Source of the DNA: Lactimicrobium massiliense
GTDB lineage: Bacteria > Bacillota_I > Bacilli_A > Erysipelotrichales > Erysipelotrichaceae
NCBI RefSeq assembly: GCF_900343155.1
Contig: NZ_OUNG01000006.1
Location: 1-64,000, forward strand
Reading direction: 5' to 3'
DNA: 64,000 nt
Shown here: piece after piece, positions 1 to 64,000 of the stretch
How positions within the stretch are numbered: the first letter of the stretch is position 1
Layout of the letters: the number at the start of each line of letters is the position of its first letter
The notes under the pieces: model-generated
The model's database searches: none
Told to the model about the DNA's origin: nothing
What the model saw: the letters and a program-made list of their open reading frames with translations, nothing else
Position numbers and translations under genes: made by a program

Positions 1-1
1 C

Positions 2-121
2 GGCGATCCTGCTTCCATCGAGTTCTTCAACAAGATCGGTCTGGATTATGTTTCCTGCTCACCTTACCGTGTTCCGATTGCCCGTCTGGCTGCTGCCCAG
101 GCTGCCATCAAGCAGGGTTGA
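2..121 (+). CDS. ppdK: Pyruvate, phosphate dikinase, C-terminal end (partial)
   Basis: Only the last 39 codons lie in the window, ending in TGA at 119-121. The peptide contains the stretch [20 protein letters not shown], the conserved end of the PEP/pyruvate-binding TIM barrel of pyruvate phosphate dikinase; the Cys in the CSPYR segment is the family's proton donor. The enzyme interconverts pyruvate, ATP and phosphate with PEP, AMP and pyrophosphate in the cytosol. PEP-synthase-type enzymes share the fold, so the exact paralogue is an inference from the tail. It is followed by a hairpin terminator, so it is not in an operon with the next gene. Confidence 0.85.
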
Positions 122-167
122 GCTTATTCATCAAAGCATGAAAAGGGGCTGTAACCCTCAAAATGAG

Positions 168-205
168 AATCTCATCATGAGAAATTGTGATGAGATTTTC
201 TTTTG
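168..205 (+). terminator. Rho-independent terminator after ppdK
   Basis: Perfect 10-bp inverted repeat, AATCTCATCA at 168-177 and TGATGAGATT at 188-197, with a 10-nt loop, followed by a T-rich tract. It closes the ppdK transcript. Confidence 0.8.
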
Positions 206-266
206 TTATTATGCAGATTAGCGCTAATTACCATATAATATTTAATGCATATAGAAGGATTATTTT

Positions 267-497
267 ATGAATCAGGAAGAAAAAGCAAAACGTGATTATG
301 AGTATCAGAAGAAGTATCTGAAAAGAATTACGGTCTGGTATAACACTAAAAGTGAAAAGGACATGGAGTTGATCCACTGGCTTGAACAGTTTGCTGGATC
401 TTCTTCCAAATCTGAGGCTGTCAAGGAATGCATTGTCAGGTGTATGCAGGCTGATCAGGCTTGTCATACAGGTGGTGAAGGAAAGGAAGCGAAATAA
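267..497 (+). CDS. Small ribbon-helix-helix-like protein
   Basis: A 76-residue, highly charged protein. A short strand-like segment KRITVWYN (about residues 20-27) is followed by two predicted helices (KDMELIHWLEQF, then KSEAVKECIVRCMQ). This is the order of a ribbon-helix-helix (CopG/MetJ-type) DNA-binding fold, and small RHH-like proteins with a similar KYQKKYLKRI opening are common in Bacillota. Its target and role are unknown. It stands alone between the ppdK terminator and the MerR promoter. The start is the first ATG after an AGGA-type ribosome site. The RHH assignment is inference from pattern only. Confidence 0.55.
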   Translation: MNQEEKAKRDYEYQKKYLKRITVWYNTKSEKDMELIHWLEQFAGSSSKSEAVKECIVRCMQADQACHTGGEGKEAK

Positions 498-617
498 AAG
501 GATGCCCCTACCACAAGGCATCAAATTGAAACTATGTACAGCCAAATTGTAAATGTAGAGATGATTTTGCAAGATGGCGAATTTGCTAAGACAACTAAAT
601 TAATTTCAAAATAGCAC

Positions 618-648
618 TTGACTTGGAGTTAACTCCAAGGGGTATAGT
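618..648 (+). promoter_or_regulatory. MerR-type promoter with 19-bp spacer and operator dyad
   Basis: The -35 box TTGACT is at 618-623 and the -10 box TATAGT at 643-648, separated by 19 bp. The perfect 18-bp palindrome CTTGGAGTTAACTCCAAG (622-639) fills the spacer. An over-long spacer containing a dyad is the hallmark of promoters untwisted by MerR-family activators. It lies about 50 nt before the merR gene that follows, so autoregulation and control of the whole redox operon are likely. Confidence 0.85.
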
Positions 649-699
649 CCAGGTGCAGATGATAAAGTAGGCGGCAAACTGTAAAGAGTGGTGATGACG

Positions 700-1095
700 A
701 TGACGATAAAAGAGGTTTGCGAAAAATTCAATCTTTCTCCGGACACGCTGCGCTACTATGAGCGCGTAGGTGTCATTCCGGAAGTCAGAAGAACCAAAGG
801 CGGGATTCGAGATTATTCCGATGAAGATCTGAAATGGGTTGAGAATGCTGTTTGTATGAGAAGTGCCGGGGTTCCGGTGGAAATGCTGATTGAGTATGTA
901 AAGCTTTTCCAGCAGGGTGATTCTACGATCGCAGCAAGACGGGATCTTTTGATGGAAGCGCGTGCGGAGGTACAGAAGAATTTAGATAAGTATCAGGCCA
1001 CTATGGACAGACTCAACTACAAGATCTCCCGATATGAGGAAGCAGTGAAAACCGGTGTCCTTTCATGGGATGCTGAGAACATTAAGAAAGATTGA
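700..1095 (+). CDS. MerR-family regulator, AdhR/NmlR-like
   Basis: The N-terminal winged helix-turn-helix has the typical LSPDTLRYYERVGVIP motif, followed by the dimerisation coiled coil (about residues 80-125). Counted from ATG 700 there is a cysteine at residue 52 in the segment AVCMRSAG. This is the position of the conserved sensing Cys of B. subtilis AdhR-type regulators, which respond to aldehydes and other electrophiles. In-frame upstream starts exist (GTG 688, GTG 691, ATG 694); 700 was chosen because it gives the usual MTIKEV-type N-terminus. It is preceded by its own 19-bp-spacer promoter and sits 10 nt before the flavodoxin gene. Control of the downstream redox genes is inferred. 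Confidence 0.85.
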   Translation: MTIKEVCEKFNLSPDTLRYYERVGVIPEVRRTKGGIRDYSDEDLKWVENAVCMRSAGVPVEMLIEYVKLFQQGDSTIAARRDLLMEARAEVQKNLDKYQATMDRLNYKISRYEEAVKTGVLSWDAENIKKD

Positions 1096-1105
1096 GACAG
1101 ATACT

Positions 1106-1627
1106 ATGGCAAAGACGTTAATGGCATTCTTTTCAAGAGCGGATGAAAATTATTTTGGCGGTTCTATGAGATATATAGAGGTTGGCAACACGGAAGTTGT
1201 GGCTCGAAAAATCAAAGATATGATTGGGGCAGATCTCTTCAAAATGGAAATGAAGACACCATATGCGAAGGATTATAACACCTGCATTGCTGAGGCAAAG
1301 GAACACCAAAAGCAGGATGCAAGACCTGAACTCAAGTCTCTTCCGACAAGCATCGATGCGTATGACACGGTGATTCTCGGTTATCCGAATTACTGGGGAA
1401 CAATGCCAATGGCAGTATTTACTTTCCTTGAAGCGTTTGATTTTTCAGGAAAGACGATTCTTCCTCTTTGTACAAACGAGGGGAGTGGAATGGGGTCCAG
1501 TGAATCAGATATCAGAAAGCTTTGCCCGGGCGCAGATGTGAAACGGGGACTGTCAATCAACGGAAGCAGTGCAAATAAAGCTGATGATCAGATTAAGAGC
1601 TGGCTGAAGTCCAATGGTTTAATGTAG
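1106..1627 (+). CDS. Flavodoxin family protein
   Basis: A 173-residue flavodoxin-like protein. The N-terminus MAKTLMAFFSRADENYFGG plus GNTEVVARKI forms the phosphate-binding loop for FMN. The later segment VILGYPNYWGTMPMAVFTFLE matches the flavodoxin_4 subgroup found beside aldo/keto reductases in Bacillota. It probably carries electrons or acts as an FMN-dependent reductase in the cytosol. The start at ATG 1106 is preferred over an earlier in-frame ATG (1055), which would overlap merR. It is the second gene of the MerR operon; the electron partner is unknown. Confidence 0.8.
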   Translation: MAKTLMAFFSRADENYFGGSMRYIEVGNTEVVARKIKDMIGADLFKMEMKTPYAKDYNTCIAEAKEHQKQDARPELKSLPTSIDAYDTVILGYPNYWGTMPMAVFTFLEAFDFSGKTILPLCTNEGSGMGSSESDIRKLCPGADVKRGLSINGSSANKADDQIKSWLKSNGLM

Positions 1628-1637
1628 GAGGTTAGAT

Positions 1638-2480
1638 ATGGAGAATATTATTCTGAACAACAAACTGGAATGTCCGGTCGTAGGACTCGGAACATTTATG
1701 TTATCACCTGCTGAGGCAGAAAACAGCGTCCGGGAAGCCCTGAAGATGGGTTATCGGCTGGTTGATACAGCAAACGCTTATGTCAATGAGCGTGCTGTCG
1801 GCCGCGGAATGCGCGATAGTGGTGTACCGCGTGGAGAAATCTTCCTCTCCACCAAGCTCTGGCCAAGCGAGTATGAAAATGACAACGCAGTTGATGAGAC
1901 GCTTGAACGCCTTGGTGTGGACTATGTGGATCTTCTTTACATCCATCAGCCTGCAGGCAACTGGCTTGCCGGATATCATCAGCTTGAAAAAGCATACCGT
2001 GAAGGCAAAGCAAAAGCCATCGGCATCTCCAATTTTGAAGGAAAGTACATAGAAGAACTTCAGACGAAGTGGGAAGTAGTTCCTCAGTTTGTTCAGGTGG
2101 AGGCGCACCCTTATTTTACACAGAAAGAGCTGCGTAAGACGCTCGATAAATATAATATCAGGCTTATGAGCTGGTATCCGCTGGGACACGGAGATCAATC
2201 CCTCATCAATGAACCAGTTTTCGCCAAACTTGGAAAAAAGTACGGAAAGACACCCGCACAGATCATCCTTCGCTGGCATACACAGATGGGCTTTGTTGTC
2301 ATCCCTGGAAGCAAAAATGTAGACCATATCAGAGACAATCTTGATATTTTTGATTTCAAACTTACGAATGATGAAATGGTGGAGATTGCAAAGCTGGATA
2401 AGGGCGAGAGATATTATCACAGGACCGATGCCCAGCTTAAGCAGTTTGCACAGTGGAAACCGGAATTTGAAAAAGCGTAA
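1638..2480 (+). CDS. Aldo/keto reductase
   Basis: A full-length (280-residue) NADPH-dependent aldo/keto reductase. The catalytic tetrad is visible as D43 and Y48 (DTANAY), K73 (STKLW) and H103 (YIHQP). The ISNF motif and the C-terminal cofactor motif VIPGSKNVDHIRDN are intact. It reduces aldehydes or ketones to alcohols. An AGGAGG ribosome site precedes the ATG. It is the third gene of the MerR operon, which fits an aldehyde or electrophile detoxification role; the physiological substrate cannot be read from sequence. Confidence 0.9.
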   Translation: MENIILNNKLECPVVGLGTFMLSPAEAENSVREALKMGYRLVDTANAYVNERAVGRGMRDSGVPRGEIFLSTKLWPSEYENDNAVDETLERLGVDYVDLLYIHQPAGNWLAGYHQLEKAYREGKAKAIGISNFEGKYIEELQTKWEVVPQFVQVEAHPYFTQKELRKTLDKYNIRLMSWYPLGHGDQSLINEPVFAKLGKKYGKTPAQIILRWHTQMGFVVIPGSKNVDHIRDNLDIFDFKLTNDEMVEIAKLDKGERYYHRTDAQLKQFAQWKPEFEKA

Positions 2481-2504
2481 GTAATGCATTTATGGAGAAT
2501 GAAT

Positions 2505-3668
2505 ATGCAGAATTTTGATTATGTTACACCAACCAGACTGATTTTTGGAAAGGGGGTAGTGGAACAGCTGCCCGAAGTAATGCGTCAATATGGGAAAAGT
2601 ATTCTTCTGACCTACGGCGGCGGAAGTATCAAGAAGATTGGTCTTTATGACAAGGTAAAGACGCTTCTCAGTGATTTTGAAATTGTGGAGCTGTCCGGCA
2701 TTCAGCCAAATCCCAAGTATGATCCGAGTGTCCTGGACGGCGTAAAGCTTTGCAAGGAACATGATGTGGATGTGATTCTGTCGGTTGGCGGAGGCAGCGT
2801 ACTCGACTGCTCGAAGGCAATCGCAGCTGGAGCAAAGTATGACGGGGATCCATGGGATTTGATTTCTTACAAGGTAAAGGCACAGGCAGCACTTCCGATT
2901 GTAGATATTATTACGCTGGCCGCTACGGGCAGCGAGTATGACTGCGGCGGCGTGATTTCCAGAACCGAGACAAACGATAAGATCGGCTATTTGGACCCGC
3001 TTCTTTATCCTGCTGTTTCATTCCTTGATCCGACTTACACATTTACGGTATCCAGAAAACAGACGGCTGCCGGCTGTGCGGATGCGATGAATCATATTAT
3101 GGAGCAGTATTTCTGCGAGGATTCCACGCTTCTTAACGATGGATTTATGGAAGCGGCGCTTAAGAGCCTTATGGTGAATACAAGAAAGTGTCTCGAGAAT
3201 CCGGAAGACTATACGGCAAGAGCGGAAATGATGCTTGACTGCACATATGGATGCAACGGGATCTATTCGCTTGGAAACAGTGCGTCGGGCTGGCCATGCC
3301 ATGGCATGGAGCATGCACTCTCAGCTTATTATGACATTACGCATGGGGAGGGACTTGCGATCATTACGCCGCGGTGGATGAAGCATATCTTAAGCGAGAA
3401 GACTGTAGATCGGTTTGTCAAATACGGTGTCAATGTCTTTGGAATTGATCCGAATCTGGATCGGTTTGACATCGCAGATCGGGCGATTGAAGAAACGTAC
3501 CAGTTCTTCGCATCGATTGGTATCCCGATGCATCTTAAGGAAGTTGGCATTGATGAAAGCCGCATTGATGAGATGGCACATCATGTAGCAGAAAATGAAG
3601 GACTTGAAAGTGCATGGGCGCCGCTGACTGAGAAGGATATTGCAGACATTTTCAGAGCATCTTTATGA
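2505..3668 (+). CDS. Iron-containing alcohol dehydrogenase (YqhD/BDH-like)
   Basis: A group III metal-dependent alcohol dehydrogenase of about 387 residues. The N-terminus has the FGKG motif and the GGGSVLDCSKAIAAGA NAD(P)-binding segment. Metal ligands counted from this start are D193 and H197 (DAMNH), H266 (CHGMEH) and H280 (DITHGEG). The domain pattern resembles YqhD and butanol dehydrogenases, which use NADPH to reduce aldehydes. ATG 2505 was chosen because TATGGAGA at 2491-2498 gives good spacing; ATG 2499 is possible. It follows the aldo/keto reductase closely. Confidence 0.88.
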   Translation: MQNFDYVTPTRLIFGKGVVEQLPEVMRQYGKSILLTYGGGSIKKIGLYDKVKTLLSDFEIVELSGIQPNPKYDPSVLDGVKLCKEHDVDVILSVGGGSVLDCSKAIAAGAKYDGDPWDLISYKVKAQAALPIVDIITLAATGSEYDCGGVISRTETNDKIGYLDPLLYPAVSFLDPTYTFTVSRKQTAAGCADAMNHIMEQYFCEDSTLLNDGFMEAALKSLMVNTRKCLENPEDYTARAEMMLDCTYGCNGIYSLGNSASGWPCHGMEHALSAYYDITHGEGLAIITPRWMKHILSEKTVDRFVKYGVNVFGIDPNLDRFDIADRAIEETYQFFASIGIPMHLKEVGIDESRIDEMAHHVAENEGLESAWAPLTEKDIADIFRASL

Positions 3669-3687
3669 ATGACAAAGGAGATTAAAA

Positions 3688-4644
3688 ATGGCATACGGAT
3701 ATATTGCAAAACTGAATGAACACGTCATACGGGAACATGCTCGCTTCAATGACCGCTATGGGATTGCGATTGCGGCTGATCTTTACCGGGCAAAGGATCT
3801 GGATGAATCCGGAAAATATCCGGCGCTGATTGTCGGGGCACCCTATGGCGGCGTGAAAGAACAGGGACCCTGTGTTTATGCAAATGAACTGGCTCAGCGC
3901 GGGTTTGTGGTTCTGACGTTTGATCAGGTACATATGGGAGAATCCGCAGGAGAGCCAAGGAATGTTTCTTCGCCGGATCTGTTTGCAGAGTCGTTCAGTG
4001 CGGCGGTCGATTATCTTGGCGTGAAGGTTCCCTATGTGGACCGGGAGAAGATCGGTGTGATCGGCATCTGTGGATCGGGCGGATTTGCACTTTCTGCGGC
4101 TTCAGTTGATGTCCGTATCAAAGCAGTTGCTACAACTTCCATGTATGATATTTCCGATGTTCGCGGCATGATGAACCTGACGAAGGAACAGATCGATAAG
4201 ATGAAGCATCAGCTTGCCGAACAGAGATGGTCGGACTTTGAACAAGGTCAGCCGGAATATATTCCCAGTTTTCCGGAAACGCCATATCCTTCCGTGGAAG
4301 CTCTGCCAGACACGGATCCGATCACCAATGAATGGAATCGCTTCTATGCAGTGCCGCGGGGGCATCATCCGAACGCGAGAGGCGGTTTTACTACTACCTC
4401 CGATCTGGCCATGATGCAGTTTAAGTGCCTTGATTATATTGATGAAATTTCGCCGCGTCCGATTCTCTTTGTGGCAGGCGATCATGCTCATTCTCGCTCA
4501 TTCTCAGAAAAAGCGTACGAGAAGGCGGCGGAGCCGAAAGAACTCTATATTGTTCCGAATGCGGAGCATATCGATCTTTATGATCAAGTGGATAAGATTC
4601 CGTTTGATAAGCTGGAGAATTTCTTCAAAGATTCGTTAAAGTGA
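3688..4644 (+). CDS. Alpha/beta hydrolase with Cys in the nucleophile elbow
   Basis: A 318-residue alpha/beta hydrolase, YcjY/dienelactone-hydrolase-like. The oxyanion-side segment VGAPYGGVKEQ is followed by VLTFDQVHMGES. The nucleophile elbow reads GICGSGG (about residues 126-132), placing Cys rather than Ser at the nucleophile position. The acid/His part is in the C-terminal segment ending NAEHIDLYD. Hydrolysis of an ester- or thioester-like product is plausible but the substrate is unknown. A strong AAGGAG site precedes ATG 3688. It is a member of the MerR operon. Confidence 0.8.
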   Translation: MAYGYIAKLNEHVIREHARFNDRYGIAIAADLYRAKDLDESGKYPALIVGAPYGGVKEQGPCVYANELAQRGFVVLTFDQVHMGESAGEPRNVSSPDLFAESFSAAVDYLGVKVPYVDREKIGVIGICGSGGFALSAASVDVRIKAVATTSMYDISDVRGMMNLTKEQIDKMKHQLAEQRWSDFEQGQPEYIPSFPETPYPSVEALPDTDPITNEWNRFYAVPRGHHPNARGGFTTTSDLAMMQFKCLDYIDEISPRPILFVAGDHAHSRSFSEKAYEKAAEPKELYIVPNAEHIDLYDQVDKIPFDKLENFFKDSLK

Positions 4645-4667
4645 TGAATGGCAGGCAGTCCGATTGA

Positions 4668-5213
4668 GTGAAAATAAGCGCACGGAAAGAAATGAACAGG
4701 TTTGTATTGGCCGGAATGCTCAGTTTCATGTTGCTGATCTCAGGGTGCGGCTTCAGAATGGATACGGAGGGAACCATCAAGGAAACAGATCCTCCATCCA
4801 AAAGCAATGCTGGAGATGAGATGGAAAATAATATGGATGAATCAATGCCAAAGGAGAATGCAACTATGAGGATGACAATAGAAAATACACCGGTACGGAT
4901 TACATGGGAAGACAATGAATCCGTAACAGCTATGAGAGAACTTGCGCGGAAAGAACCAATTCAGATCCACATGTCAATGTATGGCGGCTTTGAGCAGGTA
5001 GGACCGATCGGGACATCGCTTCCAAGTGATGATGCAGAGACAACGACATCTGCCGGCGATATTGTTCTTTACTCTGGAGATCAGCTGGTAGTTTTCTATG
5101 GGTCCAATTCATGGGCTTATACAAGACTTGGCAGAATTACAGACAAAACGAAGGAAGATCTGTCTAAACTGCTTGGAAATGGTGATGTAACGATCACGAT
5201 ACAGACAGATTGA
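4668..5213 (+). CDS. Cyclophilin-like-fold lipoprotein
   Basis: The N-terminus has a basic n-region, a hydrophobic core and the lipobox LISGC, so it is probably a membrane-anchored lipoprotein. After an acidic linker, the C-terminal half (about residues 60-180: MTIENTPVRITWEDN, then GDIVLYSGDQLVVFYG and NSWAYTRLGRI) matches the cyclophilin-like domain often encoded beside flavodoxin and aldo/keto reductase genes in Bacillota. Its function is unknown. The GTG at 4668 lacks a clear ribosome site and ATG 4692 is an alternative start; both keep the signal peptide. Confidence 0.72.
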   Translation: MKISARKEMNRFVLAGMLSFMLLISGCGFRMDTEGTIKETDPPSKSNAGDEMENNMDESMPKENATMRMTIENTPVRITWEDNESVTAMRELARKEPIQIHMSMYGGFEQVGPIGTSLPSDDAETTTSAGDIVLYSGDQLVVFYGSNSWAYTRLGRITDKTKEDLSKLLGNGDVTITIQTD

Positions 5214-5239
5214 GAACAACATCAGAAAGGAACCAATCC

Positions 5240-5782
5240 ATGAGTAAAATACTTGTCATTTCAACCAGTTTCAGGAGTCATAGTAATTCAGAATTTCTAA
5301 CCGAAAAAATGACAGAGGGTATCCGGGAAGCTGGCCATGAAGTGGAAACAATCAGTCTCAAAGGTAAAAACCTGAAGTTCTGCACCGGCTGCCTCGTCTG
5401 TCAGAAGACGCAGAAATGCGTTCTGAATGATGATGCCATCTGGATCGCAGAAAAGGTAAAGCTGGCAGATACACTGGTATTTTCAACACCGATTTATTAT
5501 TACGGCCTGAGCGGGCAGATGAAGACCCTGCTTGATCGGATGAATCCGCTGTATCCTTCCGATTATCAGTTCCGGAATGTTTATCTGTTAACCGTCGCGG
5601 CAGAAGATGAATCCAGCACACCAAAGAGGGCAGTCAGCGGTCTGCAGGGATGGATTGACTGCTTTCCTAAGGCGCGTTTTGTCGGAACTTTATTCTGTGG
5701 CGGCTTGAACGATGCGGGAGAGGCAGCGGAGAATTCTGATATTCAGCAGAAGGCTTACCAGTTTGGCAAGGCAGTTCTTTAA
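5240..5782 (+). CDS. NADPH-dependent FMN reductase / flavodoxin-like oxidoreductase
   Basis: A flavodoxin-fold oxidoreductase of 180 residues. The FMN phosphate loop is ISTSFRSHSNSEFLTE, and a CTGCLVCQKTQKC cysteine-rich segment (about residues 47-60) is typical of the iron-sulfur-flavoprotein/NADPH-FMN-reductase family. The YYYGLSGQMKTLLDR motif lines the flavin site. It probably reduces quinones, azo- or nitro-compounds in the cytosol. ATG 5240 follows an AAAGGA site. It is the last intact gene of the MerR operon. Confidence 0.82.
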   Translation: MSKILVISTSFRSHSNSEFLTEKMTEGIREAGHEVETISLKGKNLKFCTGCLVCQKTQKCVLNDDAIWIAEKVKLADTLVFSTPIYYYGLSGQMKTLLDRMNPLYPSDYQFRNVYLLTVAAEDESSTPKRAVSGLQGWIDCFPKARFVGTLFCGGLNDAGEAAENSDIQQKAYQFGKAVL

Positions 5783-5787
5783 AGGGA

Positions 5788-6145
5788 GCAGAGGAGAAAC
5801 GGAAGCAAGGACGGTAAGATTGTTCAGACGGCGGGAAGAGACAAACTTGCAGAAGTTTTCTAGCACCGGTTTCCGCTTCGCAGATCGGAATCCACAATGT
5901 TACCTTTGAGCCGGGCTGTCAGAACAACTGGCATATCCATCATGCCAAAAGTGGTGGTGGTCAGATTCTGATCTGTGTCGGGAGGCAGAGGATGGTATCA
6001 GGAATGGGGCAAGGAACCGGTTGCGATGAAGCCGGGTGACTGCATAAACATTCCTGTTGGCGTGAAGCATTGGCATGGCGCAGCAGAGGACGGCTGGCTC
6101 TAGCATCTGACAATAGAAGTTCCAGGCGAGGAAGCATCGAAATAA
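5788..6145 (+). pseudogene. Decayed carboxymuconolactone-decarboxylase/cupin gene
   Basis: Pieces of one known fusion family appear in several frames. A short QTAGRDKLAE segment at about 5825-5855, like the start of a CMD domain, is cut by TAG. The cupin core follows with VTFEPGCQNNWHIHHA (metal-ligand histidines). One extra base near 5980 then shifts the frame before GWYQEWGKEPVAMKPGD and VKHWHGAAEDGW, and an in-frame TAG breaks the following segment before it ends EVPGEEASK. The internal CMD part is deleted. It was probably the last gene of the MerR operon and is now non-functional. Confidence 0.75.
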
Positions 6146-6180
6146 TACGAAATCAGCAGCACTATTCAATAACGATATTG

Positions 6181-6215
6181 GAGTGATACCGGGTAACTGG
6201 CATCACTCTTTTTTA
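6181..6215 (+). terminator. Rho-independent terminator of the MerR operon
   Basis: GAGTGAT at 6181-6187 pairs with ATCACTC at 6202-6208 and is followed by a run of T. It lies just after the cupin pseudogene and ends the redox operon. Confidence 0.8.
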
Positions 6216-6237
6216 AGTGTTCGAAGGAACGCGCAGC

Positions 6238-6320
6238 CATCTCCGCAGGAGATGTTCAAGGGGATTGGGGTACTTCCCCAACGAGCAAAAAATGGCTTTG
6301 TATTACAAAGACACTGCTCG
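6238..6320 (-). ncRNA. Structured element, copy 1 (orphan three-hairpin RNA-like motif)
   Basis: On the plus strand: hairpin CATCTCC/GGAGATG with a GCA loop (6238-6254), an invariant TTCAAGGGGA link, hairpin TTGGGG/CCCCAA (6265-6281), then an outer stem CGAGCA/TGCTCG (6282-6287 with 6315-6320) enclosing hairpin CTTTGT/ACAAAG (6296-6310). A second copy at 51422-51502 keeps every stem with compensatory base changes, so the fold is under selection. The strand is assigned by analogy with copy 2, which would be transcribed on the minus strand just upstream of a HEPN gene. Here no such gene remains. No known Rfam family was recognised. Confidence 0.55.
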
Positions 6321-6478
6321 CACAGTAACTGATGAGTCGACTTGACAGTACTTTGCTTATTTCGAGATCTCGTAAATATTGTCGTTATCTAGTGCGTCTC
6401 ATGATATAATTCCGTTAGTTGCTTCATGCATAGTTCAGATATAACATCGTGTCTAATTCTGCGAGTTGAGGAAAAATT

Positions 6479-6697
6479 ATGGGTGTTTCGTATAAGAAAC
6501 TTTTCAAATTGATGATTGATCAGGGCGTGAAGAAAAAGGAACTTCATGAGAAGACTGGATTAAGTTATTCAACGCTCCTGAAATTGAAAAATGGGCAAAA
6601 TGTACAGGTTAGCGTCCTTGAAAGAATCTGCAGAGCAATGAATTGCACGTTTGATGATATTGTGGAGATTGATCCGGAAACTTATACGGGAAGGTAA
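6479..6697 (+). CDS. Short XRE/Cro-type HTH regulator
   Basis: A 72-residue single-domain helix-turn-helix protein. KKKELHEKTGLSYSTLLKLK forms helices 2-3 and the end SVLERICRAMNCTFDDIVEI is the typical tail of the Cro/C1 YozG-like subgroup. It is preceded by a TATAAT-like -10 (about 6413) and a CGAGATCTCG palindrome (about 6361), a possible operator. It stands at the head of the first defence island, and a 75-residue homologue stands at the head of the BREX locus at 51.7 kb, so it probably regulates the defence genes that follow. Confidence 0.8.
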   Translation: MGVSYKKLFKLMIDQGVKKKELHEKTGLSYSTLLKLKNGQNVQVSVLERICRAMNCTFDDIVEIDPETYTGR

Positions 6698-6753
6698 TAT
6701 CACTCATCAAAACTCAGCAGATGAAATAGCTCTGAAATAATAAGGCGATCTAT

Positions 6754-7045
6754 ATGAAGATATTTGATAATGTAACGAACATCGTTCGAGACGACATGGA
6801 AAAAACGATAAAGCGGAGTAGCAAGGTTTCCGTGGCAGCGGCTTGCTTTTCTATATATGCCTATAGTGAATTGAAGAAGCAGTTCGAAAGCATTGATGAG
6901 TTCCATTTCATCTTCACATCACCGACCTTTGTAACAGAGAAAGCGAAAAAGCAAAAGCGATTAGAGAAGAGAAAGATGTCGTTTTTCCTTATCTAAAGGC
7001 AACAGATGATATTGAAAGAAACGATGTGAAGGTAATTGTAGCGAA
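6754..7045 (+). pseudogene. 5' remnant of a PLD-type SNF2 helicase gene
   Basis: An open frame starting MKIFDNVTNIVRDDMEKTIK and continuing SVAAACFSIYAYSELKKQFE, then FHFIFTSPTFVTEKAKK, matches the N-terminal phospholipase-D-like region of large SNF2-type helicases in restriction loci. It stops after 80 codons at 6996. From about 6930 another frame carries a different, unrecognised segment (KAIREEKDVVFPYLKATDD, then RNDVKVIVAND). The helicase body is absent, so this is the scar of a deletion. Confidence 0.6.
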
Positions 7046-7386
7046 TGATTTATTACGATGGATACGAAACAGATGGAAATCTCAGATTTGTAAAATGTCC
7101 ACGCTGTGGAAACGAGGAATATTCTCCTGACGAGGAGTATTGCCGTATATGTGATTTCCAGCATACAATGAATGCGAAGGTTCTCCAGAGTATGATAAAT
7201 TCGGCAATAACCAAGGGTTTCACGTACACAGAAATGCTGGGAACGCGAGATTCTGAGAGCATTGTGGAAAGCCGACGATGCTGTTTAATGAGAAACTCCT
7301 GAAACCTTATAACGAGTTTTATGAGGATCAGCATGAAGAAGAATTTGCACTTCCGCTTGAAACAAACGACGAGATTCCTTTTTGAA
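7045..7386 (+). pseudogene. Frameshifted zinc-ribbon protein gene
   Basis: One frame (7045-7302) encodes CPRCGNEEYSPDEEYCRIC, a four-Cys zinc ribbon. A second frame, open to 7386, carries CGKPTMLFNEKLLKPYNE and ends in NDEIPF, like the second ribbon and acidic tail of double-zinc-ribbon proteins. The two halves lie in different frames and an in-frame stop precedes the second, so the gene looks broken. The whole 6.7-7.4 kb stretch is decayed sequence between the HTH gene and TcmP. Confidence 0.45.
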
Positions 7387-7412
7387 GAAGTAGGAAAGTG
7401 AGGCGAACTGGA

Positions 7413-8624
7413 ATGTCAAAAAAGAATGATGACTTTTTTGCAGAGAAGAAGCCATGGTCAGAAGTAAAGGATCAGTTATTATGCTGCTACTTTGTACCGT
7501 ACATGCAGAAAATATTGTATACGCGCAGGCCGTTAGTCTACATTGACTGCTTTGCTGGAAAAGGAAAATTTGATGATGGCAAAGACGGTTCACCTTTGAT
7601 TGCATTGAAGATAATGAAGGATTGCTGTGACAGAACCAGATTAGACCGACTCCCTCGTATAACAGCAAGCTTTATAGACATCAATTATGCTGATGATTTG
7701 CATAAGAACTTGAGCAATTATTCGAATGTTAATATCATTTCGGGCGCATACGAAACCAGCATAGATGGGCTTTTGAAAAATGAAAATGGAAGTAACGTTT
7801 TTCTGTATATAGATCCGTATGGAATCAAGGCTTTAAGTTGTAAAAAGTTCGACGCTTTTGCAAATGGCCGTTTTAATACTATAGAGCTCCTTATCAATAT
7901 GAACTCTTTTGGCTTCATCCGCGAGGGCTGCCGCGTCATGGGTAAGAATTTTGAGCTTGATGATGGAACATTTTTTGACGATTTGGTTGAGTATGATTCA
8001 ACACGATTAGATAAATCAGATAAGTCTGTCGAGGCACTGAACGAAATCGCAGGGGGCGATTATTGGAAAGATATTATTGAACAGTATGCTTCTGGGAAAA
8101 TCGACGGTTATAAAGCAGAAGAACATTTTTCGGAACAGTATTGTCAACGGTTAGGTAAAAGTTACAAATACGTGTTGAACATGCCTATAAGAATTCATAA
8201 AAATCAGCATCCAAAATATCGAATGATTCACGCAACAAATCATCCTGATGGGTGCGTACTTATGGCAGATAATATGTGTAATCGCTGGCAACTTCTAAAA
8301 CAGATCCAGGACAGTGGCCAAATGTCCTTATTCCAGGAGGATGTCAATAATAATGTAATTGACCCGGATCAGATAAACACCTGTGTCATAGAACATTTTT
8401 CTCAGTATGACACTTTGACATCTCTCACGGAAGCATTGGCTGCATTTTATGTGAAATATGGACCTTTATGTGCGACAAAGACTATTAGACCTATACTCAC
8501 GAAACTGGAGAAAAGCGGAAAACTTGCCGTTGACCGTCATCCCGCGTTTACGGAGAAAGGAAAGCCGTCTGCTTTTATGACGGAAAACAGCAAGCAGAAG
8601 GTATCAGTCAGGTGGGTGAACTAA
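7413..8624 (+). CDS. tcmP: Three-Cys-motif partner protein TcmP
   Basis: A 403-residue protein starting MSKKNDDFFAEKKPWSEVK. The segment YIDCFAGKGKFDDGKDGSPL resembles a nucleotide or SAM-binding loop, and VFLYIDPYGIKAL follows. This architecture is that of TcmP, a family named for constant genetic pairing with three-Cys-motif radical-SAM-like proteins; a DNA/RNA-modifying or nuclease role has been proposed but not proven. The C-terminal third (about residues 310-400) looks winged-helix-like. Its stop codon directly abuts the start of the partner gene, indicating translational coupling. Confidence 0.85.
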   Translation: MSKKNDDFFAEKKPWSEVKDQLLCCYFVPYMQKILYTRRPLVYIDCFAGKGKFDDGKDGSPLIALKIMKDCCDRTRLDRLPRITASFIDINYADDLHKNLSNYSNVNIISGAYETSIDGLLKNENGSNVFLYIDPYGIKALSCKKFDAFANGRFNTIELLINMNSFGFIREGCRVMGKNFELDDGTFFDDLVEYDSTRLDKSDKSVEALNEIAGGDYWKDIIEQYASGKIDGYKAEEHFSEQYCQRLGKSYKYVLNMPIRIHKNQHPKYRMIHATNHPDGCVLMADNMCNRWQLLKQIQDSGQMSLFQEDVNNNVIDPDQINTCVIEHFSQYDTLTSLTEALAAFYVKYGPLCATKTIRPILTKLEKSGKLAVDRHPAFTEKGKPSAFMTENSKQKVSVRWVN

Positions 8625-9398
8625 ATGAAGGTTGCTGGCTACATTGAAAGAAAGAGCATGCTCTATCAGACGGGCGTCGAGTACGGTGATTACACGATGA
8701 ATCATGTGCTCGGCTGTTCGCATGGTTGTAAATACCCGTGCTATGCCTTCCTGCAGAAGAAGCGGTTCGGCCAGATAAAGGACTACGATGAATGGCGCAG
8801 GCCTTTCCTCGTATCGAATACGATCCAGCTGCTTGATAAGGAAATACCGAAACTGAAGGACAAGGTACAGTCTGTGCAGCTCTGCTTCACAACAGATCCG
8901 TTTATGGTGGACTATCCGGAAATACAGGATATGAGTCTTGCCGCTATCAGGAGGCTCAACAGAGATGGCATCAAATGCTGCGTTTTAACGAAGGGAATCC
9001 TACCTATCGAGCTAAAAGATCTTTACAGCGAGAATGAGTACGGCATTACGTTGATCTCGCTTGATGAGGAATACAGAGAGAAGATGGAGCCGGGAGCGGC
9101 GCCTTATGTAGATCGGCTTGCTGCATTGAAGGCACTACACGACGCGGGATCAAAAACATGGGTAAGCATTGAACCTTACCCTACGCCGAATTTGATCGAG
9201 CAGGATCTGAACAAGATATTGGAAGCAGTCAGCTTTACGGATCGGATTATTTTCGGGCGTACGAACTACAACAAGACGGTTACGGCGTATGCCGCCCACA
9301 AGCATTTCTATAATGAATGTGTGAAAAGCGTGATTGATTTCTGCGAAAGTAGAGGAATTGCGTATCACATAAAAAATAAGACCATAACGGAGGAATGA
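8625..9398 (+). CDS. Three-Cys-motif radical SAM-like protein (Gp37/Gp68, DUF5131-like)
   Basis: The three-Cys motif is C31, C35 and C39 in GCSHGCKYPCYAF. The remaining TIM-barrel-like features are LCFTTDPFMVDYPEI, CCVLTKG and TWVSIEPYP. The family is linked to phage Gp37/Gp68 and to TcmP; the cysteines may bind an Fe-S cluster for radical chemistry. The gene begins immediately after the tcmP stop. The reaction is unknown. Location inside a restriction island suggests a nucleic-acid-modifying role. Confidence 0.85.
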   Translation: MKVAGYIERKSMLYQTGVEYGDYTMNHVLGCSHGCKYPCYAFLQKKRFGQIKDYDEWRRPFLVSNTIQLLDKEIPKLKDKVQSVQLCFTTDPFMVDYPEIQDMSLAAIRRLNRDGIKCCVLTKGILPIELKDLYSENEYGITLISLDEEYREKMEPGAAPYVDRLAALKALHDAGSKTWVSIEPYPTPNLIEQDLNKILEAVSFTDRIIFGRTNYNKTVTAYAAHKHFYNECVKSVIDFCESRGIAYHIKNKTITEE

Positions 9399-9417
9399 AA
9401 GGAGGGACGCTGTCTTA

Positions 9418-10353
9418 GTGGAAAAGTTAATAGATATAGGAAGCACTCCTGTAGCGCCGCTTCTCGATATTCTTCTTCAGGATAAATCGACAAGGAAGAA
9501 CATCATCTGGGCGACGGATACTTACGAGGAATACGGCCACGGGTTTACGGATAAGGAACAGATAGATAGAAACCTGCTTTTGCAGCACGCAGACATCATT
9601 AAGCCGCGTATTCAAAAGTCGCAGGAAGCGCAGGCAGCCCGGACGCGAAAAAAAGCGGAAGTCTTTACTCCGGCATGGCTGTGCAATCAAATGAATAATT
9701 ACTGCGATCAGGAATGGTTCGGCAGAAAAGCTGTTTTTAATCTGGAAAAAGAGGATCATACATGGGACGTGATCGAAGAACCCATCGCATTTCCGAAGAA
9801 AAAAGACTGGAAACGTTACATAGATTCAAGACGGCTGGAAATTACATGTGGAGAAGCGCCATATCTTGTATCTCGCTATGATGTTTCTACCGGAGACTTC
9901 ATTGTTCCAACGAAGCGCAGAATCGGACAATTAGACCGGAAGCTGAGAGTGGTGAATGAAAATACCGCTGATTTTGACGACTGGCTGAAGTGGACGATCC
10001 GCGCATTTGAATCCTGTTATGGTTATGAATATCAGGGAGATAATCTGCTGATAGCGCGAATCAATTTGCTGCTTACATTCATGGACTACTATAAGGAACG
10101 CTGGGAAAAAGATCCGGAGGAAAAGTTGCTTCGGCAGATTACGAACAAGATTGTATGGAATATATGGCAGATGGATGGCCTGAAAGATACCGTCCCTCTT
10201 GGGAAGCCCTACGAAGAATATCATCAGATGACGTTCTTTGATATGTATCCGGACATGGTGGAAAAAGAGGACGAGCCGGAAGCTATCCTATGCAAGATCT
10301 ATGACTGGAGAAAGGATAACTCCATTATTTTTAAGAAGCTGAAGGAGACCTGA
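9418..10353 (+). CDS. Restriction-modification M-like subunit (methylase motif-X part)
   Basis: A 311-residue protein starting at GTG 9418 after a GGAGGGA site. AEVFTPAWLCNQMNNYC (about residues 80-96) matches the FTP motif X/I region of Eco57I-type adenine methylases, and LEITCGEAPYLVSRYDV lies where the SAM loop would be. No NPPY catalytic motif is present, so alone it is unlikely to be a complete methyltransferase. It sits 2 nt from the interrupted DUF1016 gene and upstream of a methylase gene carrying NPPY. Role as a partner or specificity subunit is inferred. Confidence 0.7.
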   Translation: MEKLIDIGSTPVAPLLDILLQDKSTRKNIIWATDTYEEYGHGFTDKEQIDRNLLLQHADIIKPRIQKSQEAQAARTRKKAEVFTPAWLCNQMNNYCDQEWFGRKAVFNLEKEDHTWDVIEEPIAFPKKKDWKRYIDSRRLEITCGEAPYLVSRYDVSTGDFIVPTKRRIGQLDRKLRVVNENTADFDDWLKWTIRAFESCYGYEYQGDNLLIARINLLLTFMDYYKERWEKDPEEKLLRQITNKIVWNIWQMDGLKDTVPLGKPYEEYHQMTFFDMYPDMVEKEDEPEAILCKIYDWRKDNSIIFKKLKET

Positions 10354-10960
10354 TTATGGCGGACAAAAACACCAATCAACTTGTATCGGATAATGCAGAA
10401 TATCAAGATTTACTTCAAAACATCGGAACAGCGTTAAATAACGGCAGGCAGAAAGCGGTCAACCAGATCAACCAGGCCATTGTCGAAACAAACTGGAATA
10501 TTGGCAGATATATCGTTGAGTATGAACAGGCAGGACATGAGAAGGCAGAATATGGTTCAGAAACTTTACAAATGCTGGCCAAGGACCTGACAAATCAGTA
10601 TGGTACCGGATTCAGCCGCAGCAATATCAGCAGAATGCGACAGTTGTATCTTGCTTATCCAAAATGTGCGACGCTGTCGCACAAATTAAGCTGGAGCCAT
10701 TATGTGGAGCTTTTGAAGATAGATGATCCACAGGAAAGATCATTTTATTTGCGAGAGTGTGAGCAGGAAAACTGGGGCGTGAGAGAGCTGAAACGGCAGA
10801 TGAAAAGCATGCTGTTTCAACGATTGATACTGAGTAAAAACAAAAATGAAGTCATGCGTCTGGCGCAGCAGGGACAAATCATTGAAAAACCGGAAGATAT
10901 TGTAAAAGATCCATATGTATTTGAATTTGTTGGCCTTCCGCAATTGCCGGTTTATAAGGA

Positions 10961-10977
10961 AGGCGATCTGGAAACAG
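10961..10977 (+). repeat. 17-bp target-site duplication, left copy
   Basis: AGGCGATCTGGAAACAG, identical to 12418-12434; it encodes part of GDLETA in the nuclease gene. Confidence 0.9.
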
Positions 10978-12417
10978 TGTAATAGTTAAATGAAAATGTC
11001 ACCCCCTTTCTGATTTTTTGAAAATGTCACCCTTTTACGGGATGGATATCAGTATTTGAGTAGAATGCCTCATTGGAGGTGTTCTATGAAGAACGATAAA
11101 GACAAGTCCGGAGCGTTGAAACTTCTGATTCAGAAGCAGAGCGATCCACATATCACTTACCAAGAGATAACTGAGAAAACTGGTTACAGTAAGAGACAGC
11201 TTATACGGCTTGCGGGGGAGCTGAATGAAAAGGATATGCAATCTATCCTTGTTCATGGTAATACCGGCAAGAAGCCAGTAACGACTGCCTCCGACCAAGA
11301 AGTCAGTTACTTAGAAGAATTCAAGAAAGCATATCCAAGCATTACCATAGCACAATTCAGAGATATCTACCGAGAGGATGTAATCTGGGGAAGAGATCCT
11401 GAGAGGAAAGGAGATGCAGCGAAATATGGACTGAAGGATAGAAGTAAATCTTGGTTCAGAGATCTTTTCGTACGAGAAGGTTGGAAGTCACCAAGTGCCA
11501 AGCCGATTCGAACAGATGGTTCGCATGTATCGCATCCAATTCGTAGGCCGAGAGACCGCCGCGGAGAGCTGATCCAGATTGACGGCACTCCATATGATTG
11601 GTTTAACGATGGCAGAGCTTACGCACTGCATCTGGCAGTAGATGATGCAGGAACCGAAGTGCTCGCAGGATGGTTCATGCCTACAGAGTGTACCAGAGGA
11701 TATGCACGCATGATGCGTCTAATCCTTGAAAAGTACGGTGTTCCGATGGCAACATATTCTGACAAGGATTCTGTCTTCAGAAGTGTTAAATCCGGAAAGC
11801 CGTCACAGTTCGCGGACATGCTTGCCCGTCTTGATATCAAGATGATCTTTGCCAATTCACCACAGGCTAAAGGACGTGTAGAGCGGTACAACGGCACTGC
11901 TCAGGGACGCCTTCCGAATGATATCATTCGATTCCATATTCCACATAACTACAACACGCTGAACCGCTGGTTTAATGAGAAGTACATTCGTTATCTCAAC
12001 GCAAAGTTCTCATTCCCGGTTCTGGATCCAGTCGATGCATTTCGTCCGCTTCCGACAGATTTTGATTATTCTGCCGTGTTCTATGCGGAATATCCAAGGA
12101 CCATGAGAAACAATATGTTTTCGATGGGAAACTCATTATATGAAGCCTTTGACGCTGATGGAGTAATGCTCGAAATCTATCAGAAGACACCTATTACTGT
12201 GAAGATTGATGCCTTTACTGAAGAAATGTACATCAATCGATATGGCAAACACTACAAATGCGTAAAGGTGGGCGAGCGTAGAAGAGATCCGATCTATGAA
12301 GCGGACAGTCAGAAGGACGTACAGCGCATCCTCAGTGTTCTGGAAGATCATAGAAAGTAGTATTCGTGACAAAACAGTAACAATTAACAAACGGTGACAA
12401 AATCAAAAAATCTTAAC
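10978..12417 (+). mobile_element. IS1202/ISTde1-like insertion sequence (1440 bp)
   Basis: The element lies exactly between two 17-bp direct repeats. Its ends are imperfect inverted repeats: the left end contains TGAAAATGTCACC and the right end, read inward, TGATTTTGTCACC about 25 bp from the tip. A further GTCACC box recurs inside the left end. It carries one transposase gene. Target duplications of 15-18 bp are a reported feature of the ISTde1 branch of the IS1202 family, which fits the transposase. A clean duplication suggests a recent insertion. Confidence 0.85.
11086..12360 (+). CDS. Transposase, IS1202/ISNCY family (DDE)
   Basis: A 424-residue transposase. The N-terminal HTH (TYQEITEKTGYSKRQLIRLA) is followed by a DDE-type core: LIQIDGTPYDWF with the first Asp, MATYSDKDSVF with the second, and SPQAKGRVERYNGTAQGRLP with the Glu. 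ATG 11086 was chosen because GGAGGT lies six bases upstream; a TTG at 11056 is an alternative. The gene appears intact. It is read in the same direction as the nuclease gene it interrupts. Confidence 0.88.
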   Translation: MKNDKDKSGALKLLIQKQSDPHITYQEITEKTGYSKRQLIRLAGELNEKDMQSILVHGNTGKKPVTTASDQEVSYLEEFKKAYPSITIAQFRDIYREDVIWGRDPERKGDAAKYGLKDRSKSWFRDLFVREGWKSPSAKPIRTDGSHVSHPIRRPRDRRGELIQIDGTPYDWFNDGRAYALHLAVDDAGTEVLAGWFMPTECTRGYARMMRLILEKYGVPMATYSDKDSVFRSVKSGKPSQFADMLARLDIKMIFANSPQAKGRVERYNGTAQGRLPNDIIRFHIPHNYNTLNRWFNEKYIRYLNAKFSFPVLDPVDAFRPLPTDFDYSAVFYAEYPRTMRNNMFSMGNSLYEAFDADGVMLEIYQKTPITVKIDAFTEEMYINRYGKHYKCVKVGERRRDPIYEADSQKDVQRILSVLEDHRK

Positions 12418-12434
12418 AGGCGATCTGGAAACAG
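12418..12434 (+). repeat. 17-bp target-site duplication, right copy
   Basis: Identical to 10961-10977; marks the right boundary of the IS. Confidence 0.9.
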
Positions 12435-12858
12435 CTTTAATAGACAACCTGAGTCAGTTCCTTCTTGAGCTTGGCAAAGGTTTTACGTATGTCGGCAGAC
12501 AACAGCGCATAAATATCGGCGGTAGAATTTTTAAAATTGATCTCGTGTTTTATCACCGTATTCTAAAATGCTTTGTTCTGATTGATCTGAAACGTGGAGA
12601 AGTACAGCATGAAGACATCGGGCAGATGAATTTATATCTCAATTACTATAGAGAAGAAATGAATACGCCTGGGGATACAGAACCAATTGGCATTGTTATG
12701 GGTGCCTATGAGGATAAACTGATGGTGAAATATGCCACACAGAATATTTCTAATCAGCTTTTTGTCAGCCGCTATCAGCTCTATCTTCCTGACAAAAACC
12801 AGTTAGAAAATGAAATTCGCAGATTTATGGATGCTGATGCTGCAAGGGAGAACTAATT

Positions 12859-13893
12859 ATGGGGAAGAAATTATTCGATTATGTGATAGGAAATCCGCCC
12901 TATCAGGAAGAAACGCCAAACGAGGGAGATAGGAAACCGCCGGTATATAATTTATTCATGGATCAGGTGTATGAAGTTTCAGATGTAGTTGAACTAATAA
13001 CACCGGCTAGGTTTTTATTTAATGCTGGTCAAACTCCAAAGGCGTGGAATGAGAAGATGCTTACGGATTCTCACTTAAAGGTGTTGCACTATGAGCCTGA
13101 TGCTACCAAAGTGTTTCCTAATACCGATATTAAAGGTGGTGTAGCCGTCACTTATCGAGACGAAAGAAATAACTACGGTGAAATAGGAATTTTCACTGCC
13201 TATCCGGAGCTTAATGCAATTATTCGTAAAGTAAAAAAGACTGAGGGCGATAATCCGCGACTCAATACTATTATTGCGTCGCAAGGATTGTATAGGTTTT
13301 CTGCTCAATTATTTAAAGAACATCCGGAGATTGAAACACTTTCAGGTGACGGAACCGGGGCAAAAATTATTTCCAGCATGATGCCAAAAGCTCCGAATAT
13401 TTTTAAAACGGAAAAATTTGATAATAGTATACGAATGCTTGGACGTATCGGAGGGCAACGTGAGTATAGATATATTAGTCGTGACTACATCGAAGAAAAT
13501 CCGTATATTGACTGCTACAATCTATTTCTTCCAGAGGCAAATAACAGCGGGCACTTTGGGGAAACCTTAACTCTTCCAACTATTGGAATGCCAGGTGATG
13601 GGAGTTCAGATACTTTTTTAAGTGCTGGTAAATTTAAAACAAAACAGGAACCGATCAATCTTAGCTTGTATATAAAGACCAAATTCTTTAGAGCGATGCT
13701 CGGAATCAAAAAAGTTACACAACATTGCCCTCCTAAGGTATGGGAAATGATTCCCCTTCAGGATTTCACTCCCACTTCTGATATCGACTGGTCAAAATCT
13801 GTCCACGAGATTGACTTACAGCTTTACCACAAGTACGGCCTGGATGAGGACGAGATCAACTTTATCGAAACGCATGTAAAGGAGATGGCATAA
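12859..13893 (+). CDS. Eco57I-family DNA adenine methylase, catalytic (NPPY) half
   Basis: A 344-residue protein whose N-terminus is the catalytic motif IV itself: FDYVIGNPPYQEE at about residues 6-18, followed by VELITPARFLFNAG. The rest resembles the target-recognition half of Eco57I-type N6-adenine methylases. The SAM-binding motif I is missing from this polypeptide and a matching segment is found at the C-terminus of the next gene product, so the enzyme may be assembled from two chains. The stop overlaps the next start (TAATG). It modifies DNA in a restriction-modification system; the recognition site is unknown. Confidence 0.8.
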   Translation: MGKKLFDYVIGNPPYQEETPNEGDRKPPVYNLFMDQVYEVSDVVELITPARFLFNAGQTPKAWNEKMLTDSHLKVLHYEPDATKVFPNTDIKGGVAVTYRDERNNYGEIGIFTAYPELNAIIRKVKKTEGDNPRLNTIIASQGLYRFSAQLFKEHPEIETLSGDGTGAKIISSMMPKAPNIFKTEKFDNSIRMLGRIGGQREYRYISRDYIEENPYIDCYNLFLPEANNSGHFGETLTLPTIGMPGDGSSDTFLSAGKFKTKQEPINLSLYIKTKFFRAMLGIKKVTQHCPPKVWEMIPLQDFTPTSDIDWSKSVHEIDLQLYHKYGLDEDEINFIETHVKEMA

Positions 13894-16800
13894 TGGCTGG
13901 CATCAAGATTAACACCGCCACAAAGGTCATTCCGCAATGCTATGCCTATACGACTCCTGGAGTGCCAAAGCATGATGGCTGGACCAAGATCGGTTTTACG
14001 GAGCGGGATGTCGAAACCCGTATCAATGAGCAGACACATACGGTTGGTGTGGATGCAAAGATCTGGTGGCATTTGCGCGCCGCGTACATGACAGAACCGT
14101 TCGGGACGTTTACGGACAAGGATTTCCACGCCTATCTGAAGAAGCTCGGGATTGCCCGCGAGGAAGGCACAGAGTGGTTCAGGATCACACCGGATACTGC
14201 GCGTGGGGATTTTGTGGACTTCACACAGAATCATGGTGTGGTATCAGAATGTGATGCTGATGCAGTGATCCCGTATAAGCTGCGGGATGAACAGAGTGAT
14301 GCGGTGCAGTCTGCGTATGATTATTTCAAGTCCCATGAGAAGGGCGAATTCTTGTGGAACTGCAAGCCACGGTTTGGGAAAACGCTCTCCGCGTATGACC
14401 TCTGCAGACGGCTTGCGGTTACCAATGTTCTTATTGTGACCAATCGCCCGGCAATTGCCAATTCATGGTATCAGGATTATGAGACATTTTTTGGGCCGCA
14501 GTCCGGATACTTATTTGTCAGCACCGTTGACGGGATCAAAGACCGGAAATATGTCCTGAGCCGTCAGGAGTATCTGGAAAAATTGAGTGCACCTGGAGCT
14601 AATATTAAAGGCTGTATCGAATTTGTCAGCCTGCAGGATTTGAAGGGATCCATCTACTTTGGCGGGAGGTTTGACAAGCTCTCAGAAGTCAGCGCAGAAA
14701 AAGGCCTGACGTGGGATATTCTGATCATCGATGAGGCACATGAAGGGGTAGATACCTACAAGACCGATACAGCATTTAATCACATCAACCGGAAATACAC
14801 GCTTCACCTTTCCGGAACGCCGTTTAAAGCTCTGGCGAATGACAAATTTCCCGAAGATGCCATCTATAACTGGACCTATGCGGATGAGCAGAAGAAAAAG
14901 CGTGACTGGAACAACTCCAGCGAACTGGAAAATCCTTATGAGAATCTGCCCCGTCTGTCGCTCTTCACTTATCAAATGTCTGACATTATCCGAGACAAGG
15001 TGCAGCAGGGAATCGAGCTTGCGGATAACGATATTGAAGAGTATGCATTCGATCTGAATGAATTTTTCAAAACAAATGAGTCCGGGAGGTTTGTCCATGA
15101 CGCGGATGTAGACAAGTTTCTCGATGCACTGACGACCCAGGATAAGTTCCCATTTTCCACGCCGGAGCTTAGAGATGAGTTGAAGCACACGTTCTGGCTT
15201 TTAAATCGCGTGGCAAGTGCAAAGGCGCTTGCAAAGAAGCTGGCGCTGCATCCGGTTTTCAAAGACTATGAAGTGATTCTCGCAGCTGGCGACGGGAAGC
15301 TCGACGATGACGACGAAAATGAAAAGTCTTTTGACAAGGTGACGAAGGCCATCAAGACCTATGACAAGACCATCACCTTGTCCGTCGGACAGCTCACAAC
15401 CGGTGTGACGATCCCTGAGTGGACGGCAGTTCTGATGCTTTCCAATATGGCGAGCCCAGCTCTCTATATGCAGGCGGCTTTCCGTGCGCAGAATCCGTGT
15501 CTCTTCACAGATGGCCAAGGAAACTCTTATCGGAAGAAGAATGCCTATGTCTTTGACTTTGATCCGGCGAGAACGCTGACAATATTCGAGAAATTTGCAA
15601 ACGACTTGATTCCGGGAACTTCTGGAGATAAGGGAGACTTTGATCAAAAGAAGCAGCATGTCCGCGAGCTTTTGAACTTCTTCCCTGTCTACGGCGAGGA
15701 TGAGAACGGTTCCATGATTGAGCTGGATGCAGAGTCTGTGCTTACGATTCCGCGTCATATCCATGCAAAAGAAGTCGTGGAGCGCGGCTTTATGTCGAAC
15801 TTCCTCTTTGCCAATATTTCCGGAATTTTCGGTGCTCCGAAGGAAATCATTGACATCATCAATAATATGCAGGCAATTGAGGAACCTTCTAAGCTTGCAC
15901 CAACAGGTATTGATGAGCATACGGCGGATGATCTTGATCTGAACGACGAAGGAGAGGTTGAGATTCCACATGAGCAGGTAATCGGAACAGCCAGCGAATT
16001 GTTCGGCGACAAGGTATACAGTGATGTAGATGAACGACTGGAGCAAGCTGTGGAAGGCATTACAGAAGAGCATGCGCAGAATCCTAATCCGAAGAATGAT
16101 GAACTTGCGACGCTCCGTGAGAAATTTTCTAAGCCAATTGCAGATACACTGATCGAGACCGCCCGTCAGCAATATGGCAAGGATCTGAAGAAGTCTACGC
16201 AGAGTCAGCTTGAACGCAAGATACATGAGACTACAGATACCGTCGTAAACCGTGAATACGGTGATTACAAAATCCGGGATCATCAGCTTGAGAAGGAACA
16301 GAATGATAAAGTTGCCGAGGCGCAAAAATCAGGTGCTTCCATGTCGGAGATTTCCCGTTTGGATCAGGAGTACGAAAAACGCAGAAGCGAGGGCTATCAG
16401 CAGATGGTAGACAATATCCACAAGAAGCTGAACAGCAATGATACCATCAAAAAGGCCGCTGAGACAATCGTGGAAACGGTTGAAACAGAAAAGCGGAATA
16501 ATGAAAAGGACTCGATTGAGGGAAGTGTCCGCGATCATCTGCGCGGCTTCTCCCGCACGATCCCGGCCTTCCTGATGGCTTATGGCGATGAAAACACAAC
16601 GCTCTCCAATTTTGATTCTCTGGTTCCGGCAGATGTTTTCTGGGAAGTTACGGTGAATCCGCATGGTGTCGGGGTGTCTCTTGACCAGTTCCGGATGCTT
16701 CGCGATGGAGGTGACTATTATCAAAAAGATGAACAGGGCAATGAAATCCGGGATGAAGCGCATAAGAAGCATTTTGAGGGACATCTGTTTGATGAAGTTG

Positions 16801-17306
16801 TATTTAACGATGCTGTCGGAGAATTCATGAAGAAGCGTCGGGAGCTTGCAGATTATTTTGATGCATCCCACAAAGGTGACATCTTTGACTACATTCCGCC
16901 GCAGAGAACCAACCAGATCTTTACGCCAAAGCGCGTCGTGAAGGATATGGTGGATCGGCTGGAAAAAGAGAATCCTGGCTGCTTTGATGATCCGGATGCT
17001 ACATTCGCCGACCTCTATATGAAGTCCGGCATGTATATAACAGAGATCGTCACACGGTTGTATCAGAGCAGGCATATGAAGGCGCTCTTCCCGGATGACA
17101 TGGAAAGGCTGAATCACATCTTCGCGAAACAGGTATATGGCTGCGCACCTACAGAAATCATCTACCGTATTTGCCTGCGCTACATACTTGGATTTAACAA
17201 CGAGATTCACATTGAGAAGAACAATATCAAACTCTGCGATACGCTCCAGTTTGCAAAAGATGGAACGCTGGAGACAGAACTTGAGAAGATATTCGACTTC
17301 AATTAA
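13893..17306 (+). CDS. GIY-YIG nuclease / DEAD-like helicase / methylase-domain fusion
   Basis: An 1137-residue multidomain protein. Residues about 15-110 are a T5orf172-type GIY-YIG domain (CYAYTTPGVPKHDGWTKIGF). A superfamily 2 helicase follows: a variant P-loop CKPRFGKT (about 157-164), IIDEAHEG and LSGTPF, then QLTTGVTIPEW in the second RecA lobe. A charged linker spans about 680-880. The C-terminus (about 1000-1137) has a methylase start, QIFTPKRVVKDMVDRLE and DLYMKSGMYITEIVTRLYQ, equivalent to motifs X and I but ending before an NPPY motif. That motif is in the gene just upstream. It probably translocates and cleaves unmodified DNA. Confidence 0.82.
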   Translation: MAGIKINTATKVIPQCYAYTTPGVPKHDGWTKIGFTERDVETRINEQTHTVGVDAKIWWHLRAAYMTEPFGTFTDKDFHAYLKKLGIAREEGTEWFRITPDTARGDFVDFTQNHGVVSECDADAVIPYKLRDEQSDAVQSAYDYFKSHEKGEFLWNCKPRFGKTLSAYDLCRRLAVTNVLIVTNRPAIANSWYQDYETFFGPQSGYLFVSTVDGIKDRKYVLSRQEYLEKLSAPGANIKGCIEFVSLQDLKGSIYFGGRFDKLSEVSAEKGLTWDILIIDEAHEGVDTYKTDTAFNHINRKYTLHLSGTPFKALANDKFPEDAIYNWTYADEQKKKRDWNNSSELENPYENLPRLSLFTYQMSDIIRDKVQQGIELADNDIEEYAFDLNEFFKTNESGRFVHDADVDKFLDALTTQDKFPFSTPELRDELKHTFWLLNRVASAKALAKKLALHPVFKDYEVILAAGDGKLDDDDENEKSFDKVTKAIKTYDKTITLSVGQLTTGVTIPEWTAVLMLSNMASPALYMQAAFRAQNPCLFTDGQGNSYRKKNAYVFDFDPARTLTIFEKFANDLIPGTSGDKGDFDQKKQHVRELLNFFPVYGEDENGSMIELDAESVLTIPRHIHAKEVVERGFMSNFLFANISGIFGAPKEIIDIINNMQAIEEPSKLAPTGIDEHTADDLDLNDEGEVEIPHEQVIGTASELFGDKVYSDVDERLEQAVEGITEEHAQNPNPKNDELATLREKFSKPIADTLIETARQQYGKDLKKSTQSQLERKIHETTDTVVNREYGDYKIRDHQLEKEQNDKVAEAQKSGASMSEISRLDQEYEKRRSEGYQQMVDNIHKKLNSNDTIKKAAETIVETVETEKRNNEKDSIEGSVRDHLRGFSRTIPAFLMAYGDENTTLSNFDSLVPADVFWEVTVNPHGVGVSLDQFRMLRDGGDYYQKDEQGNEIRDEAHKKHFEGHLFDEVVFNDAVGEFMKKRRELADYFDASHKGDIFDYIPPQRTNQIFTPKRVVKDMVDRLEKENPGCFDDPDATFADLYMKSGMYITEIVTRLYQSRHMKALFPDDMERLNHIFAKQVYGCAPTEIIYRICLRYILGFNNEIHIEKNNIKLCDTLQFAKDGTLETELEKIFDFN

Positions 17307-17330
17307 CTATATGAAAGCAGAGTAAGAGCA

Positions 17331-20300
17331 ATGAAAGGATCAGAAGCACAACTTTTAGGATTTATGGAAGGCGCGAATAACCGTTATGTTATTCCCGTTT
17401 ACCAAAGAAAGTATGACTGGAAAATAGATAACTGCCGCCAGTTGTATGAGGATTTGAAGAAAGTTTCCCGCGACGGTAGAAGCAGCCATTTCTTTGGCAG
17501 CATTGTTTCTCAGGTTATACCAGATGGTAGTAAGATCGAATTTCACATTATCGATGGTCAGCAGCGATTGACGACTGTTACACTGCTTCTCCTTGCCATT
17601 TGCAATATGGTCAAGGCTGGGCGTGTAAAGTCGAACGAGGACGCACTTGAGGATCAGATCATGGAGCGTTTTGTAATTGCCAAGTGGGCAAAGAGCGATG
17701 ACCGCATCAAACTTCGTCCTGTGAAAACAGACCGCAGTGCTTTGGAAAAGCTCGTCGCGGGTGATCCAGAAGAATACGAACCCGCTTCAAACATGACCAT
17801 CAACTACCAGTTTTTTTGTGATCAGATTCTGAAAGAGGAGCTTCCTGTAGATGCTTTGTATGAGGCCATTGGCAAGCTTCAAATCATAAGCATTACGCTG
17901 GACGGCGACGACAACGCACAGCTGATCTTTGAAAGCCTGAACTCGACAGGCCTTGCTCTTACTGAAGGCGACAAAATCAGGAATTACATACTGATGGGGC
18001 TGAAACCGAAGCAACAGGATGAGCTTTACGATAAATACTGGACGAAAATTGAGGAATGCACCGGAAATGATGTCAGCAGTTTTGTCCGGGATTATCTCAG
18101 TATCAAGCAGCAGGTCACACCGACCATCAGCAATGTCTACCAGGCATTCAAAAAATATGTAGAGGCAGAAAAGATTCCGCTGGATTCCCTTCTGGAGGAC
18201 ATGCGGAAGTATGCTCGCATTTACCAAAAGCTGATGACCGGAAAGAGCGGACTGCATAGTCAGAAACTTGACGATTGTATGTACCGCCTGAACCGGCTGG
18301 AGATCACTGTCACAGAGCCATTCTTTATGGAAATTTTCAGGCTGAATCAGGATGGTGAAAAACTCTCCGTCGATGATTTGACGCAGATATTCCTGATCAC
18401 GGAAAATTATCTGTTCCGCCGTAATATCTGTGATGTACCTACCAACGCCCTGAACAAGGTGTTCCTGAACTTGAATCGTGAAGTTATCCGCTACGACAAC
18501 AGTACGAATGACTATGTACAGAAATTCATATATGCTCTGCTTTCAAAGAAGGAAAGCGGCCGCTTCCCGGATGATGAAGAGTTCTCGCAGGCGCTGGCAA
18601 ACAAGGCAGTATACCAGATGCGTGGTAAATATAAGGCGTACCTGTTTGAACGTTTCGAGAACTATGGCACATTGGAAGCAAAGGATGTTTACACGCTTCT
18701 TGATAACGGAACTTATTCCATCGAGCACATTATGCCACAGCATTTAACTCCTGCATGGATTCAGGCGCTCGGACCGGAAGCGGAGGAAATTCACAGCACG
18801 TGGCTTCATCGCCTTGGAAACCTGACGCTCACTGCTTATAACTCAAATATGAGCAATGCCACGTTCCAGGAAAAACGGGATGCCGATCTTGGATATAAAA
18901 AGAGCGGATTGCGCATGAACCAGCTGATAGCAACAAAAGATCACTGGGGCCAGGAGGAAATGCAGGAACGCAGTGACGAGATGGTCAATACTGCGACAAA
19001 TAAAATATGGGCAATGCCGTCTACAACATTTGTTCCGTCGGAAAAAGAATTTGATTCTTGCGCGCTGGATGATGAGGACTTTGAACTGAAGGGCCGGGAT
19101 ATTGTCAAGTACAGTTATCAGAATGCAGAGACACCTGTTTCAAGCTGGGCAGATATGTTTGAACATGTTGTGAAGTATCTGCATGGCGAGGACAAGTCTG
19201 TTCTCTCAACGCTTGCATATAGCACAAGCAGTGACACAGAACTTAGTGGCTACTTCAGTAATGATCCAGATAATCTTCGTGCGCCACTGAAAATTGATGA
19301 AAATGTATATGTTGAAAAGAATACCAGCACGGCATTAAAGATTTCTATATTGAGAAGGTTGTTTGTTTTCTTCCATGCTGATCCGATGGATCTTGTATTC
19401 TATTTGCGCGATTCAGAACAGGATAAGGCGGCAGACAATAACCGCTATGATCTTAGAAGAAGATTCTGGACTTATGCTCTTCCGATTATTCAGGAAGTAA
19501 ACCATGGAAATGGGTGCTTTAAGAATTGTCATCCAAACACCTCCAATATGATGAACGGATATTTTGGAATAGGTGGATTCTGTGTTAGCTGTGCAGCAAA
19601 TCACGATGGCGCTCGAATCGACTTCTATCTCGGGAAGGGTAGTACTGATGAGAATAAAGCCGCATTCGACTATCTGATGGCACATCAGGATGAAATTGAG
19701 GATGCTGTTGGAGACGCCCTTATTTGGAACCGGGCGGATGAAAATAAAGCTTCGTGGATTTCTTATAACCTGAAAGATGTCAGCATTGTAAACGAGGAGG
19801 ACTGGCCGCGTATGGCAAAGTTCATGGCAGAATGGAGTAAGAAGTATCTTGACGTGATTCTTCCTGTTCTGGAAGAACGCTATGGCGGTTATGATCCCGA
19901 TGATTCCAAGAAGGAAACAATTTCCTATCTCTCCAAGAAATGGGCAGAGAAGAAAACAGAAGAAGGCATTATTCAAGCAGACCTGGATCATAGCAGCCGA
20001 AACTGCACACGCTTCAAGACACAACAAATGTCTGCTGTACTTCCAGATATAGAGACACTGAGTTACTGGGGAACGCATAATCACTACTTTTTTGAGATTC
20101 AGAATAAAACCGGCTATTCCGCTTATATTACGATGTGCTTGAATTCCAAAGATCTGACTGTAGAGCAGAAGGCTTTATGTGATCGAATGATTGAGTTATC
20201 TCATTCTCGGACATCATTGAATGGATGGACTTGGAGAACTATATTTCGCTCAGAAACGGTCGATTTTGATGAAGGCCTGACAGAAGAAGATGTATTTGCA

Positions 20301-20417
20301 AAGCTCGATACGGCGCTAAAAGATGTGCTAAGCAAACAAGAAGAATTCTTGAAAAAGATGAAAATGTCAGATGATCTGTTGCAACAGATTAAGGCAGTAA
20401 AGAATTCAGAACAGTAA
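17331..20417 (+). CDS. GmrSD-like DUF262/DUF1524 restriction protein
   Basis: A 1028-residue protein. The N-terminal DUF262 domain shows IPVYQRKYDW and the nucleotide-binding signature IIDGQQRLTT (about residues 73-82). The middle DUF1524 domain carries an HNH-type motif, SIEHIMPQH (about 463-471), with a later RLGNLTL segment. About 450 further residues form an extra C-terminal region not assigned here. The two first domains are those of GmrSD type IV restriction enzymes, which cut modified phage DNA. It is downstream of the helicase gene by 24 nt and probably in one transcript. Confidence 0.82.
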   Translation: MKGSEAQLLGFMEGANNRYVIPVYQRKYDWKIDNCRQLYEDLKKVSRDGRSSHFFGSIVSQVIPDGSKIEFHIIDGQQRLTTVTLLLLAICNMVKAGRVKSNEDALEDQIMERFVIAKWAKSDDRIKLRPVKTDRSALEKLVAGDPEEYEPASNMTINYQFFCDQILKEELPVDALYEAIGKLQIISITLDGDDNAQLIFESLNSTGLALTEGDKIRNYILMGLKPKQQDELYDKYWTKIEECTGNDVSSFVRDYLSIKQQVTPTISNVYQAFKKYVEAEKIPLDSLLEDMRKYARIYQKLMTGKSGLHSQKLDDCMYRLNRLEITVTEPFFMEIFRLNQDGEKLSVDDLTQIFLITENYLFRRNICDVPTNALNKVFLNLNREVIRYDNSTNDYVQKFIYALLSKKESGRFPDDEEFSQALANKAVYQMRGKYKAYLFERFENYGTLEAKDVYTLLDNGTYSIEHIMPQHLTPAWIQALGPEAEEIHSTWLHRLGNLTLTAYNSNMSNATFQEKRDADLGYKKSGLRMNQLIATKDHWGQEEMQERSDEMVNTATNKIWAMPSTTFVPSEKEFDSCALDDEDFELKGRDIVKYSYQNAETPVSSWADMFEHVVKYLHGEDKSVLSTLAYSTSSDTELSGYFSNDPDNLRAPLKIDENVYVEKNTSTALKISILRRLFVFFHADPMDLVFYLRDSEQDKAADNNRYDLRRRFWTYALPIIQEVNHGNGCFKNCHPNTSNMMNGYFGIGGFCVSCAANHDGARIDFYLGKGSTDENKAAFDYLMAHQDEIEDAVGDALIWNRADENKASWISYNLKDVSIVNEEDWPRMAKFMAEWSKKYLDVILPVLEERYGGYDPDDSKKETISYLSKKWAEKKTEEGIIQADLDHSSRNCTRFKTQQMSAVLPDIETLSYWGTHNHYFFEIQNKTGYSAYITMCLNSKDLTVEQKALCDRMIELSHSRTSLNGWTWRTIFRSETVDFDEGLTEEDVFAKLDTALKDVLSKQEEFLKKMKMSDDLLQQIKAVKNSEQ

Positions 20418-20483
20418 GAGTACATTTTAACATTTCTATAAATTTTAACGATTACCAAAATTCACAGGAAGGAGGGGTGCAAA

Positions 20484-20641
20484 ATGCCAGGAACAGCAAC
20501 AGCAGGAAGGATCTCGTTCCTTCCTTTTGCATTCGGTTCATCCACAACCTGGCGCTACAAGCTCCGGAAACCCTCTATTTCAGGATTTTTCGCCCATTCC
20601 TGTACAGGGATCTACAGACGACGATTGTATCAAAGTCGGTA
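20484..20641 (+). CDS. Unrecognised 52-residue basic ORF with strong ribosome site
   Basis: ATG at 20484 is preceded by a nearly perfect AGGAGGGG site. The product starts MPGTATAGRISFLPFAFG and is rich in Arg, Ser and Thr. No family was recognised. It overlaps, in another frame, a fragment that looks like decayed helicase coding sequence, so it may be either a genuine small gene or a chance frame. Confidence 0.3.
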
Positions 20642-20838
20642 GGAAGATAGACCCCATGATCAACAGCAAGGTCGGCAGGAAGGAAACGACCTCCGACGAT
20701 ATTGACGCATACGACCTGATCATGAAGAACAAAGAGCTGCTGCTTGACTGTGAATCAAAAAACCTGGAATTCAACGTGCAGAACGGATCATATGAAATCC
20801 GGATACCTTGGGTTTTACGATTAACTGGAGGATATTAG
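20642..20838 (+). pseudogene. Possible remnant of a type III restriction helicase gene
   Basis: The frame running to 20838 contains DDIDAYDLIMKNKELLLDCE, which resembles the region just before the FSHSALREGWDNP motif of type III Res subunits; that motif does not follow. The family call rests on one short match. The stretch 20418-20840 otherwise holds only the small ORF above. Confidence 0.25.
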
Positions 20839-20840
20839 CA

Positions 20841-21211
20841 ATGGGCTGGACAGAACGTGAAAAGATACTTACTTCCTACGAGGAAATCGTAAAATATCTC
20901 GAGAAAAAAGATTGCTTTCATGACTACAGAGTTGGTAATGTCTTTTACGATAGTATCAATGCGGATGTGACGATTGAAGAAATTATTCCCAGTGCAAAAT
21001 CCAGAATAGTACCGGTCTTGTGTGGAATTTTCATTTCAAGAGTGTTACTTCTTTTGAGATGTCGGTCGATGTTGTTATGGGATTTTGGATTTATGAAGTA
21101 GGACGAGGAGAAAAGCCTAACGAGATAGTTTTTAATCTTGATTCAGTTTTTCTTGGCATAGCTGCTGAGCAGATTGAATTTGGAGTCCCATCTCCGGAAA
21201 AAAGCGAGTGA
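20841..21211 (+). pseudogene. Frameshifted immunity-like protein gene
   Basis: ATG 20841 follows GGAGG. The first frame encodes MGWTEREKILTSYEEIVKYL and continues to about 21000. One base shift there moves the conserved continuation (VWNFHFKSVTSFEMSVDVV, then MGFWIYEVGRGEKPNEIVFN) into another frame that runs to 21211. The sequence style is that of small immunity proteins of polymorphic toxin loci. It is followed 6 nt later by a second gene of the same kind. Probably inactive unless the shift is a sequencing error. Confidence 0.55.
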
Positions 21212-21217
21212 TCATTT

Positions 21218-21895
21218 ATGGGCGAATATTATAACTGGGTTAATGTTGATAAAAGAGAATATATTTGTCCTGGAAATTTTGACTATGGGAACAAGTTTCA
21301 TGAATCCATGCATAAGGAGAGTATTCCGCTTCATGCGCTGTATACCTTGTTAAACGATGAGTGGAAAGGAGACCATGTTATTTGGCTCGGGGATGAATGC
21401 ACGGTTTCAAATAAATTTCCCAATAAGATAATTCAGACTCTTTATGATCAGTCTGCAGCATTCGGATATCCGGGTTACGCTTTTGACATGATATGTGAGT
21501 CATACAGAAACGTATCGTGTCTTTTCAAGGAAGCGGAAAAGGATGTCCGTAAGGAGATAGGCTATTACATAGAGAATTTGAGAGACTACGGTGAACTGGA
21601 TAGTGTTAACGAATACGGAATAGATATTGAGAATCCTTTTCAAGGACTCTTTATTAAGCAGACGAAAAGATACAAGTATACCGTTAACTGCACAAAAAAA
21701 GTGTATTATTCTCTTGATGAGACTGTTGTGCTGAATCAAGATCATACAAGAAACGATTACTCAGATCCTCTTCCAATCCTAATGGGATATGGGAGGGTTA
21801 CGGAGCCGGGAGAATGGCTTGGAGATATTATCGGTGTTTCAGATCAACGACCAGAAGGATACATGCTGCTGAAAGAATTATTTGTAGATTGGTAA
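21218..21895 (+). CDS. Immunity-like protein, family unassigned
   Basis: A 225-residue acidic soluble protein without signal peptide or membrane segment. It contains GDHVIWLGDECTVSNKFP and ends DIIGVSDQRPEGYMLLKELF. Length, charge and the preceding short immunity-like gene suggest an immunity protein of a polymorphic toxin system, but no toxin gene is present nearby. Function is not established. Confidence 0.5.
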   Translation: MGEYYNWVNVDKREYICPGNFDYGNKFHESMHKESIPLHALYTLLNDEWKGDHVIWLGDECTVSNKFPNKIIQTLYDQSAAFGYPGYAFDMICESYRNVSCLFKEAEKDVRKEIGYYIENLRDYGELDSVNEYGIDIENPFQGLFIKQTKRYKYTVNCTKKVYYSLDETVVLNQDHTRNDYSDPLPILMGYGRVTEPGEWLGDIIGVSDQRPEGYMLLKELFVDW

Positions 21896-22134
21896 CAGCT
21901 TTTGAAGCGAAAAACAGACATGTATATTATTCTTACGAACATGGCGATGAATCGTTGCCATTCTACAGCATAAGATTGGGGAACCAGACAGAGCCTTCAC
22001 AGTCAGATTTTCCCGCAGTTGGGCCGCCAAAGAAGAAGCGATGCTGCTTCCGGTCGTGCTGTTTTTGGGCTTGTCTCTTGAACGGAAGAATCCTGAAAAG
22101 TGGTTCATATCGTTGTCTCCTTGAAAAACGGACA

Positions 22135-22171
22135 TAAGAAAAGCACCTATCTGAGTAGGGACAGATGCTTT
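22135..22171 (-). terminator. Terminator for the PIN/RelB operon
   Basis: On the minus strand AAGCATCTGTC (22170-22160) pairs, with two wobble pairs, with GATAGGTGCTT (22151-22141), followed by TTTTCTT. It lies shortly after the toxin reading frame. The interval 21896-22134 holds no gene that can be supported. Confidence 0.55.
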
Positions 22172-22183
22172 CCAATAGGGTAA

Positions 22184-22614
22184 TCAGTTGATTTCGTTTG
22201 TGCCTTCAAGAATCAAGTCCAGCATTTGTCTTGGTGTTACGACGAATGGCTTTGATAGGAAATGTTTGATATTTCCGGTTACAAGATAGCTGTCTTCGTC
22301 TTTTCTTGCCTCCATGGGACTTCGTAGAAAACACGGTCCTTTGGATCTGGAAGATCAATGTCAACAGGCTTTTCTGAAATACTTACAGCATGTGCACTTA
22401 TTTCGTCCAGAATGTCCTGGACAATTTCCTCTGTCAGGTGGAATTTTGGGCGAAGCAGAACGGCTTGATATTCCTTCAGGATTTCCTCGTTTACCAGTAG
22501 TACGATGATGTCATTGAAGGCAAGATCGATGATGCTTCCTGGTACGGATTTCCACTTAAGGGCAGCGGAAACCAGCACGTTCGTGTCAATGACAGCGTAA
22601 TATTTCACAGACAT
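22184..22614 (-). pseudogene. PIN-domain toxin gene with a 1-nt frameshift
   Basis: The frame starts MSVKYYAVIDTNVLVSAAL with the first PIN acidic residue (D10) and reaches DPKDRVFYEV. There, near 22310, the frame shifts. The expected continuation, MEARKDEDSYLVTGNIKHF then PFVVTPRQMLDLILEG, is intact in another frame ending at 22184. As read, the product stops at 22279 (111 residues) and lacks the last acidic residues of the PIN active site, so RNase activity is probably lost. Its start is one base after the antitoxin stop. Confidence 0.75.
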
Positions 22615-22615
22615 C

Positions 22616-22897
22616 TCACTTTCTGGCTTCCGCTATTTCCGCATCAATTTCTTCAAGCGTCATGTCTGAAATGCCGTTTTCTTCCGCAATCCGGCTGGCT
22701 CGCTTCATTGCCTCAATTCCTTTATTCACCGGTGCCTGTTTGAGGGTCATGCTGAATGGGATTCCCTTTTCGCTGACCAGCCGGGACAGACACATCCTGA
22801 GATAGGAAGGCATATCCAACCCAAGCTGCTGAAGAATACTGGCGGCCTCGGCTCTTTCTGTTTCATCTGCACGAAACTGAATGAGTGTATTAGCCAT
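22616..22897 (-). CDS. RelB/DinJ-family antitoxin
   Basis: A 93-residue protein with the RelB/DinJ RHH N-terminus (MANTLIQFRADETERAEAAS) and the typical LGLDMPSYLRMCLSR segment. It would repress its own promoter as a dimer and neutralise the PIN toxin encoded directly downstream. ATG at 22897 follows a perfect AAGGAGG site; upstream in-frame starts overlap the promoter. The C-terminal acidic tail (DMTLEEIDAEIAEARK) is the likely toxin-binding part. Confidence 0.82.
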   Translation of the reverse strand: MANTLIQFRADETERAEAASILQQLGLDMPSYLRMCLSRLVSEKGIPFSMTLKQAPVNKGIEAMKRASRIAEENGISDMTLEEIDAEIAEARK

Positions 22898-22935
22898 AAT
22901 AGGCACCTCCTTTTCTGAATTAATTATAGTATAAA

Positions 22936-22963
22936 TGTAATCATATGAATACAAATGATTACA
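22936..22963 (-). promoter_or_regulatory. Operator of the antitoxin-toxin operon
   Basis: A 9-bp inverted repeat, TGTAATCAT at 22936-22944 and ATGATTACA at 22955-22963, lies 39 bp upstream of the antitoxin start, next to TATAAT-like sequence on the minus strand. It is a probable binding site for the RHH antitoxin. Confidence 0.6.
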
Positions 22964-23129
22964 AAATAGGACTCCTCTGCTATCATAAACAAAGGCTTAA
23001 TTCACCCAATTGGGTACCTGTTCCAGAACAGGTACAACAACTTCAGTGATCGTATTTATCAAAATGAGACAGAGTGAAGTGATAAAAGAATTTGCCAAAT
23101 GAACTGACAGCCAGAAAGAGACAATCCGT

Positions 23130-23450
23130 AAAACAGTCATGGATATGATCCGGATTCATGACAATCTGGACTCATGTGTGCCTGAGGTGTGCCCTGTGTG
23201 CGGTGCAGAACACGTCAGATTTTATCGCCGCGACATTCATGGCAGGAAGCACAGATCTGCATGGATACACGTAATCTGGTTCCCATCAGGAAGACTGCAG
23301 AACGTTCTGATGTCTCTGTTCGGTGTACCTTCAACAATCGTCATCATTTTCTCAGCCTTCTGGAAAAGATTGTCGGGAATGAAAAGGAACTGATGGCAGG
23401 AACAATCAAGTGGTTTCACTGCCATATCATCAGGGAATCTTTAAAGGAGA
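23130..23450 (+). pseudogene. IS1595-like transposase remnant
   Basis: One frame carries a zinc-finger-like segment, CPEVCPVCGAEHVRFYRRD. A second frame carries FNNRHHFLSLLEKIVGNEKE followed by LMAGTIKWF, which resembles the start of the IS1595-type catalytic domain (normally followed by DET). Frames are broken and catalytic residues are missing. The rest of 22980-23520 shows no supportable gene. Confidence 0.4.
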
Positions 23451-23552
23451 AGTATTTATTCAGAATCAATGCGTGCTATGAAAGCACTCATACCCATGCG
23501 GGCGAACGAAGCGATACAATAATTTCACGTAATAACAGGAGGAGCAGTCTTT

Positions 23553-24356
23553 TTGAAGAAGTTATTGAATACAATTTTGAAGATAGTGGTTTTCTTTATA
23601 GGATGGGCTGTGTTATCCGGTATCATTGATGTTCCGAGCGACAATCCCGCAATATGGAGATTTTTCGCGGAGCTAATCCCACTTACTGTCATGATACTGT
23701 TCACTGTGGTCTTTTGGCTGATCGAGAAGAAAACCGTAAACATACCAATAAAAGAAAATTCAGGCAAAGGGACACTGGTGGGAATTGCGATAGGTATCAT
23801 TTGGATTGGAGCAGCTTCATCAATTCTTATTTTTTCTAAGCAGTTGGAAATTACCGGTAAAAATGAAGTCTCGTTCTTATGGCTTTGGATTCTTTCGGCA
23901 TTTCTTAATGTCATCATGCAGGAACTCCTTGTAAGAGGATACATATATCAGCTTTTGAAGGAAAGATACAATCTTCCCGCTGCCGTTATTGTTGCAACCG
24001 CGATATTTACGCTTATGCATGGTGGAGCATTCGAAGCGGGCGTCATTCCTGTCATAAATGTTGTTACGATGTGTCTTTTTACGATGGCACTATATGAGTC
24101 AGAGAAGACAATTCTTGCACCCATAATGGCGCATTCCATATGGAATATCGTTGGGGCACTCATTCTCGGAGGGGTTGGTCTGGCAGATGATTATCCGAGT
24201 GTTTTAACTATGACAGCTTCTGCAAATAAGCTCCTGTCAGGAGGAGAGTACAAAATAGAAGCAAGTATTGTCGTAACTGTTTTGAATGTGATCTTAATGG
24301 GGATATTTTATATTCGATACCGAAAGACTAAAAAACTCGGGCTGCAGGGGCAATAA
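23553..24356 (+). CDS. CPBP-family intramembrane metalloprotease
   Basis: A 267-residue hydrophobic protein with about seven membrane segments. The CPBP/Abi (CAAX-protease-like) motifs are present: MQELLVRGY (motif 1, normally EExxxR, here QExxxR), FTLMHGG (motif 2) and HSIWN (motif 3). The family acts in the membrane, in bacteriocin immunity or protein processing. The first motif-1 Glu is Gln, which may affect metal or water activation. TTG 23553 is used because GGAGGAG lies about 8 nt upstream and no ATG is near. Confidence 0.8.
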   Translation: MKKLLNTILKIVVFFIGWAVLSGIIDVPSDNPAIWRFFAELIPLTVMILFTVVFWLIEKKTVNIPIKENSGKGTLVGIAIGIIWIGAASSILIFSKQLEITGKNEVSFLWLWILSAFLNVIMQELLVRGYIYQLLKERYNLPAAVIVATAIFTLMHGGAFEAGVIPVINVVTMCLFTMALYESEKTILAPIMAHSIWNIVGALILGGVGLADDYPSVLTMTASANKLLSGGEYKIEASIVVTVLNVILMGIFYIRYRKTKKLGLQGQ

Positions 24357-24411
24357 ATATGACACCACAAGGCTCCCACACACTGCTATCATCGGCGGGG
24401 AAGTTTGCAAT

Positions 24412-24450
24412 AAATTCCGGATGCACAAAAGGCGTCCGGAATTTTTATTT
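24412..24450 (+). terminator. Rho-independent terminator after CPBP gene
   Basis: AAATTCCGGA (24412-24421) pairs with TCCGGAATTT (24435-24444), followed by a T-rich tail. Confidence 0.8.
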
Positions 24451-24463
24451 GAAAAAACGATGA

Positions 24464-24500
24464 TGTAACCATTGACATTACAACATTGGAATGTTATATT
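24464..24500 (+). promoter_or_regulatory. Sigma-A promoter with Rrf2-type operator
   Basis: -35 TTGACA at 24472-24477, 17-bp spacer, -10 TATATT at 24495-24500. The -35 box is embedded in TGTAAC-N7-ATTACA (24464-24482). The same motif recurs at 25346-25364 before the rrf2 gene. A second small dyad, AACATT-GG-AATGTT, spans 24482-24495. The product of the rrf2 gene is the probable repressor. Confidence 0.75.
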
Positions 24501-24571
24501 CTGCTCATCAGATGAAACCACAGTGGTTACAGCCGATAAAACATTAGTGAAAATCTGAGGAGGATACCATC

Positions 24572-25345
24572 ATGACAAACAAAGAAAAGGCACTGGCTCT
24601 CATCGGCACATTCGCAAGCGGGGATACCACAAAAGCAAAGGAGCTCCTTGCTCCTGGCTACATTCAGCACAACCTCGCTTATGGCACAGGCGCTGACGCT
24701 TTCGCAGGCAGCGTTGCCTATCTTGCATCTGCTCCTGTAAAGACTACAGTCAATAACATCCGCGCTTTCGAGGACGGAGACAAGGTGTTCCTGCAGACGA
24801 TCTACAACTTTGCAGGAGCCGGTGAGCAGGTTGCTTTTGACATCTTCCGTTTTGATGCTGATGGCAAGATCGCTGAGCATTGGGACAATCTCGCAGCCAA
24901 GGCAGATCCTAATCCGTCCGGTCATACACAGGTTGACGGTTACGACTCATTGGAAGACCTAGATAAGACGGAAGAGAACCGTGAGCTCATCAAGAACTTC
25001 CTTCATGATGTCATGCAGGGCAAGGCACCCGAAAAGACACCTTCCTACTTTGACGGTGATACCTATATTCAGCACAACACAGGAATTGCTGACGGTCTAT
25101 CCGGTCTCGGCGCTGCTCTGGAGGCACTTGGAAAGCAGGGCATTCAGATGATCTATGACAAGGTTCATCAGGTCCTTGCACAGGGCAATTATGTGCTGGC
25201 TGTTTCCGAAGGTACCTTTGGCGGAGCTCCTACCTCGTACTACGATCTGTGGAGGATTGAGAACGGCAAGGTGGCAGAGCATTGGGATGTCATGGAAACC
25301 ATTGCTGACAAAGAGACCTGGCAGAACCAGAACGGCAAATTCTAA
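24572..25345 (+). CDS. Tandem SnoaL-like (NTF2-fold) protein
   Basis: A 257-residue protein made of two similar NTF2/SnoaL-like domains, about residues 1-110 and 130-250. The matching motifs are LLAPGYIQHNLAYGTGAD in the first and YFDGDTYIQHNTGIADG in the second, and both end with (K)IAEHWD or KVAEHWD. Single-domain homologues are predicted polyketide-cyclase-like or ester-binding proteins; no catalytic claim can be made. An excellent GAGGAGG site precedes ATG 24572. It sits under an Rrf2-type operator and just upstream of rrf2, so expression is probably inducible. Confidence 0.82.
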   Translation: MTNKEKALALIGTFASGDTTKAKELLAPGYIQHNLAYGTGADAFAGSVAYLASAPVKTTVNNIRAFEDGDKVFLQTIYNFAGAGEQVAFDIFRFDADGKIAEHWDNLAAKADPNPSGHTQVDGYDSLEDLDKTEENRELIKNFLHDVMQGKAPEKTPSYFDGDTYIQHNTGIADGLSGLGAALEALGKQGIQMIYDKVHQVLAQGNYVLAVSEGTFGGAPTSYYDLWRIENGKVAEHWDVMETIADKETWQNQNGKF

Positions 25346-25364
25346 TGTAACCTTTGAAATTACA
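25346..25364 (+). promoter_or_regulatory. Second copy of the Rrf2-type operator
   Basis: TGTAAC-N7-ATTACA, the same spacing as at 24464-24482, beginning directly after the stop of the SnoaL-like gene and about 40 nt before rrf2. Confidence 0.65.
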
Positions 25365-25402
25365 GTATGCATGATGTAGTATGGTGGCCGGAGGTGGTTT
25401 AT

Positions 25403-25843
25403 ATGCAGATATCGAGCAGATTTACCGTGGCTTTGCATATCTTCACCTGTGTGGATACGTTTAAGGATGAATATAAGGTTACGAGTGATTTTCTCGCAAG
25501 AAGCATAGGAACGAATCCGGTGATCATTCGAAAAATACTCACGCAGCTGCAAAGTGCAGGGCTTATCACAGTAGCAAGAGGAACCGGCGGAATCTCGCCA
25601 ACAAGAGAACTGTCGGAGATATCCTTCTATGATGTATATCAGGCCATAGAGCCTGTAGAGGGCGGAAACTTGTTCCGGTTCCATGAGAATCCGAGTCCGC
25701 AGTGTCCGGTAGGACGAAACATCCATGCTCTTTTGGATGACAAGCTGAAAGACATTCAAAACGCTATGGAAAATGAGATGAAAAAGTACACCATAGCGGA
25801 TTTAAGGACGGGACTGCAGGATATTCTCGCAAAAGAAGCCTGA
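25403..25843 (+). CDS. Rrf2-family transcriptional regulator
   Basis: A 146-residue winged-helix regulator. It has MQISSRFTVALHIFTCV, SDFLARSIGTNPVIIRKIL (recognition helix) and LITVARGTGGISPTRE (wing). The cysteine cluster that binds Fe-S in IscR/NsrR is absent (only two isolated Cys), so it belongs to the non-cluster YwnA/CymR-like group. GGAGGT precedes ATG 25403. It probably represses both itself and the SnoaL-like gene through the repeated TGTAAC-N7-ATTACA sites. Confidence 0.85.
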   Translation: MQISSRFTVALHIFTCVDTFKDEYKVTSDFLARSIGTNPVIIRKILTQLQSAGLITVARGTGGISPTRELSEISFYDVYQAIEPVEGGNLFRFHENPSPQCPVGRNIHALLDDKLKDIQNAMENEMKKYTIADLRTGLQDILAKEA

Positions 25844-25850
25844 CAAAACG

Positions 25851-25885
25851 GGACTCCGGGGCAGACAGCTTCGGAGTCCTTTTCT
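25851..25885 (+). terminator. Rho-independent terminator after rrf2
   Basis: GGACTCCG (25851-25858) pairs with CGGAGTCC (25872-25879), followed by TTTTC. Confidence 0.8.
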
Positions 25886-25899
25886 AAGGAGGCGTTAAA

Positions 25900-26523
25900 A
25901 TGACAGCAAAAGACTATCTTGACTATATAGTAAATGAAATACATCGAACGATTGTGGCAACCGTTGATGACGAAGGTCTTCCTGTTACGGCCGCAATCGA
26001 TATGATGGACAGTGATGAAAAGAGTTTGTATTTCCTTACAGCAAAGGGCAAAGGCTTTTATGACAGGCTGAAGAAACGAGAGTTTCTTGCTCTGACTGCA
26101 ATGAAGGGTGAGGATACAATGAGCAGCGTGGCTGTGTCTATCCGCGGGAAAGTTCGGGAGCTTGGATATGATAAGATCCCGGAACTGTTTGAGAAAAATC
26201 CATATATGCGCAAGATCTATCCCACCCAGGAGTCTATGCAGGCTCTGACGGTGTTCCAGATTTATGAGGGCAGCGGTGAGTGGTTCGATCTTTCAAAGAG
26301 ACCGATAGAGCGTGCTTCTTTTACATTTGGAGGAGTAAAGAAAAAGGCAGAAGGATATTTCATTACTGACACATGTATTGGCTGTGGAAGCTGTTCAGCG
26401 GTTTGTCCGCAGAATTGTATCATTCATGACAAAATACCGTTTGTAATTGAACAGGAACACTGTCTGCATTGTGGCAACTGTATGACGGCTTGTCCTGTAA
26501 ATGCGGTGGAAAGAAGGCAATAG
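25900..26523 (+). CDS. PNPOx-like flavoprotein fused to a 2x[4Fe-4S] ferredoxin
   Basis: The N-terminal split-barrel flavin domain (about residues 1-145) has the pyridoxamine-phosphate-oxidase-like pattern (IVATVDDEGLPVTAAIDMM). The C-terminal ferredoxin has two clusters: CIGCGSCSAVCP and CLHCGNCMTACP. Such fusions likely move electrons between a cluster pair and bound FMN or another cofactor; the substrate is unknown. The ATG follows an AAGGAGG site. It lies in tandem with a truncated macrodomain gene 1 nt downstream. Confidence 0.85.
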   Translation: MTAKDYLDYIVNEIHRTIVATVDDEGLPVTAAIDMMDSDEKSLYFLTAKGKGFYDRLKKREFLALTAMKGEDTMSSVAVSIRGKVRELGYDKIPELFEKNPYMRKIYPTQESMQALTVFQIYEGSGEWFDLSKRPIERASFTFGGVKKKAEGYFITDTCIGCGSCSAVCPQNCIIHDKIPFVIEQEHCLHCGNCMTACPVNAVERRQ

Positions 26524-26524
26524 C

Positions 26525-26908
26525 ATGAATGAGAAAATGACACAGGAACAGCGGCTGGATTATCTCGTGGAGGAATTCAAGAAAGACTCCGTCCAATACA
26601 AGGATTTTCAAACGCCGAATGACACCGAAGGGAAGCGGCGCATTCTCCGGTCGCTTATGAACATCCGTATGCCGAAGGCTCTTCCAGATGATGTACTCGC
26701 TGTTCAGGATCAATATCTGACAGGCAGAGCCGAAGAAAAAGGTATCGTGCGTCTTGCAGACATCCCGGTAATCCGTGATGGTCTGTCTGTTTGGCAGGGT
26801 GATATTACAAGGCTTGCTGTGGATGTTATCGTCAATGCTGCAAATTCTCAGATGCTGGGCTGCTTTATCCCTATGCACACCTGCATTGACAACCCGATAC
26901 TGAACTGA
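26525..26908 (+). pseudogene. Truncated macrodomain gene
   Basis: 127 codons matching the N-terminal half of the complete macrodomain protein encoded at 28133-28915. It contains MNIRMPK, LSVWQGDITRLAVDVIVNAA and NSQMLGCFIPMHTCIDN, then ends at TGA 26906-26908, losing the rest of the ADP-ribose pocket (the GEA and GVFxFP loops). It is a 3'-deleted paralogue, separated from the intact one by the five-HTH gene, suggesting duplication or replacement around that gene. Confidence 0.75.
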
Positions 26909-26973
26909 ATCACACACTTTGTATAAATATTATAAAGAGAGACATACGGACCTTGGTGGAGTTAGTGATTTCA

Positions 26974-28218
26974 ATGCCAGGACCATCCGTTCATGCAAGC
27001 CCCGGCGAAAAGCTGCGGTACTATCGCGAGTTGAAGCAGATGAGCCAGGAGGAACTGAGCCGAAAGCTCGGACATGACAATCTCTGGTATATTGTCAATC
27101 TGGAAAAGGGATTCAATCCGATTTTCTATGAGGATGCCGTGAGATTGGCCGAAGTTCTGAACATTGATCCGGAAGACCTGCTTACCGAATACACAAGATT
27201 CTGCAAGCCCGGCTACGGAGCAAGGATCAAGCGGATCCGGCATGAATATCAGGCCACGCAGGCGGAATTCTCTGAAATGGCAGATACGGAGCGTGCCCAT
27301 ATTGCAGTATGGGAATGTGAGTATCACAACATTCATCCGGAGTACAGCAGCTTCCTGAAACTCAAAAAACTGGCGGAAGATAAGTCAATTGACTTTCAGA
27401 AGCTGATCGATGATGAGGAATACTGCATCGATGATTATGAGCGGTTCATAAAGGCGGACATTCCGAAGAAAGTCCGGAATATCCGTTCTGCTTATGGCAT
27501 GTTCCAGCATGACTTCGCAAAGATGCTCGGATGCATTGATTCCGGAAGCGCAGTCAGTCAATGGGAGTCCGGAAAAGGCAAACCATTGCGAAAGACTTTC
27601 TACAAACTCCGCGATGCGGCAGTTGCCATCGGAATTGATATGGACAAGCTCAATGAAGATCCTGATTTTTACAGAGATGAATATGCTGAGTTTATCGAAA
27701 CAGACTGCGGTGATAAGATCAGGTACATCCGGCTGAAGCATGACTTATATATGGAACAGTTCGGTGAAATGCTTGGCGTCGCCGGAAGCACTGTCGGCCA
27801 ATGGGAGTCCGGAAACAGTATCCCGACAAAGGTTTGGTTTCCGGAGATAAAGAAAGCTGCCGAAAAGGTTGGAATCGATCTGGACAGTCTTAACGGACAT
27901 CCGGAAATCTATAAGGATCCATATACAGAACTGATCCAGAAGCAGGATTCCTCCGCATGGGTGAGAAGAATCAGAAAAGAGAGCGGTCTTACGATTGAAG
28001 ACTTTGCTCGTTACATCGGCGTGAGTACAACTGCCGTATGGCAGTGGGAAACAGATAAGAAATGCCGGAAACCGGGAAGACGGTCCTTTGACAAGATCGT
28101 TGAAATAGCAGTCATGAAAGGAATTGATATCTATGACACATGGAGAACAGAGACGGTGGCTGATCCAACAGCTGCTGGCGGAGGATCCGCAGTATCAGAA
28201 CATTCAGATACCAGATGA
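26974..28218 (+). CDS. Protein with five tandem XRE-type HTH domains
   Basis: A 414-residue protein. Five helix-turn-helix units follow one another: about residues 10-70 (MSQEELSRKLGHDN), 80-145 (TQAEFSEMADTERAHIAVWE), 163-228 (QHDFAKMLGCIDSGSAVSQW), 245-308 (EQFGEMLGVAGSTVGQWESG) and 327-390 (IEDFARYIGVSTTAVWQWET). The last three carry the W-E/T signature of Cro/C1 recognition. Five in one chain is unusual. ATG 26974 is used; TTG 26953 and GTG 26956 are alternatives. The 3' end overlaps the macrodomain gene by 86 nt, and the tail encoded there is low-complexity. Targets are unknown; the neighbour suggests control of the macrodomain gene. Confidence 0.75.
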   Translation: MPGPSVHASPGEKLRYYRELKQMSQEELSRKLGHDNLWYIVNLEKGFNPIFYEDAVRLAEVLNIDPEDLLTEYTRFCKPGYGARIKRIRHEYQATQAEFSEMADTERAHIAVWECEYHNIHPEYSSFLKLKKLAEDKSIDFQKLIDDEEYCIDDYERFIKADIPKKVRNIRSAYGMFQHDFAKMLGCIDSGSAVSQWESGKGKPLRKTFYKLRDAAVAIGIDMDKLNEDPDFYRDEYAEFIETDCGDKIRYIRLKHDLYMEQFGEMLGVAGSTVGQWESGNSIPTKVWFPEIKKAAEKVGIDLDSLNGHPEIYKDPYTELIQKQDSSAWVRRIRKESGLTIEDFARYIGVSTTAVWQWETDKKCRKPGRRSFDKIVEIAVMKGIDIYDTWRTETVADPTAAGGGSAVSEHSDTR

Positions 28219-28915
28219 TATCCAGGAACAGAAAAATCTTCTGAGAGCGCTGATGAACGTCCGCATGCCGAAGAAGATCAGCAAACAATTCCTTGACGTT
28301 CAGGACGAGTATCTGCAGGCAGAAATCGAAGCGGAAGGGATCATAGACGTGGACGACCTGAAGCCTTTCGGAAGTGATCCGAAGATCTATCTCTGGCAGG
28401 GTGACATCACAAGACTTAAAGTAGATGCCATCGTGAATCCGGCAAACAGCAAGATGTTAGGTTGCTTCCAACCTTTACATAATTGCGCGGATAACATCAT
28501 CAATACCAAGGCCGGGATAGCCTTGAGGCTTGAGATGAATCGCATTATGACGATTCAGGGACATGATGAGCCGACCGGCGAGGCTAAGATCACTTCCGGT
28601 TTCAATCTGCCGGCCAAGCATATCCTTCATACGGTCGGTCCGATCTGCTATACAGGCGTACCTGGTACAAGGGAGAAGGCACAGCTGGCTTCCTGCTATC
28701 GTTCCTGCTATACACTGGCTGCGGATTCCGGATGCAAGTCTATTGCCTTCCTTTGCATTTCAACCGGTGTGTTCATGTTCCCGAATAAACCGGCTGCTGA
28801 AATAGCGGTGAAGACAGTGAAGGAATGTATGGCTGAAGATCCACGCATTGAAAAAGTGGTTTTCACAGTCATGAAGGATCTGGACAGGAACTATTACGAA
28901 AATCTGCTGAAGTAA
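28133..28915 (+). CDS. Macrodomain protein-ADP-ribose hydrolase (Zn-macro type)
   Basis: A 260-residue macrodomain enzyme. LWQGDITRLKVDAIVNPANS binds ADP-ribose, followed by MLGCFQPLHNCADNIINTKAG, whose Cys and His residues suit the zinc-dependent macrodomain subgroup; TGEAKITSGFNLPAKHILHT and STGVFMFPNKPAAEIA complete the pocket. The family removes ADP-ribose from proteins and in Firmicutes often pairs with SirTM sirtuins, which are not present here. ATG 28133 lies inside the HTH gene with AAAGGA upstream. It is followed by a terminator. Confidence 0.85.
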   Translation: MTHGEQRRWLIQQLLAEDPQYQNIQIPDDIQEQKNLLRALMNVRMPKKISKQFLDVQDEYLQAEIEAEGIIDVDDLKPFGSDPKIYLWQGDITRLKVDAIVNPANSKMLGCFQPLHNCADNIINTKAGIALRLEMNRIMTIQGHDEPTGEAKITSGFNLPAKHILHTVGPICYTGVPGTREKAQLASCYRSCYTLAADSGCKSIAFLCISTGVFMFPNKPAAEIAVKTVKECMAEDPRIEKVVFTVMKDLDRNYYENLLK

Positions 28916-28942
28916 CCAGACAATTGAATATTTTGGATATAG

Positions 28943-28980
28943 ACGGTCTCGAGCTGCAAAAGGTTCGGGGCCGTTTTTTA
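28943..28980 (+). terminator. Rho-independent terminator after macrodomain gene
   Basis: ACGGTCTCGA (28943-28952) pairs with TCGGGGCCGT (two wobble pairs), followed by a run of six T. Confidence 0.75.
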
Positions 28981-29017
28981 TTGCCAAACATACTGACAAA
29001 GGAAGGAGGAATGACTC

Positions 29018-29785
29018 ATGGCAGTCTTCCGGGTGAAGAAAAACAAAAACTTTACCACAATGTGCAACATCCATCTCCGTGACAAGAACCTGTCCCTCAA
29101 GGCAAAAGGAATGCTCTCGATTTTCCTGAGCCTTCCGGATGAATGGCATTACTCCGTCAAGGGTCTTGCCGAGATCTGTCAGGAAGGTCCTGACTGCATC
29201 CGAAGCGTCCTGAAGGAACTGGAAGCGGCGGGGTATCTGAGACGCAGACGTACCCGCAGGGAGAACGGGCAGCTCGGCGATGCGGAGTATCTGATCTATG
29301 AGACACCGCAGCATGATGCTGATGGTGACGATACTAATGAAGCTTCTCCTGCTCAGGCTGCATCTGGGAAGGAATCACCTGTGCAGGAAAATCCAGTGCA
29401 GGCGGAACCTGTATTGGAGGACACGACAGGAATAAAGAAAGACGAAGTAAGTACAGAAAAATCAAATACTAATCCATTAAATACAGATCAATCAAAGAAA
29501 GAGAGAGGAGAAAGCGCCCGTCACAGATATGGGCAGTATGAAAATGTCCTTCTGAGTGATGATGATCTGGAAAAGCTGAAAACAGAATTCCCGAACGATT
29601 ACACAGAGAGGATCGACAATCTGTCGGAATACATGGCATCGACGGGCAGGTCTTACAAAAATCACCTGGTCACGATCCGGAGATGGTCCAGGAGGGATAC
29701 CGGCAGGAAGCCGGTTTATCGACAGCCATCTTCTCCTGCCTATAGTCCTGACCGATACGAAACGACGAAAAGGAGAAGCTTATGA
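29018..29785 (+). CDS. Conjugative-element replication initiator-like HTH protein
   Basis: A 255-residue protein. The N-terminal winged helix (about 1-95: FTTMCNIHLRDKNLSLKAKG, then SVKGLAEICQEGPDCIRSVL) is that of RepA-like helix-turn-helix proteins at the left end of Bacillota conjugative elements. A Gln/Glu/Pro-rich linker follows, then a DnaD-like tail (LLSDDDLEKLKTEFPNDY). It probably acts with the downstream IstB/DnaC-like ATPase in element replication. It overlaps that gene by 4 nt. It is the first gene of the element backbone. Confidence 0.75.
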   Translation: MAVFRVKKNKNFTTMCNIHLRDKNLSLKAKGMLSIFLSLPDEWHYSVKGLAEICQEGPDCIRSVLKELEAAGYLRRRRTRRENGQLGDAEYLIYETPQHDADGDDTNEASPAQAASGKESPVQENPVQAEPVLEDTTGIKKDEVSTEKSNTNPLNTDQSKKERGESARHRYGQYENVLLSDDDLEKLKTEFPNDYTERIDNLSEYMASTGRSYKNHLVTIRRWSRRDTGRKPVYRQPSSPAYSPDRYETTKRRSL

Positions 29786-30642
29786 CAGAGGTAAATGCAA
29801 TTCTGGGAGCGATGGCTGAACAGAACAGGATGGAGCCGGAGAAAATTCCTGAGGGCACATACAAAGCTGAAGATGGTCTGCTTCACTGCAAGGTCTGCAA
29901 GCAACCGGTGCAGCACCGGCTTGAAATCTGCGGCAAGGTCCACCTTGTCCGGTGCCTGTGCCAATGCGATGAGGAACGGATGAAACGGCAAGAGGAGGAA
30001 GAGCGCCGACAGAAGGAGCGCATGTACATTGCCTCGTTAAAGGCAAACGGGATCCAGGAACAGTATTTCTACTCCTGGACATTCCAGAATGCTGAACAGA
30101 ACAACGATATCCGGATGGCACGGCGGTACGTGGATCAATGGGAACAGGTTAAAGAGAAAAACCTAGGATTGATCCTATGGGGCGGCGTCGGGACCGGCAA
30201 GACCTATATCGCAGCGTGCATTGCCAATGCTCTGATTGAGAAGAAGGTGCCGGTGCTGATGACAAACTTCTCCAAGGTACTGAATCAGATGGGGGCGCTG
30301 TACTCGGGAGAACGATACAAGTACATCTCAGACTTTTCAAAATTTCCATTGCTGATCATTGATGATCTCGGCGTGGAGAGAAGCACCGAATATGTCCGGG
30401 AACAGATCTTTGCCATCATCGATGAGCGGTATAAAGCAAACCTGCCGCTGATCGTGACGACCAACCTGACGATCGATGAGCTAAGCAATCCGAAGGATGT
30501 CCCCGATGCCAGAATCTACAGCCGGCTTCTGGAGATGTGTGCTCCGGTTCAGATCAGAGGATCGGACCGCCGGCAGAAAGTCGGGGATGCGAAGATCGAT
30601 CTGGCAAAGCAGATGCTGTTTGAAAGCGAGGTGAATCGATGA
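29782..30642 (+). CDS. DnaC/IstB-like ATPase
   Basis: A 286-residue AAA+ ATPase. The N-terminal zinc-binding part has CKVCKQPV and CLCQC. The Walker A motif GGVGTGKT is at about residues 134-141 and Walker B reads LLIIDDLGVE. Helicase-loader type; it probably loads a replicative helicase on the element together with the preceding initiator-like protein. Its stop overlaps the parA start (ATGA). Confidence 0.85.
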   Translation: MTEVNAILGAMAEQNRMEPEKIPEGTYKAEDGLLHCKVCKQPVQHRLEICGKVHLVRCLCQCDEERMKRQEEEERRQKERMYIASLKANGIQEQYFYSWTFQNAEQNNDIRMARRYVDQWEQVKEKNLGLILWGGVGTGKTYIAACIANALIEKKVPVLMTNFSKVLNQMGALYSGERYKYISDFSKFPLLIIDDLGVERSTEYVREQIFAIIDERYKANLPLIVTTNLTIDELSNPKDVPDARIYSRLLEMCAPVQIRGSDRRQKVGDAKIDLAKQMLFESEVNR

Positions 30643-31466
30643 AGAACAGTACGGAAATCATATCAATCGTCAATCAGAAAGGGGGAACAGCCAAAACTAC
30701 GACGGCGGAGAATCTGGGAATAGGGCTTGCGAGGGAAGGCAAACGAGTCCTTCTTGTTGATACGGATCCTCAGGCGTCTTTAACCATTGCTCTAGGCCAC
30801 CCGAATCCGGATGACCTGCCGGTCACTCTGACGGAGCTTATGAATTACACAATGGATGAGACGCTGATCGATCCGGGAGCCGGTATTCTTCACCACGAAG
30901 AAGGTGTTGATCTGGTTCCGGCGAATATTTCCTTGGCAGGACTGGAAGTTTCTCTGGTCAATACCATGAACCGCGAGCGGATTCTGAAGCAGCTGCTGGA
31001 TCAGATTAAGTCCAATTACGACTATATCCTGCTGGACTGCATGCCGTCTTTGGGCTTGATGACAGTCAATGCCCTGGCATCTTCTACCAGTGCCCTGATA
31101 CCGGTGCAGGCAAATTATCTGTCGGCCAAAGGTCTGGAGCAGCTTCTCGGAACCATCAATAAGGTCAAACGTCAGATCAATCCGAAGCTGAAGATTGAGG
31201 GTGTGCTGCTGACGATGGTGGATAACCGGACCAATTACAACAGGGAGATCAGTGCACTGATCCGGGATACCTACGGAGGACACATCAGGATCTTCCAGAC
31301 AGAAATTCCCAGATCGATCAGAGCTGCTGAAATTTCAGCAGAAGGGAAAAGCATCTTTGCTTATGACCCGAAAGGCAAGGTCGCCGATGCATATGGAAAA
31401 CTCACGAAGGAGGTGATGATGAATGCAGAGAAAAGGCGCAAACGTGAGCTTGAAGAGTGTCGATGA
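30639..31466 (+). CDS. parA: ParA-family partition ATPase
   Basis: A 275-residue ParA/Soj-like protein. The deviant Walker A KGGTAKTT (residues 14-21), VDTDPQAS and the switch segment LLDCMPSLGLMT are intact. It partitions the excised circular element together with the ParB protein encoded next. The gene overlaps parB by 44 nt, indicating coupling. Confidence 0.9.
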   Translation: MKNSTEIISIVNQKGGTAKTTTAENLGIGLAREGKRVLLVDTDPQASLTIALGHPNPDDLPVTLTELMNYTMDETLIDPGAGILHHEEGVDLVPANISLAGLEVSLVNTMNRERILKQLLDQIKSNYDYILLDCMPSLGLMTVNALASSTSALIPVQANYLSAKGLEQLLGTINKVKRQINPKLKIEGVLLTMVDNRTNYNREISALIRDTYGGHIRIFQTEIPRSIRAAEISAEGKSIFAYDPKGKVADAYGKLTKEVMMNAEKRRKRELEECR

Positions 31467-32352
31467 CCTTTTCTCCACGCAGGAAGAAAGAGATACGACA
31501 GAGCATGTGCAGGAGATTCCGCTTTCCGAGCTGCATCCCTTCAAAGATCATCCTTTCAAAGTACTGGATGATGAGGCGATGCAGAAAACGGTTGAAAGCA
31601 TCCGTGAGTACGGAGTTCTTACGCCAGCGATTGCAAGACCAAGACCGGAAGGAGGCTATGAGCTGATCTCCGGACACCGAAGGCACCATGCTTCTGAACT
31701 TGCCGGCAAAGAAACAATGCCCGTCATTGTAAGGAACATGGATGACGATGCTGCAACGATTCTCATGGTCGATTCCAACCTGCAGCGAGAGGAAATCCTG
31801 CCGAGTGAACGAGCCAAAGCCTATAAAATGAAGCTGGAAGCTTTGAAGCATCAGGGAGAACGTAGGGATTTAACTTCGGGCCAACTTGGCCCGAAGTTAG
31901 ATACTAAGAGATCAAACGAAATAGTAGCGGATCAAGCTGGTCAGAGTGTGAAGCAAGTCCAGCGCTTTATCCGTCTGACAAACCTTATCCCTGAACTCCA
32001 GGACATGGTCGATGAGAAGAAGATTTCCTTCAATCCTGCCGTTGAGCTTTCTTACCTGACACCGGAGGAACAGAAGATGTTTGCGGAGGCTATGGAAGCT
32101 TCACAGATCGCTCCTTCACTTTCCCAGGCACAGCGCATGAAGAAAATGAGCCAACAGGGACAGCTGACCCAGGAATCGATGGAGGATATGCTGTCGGAGG
32201 ACAAGAAAGCACCGCTGGATCGGGTGGTATTTGATCAGAGCCAGATCCGGAAGTATTTCCCTAAGTCCTATACGACGAAGCAGATGCAGGAAAAGATCAT
32301 CCAGCTGCTGGAGCAATGGCAGCGCAAGCAGCAAAGAGATATGGAACGCTGA
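31423..32352 (+). CDS. parB: ParB-family partition protein
   Basis: A 309-residue ParB/Spo0J-like protein. The N-terminal CTPase domain has the boxes IPLSELHPFKDHPFKV and ELISGHRRHHAS (GxRRxxA-like). The central HTH is near IVADQAGQSVKQVQRFIRLT. It binds a parS-like centromere and spreads. Start ATG 31423 lies inside parA. No parS site was identified by eye. Confidence 0.88.
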   Translation: MQRKGANVSLKSVDDLFSTQEERDTTEHVQEIPLSELHPFKDHPFKVLDDEAMQKTVESIREYGVLTPAIARPRPEGGYELISGHRRHHASELAGKETMPVIVRNMDDDAATILMVDSNLQREEILPSERAKAYKMKLEALKHQGERRDLTSGQLGPKLDTKRSNEIVADQAGQSVKQVQRFIRLTNLIPELQDMVDEKKISFNPAVELSYLTPEEQKMFAEAMEASQIAPSLSQAQRMKKMSQQGQLTQESMEDMLSEDKKAPLDRVVFDQSQIRKYFPKSYTTKQMQEKIIQLLEQWQRKQQRDMER

Positions 32353-32447
32353 AACAAAGAGGACAAGTGAATATGATTTGAAACACGCAGCTATCTCAAA
32401 AGGGACGCTGCTTATTTTTACCCAAATCCAGAAAGGAGACCTAGAGA

Positions 32448-32981
32448 ATGATGAACCAGAATACCAAAACCGGCATGGCGACAGAGGCTGATATTGCAGT
32501 GCAGCTTTACCGAATCGCCGAAACATTAGAGGAGCTTTTGGATGTGATGAAAGATCAGAGCATCTGTGACTACTGCAGGGATGATTCCGATATGGAAGCG
32601 TGCCTGGACAGGCTTTTATCCTCGCCGCATAAAAGACCATCGCCGGATGAAATCTTTGCAATTGCGATCGATCCGGCAAAGCAGCCGGAGAAAGTTCCGA
32701 TCAGCAGGCTTGAGGAATACGAAACATTCACAGAGAGCGATGAAGTCATTTTTGAAATTCCCGATACCGATATGGCAGTTTCCTGCAGCATCGGCGATCT
32801 GATAGAGATCGGCGGCCATCAATATCTGTTCGGGCAGGGACTGGTGGTCCTGCTGGAACCGAATGCCGAGCTGCGCGCCTTTCAGGAGAAGGATTTCCAG
32901 AAACTACTCGGTTACCTGAATTGTGTTAAGAGGACGATTCTCTGCGGCTCAGCGAAGAAAGACGTATATCGGCTCAAATAA
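32448..32981 (+). CDS. Conjugative-element hypothetical protein
   Basis: A 177-residue protein. The N-terminal part is helical with CDYCRDDSDMEACLDRL; the C-terminal part (from about residue 90) is strand-rich with SDEVIFEIPDTDMAVSCSIG. No family was recognised. An AAAGGAG site precedes the ATG. Location between parB and the DUF5688 gene marks it as an element backbone gene. Confidence 0.6.
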   Translation: MMNQNTKTGMATEADIAVQLYRIAETLEELLDVMKDQSICDYCRDDSDMEACLDRLLSSPHKRPSPDEIFAIAIDPAKQPEKVPISRLEEYETFTESDEVIFEIPDTDMAVSCSIGDLIEIGGHQYLFGQGLVVLLEPNAELRAFQEKDFQKLLGYLNCVKRTILCGSAKKDVYRLK

Positions 32982-32999
32982 ATAAGGAGGGGTCAACAG

Positions 33000-34388
33000 A
33001 TGGAGTACGAAGAATTTCTGAAGAGGCTGAAAGATGATTTGCAGAATTATTACTCTGATGCAGGAATAACAGTTGACACTGCGGATGTTCAGAAGATGCA
33101 GGGAGAATCCTATCACGGTCTGCAATTTACAAGAGACGGAACCAATGTCGGCTTCAATATGGATATGCATAACTTCTTTGACGAGATGGAAAACGGAGTT
33201 CCTTACCATGATGTGATGCTGGATGTCAGAGATGCCGCATCCGAAGCTCTTGATCGTTCACTGTCCATGGGGATGGATATCGAAAAGCTATCGAATTACG
33301 AAGAGATGAAACACAGCCTTTCCATACAGATCGTTTCGACAGAACAGAATCAGGAAATGCTTTCCAGAGTACCGCATCAGGAAATGGCAGATATGTCCAT
33401 GGTATATCGCTTTGATCTTGGGGAGACATCCAACGGCAACGCAACCATTCTGGTAACCAACCAGATGCTGCAGAATTACGGGATCACAGCAGAACAGCTC
33501 CATGATGATGCCATGACCTTTGCCCCGCTGATGCATCCGGCATCGATCCGCAGCATGGAGAGTGTCCTCTTCGGTATTCCGGAAGAAGAGAGTATCGATC
33601 CGGACGGACCTCCGAAGCTCTATGTTGTGACGAATGAGAAGGCAGTAAATGGTGCCGGCGTCATCACGTATCCGGATTTCATGGACCAGGCTGCAGAGAA
33701 GATGGGCGGAAGCTTCTATCTCCTGCCGTCATCGATCCACGAAGTTCTGATCATGAAGGATACTCCTGACGTGGATGTTGATGGACTGGTAGATATGGTC
33801 AAAACAGTCAATGCCACACAGGTAGAACCGGAGGATCGCCTTACGGATAATGCCTATCACTACGATGCGAATGCACGGGTCTTTGAAACAGCTCACGGTT
33901 ATGAAGAACGTGTTGCGGCGGAACACACCGAACCGCAGAAGGCTGCTGAAACCATTGATGTGCTTCTTGTAGAACCGGGAAAATATCCGCAGCATATCCA
34001 GATCGGAACGGGACTGGAAGATCTGCAGAAAGCTGTCGGCGGTGATATCGAAGTGACTTATCCGTTTGAGTGCAACGTCGGGCTGATCTGCAATGAAGAA
34101 GGAAAGCTAAACGGGCTGGAATGGAACCGCGCACTCTACGATGACCATGGCAATATTTCGGATGTGATTGCTGGACCGTTCCTGATCGCAGGTCTCACGG
34201 AAGATGACTTCTGTTCTCTCACAGATCAGCAGCTCTCGGACTTCGAGGATAAATTCTATTCGCCGGAAGTCTTCATTCGACTTGGCCACAGCATTATGGC
34301 AGTTCAGGTACCGGAAGATGCAGTCCGTGAACGGGAAGAATCCTATAAGCCGAAAACAAAGCCGGCACCGGAGATCGATGACCGCTGA
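33000..34388 (+). CDS. DUF5688/DUF3846 fusion protein
   Basis: A 462-residue protein. Residues about 1-290 resemble DUF5688 (MEYEEFLKRLKDDLQNYY; MVYRFDLGETSNGNATILVT; EVLIMKD). The C-terminal part (about 318-430) resembles DUF3846 (YPQHIQIGTGLEDLQKAVGG, then NGLEWNRALYDDHGNISDVI). Both domains are carried by Bacillota conjugative elements and have no proven role. A GGAGG site precedes ATG 33000. Confidence 0.78.
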   Translation: MEYEEFLKRLKDDLQNYYSDAGITVDTADVQKMQGESYHGLQFTRDGTNVGFNMDMHNFFDEMENGVPYHDVMLDVRDAASEALDRSLSMGMDIEKLSNYEEMKHSLSIQIVSTEQNQEMLSRVPHQEMADMSMVYRFDLGETSNGNATILVTNQMLQNYGITAEQLHDDAMTFAPLMHPASIRSMESVLFGIPEEESIDPDGPPKLYVVTNEKAVNGAGVITYPDFMDQAAEKMGGSFYLLPSSIHEVLIMKDTPDVDVDGLVDMVKTVNATQVEPEDRLTDNAYHYDANARVFETAHGYEERVAAEHTEPQKAAETIDVLLVEPGKYPQHIQIGTGLEDLQKAVGGDIEVTYPFECNVGLICNEEGKLNGLEWNRALYDDHGNISDVIAGPFLIAGLTEDDFCSLTDQQLSDFEDKFYSPEVFIRLGHSIMAVQVPEDAVREREESYKPKTKPAPEIDDR

Positions 34389-34402
34389 GGGAGGTGAGGT
34401 GA

Positions 34403-34891
34403 TTGCAGGAAGAAATAGAAAACAGGACTGTGAATCTTGCCATTACGACTACGCGGCTTGGCGCCAGGGCGATCCTGAGCGGTCTGCGCATGTATCTGGC
34501 TCATCATAATCGGGTGAAGAGCATGAAACAGACAGCGAAGCCGGATCATATTCAGGGAAAGCAGACTGTAAAGGAACTGATCGGACAGAACCAGGGCGTT
34601 ACCAGTATTCCTCTGGACGATGTCCGGATCAAAGACTTCAGCCGGGCAGCACAGAAGTACGGCGTAGACTTCGCAGTCGTTAAGGATAAATCTGAGATTC
34701 CGGCAAAATATACGGTCTTCTTCAAAGCAAGGGATACTGATGCATTGACGGCTATCATGAAGGATCTGACAGCAAAACAGCTAAATAAGGAGAAGACGCC
34801 AAGTCTTCTGCAGCAGCTGCATAAGCTTGTTGAAAAGGCGGCGACAATACCGGCGAAGGTCCATCACCACGAACAGGAACACAGCCTATGA
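34403..34891 (+). CDS. PcfB-like protein (DUF3801)
   Basis: A 162-residue protein with the opening EEIENRTVNLAITTTRLGAR and the segment DDVRIKDFSRAAQKYGVDFA, as in PcfB/DUF3801 proteins, which pair with VirD4-type coupling proteins in relaxosome docking. It starts at TTG 34403 after GGGAGGTGA and overlaps virD4 by 4 nt. Confidence 0.8.
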   Translation: MQEEIENRTVNLAITTTRLGARAILSGLRMYLAHHNRVKSMKQTAKPDHIQGKQTVKELIGQNQGVTSIPLDDVRIKDFSRAAQKYGVDFAVVKDKSEIPAKYTVFFKARDTDALTAIMKDLTAKQLNKEKTPSLLQQLHKLVEKAATIPAKVHHHEQEHSL

Positions 34892-36699
34892 GCAATAAGA
34901 CAAAGAAGGCGTTGATCCTGAATCTTCCCTATGTGATTGCAGGTTTGCTTGCAACGAATTTTGGAGAAGCATGGAGACTGGCGGAAGGGGCGAATGCATC
35001 AGAGAAAGTCCTGAGCCTGATGACAACACTGCAGACGGCATTCTCGAATCCGCTTCCGAGCTTTGCCCTATTTGATCTTCTGATCGGTGCTTTGTGTGCC
35101 GCAGCATTCCGGCTGGCGGTCTATCTCAAAGGGAAGAATGCGAAGAAGTACAGGCATAACACGGAATACGGATCTGCCAGGTGGGGAACTCAGAAGGATA
35201 TTGAACCGTTTGAAGATCCGGTTTTTCAGAACAACATTATTCTGACAAAGACAGAGCGCCTCATGATGTCCAACCGGCCGAAGAATCCCGGCAACGCCAG
35301 GAATAAGAACTGCCTGATCATCGGCGGATCCGGTTCCGGTAAGACAAGATTCTGGCTGAAACCTAACCTTCTTCAGATGCATTCTTCCTATGTCGTCACT
35401 GATCCGAAGGGATCTGTTCTGACAGAATGCGGCAATGCCCTGAAAAGAGGCGCTCCGAAGCTGGATGACAAGGGGAAACCGATTAGAGATAAGCAGGGGA
35501 AGATCGTCTACGAACCATACCGGATCAAGGTCTTCAATACCATCAATTTCAGGAAATCGATGCGATATAATCCCTTTGCTTATATTCACTCGGAAAAAGA
35601 TATTCTGAAGATGGTTACGGCTCTGATCGCAAATACTAAGGGAGACGGGAAGGAAGGTGATGAATTCTGGACCAAGTCGGAAACACTTCTCTATTGTGCC
35701 TTGATCGGATATATCCATTATGAGGCTCCAAAGGAAGAACAGAACTTTGCGACACTGCTGGAGATGCTGAATTCCATGGAAGTTCGGGAGGACGATGAGG
35801 ACTACATGAATCCAGTCGATATCCTCTTTGCCAATCTGAAAAAGAAGAACCCGAATCATTTCGCGGTGAGGCAGTACAGCAAGTTTAAGCTCGCTGCCGG
35901 CAAGACCCTGAAGTCGATCCTTGTAAGTTGCGGTGCCAGGCTGGCTCCCTTTGATATCCAGGAGGTCCGGGACATCACAATGTACGATGAACTGGAGTTG
36001 GATACGTTGGGGGATCGGAAGACAGCGCTGTTTCTCATCATGTCGGATACGGATACTACCTTTAATTTCCTGATTGCAATGATCTATACGCAGATGTTCA
36101 ACCTTCTGTGTGAGAAGGCGGATGATGTTTATGGCGGAAGGCTTCCGGTCCATGTCCGGTGCCTGATTGATGAGGCAGCGAATATCGGTCAGATCCCTAA
36201 TCTGGAAAAGTTGGTTGCGACGATCCGAAGTCGTGAGATCTCCGCCTGCCTCTTCCTGCAGGCGCAGTCACAGCTGAAAGCGATCTACAAGGACAATGCG
36301 GATACGATCATAGGAAATATGGACAGTAGGATCTTCCTCGGCGGTACCGAACCGACGACATTGAAGGAGCTGAATCAGTCGCTCGGCAAGGAGACGATCG
36401 ACATGTACAACACTGGAGAGAGCCGGGGACGAGAAGAATCGCATTCCCTGAATTACCAGAAGCTAGGTCATGATCTTCTGTCTGTCGATGAGCTGGCAGT
36501 ACTGGAAGGAAACAAGTGCATCCTGCAGCTGCGTGGTGTGCGGCCGTTCCTGTCAGATAAATATGACCTGACACAGCATCCCAATTACAAGCTGACTGGA
36601 GATTATGATAAGAAGCAGATGTTTGATATTGAGAAGTATCTGAAACATGGCTTAAAATTGCATCCGAATGATCAGTATAATGTGGTAAATGTTGGATGA
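34888..36699 (+). CDS. VirD4-like type IV coupling protein
   Basis: A 603-residue coupling ATPase with two N-terminal membrane segments. The Walker A motif GGSGSGKT is at about residues 146-153, Walker B is VRCLIDEAANIGQIPNLEKL, and the ARSREIS-like segment follows. It delivers the relaxase-DNA complex to the mating pore. Its overlap with pcfB and the following Maff2-VirB6-PrgI-VirB4 genes define a Tn1549-like transfer module. Confidence 0.9.
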   Translation: MSNKTKKALILNLPYVIAGLLATNFGEAWRLAEGANASEKVLSLMTTLQTAFSNPLPSFALFDLLIGALCAAAFRLAVYLKGKNAKKYRHNTEYGSARWGTQKDIEPFEDPVFQNNIILTKTERLMMSNRPKNPGNARNKNCLIIGGSGSGKTRFWLKPNLLQMHSSYVVTDPKGSVLTECGNALKRGAPKLDDKGKPIRDKQGKIVYEPYRIKVFNTINFRKSMRYNPFAYIHSEKDILKMVTALIANTKGDGKEGDEFWTKSETLLYCALIGYIHYEAPKEEQNFATLLEMLNSMEVREDDEDYMNPVDILFANLKKKNPNHFAVRQYSKFKLAAGKTLKSILVSCGARLAPFDIQEVRDITMYDELELDTLGDRKTALFLIMSDTDTTFNFLIAMIYTQMFNLLCEKADDVYGGRLPVHVRCLIDEAANIGQIPNLEKLVATIRSREISACLFLQAQSQLKAIYKDNADTIIGNMDSRIFLGGTEPTTLKELNQSLGKETIDMYNTGESRGREESHSLNYQKLGHDLLSVDELAVLEGNKCILQLRGVRPFLSDKYDLTQHPNYKLTGDYDKKQMFDIEKYLKHGLKLHPNDQYNVVNVG

Positions 36700-36800
36700 C
36701 ATTCTAGAGTTTGCATGATAATCTTTACCTAGAAATCAACAACTTAGAATCGGCAGATCATTTGGATTGTTACAGCTGAAAGTACTTAGGGAGCGTTGGT

Positions 36801-37460
36801 ATGTCGAAATGGGAAGAAGTAACAATTAAATGTCCGAATTGCGGAAAAGTAAGCAAGTTTAAGCTGTGGGACAGTATTAATACAACCCTTGATCCGGAAA
36901 TGAAGCAAAAGGTGCGTGACGGATCTGCCTTTAGCTTTACTTGCCCACATTGTGGTTACCAGACATATATTTATCGTCGCTTCCTTTATCATCAGATGGA
37001 AGATAAGGTACTAATTCAATACTGCGAAACTGATAAAGAAGAAACTGAATTTATTCAGTTTTTCAATCAGAATAATCCGGATTTTCCAACAAATTTCAAG
37101 GCAGAAGGATATTGGATAAGAATTGTCAGATCTATGAATGATCTGAGAGAAAAGCTATTTATCCTTGATGAAGGATTGGATGATCGAGTTATTGAAATAT
37201 GTAAGTTGTTTGTTTTAAGTGAGGTTTATAAGAAATATCCAGATCTTAATGTCAAAGAGGATATGTTCGTCCCGGGAAATAATGGTGAAAAATACATTCA
37301 GATTATTTATGCCGAGGAAATCGGAAAGATCTCAACATTGATGGCTATCATTCCGGATGACTTATACGAAATGGTAAAGAGTAATATTGTTGATACAATA
37401 AATGATGACAGTTTCACTGTGGATCAAAACTGGGCCGAAGCAATTCTTCAGAATCAATAG
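36801..37460 (+). CDS. CpXC-domain protein (cargo)
   Basis: A 219-residue protein with two CPxCG knuckles in the first 55 residues (IKCPNCGKVSKFKLWD; FTCPHCGYQTYIYRRF), the CpXC domain. The rest is acidic and unassigned (LFILDEGLDDRVIEICKLF). It lies between virD4 and the next transfer gene, a place where the backbone normally continues directly. Its sequence is more AT-rich than the neighbours and it has its own terminator, so it is probably an inserted cargo gene of unknown function. Confidence 0.8.
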   Translation: MSKWEEVTIKCPNCGKVSKFKLWDSINTTLDPEMKQKVRDGSAFSFTCPHCGYQTYIYRRFLYHQMEDKVLIQYCETDKEETEFIQFFNQNNPDFPTNFKAEGYWIRIVRSMNDLREKLFILDEGLDDRVIEICKLFVLSEVYKKYPDLNVKEDMFVPGNNGEKYIQIIYAEEIGKISTLMAIIPDDLYEMVKSNIVDTINDDSFTVDQNWAEAILQNQ

Positions 37461-37500
37461 TAATTTAACGCATCGATAACAATTGAATTTGTTTTTATAC

Positions 37501-37537
37501 AGATCTCGAACTAACAAACGGTTCGGGATCTTTTTTG
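37501..37537 (+). terminator. Rho-independent terminator after the CpXC gene
   Basis: AGATCTCGAAC (37501-37511) pairs with GTTCGGGATCT (37521-37531, one wobble), followed by a run of T. Confidence 0.78.
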
Positions 37538-37643
37538 CCTTAAAGGGAGGTGATGCATATCGAGAAATGACGCTTCGAATACCAGGAATGTGACATACGG
37601 CTTTGAATCAGACATTTCATGAAATCAGAAAGGATGAAAAACA

Positions 37644-38000
37644 ATGAGCGAAGGTGTTATTACGATCAAATTTGCAAGAGGTCTTCTGGGTGATGAGTTT
37701 ACTGCCAGGAACGGCAATGAACTGGTCCGGGTAAAGATCCCGAATGAGGATCCGGAGGACCGTTCTCCATGGGCAAGCTTCGTGGTGCCGGCCGGTTCTG
37801 TCTATGACAGTCAGAACGGCAAGGCAGTGTGTGTAGATCTTCCGGTGGATGGCCAGACCACAGTCACGAAATCTCACAGAACCGGTACGGGACCGGATGG
37901 AAGAAGTCTGTGGGAGAATACCCGTACCACCGTCAGTAACCATCAGCTGAAGGAGATGGTGGAATTCTACAGAAAGAAGCCCAGAGAAAACGCAAGATGA
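37644..38000 (+). CDS. Small element protein, possibly SSB-like
   Basis: A 118-residue protein predicted mostly strand-forming (ITIKFARGLLGDEFTARNGN, then ELVRVKIPNEDPEDRSPWAS). The VSNHQLKEMVEFYR ending is constant in conjugative elements of this type. An OB-fold, ssDNA-binding-like role is possible but not shown. AGAAAGGATG precedes the ATG. The sequence from 37538 to 37643 holds only leader sequence. Confidence 0.6.
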   Translation: MSEGVITIKFARGLLGDEFTARNGNELVRVKIPNEDPEDRSPWASFVVPAGSVYDSQNGKAVCVDLPVDGQTTVTKSHRTGTGPDGRSLWENTRTTVSNHQLKEMVEFYRKKPRENAR

Positions 38001-38235
38001 AGAACAGTACAACAGAATATTTCATGTAGAAGCAGTCGGATCAGAAAAGGTTCGGCTGCATTTTTTGTTTCCGGGCAGAAATAGCTGCCCATCAAGTTTG
38101 TCCTCAGTTCCAGCAACAGTACCGGTCACCGGACAAAACCAACAGAATGATAAGAGGTCCAAGAGACACCGGCAGAGCTGGAATTCAGGAATATATTTTA
38201 TGGCCGCAGGAGACGGCAAAAGGAGGAAAACGAAT

Positions 38236-38448
38236 ATGGCATTTTTCACCAGCGCAGTAGGAGTACTGCAGACACTTGTTATCGCACTCGGGGCAGGTCT
38301 TGGTATCTGGGGTGCAGTCAACCTTATGGAAGGGTATGGCAACGACAACCCTGGCGCCAAGTCCCAGGGCATGAAGCAGCTGATGGCCGGCGGAGGTGTC
38401 GCGCTGATCGGCACTACCCTGGTACCGCTTCTCGCAGGACTGTTCTGA
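38236..38448 (+). CDS. Maff2-family small membrane protein
   Basis: A 70-residue protein with two hydrophobic segments (LQTLVIALGAGLGIWGAVNL; LMAGGGVALIGTTLVPLLAG) and a short polar loop, as in Maff2 family mobile-element proteins. Position before VirB6 suggests a VirB2/TrbC-like pilin or pore component (inference). ATG 38236 follows AGGAGGAAA; the longer in-frame extension upstream is not coding-like. Confidence 0.82.
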   Translation: MAFFTSAVGVLQTLVIALGAGLGIWGAVNLMEGYGNDNPGAKSQGMKQLMAGGGVALIGTTLVPLLAGLF

Positions 38449-38467
38449 TCGGGAGGTGATCTTCTAA

Positions 38468-39334
38468 GTGGACACGATCTTTCAGCAAATCACGGATTGG
38501 CTGAAAGAAATGCTCGTGGGCGGAATTATGAGCAGCCTGACCGGCATCTTCGATGCTGTGAACCAGCAGGTCGGAGATGCCGCGGCACAGGTTGGGACGA
38601 CCCCGGCGAGTTTCTCGCCGGGTGTCTTTTCCTTAATCAGAGGAGTATCCGAATCAGTGATCGTGCCGATCGCCGGCATTATCCTGACGTTCATTGCCTG
38701 CTACGAGCTGATTCAGCTGATCATCGAACACAACAATCTGGCCAATTTCGAGACATGGATCTTCTTCAAATGGATCTTCAAGACGTTTGTGGCAGTCATG
38801 CTCATTACCAACTGCTTTACGATCACAATGGCAGTCTTTGATGTATCGCAGCATGTCATTTCATCCGCCGGAGGAATCATCAGCGGCAGTACGGCGGTAG
38901 ACAGCACCGCGCTGGAAGGCATGCAGGACACGCTGGAAGCCATGGAAATCGGTCCGCTTCTAGGCGTCTATCTGCAGACGTTCCTGCTGAACTTCGGCAT
39001 GCGGATCATGTCTCTGATCATCTTCATCATTATCTACGGGCGCATGATTGAGATCTATCTCATGACAAGTCTGGCACCGATCCCATTCTCAACATTCGGT
39101 AGCAGGGAACAGAGCCAGATCGGACAGAACTATCTGCGATCGTTATTTGCTCTGGGGTTCCAAGGGTTTCTGATCATGATCTGTGTCGGCATCTATGCGG
39201 TGCTGATCCAGGGAATCTCATTCTCAAGCGACATCGTGGCATCTATCTGGGGAGTCATGGGCTATACCGTATTGCTTTGCTTCACGTTGTTCAAAACCGG
39301 AAGCCTGGCGAAATCGGTGTTCAACGCGCATTAA
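38468..39334 (+). CDS. VirB6/TrbL-like conjugation channel protein
   Basis: A 288-residue polytopic membrane protein with about six hydrophobic segments, for example VIVPIAGIILTFIACYELIQ and IMSLIIFIIIYGRMIEIYLM. Short hydrophilic N-terminus. It matches the VirB6-like component of Gram-positive type IV secretion. GTG 38468 is used after GGGAGGTGA. It lies 6 nt before the PrgI gene. Confidence 0.83.
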   Translation: MDTIFQQITDWLKEMLVGGIMSSLTGIFDAVNQQVGDAAAQVGTTPASFSPGVFSLIRGVSESVIVPIAGIILTFIACYELIQLIIEHNNLANFETWIFFKWIFKTFVAVMLITNCFTITMAVFDVSQHVISSAGGIISGSTAVDSTALEGMQDTLEAMEIGPLLGVYLQTFLLNFGMRIMSLIIFIIIYGRMIEIYLMTSLAPIPFSTFGSREQSQIGQNYLRSLFALGFQGFLIMICVGIYAVLIQGISFSSDIVASIWGVMGYTVLLCFTLFKTGSLAKSVFNAH

Positions 39335-39346
39335 GGAGGAATGAAC

Positions 39347-39772
39347 TTGTCAGCCTATATTTCAGTACCAAGAGACCTGACCAAGGTCAAATCCAAGATC
39401 TTTTTCAACCTGACGAAGCGGCAGCTGATCTGTTTTTCCATCGCCGCGGCGATCGGCGTTCCGGCATACTTCCTGCTTCGAAAGACCGGGAACATGAGCT
39501 TTGCGGCCATGTGCATGATCCTCATCATGCTGCCGTTCTTTTTCCTGGCTATGTATGAGCGGGACGGGATGCCGCTGGAGGTCATCCTGCAGCATTTCAT
39601 CGAAGCTAAGTTCGTCAGGCCCAAAGACAGACCGTATCAGACAGATAACTACTACGCAGCCCTGCAGCGCATGGCAGAGGCGGAACAGGAGGTGAACGCA
39701 ATTGTTCTTCATGCAGAAGCGAAAAAGAGAAAAGGCAGCCGTAAAGCTGCCCGACAGCCTCAGCAGAAGTGA
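39347..39772 (+). CDS. PrgI/VirB3-like protein
   Basis: A 141-residue PrgI family protein: SAYISVPRDLTKVKSKIFFN, two membrane segments (ICFSIAAAIGVPAYFLL; MCMILIMLPFFFLAMY), then the conserved VILQHFIEAKFVRPKDRPYQ. TTG 39347 is preferred because AAGGAGGA (39333-39340) directly abuts the ATG at 39341, too close to serve it. The 3' end overlaps virB4 by 71 nt. Confidence 0.83.
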   Translation: MSAYISVPRDLTKVKSKIFFNLTKRQLICFSIAAAIGVPAYFLLRKTGNMSFAAMCMILIMLPFFFLAMYERDGMPLEVILQHFIEAKFVRPKDRPYQTDNYYAALQRMAEAEQEVNAIVLHAEAKKRKGSRKAARQPQQK

Positions 39773-42143
39773 AAGGAAACAGATCGAACAGATAGCTGTC
39801 CGTGCGAAGAGAGATGACGGCGTGCCGCGTACCGCGCAGCAGACCATTCCGATCGACCGGATGTTTCAGGACGGCATCTGCCGGTGCGGGCAGAACTACT
39901 ACACAAAGACCATACAGTTTCAGGACATCAATTATCAGCTGGCCCAGCAGGAAGACAAAACCGCCATCTTTGAAGAATGGTGTTCCTTCCTGAATTTCTT
40001 CGACAGCTCCGTGCATTTCCAGCTTTCCTTCATGAATATGGCGACGGACGCGGCAAGCTTTGAGAAAAGCATCCGGATTCCTCTGAAGAAAGACGGATTC
40101 GATGATGTCCGGGAAGAGTATTCCAGAATGCTGCGGACCCAGCTGGCACAGGGCAATAACGGCCTGACCAAAACAAAGTATCTGACCTTTGGCATCGAGG
40201 CAGAGTCCATGAAACAGGCAAAACCGCGTCTGATCCATATCCAGACGGATCTGCTCAACAACTTCCGCCGGCTTGGTGTGACGGCAAATGTTTTGGATGG
40301 AAAGGAACGCCTGAAGGTCATGCATGACATGTTTCATATGGGAGATAAGGACCGCTTCGCATTCGAATGGAAATGGCTCGTTGAGTCCGGGCTTTCAATC
40401 AAAGACTTCATCGCGCCGACGTCCTTCTCATTCCCGGGCGGCAGGACATTCCACATGGGGCCGCTCTACGGAGCGATGTCCTATCTCTCCATCACAGCAT
40501 CGGATCTTTCCGATCAGCTGCTGAAGGATCTTCTCGACATGGAATCCAGTCAGGTTATATCCATGCATATCCGCTCGGTGGACCAGAATGAAGCAATCAA
40601 GACGGTCAAGCATACGATCACGGAACTGGACCGTTCCAAGATCGAGGAACAGAAGAAGGCAGTGCGTTCCGGCTATGACATGGACATCATCCCATCAGAT
40701 CTTGCGACCTACGGCAAAGACGCAAAGGCTTTGCTGCAGGAGCTGCAGAGCCAGAACGAGCGCATGTTCCTACTCACTTTTCTGATCATGAATACCGGGA
40801 TGTCAAAGCAGGAGCTGGACAATAACATTTTCCAGGCATCGTCCATTGCGCAAAAACACAACTGCAATCTGCGCCGGCTGGATTTCCAGCAGGAACAGGC
40901 ATTGATGAGTTCCCTTCCGCTGGCGATGAATCAGATCGAGATCGAGCGGGGCATGACGACCAGCTCCACGGCGATCTTCGTTCCCTTTACCACACAGGAG
41001 CTCTTCCAGGATGGCAAGGAATCCCTGTATTACGGGTTGAATGCCCTGTCCAACAATCTGATCATGGTCGACCGCAAGATGCTGAAGAATCCCAATGGTC
41101 TGATCCTTGGCACACCGGGATCCGGCAAGTCATTCAGCGCCAAGCGCGAGATCACCAATGCTTTTCTGGTAACGGATGATGACATCATCATCTGCGATCC
41201 GGAAGCAGAATATTCCCCGCTGGTCAACCGTCTGAAGGGACAGGTCATCAAGATCAGTCCTTCCAGCAGTCAGTACATCAATCCCATGGATATCAACAGC
41301 AATTACTCAGAAGAGGATAATCCGCTGGCACTCAAAGCGGACTTCATTCTGTCTCTCTGCGAACTGATCGTAGGCGGTAAGGAAGGTCTGCAGCCGGTGG
41401 AGAAGACGGTCATCGACCGCTGTGTCCATCAGGTCTATCAGAAGTATTTCGATGATCCGTCACCGGAGAATATGCCGGTGCTGGAGGATCTGTATGATGT
41501 TCTGCTCCGGCAGGAAGAAAAAGAAGCGAAGCATGTAGCGACGGCACTGGAAATCTATGTCAAAGGTTCTCTGAATCTCTTCAATCATCGTACTAATGTC
41601 GATATCAATAACCGCCTGGTCTGCTACGACATCAAGGAACTGGGCAAGCAGCTGAAGAAGCTGGGCATGCTCATCGTGCAGGATCAGGTATGGGGCAGAG
41701 TCACCGCCAACCGGGAAGCAGGAAAGGCAACCCGGTACTACATGGATGAGTTCCATCTGCTGCTCAAGGAGGACCAGACAGCCAGCTATTCCGTAGAGAT
41801 CTGGAAGAGATTCCGCAAGTGGGGCGGTATTCCGACCGGCATTACGCAGAACGTTAAAGACCTGCTTTCCAGCCGGGAAGTCGAGAACATCTTCGAAAAT
41901 TCCGATTTCATCTACATGCTCAACCAGGCGCAGGGCGACCGGCAGATTCTGGCAAAGCAGCTGAATATCTCACCGCACCAGTTGTCTTATGTCACGCACT
42001 CCGGAGAAGGTGAAGGACTGTTGTTCTACGGAAACGTCATCCTGCCGTTTGTCGATCACTTCCCGCAGGATCTGGAGCTGTACCGGATCATGACAACCAA
42101 GCCGAATGAAATGGAAAAGGAAGGTGATGCTATTGCCGGATAA
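39702..42143 (+). CDS. VirB4-like conjugation ATPase
   Basis: An 813-residue VirB4/TraE ATPase. Walker A GTPGSGKSFSAKRE at about residues 470-483, Walker B TRYYMDEFHLLLKE, then WGGIPTGITQNVKDLL. It energises the mating pore. It begins at TTG 39702 after GGAGGTGA within the PrgI gene, and ends overlapping the start of the P60 gene. Confidence 0.9.
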   Translation: MFFMQKRKREKAAVKLPDSLSRSERKQIEQIAVRAKRDDGVPRTAQQTIPIDRMFQDGICRCGQNYYTKTIQFQDINYQLAQQEDKTAIFEEWCSFLNFFDSSVHFQLSFMNMATDAASFEKSIRIPLKKDGFDDVREEYSRMLRTQLAQGNNGLTKTKYLTFGIEAESMKQAKPRLIHIQTDLLNNFRRLGVTANVLDGKERLKVMHDMFHMGDKDRFAFEWKWLVESGLSIKDFIAPTSFSFPGGRTFHMGPLYGAMSYLSITASDLSDQLLKDLLDMESSQVISMHIRSVDQNEAIKTVKHTITELDRSKIEEQKKAVRSGYDMDIIPSDLATYGKDAKALLQELQSQNERMFLLTFLIMNTGMSKQELDNNIFQASSIAQKHNCNLRRLDFQQEQALMSSLPLAMNQIEIERGMTTSSTAIFVPFTTQELFQDGKESLYYGLNALSNNLIMVDRKMLKNPNGLILGTPGSGKSFSAKREITNAFLVTDDDIIICDPEAEYSPLVNRLKGQVIKISPSSSQYINPMDINSNYSEEDNPLALKADFILSLCELIVGGKEGLQPVEKTVIDRCVHQVYQKYFDDPSPENMPVLEDLYDVLLRQEEKEAKHVATALEIYVKGSLNLFNHRTNVDINNRLVCYDIKELGKQLKKLGMLIVQDQVWGRVTANREAGKATRYYMDEFHLLLKEDQTASYSVEIWKRFRKWGGIPTGITQNVKDLLSSREVENIFENSDFIYMLNQAQGDRQILAKQLNISPHQLSYVTHSGEGEGLLFYGNVILPFVDHFPQDLELYRIMTTKPNEMEKEGDAIAG

Positions 42144-43911
42144 GAAGATCAATCCGGAGAATGCAGCTCCGGATCAGCCGGACATTCTTCCGAATGAATC
42201 CGGCTATACCAGAAAGAAAAGCAGGTTCAAAGGCACAGATCCCAAAGGCGATAAGCTGCGCTTCGGCAGGAAGAAAGAAACCGAGCCGAAGAAAACTTCC
42301 CATGTATCATCTGCAGTTCTGACGCAGCGCATGCATGCAGAGATCGAGAGGCAGGACCAGGACGACAACATCGGCACGGAAGCTGTCAACCGCAGCACGG
42401 AAATGGCAGAGGAGGGATCCTATGCACTCCGGAATACGGTCAGCCGTGTTCGCTACGGGCAGAAACTCCATGCTTCAAAGAAAGAAGCAGGCGCTGCAGA
42501 GATAGCAGCGGAAGAGGCTGCTGAAAAGGCAGATGTAGCGATGAACACTGTCGGTGCAACGGCAGAAGCATCTCAGAATCCGGTGAGTGGTGGATACGCT
42601 TCCCGTCTTCATGAGAGAAGAGAAGCCGTAAAACATCCCAAGGACAACACGGGCTCCAGCTGGCTTTCCCGCTGGCGGCAGAGACAGTCCATTAAGGCAG
42701 AGTATCAGGCTGCCAGCACCGGTGAGAAGACCGGATCAGCAGCCGCGGTCCAGAGTACAAAGACCTTTACGGAGAAGATTCGGGAACTGTTCGGATCCGC
42801 CGCAGAGACCATTACGGAACATCCGGGAGCGTTTCTTACCTGCGGATTGCTGGCATTGATCCTGATGTTTGTGACCAGTACGTTCTCATCTTGTACCGCG
42901 CTCTCCGGCAATCCCGGAGCGACAATCCTTGCAACCAGCTATACCGCGACGGATGAGGATATCAGAGGCGCGAATAACGATTACAAAGCAATGGAGGCAG
43001 ATCTCCAGGCACAGATCGGCCGCATTGAATCGGATTATCCCGGTTATGACGAATATCAGTATGACCTGGCGGAGATCAATCACAATCCTTATGTCCTGAC
43101 GTCCTATCTGACGGTGCTATTCGAGGATTACAGCAGGGAAGAAGTACAGACAAAGCTGCAGGAACTGTTCCATGCGCAGTATTTCCTGACGACCAGGGAA
43201 GAAGTGCAGATCCGCTACCGGACAGAAACCAGAACCGGAACCAGGACAAAGAAACACAGGGATCCGGAAACCGGAGAGATTACAGAAGAAGAGGAAGAGT
43301 ACGAATATGAGGTACAGGTTCCGTATGAGTACAAGATCCTGCATGTCAAACTGGCAAATAACAGCCTGGAGATGGTCGTGGCAAATTCCGGTATGACGGA
43401 TGATCAGATGGAACGATATCAGCTTTTACAGCAGACCAAAGGCAACCGGTCGTATCTGTTCGAAGATGATATCTACGCCAGTGATGTGCCAGGTCTGGAT
43501 TACACGCTGAACACGGAAGCATTATCCGATGTGAAATTTGCCAACATGATGCGGGAGGCAACCAAGTATCTCGGTTATCCGTATGTATGGGGCGGATCAT
43601 CTCCGTCTACGAGTTTTGACTGTTCCGGTTTTGTCTGCTGGGTGATCAACCACAGCGGCAACGGCTGGAATGTCGGCAGAACGACAGCGGAGGGTCTCAG
43701 GCAAATGCTGCGGATCATCCCGGCAAGCGAAGCAAAACCAGGTGACATCATCTTTTTCCAGGGTACCTACGATACACCGGGGGCCAGCCATGTCGGCATC
43801 TACGTCGGCGACGGCATGATGATCCACTGCGGCAATCCGATTCAGTACGCATCCGTCAATTCATCGTATTTCAGAGCGCACTTTTATTGTTACGGCCGTT
43901 TACCAGGTTAA
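42133..43911 (+). CDS. NlpC/P60 (C40) peptidase with transmembrane anchor
   Basis: About 592 residues. A long charged cytoplasmic N-terminus is followed by one membrane segment (AFLTCGLLALILMFVTSTF). The C-terminal NlpC/P60 domain shows the catalytic Cys in FDCSGFVCWV (about residue 497), His in ASHVGIYVGDG (about 552) and a third polar residue at MIHCGNP. It is the cell-wall hydrolase that opens peptidoglycan for the mating channel. TTG 42133 is used after AAGGAAGGTGA; ATG 42127 is too near that site. Confidence 0.87.
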   Translation: MPDKKINPENAAPDQPDILPNESGYTRKKSRFKGTDPKGDKLRFGRKKETEPKKTSHVSSAVLTQRMHAEIERQDQDDNIGTEAVNRSTEMAEEGSYALRNTVSRVRYGQKLHASKKEAGAAEIAAEEAAEKADVAMNTVGATAEASQNPVSGGYASRLHERREAVKHPKDNTGSSWLSRWRQRQSIKAEYQAASTGEKTGSAAAVQSTKTFTEKIRELFGSAAETITEHPGAFLTCGLLALILMFVTSTFSSCTALSGNPGATILATSYTATDEDIRGANNDYKAMEADLQAQIGRIESDYPGYDEYQYDLAEINHNPYVLTSYLTVLFEDYSREEVQTKLQELFHAQYFLTTREEVQIRYRTETRTGTRTKKHRDPETGEITEEEEEYEYEVQVPYEYKILHVKLANNSLEMVVANSGMTDDQMERYQLLQQTKGNRSYLFEDDIYASDVPGLDYTLNTEALSDVKFANMMREATKYLGYPYVWGGSSPSTSFDCSGFVCWVINHSGNGWNVGRTTAEGLRQMLRIIPASEAKPGDIIFFQGTYDTPGASHVGIYVGDGMMIHCGNPIQYASVNSSYFRAHFYCYGRLPG

Positions 43912-43924
43912 GAAGGAGGAAAAA

Positions 43925-44179
43925 ATGAGCAGAAAATTAGACAAGATCGGTGAGGATCTGGAGAAGACCAGAGCTCGCTATGAAGAATACGGCAGAAGAA
44001 TTCAGGAACTGGAAGCACAGTATGCGGAACAGGAGAAATCCGAGATCAGCGATATCGTCCATGCGGCGAATCTGACACCGGACCAGCTGCAGAAATTGCT
44101 GGCAAAGATGGCGGTGGATCCGATCCCGCAGGGTGCAATTCCGGAAGATGTCATGGAGGATAAGCAGAATGAAGATTAA
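43925..44179 (+). CDS. DUF4315-family protein
   Basis: An 84-residue protein with a coiled-coil N-terminus ([20 protein letters not shown]) and the conserved [17 protein letters not shown]. It is constant beside P60 and DUF4366 genes in Tn1549-like elements; role unknown. AAGGAGG precedes the ATG. Its end overlaps the next start by 11 nt. Confidence 0.82.
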
Positions 44180-44882
44180 ACGAATGCTGAGTACCTTATT
44201 GTGCTGCAGTGCATTGATGATGAGCTGCACATCGATTCCGGCCTATGCGCAGACCAATGAATCTACTGATCCCGGCACTACCGAAGAAACAGTGCAGGAA
44301 GAGACGCAGCCGGAGGAAGACGAAGACCTGCCTCCTCTGACACCGGAAGGGAATATGACGCTGGTGGACGACATTACTTCCGAGAAAACAGGGAAGCAGT
44401 TCATCACAGTTGTCAGCAAGAATGGCAACTACTTCTATATCATCATTGATCGCGACGATCAGGGTGAGAACACCGTTCACTTCCTGAATACCGTCGATGA
44501 ATCCGATCTTCTGGCACTGATGGATGAAAAAGATGCCCAGGCAATCCTCGATGCGGAAGCCCAGGAGGAAGCTGAGAAGACAGCGGCAGAACAGGCGGCA
44601 AAGGAAAAGGCAGAGAAGGAGGCTGCTGAAGCGGCGAGTCAATCGGAAATTACACCGGCAGTAAAGGAAACGAAACCGATCAACTGGATCCCGGCAGCTG
44701 TCTGCGTCATGCTGGCAGGCATTGGTGTTGTCGGATTCTTTGCCATCCGGATGAAGAAGAAAACACAGAAGACAGAACAGCAGCCGGATCCAGATGCGGA
44801 CTATCACGAAGACGATGATGGCTATGATCTTCCGGAGGACACGGATGATGAAACAGAGGAAGAGTCCAAAGATGACGAATAA
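44169..44882 (+). CDS. DUF4366-family surface protein
   Basis: About 237 residues. A signal peptide ([19 protein letters not shown], ending AYA) is followed by an acidic Thr/Glu linker. A small conserved domain spans about residues 55-125 ([20 protein letters not shown]), then an Ala/Glu coiled coil, and near the C-terminus one membrane segment ([20 protein letters not shown]) with an acidic tail. Predicted exposed on the outer face of the membrane, perhaps stabilising mating contact (inference). Confidence 0.82.
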
Positions 44883-44943
44883 GGATATGCGGGCGGTTTC
44901 GGAACTGCCCGCTGTCTTTCCTTCTAAGCAGAAAGGAGTTCCT

Positions 44944-45069
44944 ATGAATGATGAAGAAGAACTGATCGAATTTTCGACAACCGGAACCATCCGCGATGAT
45001 CTTCCCATGACTGATGAGCCTGTGATCCTCGTGATCCCGATCGGAGGTGATGCCGATGCGTTCAGCTAA
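44944..45069 (+). CDS. Very short element protein (41 residues)
   Basis: ATG 44944 follows AAAGGAG. The product MNDEEELIEFSTTGTIRDDL continues DEPVILVIPIGGDADAFS. Its last codons contain the ribosome site of the RadC-ArdC gene, whose start lies 14 nt inside this gene, so it may serve translational coupling. No family recognised. Confidence 0.5.
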   Translation: MNDEEELIEFSTTGTIRDDLPMTDEPVILVIPIGGDADAFS

Positions 45070-46795
45070 GGAATACAAACTGGAACAGGTCGGGATCCGG
45101 ATGGTGCAGGAACCGCCGCTGTATTCTACAGAACCGATCACCAGCCCGCAGGATGCAGTCCGGATCATCGCCGAGACGTTGAAAAAGTATGATCGGGAAG
45201 TTTTCTGCGTGGTCAATCTGCGCAATGACATGAAGCCGATCAATGTGAATGTGGTATCAGTTGGTACGCTGACTGCTTCCCTGGTTCATCCTAGGGAGAT
45301 CCTGAAGAGTACGATTTTGTCCAATGCGGCGTCGGTCATGCTTTTTCATAACCATCCAAGTGGTAATCTGATGCCATCCCAGGATGATATCGATGTGACG
45401 GCCAGGCTGCAGAAGATCTGTGATCTGCTGGGGACACCGGTGCAGGATCACATCATCATCGGCAATGATGACCGGTATTTCTCCTTTATGGAACATGACA
45501 TTCTGAAGATCCCGCCTGCACCGGAGAGGGTTTCTCTGGATGATATCGATCTGAAGGGAGTAGCCGAACCGCCGGCAGGCTTCACAGCTTTGAAACAGGA
45601 GTCCGCACCGGCAAAGAAAAAGCCGATCGAGGAGATTACGGATCAGCTGGAAAAGGGTGTGCAGGAGATCTTTGAGAGCGACAAGTACAAAGAGTGGCTC
45701 TCCACAATGTCCAAGTTTCATCATTATTCGCTGAACAATACGATCCTGATCGCCATGCAGAGACCGGATGCGACTTCCGTAGCCGGGTATCAGGCATGGA
45801 AGCGGAACTTCGGACGGCAGGTCCGCAAGGGAGAAAAGGGCATCAAGATCATTGCTCCGTCTCCGTACAAGATAAAGGCAGAACAGGAGAAGAAGGATCC
45901 GGCAACCGGGAAACCGATCCTCGATGCCAACGGGCAGCCGGTCAAGGAGACGGTGGAGATCGAACGTCCGGCATTCCGTGTGGCAACGGTCTTTGATGTC
46001 AGTCAGACGGATGGCAAAGAACTGCCGACACTTGGCGTAGATGAGCTTTCCGGTCAGGTGAAAGACTTTGACCTGTTCTTTGAAGCACTGAAGCGGACTT
46101 CTCCAGTTTCGATTACCTTTGAAGAAATCACCGGTGGGGCAAAGGGATATTACCAGGTCGTGGATCAGCGGATTGCGATTCAGGAAGGGATGAGTCAGAC
46201 ACAGACTGTAAAGACAGCGATCCATGAGATGACGCACGCTACATTGCATTCCCTGGAAAAGATGAAGGCAGACGGGAAGGAAAAGAGCAGCCAGACCAAA
46301 GAGGTTGAAGCCGAAAGTGTTGCCTATACGATCTGCCAGCACTATGGCATAGATACTTCCGATTATTCCTTTGCCTATATCGCCGGCTGGTCTTCGGGAA
46401 AGGAAACAGCAGAGCTGAAAGCGTCCTTGGAAACAATCCGCAGTACCGCCAGTGATCTGATCACAAGAATTGATGAGCAGCTGGAAACGCTGATGAAAGA
46501 GCGTGAAGCAGAGATCCAGCAAGCAGCCGAGCAGCCGTCTGTCCTAAGTGCTCTGCAGCAGTTATCTGTTGCCGAAAATACGGATAAGCCAAAAGAGTAC
46601 CGCTATCAATGCAATCATCGTCCGCCGGGACCCGGTGCCGTACCTAAAGAAGGACTGGAGTACTGCGACGATGAAGGATCCGGAAGATACGGTGATGTCG
46701 TTTACAACCGTCCGCTGACAGAGAAGGAACTAAAGAGTTTTGAGCTGGATCCGGTAAAAAGCATGAAGCGGGAAGCCAGAGATCCGGAGCGCTAG
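45056..46795 (+). CDS. RadC (JAMM) / ArdC-like / zincin fusion protein
   Basis: A 579-residue fusion. The N-terminal RadC/MPN domain carries the JAMM signature HNHPSGNLMPSQDD (about residues 98-111). The middle has the ArdC-type ssDNA-binding pattern (FHHYSLNNTILIAMQRPDAT; VAGYQAWKRNFGRQVRKGEK). The zinc peptidase site HEMTHA is at about 389-394, followed by KEVEAESVAY. ArdC proteins protect incoming DNA from restriction; RadC is linked to DNA repair in mobile elements. Start ATG 45056 follows GGAGGTGA. A shorter C-terminal tail (RYGDVVYNRPLTEKELKSFE) is unassigned. Confidence 0.85.
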   Translation: MRSAKEYKLEQVGIRMVQEPPLYSTEPITSPQDAVRIIAETLKKYDREVFCVVNLRNDMKPINVNVVSVGTLTASLVHPREILKSTILSNAASVMLFHNHPSGNLMPSQDDIDVTARLQKICDLLGTPVQDHIIIGNDDRYFSFMEHDILKIPPAPERVSLDDIDLKGVAEPPAGFTALKQESAPAKKKPIEEITDQLEKGVQEIFESDKYKEWLSTMSKFHHYSLNNTILIAMQRPDATSVAGYQAWKRNFGRQVRKGEKGIKIIAPSPYKIKAEQEKKDPATGKPILDANGQPVKETVEIERPAFRVATVFDVSQTDGKELPTLGVDELSGQVKDFDLFFEALKRTSPVSITFEEITGGAKGYYQVVDQRIAIQEGMSQTQTVKTAIHEMTHATLHSLEKMKADGKEKSSQTKEVEAESVAYTICQHYGIDTSDYSFAYIAGWSSGKETAELKASLETIRSTASDLITRIDEQLETLMKEREAEIQQAAEQPSVLSALQQLSVAENTDKPKEYRYQCNHRPPGPGAVPKEGLEYCDDEGSGRYGDVVYNRPLTEKELKSFELDPVKSMKREARDPER

Positions 46796-46809
46796 AGGGA
46801 GGTGATCCG

Positions 46810-47157
46810 ATGACGATAGACGAACTGGCACAGCGCCTGGATCAGTTTGCATATGATTTCGATCCTTACGATTACATGGATTCTATGGATAATCGGGAGG
46901 CAGGATTCGAGCAGGTCAAAGCAGATCTTCTGCATAGTGATGTAGAAGGAATCCAATCATTTCTGCAGGAAGCCATAGAGGAAATGGAACCGGACGATGA
47001 ACTGCTGGAAGAAGCATCTTCCCTGTTGGATGAGCTGGAATCTTATGAACGTACAGATCGGAGAGCATCTGTTCTGGATTCCATCCGGCAGGCAGAAGAA
47101 TTGAACAATGTCCGTACTTTGGATAGCAGAAGGACGGCACCCGCACCGGAACGCTGA
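46810..47157 (+). CDS. Conjugative-element hypothetical acidic protein
   Basis: A 115-residue, strongly acidic helical protein (AQRLDQFAYDFDPYDYMDSM; FLQEAIEEMEPDDELLEEAS). An AGGGAGGTGA site precedes the ATG. No recognised family. It is translated in series with the RadC-ArdC and YodL-like genes. Confidence 0.6.
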   Translation: MTIDELAQRLDQFAYDFDPYDYMDSMDNREAGFEQVKADLLHSDVEGIQSFLQEAIEEMEPDDELLEEASSLLDELESYERTDRRASVLDSIRQAEELNNVRTLDSRRTAPAPER

Positions 47158-47174
47158 GAGGAAGGAGGTACACA

Positions 47175-47792
47175 GTGTCAAAAGTATTCAAATGGGATGA
47201 GATCAACGGACATGGATCCGAGCAGGACCGTGTGGAAGCTTTTCTGACAGATTCCACGGATACCTATGCGATTCTGCAGCTGCGGCATGCGCCGGAAACG
47301 GAAGAAGAACGGTTCATGTCTTACAGTGCGCTGCATAAGCAGAAGATCGAACCGGACGTTGATCATTATGAAATGGTATATGCGGCTCCGCTGATTCCCT
47401 ATGCGGATCAGCAGACAATGATGGAGGATCTGTACCGAAAGTTCAATGTTGCCAGTCCGGAAGATTTTCACGGGCACAGCCTGTCGGTCAGTGATGTGAT
47501 TGCCATCAGGCAGAACGGTGTAATCTCGGCACATTACGTTGATACGATTGGATTTCAGGAACTGCCGGGTTTCTTCTCCGGCAGGAATCATATCCGCACC
47601 CTTGAGGATATGCTGGAGCAGAATGATAATCAGCTGGATGGAGTGATCAATAATCTTGCGGAGGAGACGCAGCCTTGCAAATGTGAGGTAAAAAAAGAAT
47701 CTGTACTTGATCAGCTGAAGGATCTGAAGGAGTCAGCTCCGGAACCGCCGAAGGATCTGGCGGAGAAGCTGCTTGAAAAGATCAGAGAGTGA
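47175..47792 (+). CDS. YodL/DUF4316-like protein
   Basis: A 205-residue protein. The core (about residues 25-135) has YAILQLRHAPETEEERFMSY, then SLSVSDVIAIRQNGVISAHY, the pattern of the YodL-like domain found in conjugative elements. A short charged coiled-coil tail carries CKCE. Start at GTG 47175 after AAGGAGG. Function unknown. Confidence 0.75.
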   Translation: MSKVFKWDEINGHGSEQDRVEAFLTDSTDTYAILQLRHAPETEEERFMSYSALHKQKIEPDVDHYEMVYAAPLIPYADQQTMMEDLYRKFNVASPEDFHGHSLSVSDVIAIRQNGVISAHYVDTIGFQELPGFFSGRNHIRTLEDMLEQNDNQLDGVINNLAEETQPCKCEVKKESVLDQLKDLKESAPEPPKDLAEKLLEKIRE

Positions 47793-47801
47793 GGTGATGA
47801 G

Positions 47802-48005
47802 GTGAAATTCACAAAGGATGAGAAAATGCTGATGATGCTCTACAATCAGGGATCGCGCACCGGACTGGCAGATGAACTTTCGAAAATGCAGAAAACACTG
47901 ACGAAGGAGGACAGGGATCTGAAGAAAATGATCGACGGTCTGGTGCCGAAGCTGGACCAGATCTCGGATGCAGAATTTGATCAGATCCTGGACACCTGCC
48001 TGTGA
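47802..48005 (+). CDS. Transposon-transfer assisting protein (TTRAP family)
   Basis: A 67-residue protein, KFTKDEKMLMMLYNQGSRTG followed by LADELSKMQKTLTKEDRDL, matching the small TTRAP family of Tn1549-type elements. GTG 47802 follows a GAGGTGATGAG site. Its stop overlaps the mobC start. Precise role unknown. Confidence 0.75.
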   Translation: MKFTKDEKMLMMLYNQGSRTGLADELSKMQKTLTKEDRDLKKMIDGLVPKLDQISDAEFDQILDTCL

Positions 48006-48349
48006 GTGAAAGTGCAGAAGCAAAGCGCGATACCTTTGTTTCCCTGCGGCTGGATGCAGATGAAGTAGAGCGGATCCAGCAGAAGATGGAAGAAGCCGGC
48101 ATGCATAACCGCAGTGCCTATATACGGAAGATGGCACTGGACGGATATTGTATTAAGCTGGATTTTTCGGAAATGCATGAACTCGTCCGGCTGCTCGGCA
48201 TCTGCAGCAACAACCTGAACCAGTATGCCAGGAGAGCCAATACGGACGGGAGCATTTATCGGGAGGATATCGAGGATCTGCGGGTCCGTTTCAATGAATT
48301 GTTTGAAGCCGGCCATACAATTGTGAATGAACTGAAAGCTCTTGCATGA
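48002..48349 (+). CDS. MobC-like relaxosome protein
   Basis: A 115-residue protein with an RHH-like N-terminus (TFVSLRLDADEVERIQQKME) and the MobC signature region EMHELVRLLGICSNNLNQYA. It helps the relaxase bind and nick oriT. Starts at GTG 48002, overlapping the TTRAP stop. The expected oriT probably lies near mobC or upstream of the relaxase; no site was proven. Confidence 0.85.
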   Translation: MSESAEAKRDTFVSLRLDADEVERIQQKMEEAGMHNRSAYIRKMALDGYCIKLDFSEMHELVRLLGICSNNLNQYARRANTDGSIYREDIEDLRVRFNELFEAGHTIVNELKALA

Positions 48350-48425
48350 TTTCTCTGGAAGTAAATCGACATCCTTGCAGTCCGGATTATGATCTAATAT
48401 CCTGCAGACAGAAGGAGGTGCCGCG

Positions 48426-48719
48426 ATGTTTATGATTCGATTGATCCTGAAAGTTGTCTCTCTGCCACTGATTGCTGTGACGGCACTTGCCGGTCTGTTC
48501 CTGCGGATCGTTACAAATCTCTCGTCTTATATCACCGGTCCGTTTCTGATCTTCATTGTCATCTGCGATGTCTACAGCCTGGTCATGAGAAGCTGGCGGG
48601 ATGTTTTCCTGTTGACGCTGATCGGTGCAGGTTGTTTTGCCATTTATCTTTGCGCCGGCATACTGATCGCACTGATTGAAGATGCCAGGGACGGACTCAG
48701 AGGTTTCCTGCATTCATAA
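48426..48719 (+). CDS. CD1845-family membrane protein
   Basis: A 97-residue protein with three hydrophobic segments (ILKVVSLPLIAVTALAGLFL; YITGPFLIFIVICDVYSLV; FLLTLIGAGCFAIYLCAGIL). It is a constant small membrane protein between mobC and relaxase genes in clostridial elements. GGAGGTG precedes the ATG. Function unknown. Confidence 0.78.
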   Translation: MFMIRLILKVVSLPLIAVTALAGLFLRIVTNLSSYITGPFLIFIVICDVYSLVMRSWRDVFLLTLIGAGCFAIYLCAGILIALIEDARDGLRGFLHS

Positions 48720-48742
48720 AAACACAACAACGAAATCAAATT

Positions 48743-48783
48743 TCCGGAGGCTGCCTGATCTTCAGACGGTCTCCGGATTTTTC
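48743..48783 (+). terminator. Hairpin terminator between CD1845 gene and relaxase
   Basis: TCCGGAG (48743-48749) pairs with CTCCGGA (48771-48777), followed by TTTTTC. It may attenuate transcription into the relaxase gene. Confidence 0.7.
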
Positions 48784-48797
48784 TATATGGAGGTACT

Positions 48798-50186
48798 ATG
48801 GCAGCGACCAAATTGATTTCCATGCACCAGACAAAAGGGAAGACAGCTGTGCAAAGTCTGAAAGGCCGGCTCGATTATTCCGAGAATCCGGATAAAACAG
48901 AAGACGGTAAATATATTTCTTCCTATGCCTGCAGCCCGGAGACAGCAGCGGAAGAATTCGCACTTTCCAAGGAAGAATATCTGCGGATCACCGGCAGAGT
49001 CTATAAGGGAGATATCCTGGCTTACCAGATCCGACAGTCATTCAAGCCTGGTGAGATCACACCGGAAGAAGCAAACAAGATCGGTTATGAAACTGCGATG
49101 CGTTTCACCAAGGGCGAGCATGCCTTTGTTGTATCAACACATACAGACCGTGCCCATATACACAATCACATCATCTTTAACTCTGTTGCACTGGACTGTA
49201 CGCGGAAGTTCAAGAATTTTTTCTTCTGTGGTCTGGCGTTGCAGACGCTGAGCGATATCATCTGCCTGGAACACGGAAAATCTATCATTCAGAAATTGCC
49301 GCCATCTCAGCGAAAGAAGCGGGAGACATATCCCAAGCGTCATGCATTCCGGGATGAACTTCGAGGACAGATCAGCAGTGAGCTGCAGAAGAAACCAAAA
49401 TCCATGGATGCATTTGTCTCTTCCTTGGAGAAATCCGGGTATGAGATCAAGCGGGGAAAGCACATTTCGGTTAAGGGGCATGGACAGAAACGATTCATCC
49501 GTCTGGATTCTCTCGGTGAAGGATTCGCTCAGCAGGACATCGAACAATTCATCCAAGGCAATACAAAGAAACGACCGGCCCGGAAAAGAGATGAACAGAT
49601 GGATCTGCTCATCAACCTGCAGGATAAGGTCCTGTCGGGTAAAGGCAGCGGCTATCAGCGCTGGGCAGAGAAGTTCAATGTCAAACAGATGGCGAAGGTC
49701 TTGCTCTTTCTGCAGCAAAACAATATCCATGATATGAAGCAACTGCGCAGGCTTGCTTCGGAAGCATCCAGAGGTGCAGACAATCTGCATGAAACGATCC
49801 GTTCCATGGATGATCGTCTGGAAGAGATCCGCCAGCTGAAGAACCACATCTTCAATTACTCCCGGACAAAGAATATATATGAGGAATACAGGAAATCCGG
49901 ATATGATCCTGCCTTTCTTACAGAGCATGAAGAAGACATCCGCAAGCATGAAGCCGCTAAGGATGCCTTCGATCAGTTGCCGGACAAGAAGATCCCGAAG
50001 GTAAAAGAACTTAATGAAGAATACAGCCGCATCGTAGAAGAGAAGAAAAAGGCTTATGCGGAATACCGCACAGCCAGGAACAAAGCCAAGGAACTTCAGA
50101 TTGCATTGAAGAATGCGGAGATCATCCTGGAGAACGAGCAAGAACGAAAACGCGAAAGAAAATTTGGTAAAAGCCAAGCTCGTTGA
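48798..50186 (+). CDS. MOBP-type relaxase
   Basis: A 462-residue mobilization nuclease. The HUH-type metal site is HTDRAHIHNHIIFN (H115, H120, H122, H124). The N-terminal ISMHQTKGKTAVQSLKGRLD with nearby Tyr residues contains the candidate nicking tyrosine. The C-terminal half is a long coiled coil ending ERKRERKFGKSQAR. It nicks oriT and pilots the strand. It is the last backbone gene in the window and ends 13 nt from the convergent HEPN gene. Confidence 0.88.
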   Translation: MAATKLISMHQTKGKTAVQSLKGRLDYSENPDKTEDGKYISSYACSPETAAEEFALSKEEYLRITGRVYKGDILAYQIRQSFKPGEITPEEANKIGYETAMRFTKGEHAFVVSTHTDRAHIHNHIIFNSVALDCTRKFKNFFFCGLALQTLSDIICLEHGKSIIQKLPPSQRKKRETYPKRHAFRDELRGQISSELQKKPKSMDAFVSSLEKSGYEIKRGKHISVKGHGQKRFIRLDSLGEGFAQQDIEQFIQGNTKKRPARKRDEQMDLLINLQDKVLSGKGSGYQRWAEKFNVKQMAKVLLFLQQNNIHDMKQLRRLASEASRGADNLHETIRSMDDRLEEIRQLKNHIFNYSRTKNIYEEYRKSGYDPAFLTEHEEDIRKHEAAKDAFDQLPDKKIPKVKELNEEYSRIVEEKKKAYAEYRTARNKAKELQIALKNAEIILENEQERKRERKFGKSQAR

Positions 50187-50199
50187 AATACAGGGAGAC

Positions 50200-51393
50200 T
50201 TAAATGGCGTTCATCTTTATCAGAAAATCTGTGAAAAGAATCGCATTCAAAGCTGTCTTCTTGCTTGGATATTGGCTAAACCAACTATGCGCCATCTGGT
50301 GTCTTCCTGGCAGATCCTGTTTAATTTCTTCTACGGAGTTACAGTCGTAGAAAATACAACTTGTGCTGAACTCAGCATATATTTGGGGATAATCATTATT
50401 AAGGATCAATTCTTCTGATTCAGTTCTTATTGCTTTTATACTTTGTCGTTCATTGCCATGACCAGTCTTGTCTTTTATGATACCTTCCCAGAAAGATACT
50501 AACACAATTGCAGTAATGGCATATTCTCCTCTGTGGTACGCATAGACAGCTTGGTTTAATATACGTATTTGAAAGCTTGCGAGATCACAATATCTCCATG
50601 ATTTTCGAATACTCTCAATTCTGCTTTTCGTATACTGATCATAAATCAACCGGTTAATTCTCTTCTCACGGCTTTTGGACCCGGCATTTGTATGAATAAG
50701 AGTATTCATTAAGCTTTTGTGAAATTCTCTATCTTCCAGACTGATGATATAAGGAAACCAGTTCTCACTTAATAAAACCTGATTCAGCCCGTTTAAATAT
50801 GATGATAAGATTGATTTCCCAATCTCGCTCAGGTGAGTATAAAATGGCTGATAAATTTCTGTTATCTTAGCGATGGATGATAATAGAGCTTGGTTTTGTG
50901 CAGCAATCGTCTGTGCTAATGATTCTTGTTCCAATTTCCACGCGGATGTGTCAATTAGTGATCCAATATTAAGTTTGAATGATTGCAGTGCAGCATCAGT
51001 TACTAAGCTTGTATTCAGATTTGATAACGGTTGAAAAGACCGGAGAATAGAAGCCATAGAATCCATATATGCTGTCTGTAATGGTTTCGTAGATTCAACG
51101 ACAGATTGAAGGGCAGACGATATCCCTTCCATTGAAACTGTAGCTGCTGTAATAGATAGCCGATCCATTACAGGTGTCAATATTTCTGAAAAGCGCAGAT
51201 TTTGCCTCTGAATTGAGTTGAGCGTTTCCTGTAATGCCGGAGAAATAATCGATGCCTGGATTGAATTTGATAAGTTCGTAATATTAGCAATGGACGCAGC
51301 TAAAGAATCATAAGCCGCTGTTCTGGTTCTGGAATCTAAATCGTTTTTTGATGATTCATTCGGGATTTCTGTATCTTTTTCGTCTTTATCCAT
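50200..51393 (-). CDS. HEPN-domain protein, putative RNase effector
   Basis: A 397-residue soluble protein starting MDKDEKDTEIPNESS (ATG at 51393, AAGGA just upstream). The N-terminal two thirds are helical and Ser/Thr/Asn-rich. The C-terminal part (about 280-397) has the HEPN pattern: ILNQAVYAYHRGEYAITAIV, then LPGRHQMAHSWF, giving the Rx4H RNase motif at R364 and H369, then TALNAILFTDFL. HEPN proteins of abortive-infection and toxin systems cleave RNA. It lies between the relaxase and the BREX locus on the opposite strand, 18 nt downstream of a structured RNA-like element. RNase activity and control by that element are inferences. Confidence 0.7.
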   Translation of the reverse strand: MDKDEKDTEIPNESSKNDLDSRTRTAAYDSLAASIANITNLSNSIQASIISPALQETLNSIQRQNLRFSEILTPVMDRLSITAATVSMEGISSALQSVVESTKPLQTAYMDSMASILRSFQPLSNLNTSLVTDAALQSFKLNIGSLIDTSAWKLEQESLAQTIAAQNQALLSSIAKITEIYQPFYTHLSEIGKSILSSYLNGLNQVLLSENWFPYIISLEDREFHKSLMNTLIHTNAGSKSREKRINRLIYDQYTKSRIESIRKSWRYCDLASFQIRILNQAVYAYHRGEYAITAIVLVSFWEGIIKDKTGHGNERQSIKAIRTESEELILNNDYPQIYAEFSTSCIFYDCNSVEEIKQDLPGRHQMAHSWFSQYPSKKTALNAILFTDFLIKMNAI

Positions 51394-51411
51394 TCGATTT
51401 TCCTTATTGGT

Positions 51412-51515
51412 AAAAATAGATCTTTGCCGCAGGCAAAGTTCAAGGGGATTGGGGTGCTTCCCCAACAAGCATCTGGTCTTCGTGACACGAAGACACTGCT
51501 TGCCCATCTATTTTT
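51412..51515 (-). ncRNA. Structured element, copy 2 (RNA-like, leader of the HEPN gene)
   Basis: Core at 51422-51502 on the plus strand: hairpin CTTTGCC/GGCAAAG with GCA loop (51422-51438), invariant TTCAAGGGGA link, hairpin TTGGGG/CCCCAA (51449-51465), outer stem CAAGCA/TGCTTG (51466-51471 with 51497-51502) enclosing TCTTCGT/ACGAAGA (51477-51493). The whole is closed by a 10-bp inverted repeat, AAAAATAGAT at 51412-51421 and ATCTATTTTT at 51506-51515, so read on the minus strand it ends in a stem plus U-run right before the HEPN ribosome site. Every stem is kept in copy 1 at 6.24 kb with compensatory changes. Confidence 0.65.
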
Positions 51516-51523
51516 CCATTACT

Positions 51524-51543
51524 ACCGTGCTTGTTAACACGGT
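51524..51543. promoter_or_regulatory. Perfect dyad ACCGTG-N8-CACGGT
   Basis: A 6-bp inverted repeat with an 8-bp centre, between the structured element and the divergent HTH gene. A plausible operator for the short HTH protein; no direct evidence. Confidence 0.45.
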
Positions 51544-51605
51544 TCGATCTATAAACAATTAAACTCCACGAAAATATAATTGGCAATAAGAAATTGGCTA
51601 TTTAC

Positions 51606-51620
51606 AGCATCTGGTCCTCG
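51606..51620 (+). repeat. Partial 15-bp copy of the structured element
   Basis: AGCATCTGGTCCTCG matches 51468-51482 of copy 2 with one mismatch (T to C). It may be a decayed third copy or a trace of slippage. The rest of 51544-51726 shows only AT-rich promoter-like sequence. Confidence 0.4.
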
Positions 51621-51726
51621 CAACAGGATGCGAAAAAGTCATTGTAGATGAATACAGCTTACGATATACTGATAAGTAGTAGGATTTTCACGGATTTCTA
51701 ATTATCCTTGGTGGGATGGAGGCTCT

Positions 51727-51954
51727 ATGGCTTACTCGTATAACAAGCTTTGGAAATTACTAATCGACAAGAAGATGAGCAAAGCAGATCTGCGGAAAGC
51801 AGCCAATGTTGCTCCTAATACAATGACCAGACTTTCTCGCGATGAAGAAGTGACCATGGCAGTCCTTTCAAGGATATGTGATGTTCTTGGCGTGGACTTT
51901 GGAGATATCGTTTCTTATATTCCGGATCAAGATCAAGAAGAAAAACAGCAATGA
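51727..51954 (+). CDS. Short XRE/Cro-type HTH regulator of the BREX locus
   Basis: A 75-residue single HTH protein (MSKADLRKAANVAPNTMTRL, then MAVLSRICDVLGVDFGDIVS), homologous to the 72-residue protein at 6479-6697. GGATGGAGG precedes the ATG. It is 12 nt from the brxF-like gene, and small regulators of this kind often head BREX operons. Repression of the BREX genes and possibly of the divergent HEPN unit is inferred. Confidence 0.82.
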   Translation: MAYSYNKLWKLLIDKKMSKADLRKAANVAPNTMTRLSRDEEVTMAVLSRICDVLGVDFGDIVSYIPDQDQEEKQQ

Positions 51955-51966
51955 GGGGGCGAGAAT

Positions 51967-52383
51967 GTGGGCGTAATAACTCGTATTGATAAACTTGCTG
52001 ATGACAAGTATATGAAGCCGGTAATATATACTGCTCGTAATTATGCTTCAGGCATAGAACAGATTTCTATGAACCGTCCTCTTGCCGAGAGGTTAATAAA
52101 GCTCACTACACCTAGGCAGCGTGGAATGCGGATGGGAAAAGTGTTGTTGGATTGTCTAAAGGATCAGCCGGATGATGTTGTGATAACAGATATCGATGTA
52201 ATGTTTAACCCGGATTATCCGATCGATGTTCTGCAGGTTTTAATCGATACCTGTAGAGTGAAAGCTTTCCAGGTCCTATGGCCCGGAAGCTATGAGTCTG
52301 GAGCGCTTATATATTCTGTTCCGGATAGACCAGATTATAAGAAGTATTTGATTGAAAACTATGATGTAACAGTCATCATTTAA
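51967..52383 (+). CDS. brxF: BrxF-like BREX type 3 protein
   Basis: A 138-residue protein placed first in a type 3 BREX operon, where brxF belongs. The core matches: LAERLIKLTTPRQRGMRMGK, then DDVVITDIDVMFNPDYPIDV and QVLWPGSYESGALIYSVPDR. In typical BrxF an N-terminal P-loop precedes this core; here the corresponding segment KPVIYTARNYASGIEQI has no GxGK(T/S). It starts at GTG 51967 after GAGGGGGCGAG. Nucleotide binding is doubtful. The assignment relies on order plus core pattern. Confidence 0.72.
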   Translation: MGVITRIDKLADDKYMKPVIYTARNYASGIEQISMNRPLAERLIKLTTPRQRGMRMGKVLLDCLKDQPDDVVITDIDVMFNPDYPIDVLQVLIDTCRVKAFQVLWPGSYESGALIYSVPDRPDYKKYLIENYDVTVII

Positions 52384-52398
52384 CGACGGAGGGGAAAT

Positions 52399-55300
52399 AT
52401 GAAGTATTCAGAATTGATCAGCTTTCATCCTATAGAAGATATTATTCAGCTGACTACTGCAAACGATGATAACAGAGCCAAAGAATATGTAAAAAGCTAT
52501 GTGATGAGTGATCAGATGGCGGAGAATCTGAAGGCACCGGTTATCGACCAACTTCAGATGGACGAAGTAGTAGACAATCACGGTGTATTGATCGTTGGTA
52601 ATTATGGTACAGGTAAATCTCACTTGATGAGTGTTATTTCGGCAATCGCATCGAACGCAGATGATCTGCAGTATCTGCAGAATAAGAAATTTGCAAATGA
52701 GATGCAGTGTGTTGCGGGTAAGTTTGAAATACTTCGCATGGAAATTGGCGGGGTTACGATGAGCTTACGCGATATTATCTTCGGTTACATCGAAGATGAT
52801 TTTGCAGATAGGGGAATTGATTTCACAGTTCCGGATTTGGATAAGGTTCGTGATAACAAAAAGCTTATTACGGATATGATGCTTGCCTTCAACGAGAAAT
52901 ATCCTGGCAAAGGGTATTTAATTGTGGTTGATGAGCTTCTTGGCTACCTCTCTTCAAGAAATGAAAAGCAGATTGTGCTGGATCTGGAATTCCTTCGTGC
53001 ACTTGGTGAGATGTGCAGTAAGAGCAGACTGCGTATTATTTGCGGCCTTCAGGAGAAAATCTTTGATAATCCTCGCTTCAGTTTCGTATCGGATACACTG
53101 AAGCATGTCAGTGACCGGTTTACGCAGCTTTTGATCACAAAAGAAGATACAGCGTATGTTGTATCTGAGAGAATTCTGAAGAAAACACCGGAGCAGAAGG
53201 CATGGATCCGTCAGCATCTTGAGAAATTCTCAAATCTGTATGGTGGAATGTCATCTAAGATGGATCAGTTTGTCGATCTCTTCCCAATCCATCCAGCCTA
53301 TATTGACGTTTTCAATCAGGTTTATCTCGTTGAAAACCGGCAGATTTTGAAGAATATTTCTATAACAATCCGAGATATTTTCGATGAGCAGGTTCCGGAA
53401 GATAGACCTGGAATTTATTCCTTTGACACATATTGGCCGGCAATTAAATCAAATGGACTGCTGAAGAGTGATGTGACAATCCGCAGAGTCGTTGATGCAA
53501 GCTCGCAGCTTGAAGATATCATTGACAGAGCTTTCCCGAAACCGTTTTATAAACCGCTGGCAATACAGATCATTTATGCTCTTAGTGTGCACAGATTGAC
53601 GACGAACGGACTTGATGTTCAGTTCGGATTGTCTGCTGAAACACTGAAGGATGATCTGTGCTTATTCCTGCCAATGCCAGAACAAGATCCAGAATTCCTC
53701 TTGGGCATTATCCGCACCACGCTCAAGGATATCATGATGACTGTATCTGGCCAGTTTATCGTTTACAACGACAGCAATGGTCAGTATTACATCGATGTAA
53801 ATAAAGTTGTTGACTATGATGAGAAGATCAAGCAGAAAGCATCCATCATGGCTCCAAGTGAATGGAACCGCTACTTTTATGAAGTGGTTTATGGATGCAT
53901 GGAGTGGTCAGAGAAGCAGTATGTTCCAGGCTTTGAGATTTATCAGTATGACCTGAACTGGGAAAGCCATAACATTTTCCGTGAAGGTTATCTCTTTATG
54001 GGAATTCCGGAAGAGCGCAGTACTGCTCAGCCGGAGCGTGATTTCTATATTCATTTCATGCCTCCGTATGATGCGAAGGAAGATCATGTTCGGAATTTAG
54101 ATGACGAAGTGTATTTCTACTTCAAACCATCGGCAGAGTTTAATGACAACATGCAGCTATATGCTGCTGCCAGCGCCATGGCAAATGAGAGTGAGGGCAA
54201 GGATAAGGATGCTTATCTGACAAAGAAGTCCACTCTTAAGAAGAAGCTGATCCGTTATCTCAGTGAGAACAGGAATACCTGCTTCGATGTAAGCTACCAT
54301 CAGCATCGGAGACAGCTGATTGAGATCCTGCGCGGAAAACATATTGTTGACAGCACATTTAAGGGGTCAATCGATCTTGCAGCGTCTTTGTGCTTTGACG
54401 AGTATTTTGATAATAAATATCCTGAGTTCCCGGTGTTCAGAACCAAAATCACCAGAAAGAACATGGCGGAGAATGTCCGAGCAGCGTTTGACTATTTTGC
54501 CGGTCGTAAGAATAGCCAGGTTGCGGTAGCATTGCTCAAAACCTTTGGCGTGCTTGATGACCATGATCGCATCAAACCGGAAGGATCTAAGTATGCCGGC
54601 TATTATATCGATCTGCTGAAGAAGCTTCCTCAGCAAGGGGTTCTGAATTACAGCGATCTATTTGAATATCAGTACGGATGGCAGGATTCCGTCGAGTTTG
54701 TTGATAAACACTTTAAGATCAGCATGCTCTTCACACCGATTATCTTCCTCTCGATGGTATATGGCGGATATGCAGTTATCACACTGAGAGATGGAAAGAC
54801 GCAGGTGACAGCATCTTCACTGGACCAGATTCCTAAGACAGGTGCACTGGATTTATATGAATTCAAATATCTGTCAAAACCTGCAGAAGTGTCTCTTGCT
54901 GAATTGAAGAAGTTATTCGAGATACTGGACATCAACCCGGTTTATCTGGATAACCCAAATGATCGAGAGAAAGGCATCAGCCTGTTGCTGAAGAAGGCAC
55001 AGGATCTTAGCAATACAGCAGTATTGAGCAGCTCGAAAATTGAGAACAGCTTTGATCTGTGGGGCGAGCCGATGGCAAGTACGCTCTTGATTGCGCAGAT
55101 GCGGAATGCCTGCAAGGTCATTAGAGACGAGTTTGCGAACTACGGTGCAAAGTATAATACGCCGGCAAAGCTCAACAACTTCTCACATACGATGGAAGAA
55201 GTGGAAGAGTTAGAAAAACAGATCAAGATCCTGATGGCTGTTCCGGAATATCTGACATTTAAAAATGAATGCTCCGACATTATCAACTACATGTCAAAGA

Positions 55301-56124
55301 TTGAATACTTTGATCTGGGAGATGATCTCAAGAAGCAAATTTCAGATGGCAAAGAGCAGTTCCGCCAGATTCGTGACAGTATTGCGGACGGAACAAAAGG
55401 CGATGCTGCAGCACATCAGGTAGAGGCTGCTCTTGATAAGGTTAAGGATGCGTATATCAACCTGTATTTTGAGGAACATAAGAGAAAGCGTCTGGATATA
55501 AATGAAGCGAAGAAACGCGGCAAACTACAGGAAAGCCAGGCTCTTGCTAACCTGAAGAAGCTTCGTAATGCAGATGAAAATAAGAACGTTCTTTCACTTG
55601 CAAAATTGCAGGCTATTGAACAGGATCTGGCAGAGCTTGTTACATGTTATGAACTGACACCGGAAGAACTGAAGCATGATCCTGTTTGTCCTCATTGCCA
55701 TTACCAGATTGGCAGCAAGGCCAAGAATGTGTATGGACAGCTCGATAATCTGGAGCAGAGAATTGATGATCTTGTGACTGAATGGACCGGAATGCTACTG
55801 AATACAATTACTGATCCTATCGTTCTTAGTCAGAAGAAATATCTTAAGAAAAAACAGGCAGATGTAATTGATGAATTTGTGGCAACAAAGACTCTTCCGC
55901 GGAAGGTAGATGACTTCTTTGTGCAGAGCATTAAAGATCTGCTGAAGGGTTTTGATCCGGTTGTGATTGATACAGATGAGTTGGTTTCCAAGCTGGACGA
56001 AATTGGACCATGCGATGTCACAACATTTGAGGCAAAAATCAAGTCACTCATTGACGGATATATTAAAGACAAAGATCCGAGCAAGCTGCGCATTGTAGTG
56101 AAACGGAAAGACAGTGAGGCATGA
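52399..56124 (+). CDS. brxC: BrxC/PglY-type BREX-3 ATPase
   Basis: A 1241-residue P-loop protein (DUF6079-like). Walker A GNYGTGKSHLMS lies at about residues 68-79 and Walker B GYLIVVDELLGYLSS at about 173-187. A long coiled-coil region follows around 930-1090, with a CPHCHYQIG zinc-like knuckle near residue 1097. BrxC is the large ATPase of BREX complexes needed for methylation and phage defence. It overlaps pglX by 4 nt. Confidence 0.87.
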   Translation: MKYSELISFHPIEDIIQLTTANDDNRAKEYVKSYVMSDQMAENLKAPVIDQLQMDEVVDNHGVLIVGNYGTGKSHLMSVISAIASNADDLQYLQNKKFANEMQCVAGKFEILRMEIGGVTMSLRDIIFGYIEDDFADRGIDFTVPDLDKVRDNKKLITDMMLAFNEKYPGKGYLIVVDELLGYLSSRNEKQIVLDLEFLRALGEMCSKSRLRIICGLQEKIFDNPRFSFVSDTLKHVSDRFTQLLITKEDTAYVVSERILKKTPEQKAWIRQHLEKFSNLYGGMSSKMDQFVDLFPIHPAYIDVFNQVYLVENRQILKNISITIRDIFDEQVPEDRPGIYSFDTYWPAIKSNGLLKSDVTIRRVVDASSQLEDIIDRAFPKPFYKPLAIQIIYALSVHRLTTNGLDVQFGLSAETLKDDLCLFLPMPEQDPEFLLGIIRTTLKDIMMTVSGQFIVYNDSNGQYYIDVNKVVDYDEKIKQKASIMAPSEWNRYFYEVVYGCMEWSEKQYVPGFEIYQYDLNWESHNIFREGYLFMGIPEERSTAQPERDFYIHFMPPYDAKEDHVRNLDDEVYFYFKPSAEFNDNMQLYAAASAMANESEGKDKDAYLTKKSTLKKKLIRYLSENRNTCFDVSYHQHRRQLIEILRGKHIVDSTFKGSIDLAASLCFDEYFDNKYPEFPVFRTKITRKNMAENVRAAFDYFAGRKNSQVAVALLKTFGVLDDHDRIKPEGSKYAGYYIDLLKKLPQQGVLNYSDLFEYQYGWQDSVEFVDKHFKISMLFTPIIFLSMVYGGYAVITLRDGKTQVTASSLDQIPKTGALDLYEFKYLSKPAEVSLAELKKLFEILDINPVYLDNPNDREKGISLLLKKAQDLSNTAVLSSSKIENSFDLWGEPMASTLLIAQMRNACKVIRDEFANYGAKYNTPAKLNNFSHTMEEVEELEKQIKILMAVPEYLTFKNECSDIINYMSKIEYFDLGDDLKKQISDGKEQFRQIRDSIADGTKGDAAAHQVEAALDKVKDAYINLYFEEHKRKRLDINEAKKRGKLQESQALANLKKLRNADENKNVLSLAKLQAIEQDLAELVTCYELTPEELKHDPVCPHCHYQIGSKAKNVYGQLDNLEQRIDDLVTEWTGMLLNTITDPIVLSQKKYLKKKQADVIDEFVATKTLPRKVDDFFVQSIKDLLKGFDPVVIDTDELVSKLDEIGPCDVTTFEAKIKSLIDGYIKDKDPSKLRIVVKRKDSEA

Positions 56125-58649
56125 TTATGGAAAAGAGGAAATTAACAAAAGAGGACATCGATAAAGTCAGAGATATTGATGGTTTCCCGATCGGAACGGA
56201 TGAAGATATTATTGCTCTCTCAGATGCACCATACTATACTGCATGCCCAAATCCATTCATTGGAGAGTTTATCGAAGAAAATGGACACCCTTACGATGAA
56301 AAAACAGATGACTATCATAGAGAACCATTCGCAAGTGATGTAAGTGAAGGAAAGAGTGATGCAATTTATACCGCTCATTCTTATCATACTAAAGTGCCTT
56401 ATAAAGCTATTATGCGGTATATCCTTCATTATACTGAGCCAGGGGATATTGTTTTCGATGGATTCGCGGGAAGTGGTATGACTGGGATTGCTGCACAGAT
56501 GTGCGGTCAAGAAAGTGCCGTAAAGCAGCTAATGCCTAAAGCCAAGGTTGGAGAACGACTTTCAATTCTTTCAGATCTTTCTCCTGCGGCACAATATATA
56601 ACATATAGCTATAATACGAAAATCAATCCATATGAATTCCATAAGGAAGCATCTGAAATTATAGCGTCATGTGAAAAGGAATGTGGGTGGGTATATAAAA
56701 CTAGACATCCAATTGAGAACAATTCATTTTTTAAAGGTGACTTATATGGTGAAATAAATTATGTAGTCTGGTCTGATGTTTTCATTTGCCCACATTGCGG
56801 AAAAGAAATAGTTTTTTATAAGGCTGCATACGATCCTGTTCAATCTAAGGTCCTTGATAAATTCAAATGTGACAATTGCGGAGCTGTTTTAGAAAAAAAA
56901 GAATGTGAGCATGCTAAAGAGTATATACAATCGTCAATAAGTTCGGATATAAAATGGATTGGTAAGCAGGTTCCGGTTCTTATCAATTATACTTATGGTG
57001 GAAAAAAATATACAAAAATACCCGATGCTGAGGACCTGGAGAATATAGAAAAAATAAACTCGATGGCAATCCCTTATTGGTATCCAAAAAACAAAATGCC
57101 TAATGGGGATAATACGCAACAACCGTTGATGTCACATAATTTGCAATATGTAGAAGAGTTTTATACAAAAAGGAACCTTTATGTACTTTCATATTTGAAT
57201 AAAGCTATTGGTTCATCAAGGGTTCGAATAGCATTTCAGGCAATGAACCCCACGCTGAGCTCAAAATTAGTGCGGTACAACATGGGAAACAGAGGCAATG
57301 GGCCACTAAATGGAACGTTATATGTGGCCTCTCTTGTTGCAGAATCAAATGTAATACGTGCATTCAAGGGGAAAGTAGAAGATTTCACAAAAGTTTATGC
57401 TTCTACGTCAAGTTTTAATGGAGCTATGTGCAATACAGCATCATCAACTTCGCTGAAAAATATTCCCAATAATAGCATTGATTACATTTTTACTGATCCA
57501 CCATTCGGAGCGAACATCAATTATTCTGAGTTGAGCTATATTTGGGAAGCATGGTTAAAGGTTACAACTAATAATAGTGATGAGGCAATAATCAATAAAA
57601 CCCAGCAGAAGGAATTGAGTGATTATCAAGAATTGATGACCGATTGCTTCGTGGAATTTCAAAGAATTTTAAAACCTGGCCGATGGATGACAGTTGAATT
57701 TCATAATTCAAAAAATGCTGTTTGGAACAGTATCCAAGAGGGATTGCAAAGAGCTGGTTTTATTATTGCAGATGTAAGGACACTTGATAAGAAGCAAGGA
57801 AGTTTCAAACAAGTGACAACTACTACTGCAGTCAAGCAGGACTTGATTATTTCAGCATATAAACCTGTAGAAACTTTTACTGAAGAGTTTAAGTTAAAAG
57901 CCGGTAGTGATGAAGCAGTATGGGCGTTTGTGACCCAACACTTGCGTAATTTACCAGTAGCTCCGGATGGAGACCATGATGGCAAAATAGATATAGTGCC
58001 AGAACGACAAGGATATTTGTTATATGATCGAATGGTTGCATGGCATGTCATGAATGGGGTTGCGGTACCGATGGATGCAAATGCCTTCTATTTAGGATTA
58101 AATGATCATTATTTAATGCGAGATGGAATGTACTTTTTGCCAGATCAAGTAAATGAGTATGATCAAAAAAGATCATTTATGGAACTCGAAAATGTTCAAG
58201 AGGCGTTTGCAATCCAAGATGAAAGAGGAGCTATTCAGTGGCTTAATTATGAATTGAACGATCCAAAAACATATGCAGAACTTCAACCTAAGTATCTACA
58301 AGAGCTTCATCAGCTCCGCACTGAGAAAATGCCGGAACTAATTGATTTGTTAAATGAAAACTTTCTTCAGGACGAGGAAGGTAAGTGGTATATTCCGGAT
58401 ATTCGTAAAGCTGGTGATGTTGAGAAGCTCCGTCAGAAGAGCTTGCTGAAGGAATTTGAATCTTATTTGGGAGGTAAAGGTAAGCTGAAAGTATTCCGTT
58501 CCGAGGCGATAAGAGCAGGTTTCTCAAAGCTTTGGAAGGAAAAGGATTATAAGAACATCGTTGCAATAGCGGAGCGGCTTCCGGAGGCAACGATTCAGGA
58601 AGACCCAAATCTCTTGATGTACTATGACATCAGTTTAAGTAGGGTATAA
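56121..58649 (+). CDS. pglX: BREX-3 DNA adenine methyltransferase PglX (PglXI)
   Basis: An 842-residue methyltransferase. YYTACPNPFIGEFIEENG opens the N-terminal part. Motif I DGFAGSGMTG is at about residues 113-122, and the catalytic motif IV TDPPFG at about 458-463, followed by NYSELSYIWEAW. A zinc ribbon (CPHC, CDNC) sits between them at about 223-254. It methylates host DNA at the BREX site for self-recognition. ATG 56121 overlaps brxC; ATG 56127 is also possible. The stretch is more AT-rich than brxC. Confidence 0.87.
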   Translation: MIMEKRKLTKEDIDKVRDIDGFPIGTDEDIIALSDAPYYTACPNPFIGEFIEENGHPYDEKTDDYHREPFASDVSEGKSDAIYTAHSYHTKVPYKAIMRYILHYTEPGDIVFDGFAGSGMTGIAAQMCGQESAVKQLMPKAKVGERLSILSDLSPAAQYITYSYNTKINPYEFHKEASEIIASCEKECGWVYKTRHPIENNSFFKGDLYGEINYVVWSDVFICPHCGKEIVFYKAAYDPVQSKVLDKFKCDNCGAVLEKKECEHAKEYIQSSISSDIKWIGKQVPVLINYTYGGKKYTKIPDAEDLENIEKINSMAIPYWYPKNKMPNGDNTQQPLMSHNLQYVEEFYTKRNLYVLSYLNKAIGSSRVRIAFQAMNPTLSSKLVRYNMGNRGNGPLNGTLYVASLVAESNVIRAFKGKVEDFTKVYASTSSFNGAMCNTASSTSLKNIPNNSIDYIFTDPPFGANINYSELSYIWEAWLKVTTNNSDEAIINKTQQKELSDYQELMTDCFVEFQRILKPGRWMTVEFHNSKNAVWNSIQEGLQRAGFIIADVRTLDKKQGSFKQVTTTTAVKQDLIISAYKPVETFTEEFKLKAGSDEAVWAFVTQHLRNLPVAPDGDHDGKIDIVPERQGYLLYDRMVAWHVMNGVAVPMDANAFYLGLNDHYLMRDGMYFLPDQVNEYDQKRSFMELENVQEAFAIQDERGAIQWLNYELNDPKTYAELQPKYLQELHQLRTEKMPELIDLLNENFLQDEEGKWYIPDIRKAGDVEKLRQKSLLKEFESYLGGKGKLKVFRSEAIRAGFSKLWKEKDYKNIVAIAERLPEATIQEDPNLLMYYDISLSRV

Positions 58650-58653
58650 GACA

Positions 58654-59241
58654 TTGAGCGATAGTGTTAAAGAGACAAGTGATTTATCCGATGCTGAGGC
58701 GGAGAATGTTCGGCTGGCTGAGCAAGAAAAGCAAGCTGTGTCGTTGTACAAACATGTAAAAGAGTTAGCTCAGTTGAAATATGATGGAGAGTTGAGAAGA
58801 GAAGATTCTCTCATTCAGCAGTCCAGTCATATGCAGACTGCATTCTCTTTCATGACGGCTGCCGTTTTCATGGCGCTTCCAATTGTAATTGAACACAGAG
58901 GTGTGTTGACCATGAATTTTCTCTTCATCTCTGTGTCAATTATGGTGGGTTTGCTTCTGGTAAGCTTGGTGATGGCTTCAATCGCTCAACGCAGGATAAA
59001 GAAGAAGGCTCCTCAAAATGTTTCGGATCTAGAAAAGTTCGTATCGGATAATTGGCAAGATACACTTAAAGAATCGCAGCAGCTGAAACAATGGGTAGAT
59101 GTGGTTGGCGAAATACAGGAAAGTACTGCAAAAGCCAACGATGAAAGAGTAATTTTTATCCGCTTATCAATGGGATTTTTCCTAGCCTCTGTAGCGGCAA
59201 TCGTAATTTGTTACATTGTGGCACTCTGTAAAATATTATGA
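58654..59241 (+). CDS. Three-TM membrane protein inside the BREX operon (SLATT-like)
   Basis: A 195-residue protein. The N-terminal 50 residues are charged and helical (EAENVRLAEQEKQAVSLYKH). Membrane segments are at about 51-71 (AFSFMTAAVFMALPIVIE), 77-100 (FLFISVSIMVGLLLVSLVMA) and 167-193 (SMGFFLASVAAIVICYIVAL), separated by a long helical loop. The layout resembles SLATT and Pycsar-type membrane effectors, but no domain was confirmed. It lies between pglX (stop 5 nt upstream) and two microprotein genes, so it is part of the operon yet outside the canonical BREX-3 set. Start TTG 58654. Confidence 0.7.
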   Translation: MSDSVKETSDLSDAEAENVRLAEQEKQAVSLYKHVKELAQLKYDGELRREDSLIQQSSHMQTAFSFMTAAVFMALPIVIEHRGVLTMNFLFISVSIMVGLLLVSLVMASIAQRRIKKKAPQNVSDLEKFVSDNWQDTLKESQQLKQWVDVVGEIQESTAKANDERVIFIRLSMGFFLASVAAIVICYIVALCKIL

Positions 59242-59250
59242 GGACTAATT

Positions 59251-59412
59251 ATGTCAGAAAACCAAACGACAAATGCTGGCAATTCGGAGCCACATTCTCA
59301 GAATCCAATGAGTTCCGTTCATACTCCACCGGTTCCTACAACAGAGCAGCGATCCGGAGATAACAGTGAAAATATATCGAGAGGTATAACAGATGTCAGA
59401 AGAAAAAAATAA
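59251..59412 (+). CDS. Microprotein A (53 residues) with NPMxSVHTPxVPT motif
   Basis: ATG 59251 follows GAGGA. The product has a polar, disordered N-terminus (MSENQTTNAGNSEPHSQ), then NPMSSVHTPPVPTTEQ, and a basic end. No family recognised. The same motif occurs in the next ORF, and the two overlap by 20 nt in different frames. Two tandem ORFs sharing 10 of 13 motif residues are strong evidence for real, translated genes. Confidence 0.6.
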   Translation: MSENQTTNAGNSEPHSQNPMSSVHTPPVPTTEQRSGDNSENISRGITDVRRKK

Positions 59413-59518
59413 GAATGGAGAATCTCAAGGAGCAGATAATAATCCGATGAAATCTGTTCATACTCCTTCGGTGCCTACAAAAGCGGAAAATGAAATAAAT
59501 AAGAAGCCGAAGAACTAA
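59393..59518 (+). CDS. Microprotein B (41 residues) with NPMxSVHTPxVPT motif
   Basis: ATG 59393 follows GAGAGG, inside the end of microprotein A. The product MSEEKNKNGESQGADN is followed by NPMKSVHTPSVPTKAE and a lysine-rich tail. It is a paralogue of microprotein A. It ends 27 nt before brxHII, whose ribosome site is distinct. Confidence 0.6.
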   Translation: MSEEKNKNGESQGADNNPMKSVHTPSVPTKAENEINKKPKN

Positions 59519-59545
59519 TAAAACGATATGGAGAGGTGACGATGA

Positions 59546-62221
59546 ATGTTCGATATAGGAGATGTGGTTTATGACCGAACCGCCGCAGCTAATGTGCGGA
59601 TACTCGAAAAAAATGAAATCTGGGGCTATGTCTCCTATAAAGTATTCAATTCATCAACCGGCAAGGTGTATCGGGCATCAGAGGATCAGTTATCGAAAAC
59701 TGGAGATTCAGTGCGTTATGACGAAAACTATCTCCGGTATGTAACATTATTGTCGAAAATAAAGAATGAAACCGCCGGGGGAATTCTTTCATCTCTTTCT
59801 AGCGGAATCATTCCCTTGCCTCATCAGCTTCATGTATTAAACCGTGCCATGTCAACTAACAACGTTCGCTATATTCTTGCAGACGAAGTTGGTCTTGGAA
59901 AGACGATTGAAGCCGGCATGGTTATTAAGGAAATGAAGACGAGAGGGCTGATCAACCGGATTTTAGTTGTCTGCCCGACCGGCTTGGTTACACAATGGTC
60001 GACCGAGATGCAGGAGAAGTTTCATGAGAAGTTCAATGTGATACTTCCCTCGGACTATGACACAATTCGCAGACTCACAGATAACGATGACGTATATGGT
60101 CAGTTTGATCAGGTGATATCTCCTATGGATTCCATCAAGCCAATTGAAAAGAGAGCTGGATGGACGGATGAACGTGTTGAGAAGTATAACGAGGAACGCA
60201 TTTACTCGATCATTAACAGTGGCTGGGATCTGATTATCATTGATGAGGCTCATAGAGTTGCTGGATCCAGCGGTGAAGTCGCCAGGTATAAACTTGGGTA
60301 TTTGCTATCCCAGGCAAGCCCGTATTTGCTTTTGTTGACGGCCACGCCGCATAATGGCAAAACTGAACCGTTTCTGCGGTTGGTCCGTTTGCTGGATGAA
60401 GATGCCTTCCCGAATGCGAAATCTGTTGTAAAAGAACAGGTTGCACCGTTCTTAATTCGCACCGAGAAGCGTGAAGCTATCGATAACAACGGAAATCGCC
60501 TCTTTAAGAACCGTGAGACGCATCTGGTCGTCCTGAATTGGGATGAAAGGCATACTTGTCAGAGAGAATTATATGAACGTGTAACGGCATATGTCCGTCA
60601 GACATATAATAAAGCGCTCCGCAACAGAAAGAAGAACATGACACTCATCTTCCTGCTGATTATTATGCAGAGGATGGTGACAAGCTCAACGACTGCGGTG
60701 AAAAAGAGCCTGATGCGCCGGCTGCAGGTCTTGCTGAACCAGGAAACGAAACTCAGCAATATGACCGAGGAAGATTTTGCAGAACTTGATATAGAAGATG
60801 GATCTGAAGATGCTCTTCAGGCTGTTTCACTGGACGTGAAAGAAGAGATCAGCGAGCTTGAAGAGATAATTGAAATTGCAAAGCAGGCGGAATATCAGTA
60901 TCCAGATGTAAAAATTGAAGAACTGACGGAATTGATTGATAAACTTTTAACGCAAGATGCAAACCAGAAGATCATCATTTTTACAGAATTTGTTGCGACG
61001 CAGGAGTATCTGAAAGGTATCCTGGAAAAGCGTGGGTATACAGTATCGATCTTGAATGGTCAGATGAGCATAGAAGACCGGAATCTGGCTCTGCAGGAGT
61101 TCCGTGAGAAAACAAATATTTTCATTTCAACCGATGCGGGCGGTGAAGGCCTTAACCTGCAGTTTTCGAATATTGTCATCAACTATGATCTCCCATGGAA
61201 TCCGATGAAGATTGAGCAGAGATGCGGTCGTGTAGATCGTATCGGACAGAAACGAGATGTTGAAATTTATAACTTCATTATTGAGGATACAGTGGAGAAT
61301 CGTGTCCGCCAGGTACTTGAAGAAAAGCTCTCAGTTATCCTGGAAGAGATGGGTGTCAATAAATACTCAGATGTTCTTGACAGCGAAGTGGCTGAAGTAG
61401 ACTACACCGATGTATACATGCACTCGATTGCAAAACCGTACAACATCGATAAGAATCTGTATCCGGTTGAGCATGAGGTAAAAGAGCAGGTTGCCAATGC
61501 ACAGAAATATAAGGACATCATAAAAGAAGATAAGGATCTGTCGCAGCTTGTCGGCAAAGAGTCCAACTTCGATGTGGAAGCAGCACTCCGGATGACGATT
61601 ACATACTATGATGCATGGCGCGGCGAAGATCCTAAACTGATCTTGGATCGTCTTTCAATCAATGATGATGTTTTCACAGAGCATATCCGAAAGAATATCC
61701 GACAGAATCACTTCTCGGAGCTGATGTCAGTGTCGATCAAGGATTTTCCGAATGAGGAAGGTTATTTCATGCTTTGGGAGTTATCTGTCACCGATGCTGA
61801 AGATGCGCAGAGGATCCTGCCGATATTTGTGAATGATGATTTTGTGCTGCGGCCGATGGCTGGCCAGCGAATCATGGATGTTTTCCTGAACCCAAGCTCC
61901 AGGCTGACGGTCAAACAAGTGCCTAATGTATCTGAAGAAGTATATGGGCAGCTGCAGAAATTGAGCATGAATTTTGCTTATGAAAGCTTCTTGGCATTGA
62001 AGGATAAGCAGATTAAGCGGGAGGAAGAGAATTACAGAAAATATAAATATGCTCTGTCACTTCGCACAGAAGCAGCGCAGCATATCGGGATCGATAATAT
62101 TCGCATTGCTCGTCTGAAAAAACTGCACGAAGAAGGGCAGGATATTGAACGTAAGCATCAAGAAGGACAGCGATTATATCCGGAGTTCAACCTGATGCTG
62201 CTTGTTAGATTGGAGGCGTAA
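59546..62221 (+). CDS. brxHII: BREX-3 helicase BrxHII (SNF2-like)
   Basis: An 891-residue superfamily 2 helicase. Motif I ADEVGLGKTIEAG is at about residues 112-124, motif II IIDEAHRV at about 231-238, motif III LLTATPHNG, and motif VI QRCGRVDRIGQKRDVEIYNF in the C-terminal lobe near 558. This SNF2/RapA-like type is the BREX type 3 helicase. ATG 59546 follows GAGAGGTGAC. pglZ starts 3 nt after its stop. Confidence 0.87.
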   Translation: MFDIGDVVYDRTAAANVRILEKNEIWGYVSYKVFNSSTGKVYRASEDQLSKTGDSVRYDENYLRYVTLLSKIKNETAGGILSSLSSGIIPLPHQLHVLNRAMSTNNVRYILADEVGLGKTIEAGMVIKEMKTRGLINRILVVCPTGLVTQWSTEMQEKFHEKFNVILPSDYDTIRRLTDNDDVYGQFDQVISPMDSIKPIEKRAGWTDERVEKYNEERIYSIINSGWDLIIIDEAHRVAGSSGEVARYKLGYLLSQASPYLLLLTATPHNGKTEPFLRLVRLLDEDAFPNAKSVVKEQVAPFLIRTEKREAIDNNGNRLFKNRETHLVVLNWDERHTCQRELYERVTAYVRQTYNKALRNRKKNMTLIFLLIIMQRMVTSSTTAVKKSLMRRLQVLLNQETKLSNMTEEDFAELDIEDGSEDALQAVSLDVKEEISELEEIIEIAKQAEYQYPDVKIEELTELIDKLLTQDANQKIIIFTEFVATQEYLKGILEKRGYTVSILNGQMSIEDRNLALQEFREKTNIFISTDAGGEGLNLQFSNIVINYDLPWNPMKIEQRCGRVDRIGQKRDVEIYNFIIEDTVENRVRQVLEEKLSVILEEMGVNKYSDVLDSEVAEVDYTDVYMHSIAKPYNIDKNLYPVEHEVKEQVANAQKYKDIIKEDKDLSQLVGKESNFDVEAALRMTITYYDAWRGEDPKLILDRLSINDDVFTEHIRKNIRQNHFSELMSVSIKDFPNEEGYFMLWELSVTDAEDAQRILPIFVNDDFVLRPMAGQRIMDVFLNPSSRLTVKQVPNVSEEVYGQLQKLSMNFAYESFLALKDKQIKREEENYRKYKYALSLRTEAAQHIGIDNIRIARLKKLHEEGQDIERKHQEGQRLYPEFNLMLLVRLEA

Positions 62222-62224
62222 TCC

Positions 62225-63688
62225 GTGTTTGGAGACTATGTGTATGAGCAGTCGGCGGCAAACTGGGATCATAAATTGTTAATAGAAGATTATTCCGGCA
62301 TCGGCTTTGCTGCTTCATGCACGGATGTCTTTCTGAGAAATGGGTTCCATATTATTCCTTATTTGGATGATCTATCTTTCCGACTGAATTCATATGATGA
62401 GCTGTTAGATCAGGATAAGAAGATTGTAGTTCTATTGGAAGAACGAAAATACGTGCCATATGACGTAAGCAGACGCCTACACTGCTATCAGCTGTCCTTT
62501 GAAAAACTGTTTCCGAAGCTTAACAGCGATGCATTGCGCGATCAGAAATCATTGGATCTGAATTTGCTTTCAGAAGCTTATGTGAAAAATTATGAGGACC
62601 AGCGCAGCAAGAGCAGAACCGAGGATTTTTTGAGTAAGAAAGTATATGTAGCGGATAATGCCATAAATGTAGTCCGTGAGTCCTATGCGCAGCTTCTCTC
62701 ATTAGCCAAACGTGGCTGCAACTATAAAGACTGGATGAAGATAGCGGAAGGCAAAGCAAGGATTGACATACTTTCCTGCCAATATCAGCTGGATTTTGAT
62801 TCGTCGGAACTGAACCGGATTTTTGAGACATTTGTTATTCAGAATTTTGGAAAGCTGTCCGGCGAAATTGACTGGCATACACCAGTCCTTGTCAGCAAGG
62901 CCATGGATTACATGAGCGCGAAAAGTAAGAAGTTCGCACTGGTGGTAATGGACGGAATGAGTGAGTTTGACTGGGATGTGCTGTCAGAATCTTTTGAAGG
63001 TATTCATTACTCAAGATCCGCAGCAATGGCTATGGTGCCGACAATTACTTCTGTTTCCAGACAATGCTTGGTTGCCGGAAAGTATCCGCGTGAACTTATC
63101 AATCCATGGAAACAGGAGAAGGAGAAGCAGGAATTCACACAATGTGTGAAGAATTTGGGGTATAAAGACCAGCAGATTCAGTATGGCAGAGGTTATGACT
63201 TTGAACCGGAAACATTCTCAAAGTGCTGTTGCGTAATCATAAATGACTGTGATGATATGGTGCATGGTCAGAAACAAGGAATGCCCGGCATGTATCAGGA
63301 TATGAAGCTTTTAGCCGGACAAGGAAAACTTGCGGAATTGACGAGAAGACTGATTCGCAAAGGATTTGATGTATATATTTCGGCAGATCATGGAAACACG
63401 GAATGCATTGGCGCAGGGCTTTTGAAAGGCACAGGTGTTGAAACTGAGACAAAAAGTCATCGCATGATTGTCTTGAAGGATTATGCAAACCAGGATCAGT
63501 TAAAAGAGAAATATTCTCTAATCGAATTTCCCAAATATTATCTGAACAAAGAGCTGAATTATCTGATCTGTGAATGTGGAGAATCCCTAGATGCGAAGGG
63601 CATGCGTGTCATGAGTCACGGGGGAATTACGCTAGACGAAGTAGTTGTCCCTTTTATCGAGATCAAGGCAGGTGAAAACAATGGCTAA
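62225..63688 (+). CDS. pglZ: BREX alkaline-phosphatase-superfamily protein PglZ
   Basis: A 487-residue PglZ protein. The metal-binding segments VVMDGMSEFDWDVL (about residues 240-253), VPTITSVSR (with the Thr at the nucleophile position) and ISADHGNTE (about 388-396) are those of the alkaline-phosphatase superfamily domain. PglZ is present in nearly all BREX types. Starts at GTG 62225. It overlaps brxA by 8 nt. Confidence 0.87.
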   Translation: MFGDYVYEQSAANWDHKLLIEDYSGIGFAASCTDVFLRNGFHIIPYLDDLSFRLNSYDELLDQDKKIVVLLEERKYVPYDVSRRLHCYQLSFEKLFPKLNSDALRDQKSLDLNLLSEAYVKNYEDQRSKSRTEDFLSKKVYVADNAINVVRESYAQLLSLAKRGCNYKDWMKIAEGKARIDILSCQYQLDFDSSELNRIFETFVIQNFGKLSGEIDWHTPVLVSKAMDYMSAKSKKFALVVMDGMSEFDWDVLSESFEGIHYSRSAAMAMVPTITSVSRQCLVAGKYPRELINPWKQEKEKQEFTQCVKNLGYKDQQIQYGRGYDFEPETFSKCCCVIINDCDDMVHGQKQGMPGMYQDMKLLAGQGKLAELTRRLIRKGFDVYISADHGNTECIGAGLLKGTGVETETKSHRMIVLKDYANQDQLKEKYSLIEFPKYYLNKELNYLICECGESLDAKGMRVMSHGGITLDEVVVPFIEIKAGENNG

Positions 63689-64000
63689 AATGGTAGGTTT
63701 ATCAAGAAATATTAAGTTGCCTTGGCTAAATAAGACGTACGAACTTATGCAGCAAGGTTTGGTATATGAGGATTTAAAAAATCAGCTTAATGAATATTTG
63801 AGCTTTGAAATAACAAGTCCAATAAACATTCGGAAGACGAGGGAAATTCTTCTCCACATTCTTTACTATGAGAATCCGACATCAGAGAAAATCCGCGAGG
63901 ATGGTTTGGAGCTTCTTGCAAAATATCCAGAAGATCGAACCGCGATCTATTGGGCTTTGATGTTAAGCGTGTATCCGGTATTTAAGGATATAACGTTTAT
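63681..64000 (+). CDS. brxA: BrxA-family protein (DUF1819), 5' part only
   Basis: The first 106 codons before the window ends: MAKMVGLSRNIKLPWLNKTY, then INIRKTREILLHILYYENPT and YWALMLSVYPVFKDI. This matches the DUF1819/BrxA family, a small protein placed last in type 3 BREX operons. ATG 63681 lies inside the end of pglZ with AGGTGA upstream. Confidence 0.82.
   Translation, partial: MAKMVGLSRNIKLPWLNKTYELMQQGLVYEDLKNQLNEYLSFEITSPINIRKTREILLHILYYENPTSEKIREDGLELLAKYPEDRTAIYWALMLSVYPVFKDITF

Follow-up and report, generated by a model that had tools for sequence, protein, structure and literature searches.

A probable orphan oriT heading a chromosomal defence island in Lactimicrobium massiliense

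A structured element at 6.2 kb in a 64,000-nt stretch of Lactimicrobium massiliense DNA (positions 1 to 64,000 of contig NZ_OUNG01000006.1, assembly GCF_900343155.1; hereafter the window) is, to judge from sequence comparison, very probably an oriT of the MOBP type found in pRJ6 and Tn1549. This copy of the element, the orphan, lies about 20 kb outside the resident ICE, beside chromosomal genes and at the left end of a defence island. Such a site is of a known kind, and its unusual feature is where it lies, at the head of defence genes in the chromosome. The explanation that best accounts for the whole, and that we consider likely, is that of a MOBP-family oriT nicked by a relaxase, with the HTH-led defence operon as its leading region. 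If this is right, what looks like a regulatory RNA among defence genes is the place where conjugation starts, such islands have to be read differently, and defence operons would have a direct way of moving, helped by an ICE.

The element and its sister copy

The 2.46-Mb genome holds two copies of the element, both within the window, in the same orientation and 45,184 nt apart, with 45 nt shared at 89% identity (Table 1). The sequence-only reading that first singled out the site had claimed just such an element with a second copy, each roughly 160-220 nt upstream of a short HTH gene heading a defence locus, and both claims hold: a short HTH_26 gene lies downstream of each copy and starts 158 nt (orphan) or 224 nt (sister) from the conserved 3' end. 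It was also right that no HEPN gene follows the orphan copy and that a decayed cupin gene lies there; the left neighbour, read from its translation, is a cupin gene, and stops interrupt the frames read. Its description of the stems as independent in sequence stands for hairpin 1 and partly for hairpin 3, whose outer stem differs between orphan and sister by one compensated pair (CGAGCA/TGCTCG vs CAAGCA/TGCTTG), but fails for the middle hairpin, TTGGGG..CCCCAA, which is invariant. The useful extent of the orphan element is about 6209-6335, a little wider than the 6238-6320 first outlined.

Table 1. Features of the window, with the basis for each assignment
Feature	Position	Strand	Basis or remarks
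Putative orphan oriT, hairpins and presumed nick included	6209..6335	+	94.5% identity over 128 nt to metagenome contig G315; structure support from 34 sequences; nick-string match
Upstream hairpin GTGTTC/GAACGC	6217..6232	+	Single-strand DNA fold; outside the counted structure
Hairpin 1 CATCTCC/GGAGATG	6238..6254	+	Fold; sequence varies among members
Hairpin 2 TTGGGG/CCCCAA, invariant core	6265..6281	+	34-row alignment
Hairpin 3	6282..6320	+	Outer stem CGAGCA/TGCTCG (6282-6287 with 6315-6320) around CTTTGT/ACAAAG (6296-6301 with 6305-6310)
Presumed nick TGCTCG|C	between 6320 and 6321	+	Alignment with the pRJ6 and Tn1549 nic sites (available part of PMC7755788); nicking is a prediction
Extended -10-like site TGATATAAT, candidate promoter of the HTH operon, 3' of the nick	6402..6410	+	Pattern reading only
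HTH_26 regulator heading the defence island	6479..6697	+	Pfam HTH_26, E 2.5e-18
SNF2-type defence gene remnant	6754..6960	+	tblastn, 65% over residues 1-69; gene intact after oriT-HTH in G035
Defence-type cargo	7398..20417	+	TcmP 7398, radical SAM 8625, DUF1016_N 10356, rve insertion element 11056, Eco57I methylase 12859, ResIII protein 13893, GmrSD 17331
ICE	26893..64000, on past the window to about contig 70084	+	Uninterrupted site in G018; serine recombinase 68226-70214
MobA/VirD2 relaxase of the ICE	48798..50186	+	Pfam Relaxase, E 1e-32
HEPN-type gene, RHQMAH motif near the C-terminus	50200..51394	-	Translation; HEPN label from the motif, without a family match
Sister element, putative ICE oriT, presumed nick TGCTTG|C at 51502|51503	51411..51510 (narrower extent 51425-51510)	+	Fold, 34-row alignment, nick string
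ICE cargo	51727..63688	+	HTH 51727, BrxF 51967, BrxC 52399, PglX 56121, helicase 59546, PglZ 62225

Folded as single-stranded DNA, both copies beat all 200 of their dinucleotide shuffles (z -3.57 at 6.2 kb and -8.27 at 51.4 kb), and the four counted helices are all intact in the orphan; the RNA fold of the 6.2-kb region is weaker (z -2.59 on the + strand and -2.11 on the - strand). Support across the family comes from a structure alignment of 34 distinct elements of one length class, in which the four orphan helices are paired in 87.9% of cells as against 43-46% with partners slid, a control in which the structure is also favoured by having been derived from one of the rows. None of 500 shuffles attained the covariation score of 0.237, with kinship among the rows inflating this control, and 12 pairs show changes on both sides. 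All seven pairs of hairpin 1 have changed on both sides, with 74.9% of cells paired, the six pairs of hairpin 2 show no variation in any row, and the outer stem of hairpin 3 is paired in 95.1% of cells. The clearest compensation occurs at the pair next to the outer-stem end by the nick, which is A-T in 20 rows, G-C in 13 and G-T in one. Such compensated pairs would fit a folded single strand, as made at an oriT by conjugative processing. A search of the window returned no Rfam match at the gathering score and no abiF (RF03085) or other credible match at E up to 10.

Relatives in public genomes

An exact-core scan of genomes from 84,980 species returned 96 stretches, a number that is not a census since members with a changed core are missed, that includes chance hits (L026, L055 and L109) and one CRISPR spacer (L082), and in which near-identical loci were not thinned. 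Most of the stretches come from Bacillota (Anaerococcus, Peptoniphilus, Faecalibacterium, Lachnospiraceae and Erysipelotrichaceae), with a few from Bacteroidota. Profile searches, with a relaxase profile grown from two seeds and a MobC profile from one, found a relaxase ORF within 4 kb of the core at 42 of the 96 loci, a MobC-like ORF at 47, and one or both at 52; at the other 44 neither lies inside 4 kb, in part because the stretch ends nearby, and the stretches are at most 8 kb long, so absence is weak evidence. The linkage far exceeds what chance would give: the L. massiliense genome, at 2.46 Mb, has just three relaxase matches. As for L082, an uncultured Clostridia MAG, the element core at about position 3706 sits as a CRISPR spacer between direct repeats, and the oriT family is therefore a CRISPR target.

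A published nick site can be placed on the element by way of plasmids. The Anaerococcus-type element matched 74 plasmid records at an E limit of 1, weak rows included (50 mobilizable, 14 conjugative and 10 non-mobilizable). For example, in pMG2200 the match starts 18 nt from the mobC start, beside a MOBP relaxase and a vanB cluster, and in Staphylococcus aureus pRJ6 it lies 138 nt ahead of mobC and the relaxase. The available part of PMC7755788 gives the pRJ6 oriT as 2061-2299 with nic TGCTTG|CCA, and the Tn1549 nic as RYGCTTG|C; our pRJ6 match at 2228-2254 falls within that oriT, and the sequence continues to AATGCTTGCCAAAC. The 3' end of the element corresponds to the pRJ6 nick string, exactly through TGCTTG|C in the sister (TGCTTG|CCC) and as TGCTCG|CAC in the orphan. 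The orphan's TGCTCG|C has its paired base changed to match. In the alignment, 13 of the 34 rows carry G-C there, and the TGCTCG form is common to other members; pRJ6, Tn1549 and the resident ICE have TGCTTG. Within the scanned stretch, TG[CT]T[TC]GC was found on the expected side in 84 of 103 rows (the 96 stretches, both window copies, two further loci and three plasmids), the 19 without it including shortened stretches, the chance hits L026, L055 and L109, and the spacer L082. The orphan sequence itself had no match among plasmids at E 0.01 and one partial match among phages, in an unannotated 11.7-kb record. Additionally, pRJF2 (L117, 150-245), a 2.97-kb Butyrivibrio plasmid typed non-mobilizable and with no listed relaxase, carries a complete oriT-like element including TGCTTGCC.

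Is the element perhaps a single-strand origin (sso) or another replication hairpin of mobile elements, and not the oriT itself? Sites of the sso kind are found close to oriT in some ICEs and plasmids, and the element has one-strand structure and lies near relaxase genes. Yet the published pRJ6 oriT contains the element, the published nic is its conserved 3' end, and homology breaks exactly at this end in 30 loci, all of which leave the sso reading with very little probability. An integron-like (attC-like) reading was dropped as well, since relaxase linkage and the published nick site account for the conserved end.

A different idea, and one that the sequence-only reading had put forward, is that a former RNA-HEPN cassette lost its protein gene at 6.2 kb, the element being a structured RNA that serves as HEPN partner or antitoxin. 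The sister copy does lie about 30 nt upstream of the start of the minus-strand HEPN-type gene, and RNA antitoxins upstream of AbiF genes exist, RCd22 being the example in the available part of PMC12373285; the likeness, a structured element upstream of an HEPN-type gene, is confined to the sister site. HEPN relatives, however, are found at none of the 96 loci with the element, where the linkage is to relaxase and MobC instead, the window has neither an abiF RNA match nor any other Rfam family, and the element folds better as single-stranded DNA than as RNA. The HEPN-type gene is a passenger between the ICE's relaxase and oriT, outside the element family; its protein had no match in Pfam or PADLOC and none above the cut-off in NCBIfam. 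We regard the lost-cassette reading as extremely improbable. The other suggestion made from the sequence, that the element has its own function, for instance as a recombination-type site, tied to defence-island junctions, comes close to the evidence of an oriT at the left edge of defence cargo.

How would an oriT at this position work? The functional polarity would be that of the + strand, which bears the nick motif, rather than that of a minus-strand RNA. Binding of a relaxase to the hairpins would be followed by a nick in the + strand at 6320|6321. In standard relaxase polarity, the strand 3' of the nick leaves first. The same polarity is given in the available part of PMC11541004. Strand export would thus run from the nick towards the HTH gene, with the HTH-led defence operon as leading region, first into the recipient, a position from which it may benefit. 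The relaxase of the ICE is on the lagging side, its typical placing.

A recurrent layout of oriT, HTH gene and defence cargo

The order seen in the window recurs elsewhere. G029 and G035 contain ICEs of the window ICE's family in which the relaxase precedes the element by about 6 kb and the HTH gene and then cargo follow it. Identity between the two is 87% as far as the oriT and 81% across oriT-HTH; about 16-18 kb of cargo then differ, after which the match resumes. In both, a serine recombinase lies between relaxase and oriT (G029 C66 41586 and G035 C23 27365), the interval that the HEPN gene occupies in the window ICE, and G029 has a second serine recombinase at C66 72615. Among the scanned loci, 11 have an HTH gene just downstream of the element and 10 of these a testable ORF, for which the largest of the first post-HTH ORFs was scored; four of the ten are on the same contigs as G018, G029, G035 and G155. 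Nine carry a defence-type gene after the HTH gene (BrxB, HsdM at four, UvrD/GajB-like at two, a DrmD-like helicase and C3a139), and the tenth, L085, a SIMPL-domain protein. Relaxase-free oriT-HTH blocks besides the orphan are those of G155, with the nearest relaxase about 92 kb off, and G018, a 7.9-kb contig only; these two blocks are 88.9% identical over 574 nt between unlike genes on both flanks.

Could the element then be a cis-acting 5' leader, an attenuator or antitermination RNA of the HTH operon? The spacing from nick to HTH ATG is near constant at 13 loci (129-224 nt, mostly 201-205), always in the same orientation, as a leader would have it. However, pattern reading predicts a -10-like site between nick and HTH gene at all 13, which would leave the element untranscribed and suggests that it is outside the HTH mRNA; the orphan's own site, at 6402..6410, is absent from the output of a simple promoter scan. 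Moreover, an HTH gene lies within 600 nt at 11 of the 96 loci, and most of the 52 relaxase/MobC loci have none after the element. A leader therefore seems most improbable to us.

The resident ICE and the orphan island

An ICE of about 43 kb is inserted in this genome, because a relative, G018, joins the equivalent of 26792-26893 of the window's contig (C1) directly to that of 70084 onward, its match to the first segment passing straight into a match to 70084-71406. A large serine recombinase lies at the right end (C1 68226-70214), and a T4SS coupling protein, a VirB4-like ATPase, an NlpC/P60 protein and the MobA/VirD2 relaxase lie between 34 and 50 kb; the gene order is relaxase, sister oriT (1.2 kb past the relaxase), HTH and BREX. 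The insertion point is the start of a macro-domain gene beside a SIR2 gene (C1 70093-71491, right of the window), and in G018 an oriT-HTH-HsdM locus comes directly after the same SIR2 gene.

The orphan island contains no relaxase, T4SS or integrase, and matches to relaxases, tyrosine integrases and resolvases on the contig are the ICE's own; the relaxase nearest to the orphan is 42 kb off, inside the ICE. No att-like direct repeats were found around the island. A search of the genus with 5210-6180 matched 49 of 70 genomes, outside the own genome just with flavodoxin/cupin gene fragments and no uninterrupted island site. In other words, neither defined ends nor a discrete mobile unit was found for the orphan island. 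Within it, the rve-domain insertion element (11056-12360) is in a segment (10359-12844) that is missing from the matching island of G315, and there is a 17-nt direct repeat at 10961 and 12418. Between island and ICE lies a pair of PIN-domain toxin and RelB-type antitoxin genes (22279-22954, - strand).

The orphan copy may be a dead relic, left with the HTH gene and part of the defence cargo by an earlier ICE of the family that lost its transfer and integration genes, and we put this just short of evenly balanced. Of the first cargo gene only a remnant is left (65% to the SNF2-type gene that is intact in the G035 ICE; a full SNF2-type gene, in L104, matches C3a139), neither integrase nor relaxase remains, and the decay of ICEs to such remnants is described in the available part of PMC5704250. 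Set against decay are the four hairpins and the nick region, which are intact, and the comparison with G315: the block 6209-6335 is 94.5% identical between dissimilar flanks, while the common Eco57I, ResIII and GmrSD genes, which precede the element in G315 but follow it in the window, are about 81% alike. The recurrence of relaxase-less oriT-HTH blocks in G018 and G155, with other genes on both flanks, also argues against a relic.

If the orphan is instead a working oriT, it would be nicked in trans by a relaxase such as that of the resident ICE, and the defence island would be mobilisable, as an iOriT-type hitcher or through Hfr-like export of the chromosome. Present-day mobilisation of this kind, for example by the relaxase on the same contig, seems possible, although we lean against it. 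The orphan's TGCTCG, where the ICE of that relaxase has TGCTTG, counts against it, as the resident relaxase may not accept this form.

Comparison with known systems

Like the oriT of pRJ6 and Tn1549, which is served by a MOBP relaxase and MobC, the element has the core GGGG[AT/CT]TTGGGG..TTCCCCAACAAGC, hairpins, the 3' end TGCTTG|C and a place beside mobC and relaxase genes; the 6.2-kb copy departs from that type in having no adjoining relaxase or MobC gene, in reading TGCTCG at the nick and in heading a defence island. Relaxase-less islands and plasmids with a borrowed oriT are known, as described in the available parts of three sources: iOriT (PMC11389934), MGIs mobilised by SXT ICEs (PMC5704250) and the oriT mimics of pWBG749 plasmids (PMC8136818). 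With these the orphan shares an isolated oriT, the lack of a relaxase of its own and a related relaxase in the same genome. Those systems, however, come with an integrase or a replicon, and their mobilisation is demonstrated, whereas the orphan island has no integrase match of its own, its mobilisation is hypothetical and its defence operon lies directly 3' of the nick. In the leading-region islands of conjugative elements, as far as the available part of PMC11541004 describes them, cargo likewise lies directly 3' of the nick with the relaxase on the lagging side, but theirs are plasmid anti-defence genes and here we find whole defence systems (BREX, type I R-M, Gabija-like and SNF2-type). Among the listed titles and abstract openings of open-licence papers, none describes defence cassettes headed by an oriT in these bacteria.

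Where homology ends around the oriT

In 30 Anaerococcus/Peptoniphilus-type loci, mean pairwise identity falls from 0.90 over the 60 nt preceding the nick, where none of the 435 pairs is below 0.6, to 0.56 over the 60 nt following it, where 60% are (random 60-mers, 0.34). For a reassortment test, the 24 loci with 1000 nt upstream were taken, six with unique downstream sequence were excluded and the remaining 18 were grouped by post-nick sequence; pre-nick identity was 0.922 between groups (95 pairs) and 0.923 within groups (58 pairs). A pair with 99.1% identity on the pre-nick side can drop to 0.59 on the other, and one with 84.5% can rise to 92%. By these comparisons, the sequences on either side of the nick are fully reassorted in this related ICE group. 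In the Erysipelotrichaceae-type group (11 loci) the break lies left of the oriT, with identity of 0.35-0.38 from 120 to 240 nt before the nick.

What produces such breaks? The source could be relaxase-mediated exchange or integrative elements entering the nick. Streptococcus agalactiae IMEs with tyrosine integrases do enter the nic site of an ICE oriT, as the available part of PMC5704250 reports, but the post-nick sequences seen here open with regulator and biosynthetic genes, with no integrase within the stretches seen; insertion into nic, in place of relaxase-mediated exchange, strikes us as a doubtful though real possibility. A broader proposal is that the oriT is an exchange joint for interchangeable cargo, such that cassettes of oriT, regulator and cargo operon are swapped between ICEs and dropped into chromosomes, through relaxase-mediated recombination at the nick or through the oriT-HTH block, and defence systems spread as oriT-headed cassettes in which the newcomer takes the leading place. 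Its basis is the decoupling of the two nick sides in the 30 Anaerococcus/Peptoniphilus-type loci and the sharing of oriT-HTH between changed flanks in the Erysipelotrichaceae type; we think it unlikely as it stands. The oriT reading itself, if right, yields a testable rule: where the oriT core is found, swappable cargo should begin directly on the 3' side of the nick. Nick-precise reassortment would, in addition, suggest how leading-region cargo is exchanged.

The genes after the nick vary by class, and among nine loci inspected several begin with a regulator. In four Anaerococcus/Peptoniphilus-type loci (L019, L021, L025 and L103) the post-nick cargo looks biosynthetic by eye (thioesterase, PPTase-/adenylation-like and shikimate-pathway-like genes), with a DtxR-like regulator first.

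What the first reader, a model, noticed from the sequence alone, without database searches (positions are those of the whole stretch)
59251..59518. Two overlapping microprotein ORFs sharing an NPMxSVHTPxVPT motif
Seen: 53- and 41-residue ORFs in different frames, each with its own ribosome site, both containing the same 13-residue proline-rich motif in a disordered context. Paralogy at this length in two frames is unlikely by chance. A short linear motif suggests docking to a shared partner such as the adjacent TM protein, PglZ or the helicase.
Basis: seen in the sequence. Interest (0 to 1): 0.74.

Follow-up and report, generated by a model that had tools for sequence, protein, structure and literature searches.

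The report
Membrane protein plus two microproteins in BREX
Two tiny paired genes next to a membrane-protein gene form a conserved, swappable three-gene unit inside a bacterial anti-phage (BREX) operon, most likely an extra defence module whose parts dock through a shared short motif.

Summary
Two ORFs (53 aa, 59251-59412; 41 aa, 59393-59518) each have a Shine-Dalgarno-like site and share the motif NPM[SK]SVHTP[PS]VPT. They overlap by 20 nt, but the motifs lie outside the overlap: they are tandem paralogues.

The unit is larger than reported: the upstream 195-aa, three-TM protein (58654-59241) plus both microproteins. Three other BREX-3 loci carry the same trio in the same PglX-BrxH slot, with the same order and frame step. 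Motifs there are diverged and under purifying selection (pS 0.68, pN 0.30). Profiles trained without a locus rank its pair ahead of all other untrained frames among 20,417, though L027's second copy is weak (E 0.33).

Two closely related BREX loci differ by exactly these genes. The slot holds cargo in 26 of 70 spanning loci, often known defence modules (CBASS, OLD-TOPRIM, SIR2-HerA, Kiwa). The motif is most alike within a locus; the tails are slot-specific.

Best reading: a portable accessory anti-phage module, a membrane effector with two disordered adaptors docking on one shared partner, probably the membrane protein. Conservation and modularity are shown; docking and function are inferred, without experimental or structural support.

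The parts
58654..59241 (+). 195-aa membrane protein (TTG start), three TM segments, first gene of the cassette
   Evidence: hydropathy and charge; homologues 52-59% identical in L022, L027, L041; no Pfam family over its cut-off
59251..59412 (+). microprotein s1, 53 aa
   Evidence: orthologues L022:4673-4825, L027:3378-3524, L041:4596-4805
59302..59340 (+). motif copy 1, NPMSSVHTPPVPT
59393..59518 (+). microprotein s2, 41 aa
   Evidence: orthologues L022:4815-4988, L027:3511-3696 (or TTG 3490), L041:4786-4962
59441..59479 (+). motif copy 2, NPMKSVHTPSVPT
59393..59412 (+). 20-nt overlap of s1 end and s2 start; the overlap is 20, 11, 14 and 20 nt in the four loci, always a +1 frame step
51967..52383 (+). 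BrxF (host operon)
   Evidence: PADLOC BrxF 3.4e-18
52399..56124 (+). BrxC / DUF6079 (host operon)
   Evidence: PADLOC BrxC and Pfam DUF6079, E 0
56121..58649 (+). PglXI methyltransferase, upstream border of the slot
   Evidence: PADLOC PglXI E 0
59546..62221 (+). BrxH helicase, downstream border of the slot
   Evidence: PADLOC BrxHI|BrxHII 6.7e-299
62225..63688 (+). PglZ (host operon)
   Evidence: PADLOC PglZ 3.5e-67

Best explanation
The two ORFs are the second and third genes of a portable three-gene cassette (three-TM membrane protein, s1, s2) sitting in the PglX-BrxH cargo slot of a Type 3 BREX operon. Shown: the trio is conserved, always found together, under purifying selection in the motif, and exchanged as a unit. 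Inferred: it is an accessory anti-phage module. The TM protein would be its membrane effector. s1 and s2 would be intrinsically disordered regulators that bind one common partner, most likely the cytosolic parts of the TM protein, through the shared motif. Their different tails would give the two separate roles, for example holding the effector off versus coupling it to a sensor or to BREX failure. My rough confidence: functional conserved unit 0.95; accessory defence module 0.6; motif partner is the TM protein 0.5; all steps together 0.4.
For: Conserved trio in 3 other loci, in the same slot and order, s2 always in the +1 frame. Leave-one-locus-out profiles: in each of 4 runs the two left-out ORFs were the best-ranked frames not trained on, among 20,417, with E 9.8e-9/4.5e-6, 1.5e-10/1.1e-4, 1.4e-3/0.33, 1.4e-8/5.3e-6. 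Selection: pS 0.68 versus pN 0.30 over the 13 motif codons in 12 same-slot pairs. TM and microproteins occur only together among the loci then held. Carriers' BrxH do not form a clade; 4 state changes on the tree. L022 and L039 (BrxH 99% identical) differ in a segment that starts 3 nt after the L022 PglX stop and ends within the first codons of BrxH. Slot contents: 26 of 70 spanning loci filled; 16 of the 23 filled loci without the cassette hold a protein matching a defence-related family. Motif: own-locus pairing of s1 with s2 is the best of 24 pairings; tails: the observed slot labels are the best of 8. A TM homologue outside BREX (L104, 32% identical) is also followed at once by a small ORF.
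Against: Only four trio loci are known, so the permutation tests are coarse (1 of 24, 1 of 8). The motif itself has been seen only inside BREX; the L104 small ORF lacks it. L027 s2 is weak (E 0.33 when left out) and its motif ends in PL, not PT. Gene conversion could also make the motif alike within a locus. No structural evidence of docking, no meaningful fold match, no experiment. Seven of the 23 other filled slots hold nothing that I recognised as defence.
Confidence: 0.4

Rival explanations
1. BREX cofactor: s1 and s2 dock through the motif on a BREX core protein (BrxH, PglZ or PglX) and with the TM protein they anchor or tune the BREX complex at the membrane.
For: All four motif-bearing loci are BREX-3; the TM homologue outside BREX has a following small ORF without the motif.
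Against: 67 of the 70 spanning loci lack it; a BrxH 99% identical to a carrier's sits beside other cargo; other cargo in the slot is often self-contained defence.
Confidence: 0.25
2. Toxin-antitoxin-like trio: the TM protein is a membrane-damaging toxin and the microproteins are its paired inhibitors, kept for stability of the mobile element more than for defence.
For: Very small genes beside a membrane protein, on a stretch with conjugation-type genes; s1 and s2 share a locus-specific motif, as expected for binding one co-evolving partner.
Against: Position in a defence cargo slot; two paralogous inhibitors downstream of one toxin would be unusual (recalled); toxicity is untested.
Confidence: 0.2
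3. Chance or relic: the ORFs are not translated genes, and the motif is a recent DNA duplication.
For: Very short, disordered, no library match.
Against: Conservation in three diverged loci with near-saturated synonymous change; ribosome sites and overlaps kept.
Confidence: 0.02

Closest known systems
BREX Type 3 (BrxF, BrxC, BrxXI/PglXI, BrxHII, PglZ, BrxA) with embedded auxiliary effectors, PMC12839542
   Same: The cassette sits within such an operon; that paper describes nuclease effectors embedded within BREX core loci as backups (part 1 of sections 25 and 35 read).
   Different: The paper's text has no occurrence of transmembrane, SLATT, CBASS, Kiwa or SIR2; it describes nucleases, not a membrane protein with microproteins.
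CBASS with Cap15 or SLATT (2TM) effectors
   Same: Small membrane effector, found in the very same slot in other loci (L010, L017, L051, L076).
   Different: No cyclase in the cassette; no Cap15 or SLATT match for the TM protein.
Kiwa (KwaA membrane protein plus KwaB)
   Same: Membrane protein paired with a partner, found in the same slot (L070).
   Different: No sequence relation of the TM protein to that KwaA; the partners are microproteins, not KwaB.
Toxin-antitoxin modules with membrane toxins (recalled, not from a call)
   Same: Tight operon of a membrane protein and very small partners.
   Different: Two paralogous partners with a shared motif, downstream; no known family matched.

Membership tests
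BREX Type 3 (host operon) | BrxF, BrxC, PglXI, BrxH helicase and PglZ in one operon | tested here: met
   a related plasmid locus is annotated 'BREX-3 system phosphatase PglZ'. PADLOC's best helicase profile is labelled BrxHI, though the paper assigns BrxHII to Type 3.
BREX Type 3 (host operon) | BrxA present | not tested
   The window ends 312 nt after PglZ; I did not look for BrxA.
SLATT / CBASS 2TM effectors | Sequence match of the TM protein to a SLATT profile | tested here: not met
   No SLATT family at E up to 10 for any of 4 members; hhalign with the L076 SLATT_4 protein gives probability 0.2% (a profile of only 4 sequences).
CBASS | CD-NTase gene in the unit | tested here: not met
   The slot holds only the TM gene, s1 and s2 in the window, L022 and L041.
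Kiwa | KwaA-like membrane protein plus KwaB | tested here: not met
   No PADLOC KwaA match for the window or L022 TM proteins; no other large ORF in the window's slot.
8xMP (PF24838) | Score over the curated cut-off | tested here: not met
   Best 18.3 bits against 30; the profile also matches in 10 of 14 control genomes, over its cut-off in 1.
NINJ1-like or other solved folds | Clear structural match | tested here: inconclusive
   Foldseek none at E 0.001 or less; NINJ1 Z 11.5, rmsd 3.2, 108 aligned, within the helical-bundle noise that the tool states.
Toxin-antitoxin | Toxicity of one gene neutralised by the neighbour | not testable with these tools
   needs expression

The most novel reading that the evidence does not exclude
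A new kind of anti-phage module: a three-TM membrane effector governed by two paralogous disordered microproteins that compete for, or jointly occupy, one docking site through a shared 13-residue motif, with distinct tails for off and on signals, riding as cargo inside BREX so that it can act when BREX is inhibited.
Probability: 0.3. Interest if true: 0.75.

Novelty: new variant of a known kind. Interest (0 to 1): 0.58.

Why it matters
If right, BREX operons carry an interchangeable cargo slot, and one of its cargoes is a membrane module run by two microproteins that ordinary annotation would easily miss. It gives a three-gene, testable system and a motif with which to look for others. It would also warn that defence operons may hide essential components of 40-70 residues.

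Tried and rejected
Exact motif as a degenerate DNA pattern in viral contigs: no match. The looser motif search in all loci then held gave only the window's own copies plus chance hits; the diverged motifs were found only by reading the ORFs beside TM homologues. TM protein in plasmids and phages: none with L022's or L104's protein. TM profile in viral contigs: none. Helicase profile in viral contigs: four loci, none with the cassette.

Whole-genome searches for the TM protein: order 294 genomes, phylum 392 (24), relatives of the three carriers 149, 149 and 148 (35-37), classes 26 and 391 (78, 79), relatives of G1349 198 (88); some genomes are counted more than once. Outside the known carriers only G1349 (L104) and a broken copy in G1335 (L105) scored clearly; weak hits in G244, G702, G873, G937 and G953 (E 9e-4 to 0.008; G873's carries 3 stops inside, the other four 1 each) I dropped as not convincing.

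8xMP lead: dropped, it matches in 10 of 14 control genomes. PDB sequence search with the TM profile and NCBIfam scan: nothing meaningful. NINJ1, Orai, BAR and other fold matches: at helical noise level. Kinase acting on the motif: only L027 has one and its motifs lack most of the threonines, so I did not pursue it. AlphaFold of TM plus s1: s1 unresolved. The selection counts use pairs that share ancestry, so they are not independent. My tree left out one filled locus (L065) because its best single BrxH piece was too short for the script's filter. Two filled slots (L047, L058) were not scanned against families, as they look like L044.

Full report
What is there. The window holds a Type 3 BREX operon: BrxF, BrxC/DUF6079, PglXI, then a 195-aa membrane protein, the two reported ORFs, the BrxH helicase and PglZ. 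s1 (59251-59412) and s2 (59393-59518) both carry the motif; their best 13-residue match is 11 of 13, against a maximum of 9 in 3,000 shuffles. The ORFs overlap by 20 nt, outside the motifs, so they are tandem paralogues with a frame offset. In the window's own genome the s2 protein matches only these two places.

Relatives. The helicase brought 78 loci from genome contigs (470 relatives found, the best 80 kept) and PglX brought two from viral contigs. Three of these 80 loci (L022 Tepidanaerobacter MAG, L027 Ruminococcaceae MAG, L041 Firmicutes MAG) have a homologue of the membrane protein (52-59% identical) between PglX and BrxH, each followed by two small overlapping ORFs with a diverged motif: NPMKQVQTTQIPT and NPMKLVQTTSIPT; NPMKQPAPPPMPT and NPMSAVSVPIMPL; SPMKQVVTPQIPT and SPMKDVKTTSIPT. 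Order, the +1 frame step and overlaps of 11 to 20 nt are kept. A profile of the membrane protein and one of the microproteins hit the same four loci and no other of those then held. Because that microprotein profile was trained on its own hits, I repeated it leaving out one locus at a time: the left-out pair always came next after the training rows, ahead of all other of 20,417 frames, with E-values from 1.5e-10 to 1.4e-3 for the better ORF of each pair and 4.5e-6 to 0.33 for the other. The 0.33 (L027 s2) is not significant alone; that assignment rests on its position as well.

Selection. Over the 13 motif codons in 12 same-slot pairs between loci, pS is 0.68 and pN 0.30; over 21 codons 0.74 and 0.38. 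Between the window's own two copies pS is 0.40 and pN 0.10, and the contrast is reversed in the other two frames. Synonymous sites are near saturation between loci while the motif holds.

Two layers of signal. Within the motif, s1 and s2 of one locus resemble each other more (mean 9.25 of 13) than same-slot copies of different loci do (7.25); own-locus pairing is the best of 24. In the next eight residues it is the reverse: within-locus mean 0.5 of 8, same slot across loci 2.08, and the slot labels as found are the best of 8. I read this as one partner per locus bound by both motifs, and a separate job for each tail. Gene conversion of the motif would look similar, and four loci cannot exclude it.

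A cargo slot. Of 80 loci, 70 span the PglX-BrxH junction: 44 empty (gap under 150 nt), 26 filled; 10 do not span. Of the 26, three hold this cassette. Of the other 23, 16 hold a protein matching a defence-related family: SIR2 with HerA (L006), Cap15 CBASS (L010, L017, L051), Schlafen AlbA_2 (L016, L050), AAA_13 proteins, of which L019 matches PADLOC PDC-S06 and PrrC (L019, L020, L059), OLD-TOPRIM (L025, L030, L043, L065; L043 also SMODS), Kiwa (L070), SMODS with SLATT_4 (L076) and PDC-M36A, a PADLOC candidate family (L077). The other seven (L039, L044, L047, L052, L057, L058, L074) gave no such match or were not scanned (L047, L058). L027 holds a PD-T4-6-like kinase besides the cassette. On a BrxH tree of 70 rows the four carriers do not group: 4 changes, one-clade test p 1.9e-112. 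BrxH of L022 and L039 are 99% identical, yet their slots differ; DNA similarity stops 3 nt after the L022 PglX stop and resumes within the first codons of BrxH. PglX and BrxC also diverge in parts between these two loci. At this junction, then, the differing segment is exactly the trio.

The membrane protein. Hydropathy gives three TM segments, with about 40-60 residues before the first and a charged loop of about 60-67 residues between the second and third. By the positive-inside rule the N-terminus and that loop would face the cytosol (inference). No Pfam family passes its cut-off; AlphaFold gives long helices at mean pLDDT 73; fold matches are at noise level. So the family reaches beyond BREX, and a small downstream ORF may go with it, on one example.

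Mechanism. Best supported: an accessory anti-phage module with a membrane effector and two disordered adaptors sharing one docking partner, probably the membrane protein. Rivals are a BREX cofactor and a toxin-antitoxin-like trio. None is experimentally tested.

Literature. I read the abstract, the outline and part 1 of sections 25 and 35 of PMC12839542, and searched its text; it treats nuclease effectors embedded in BREX loci and has no occurrence of transmembrane, SLATT, CBASS, Kiwa or SIR2. The paper searches showed, in their listings alone, nothing on this trio; I opened no other paper. So I found no description in print within that open-access library and those searches.

Noticed in passing
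window 34888-46795 and 48798-50186: Conjugation-type genes (T4SS coupling protein, TraG-like P-loop, NlpC/P60, RadC/ArdC/DarA-like protein, MobA/VirD2 relaxase): the BREX operon appears to ride on an integrative or conjugative element.
   Followed up: partly
window 17331-20417: A GmrSD-type restriction protein with a DUF4268 domain, directly after a ResIII helicase protein (13893-17306): a second defence-like cluster on the same stretch.
   Followed up: no
PglX-BrxH junction of BREX-3 loci: The junction looks like a general cargo slot for complete defence modules, 26 of 70 spanning loci filled.
   Followed up: partly
L044:4223-4983 (also L047, L058): An 88-aa zinc-ribbon-like protein plus a 161-aa membrane-like protein without a family match in the same slot: another candidate cargo.
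   Followed up: no
L039:4414-4974: A 186-aa protein with an N-terminal hydrophobic segment and no family match is the cargo of a locus whose BrxH is 99% identical to that of L022.
   Followed up: no
L027:3727-4986: PD-T4-6-like Ser/Thr kinase lies between s2 and BrxH.
   Followed up: partly
window 50200-51507, - strand: 435-aa protein between the relaxase and BREX with no Pfam or PADLOC match.
   Followed up: no
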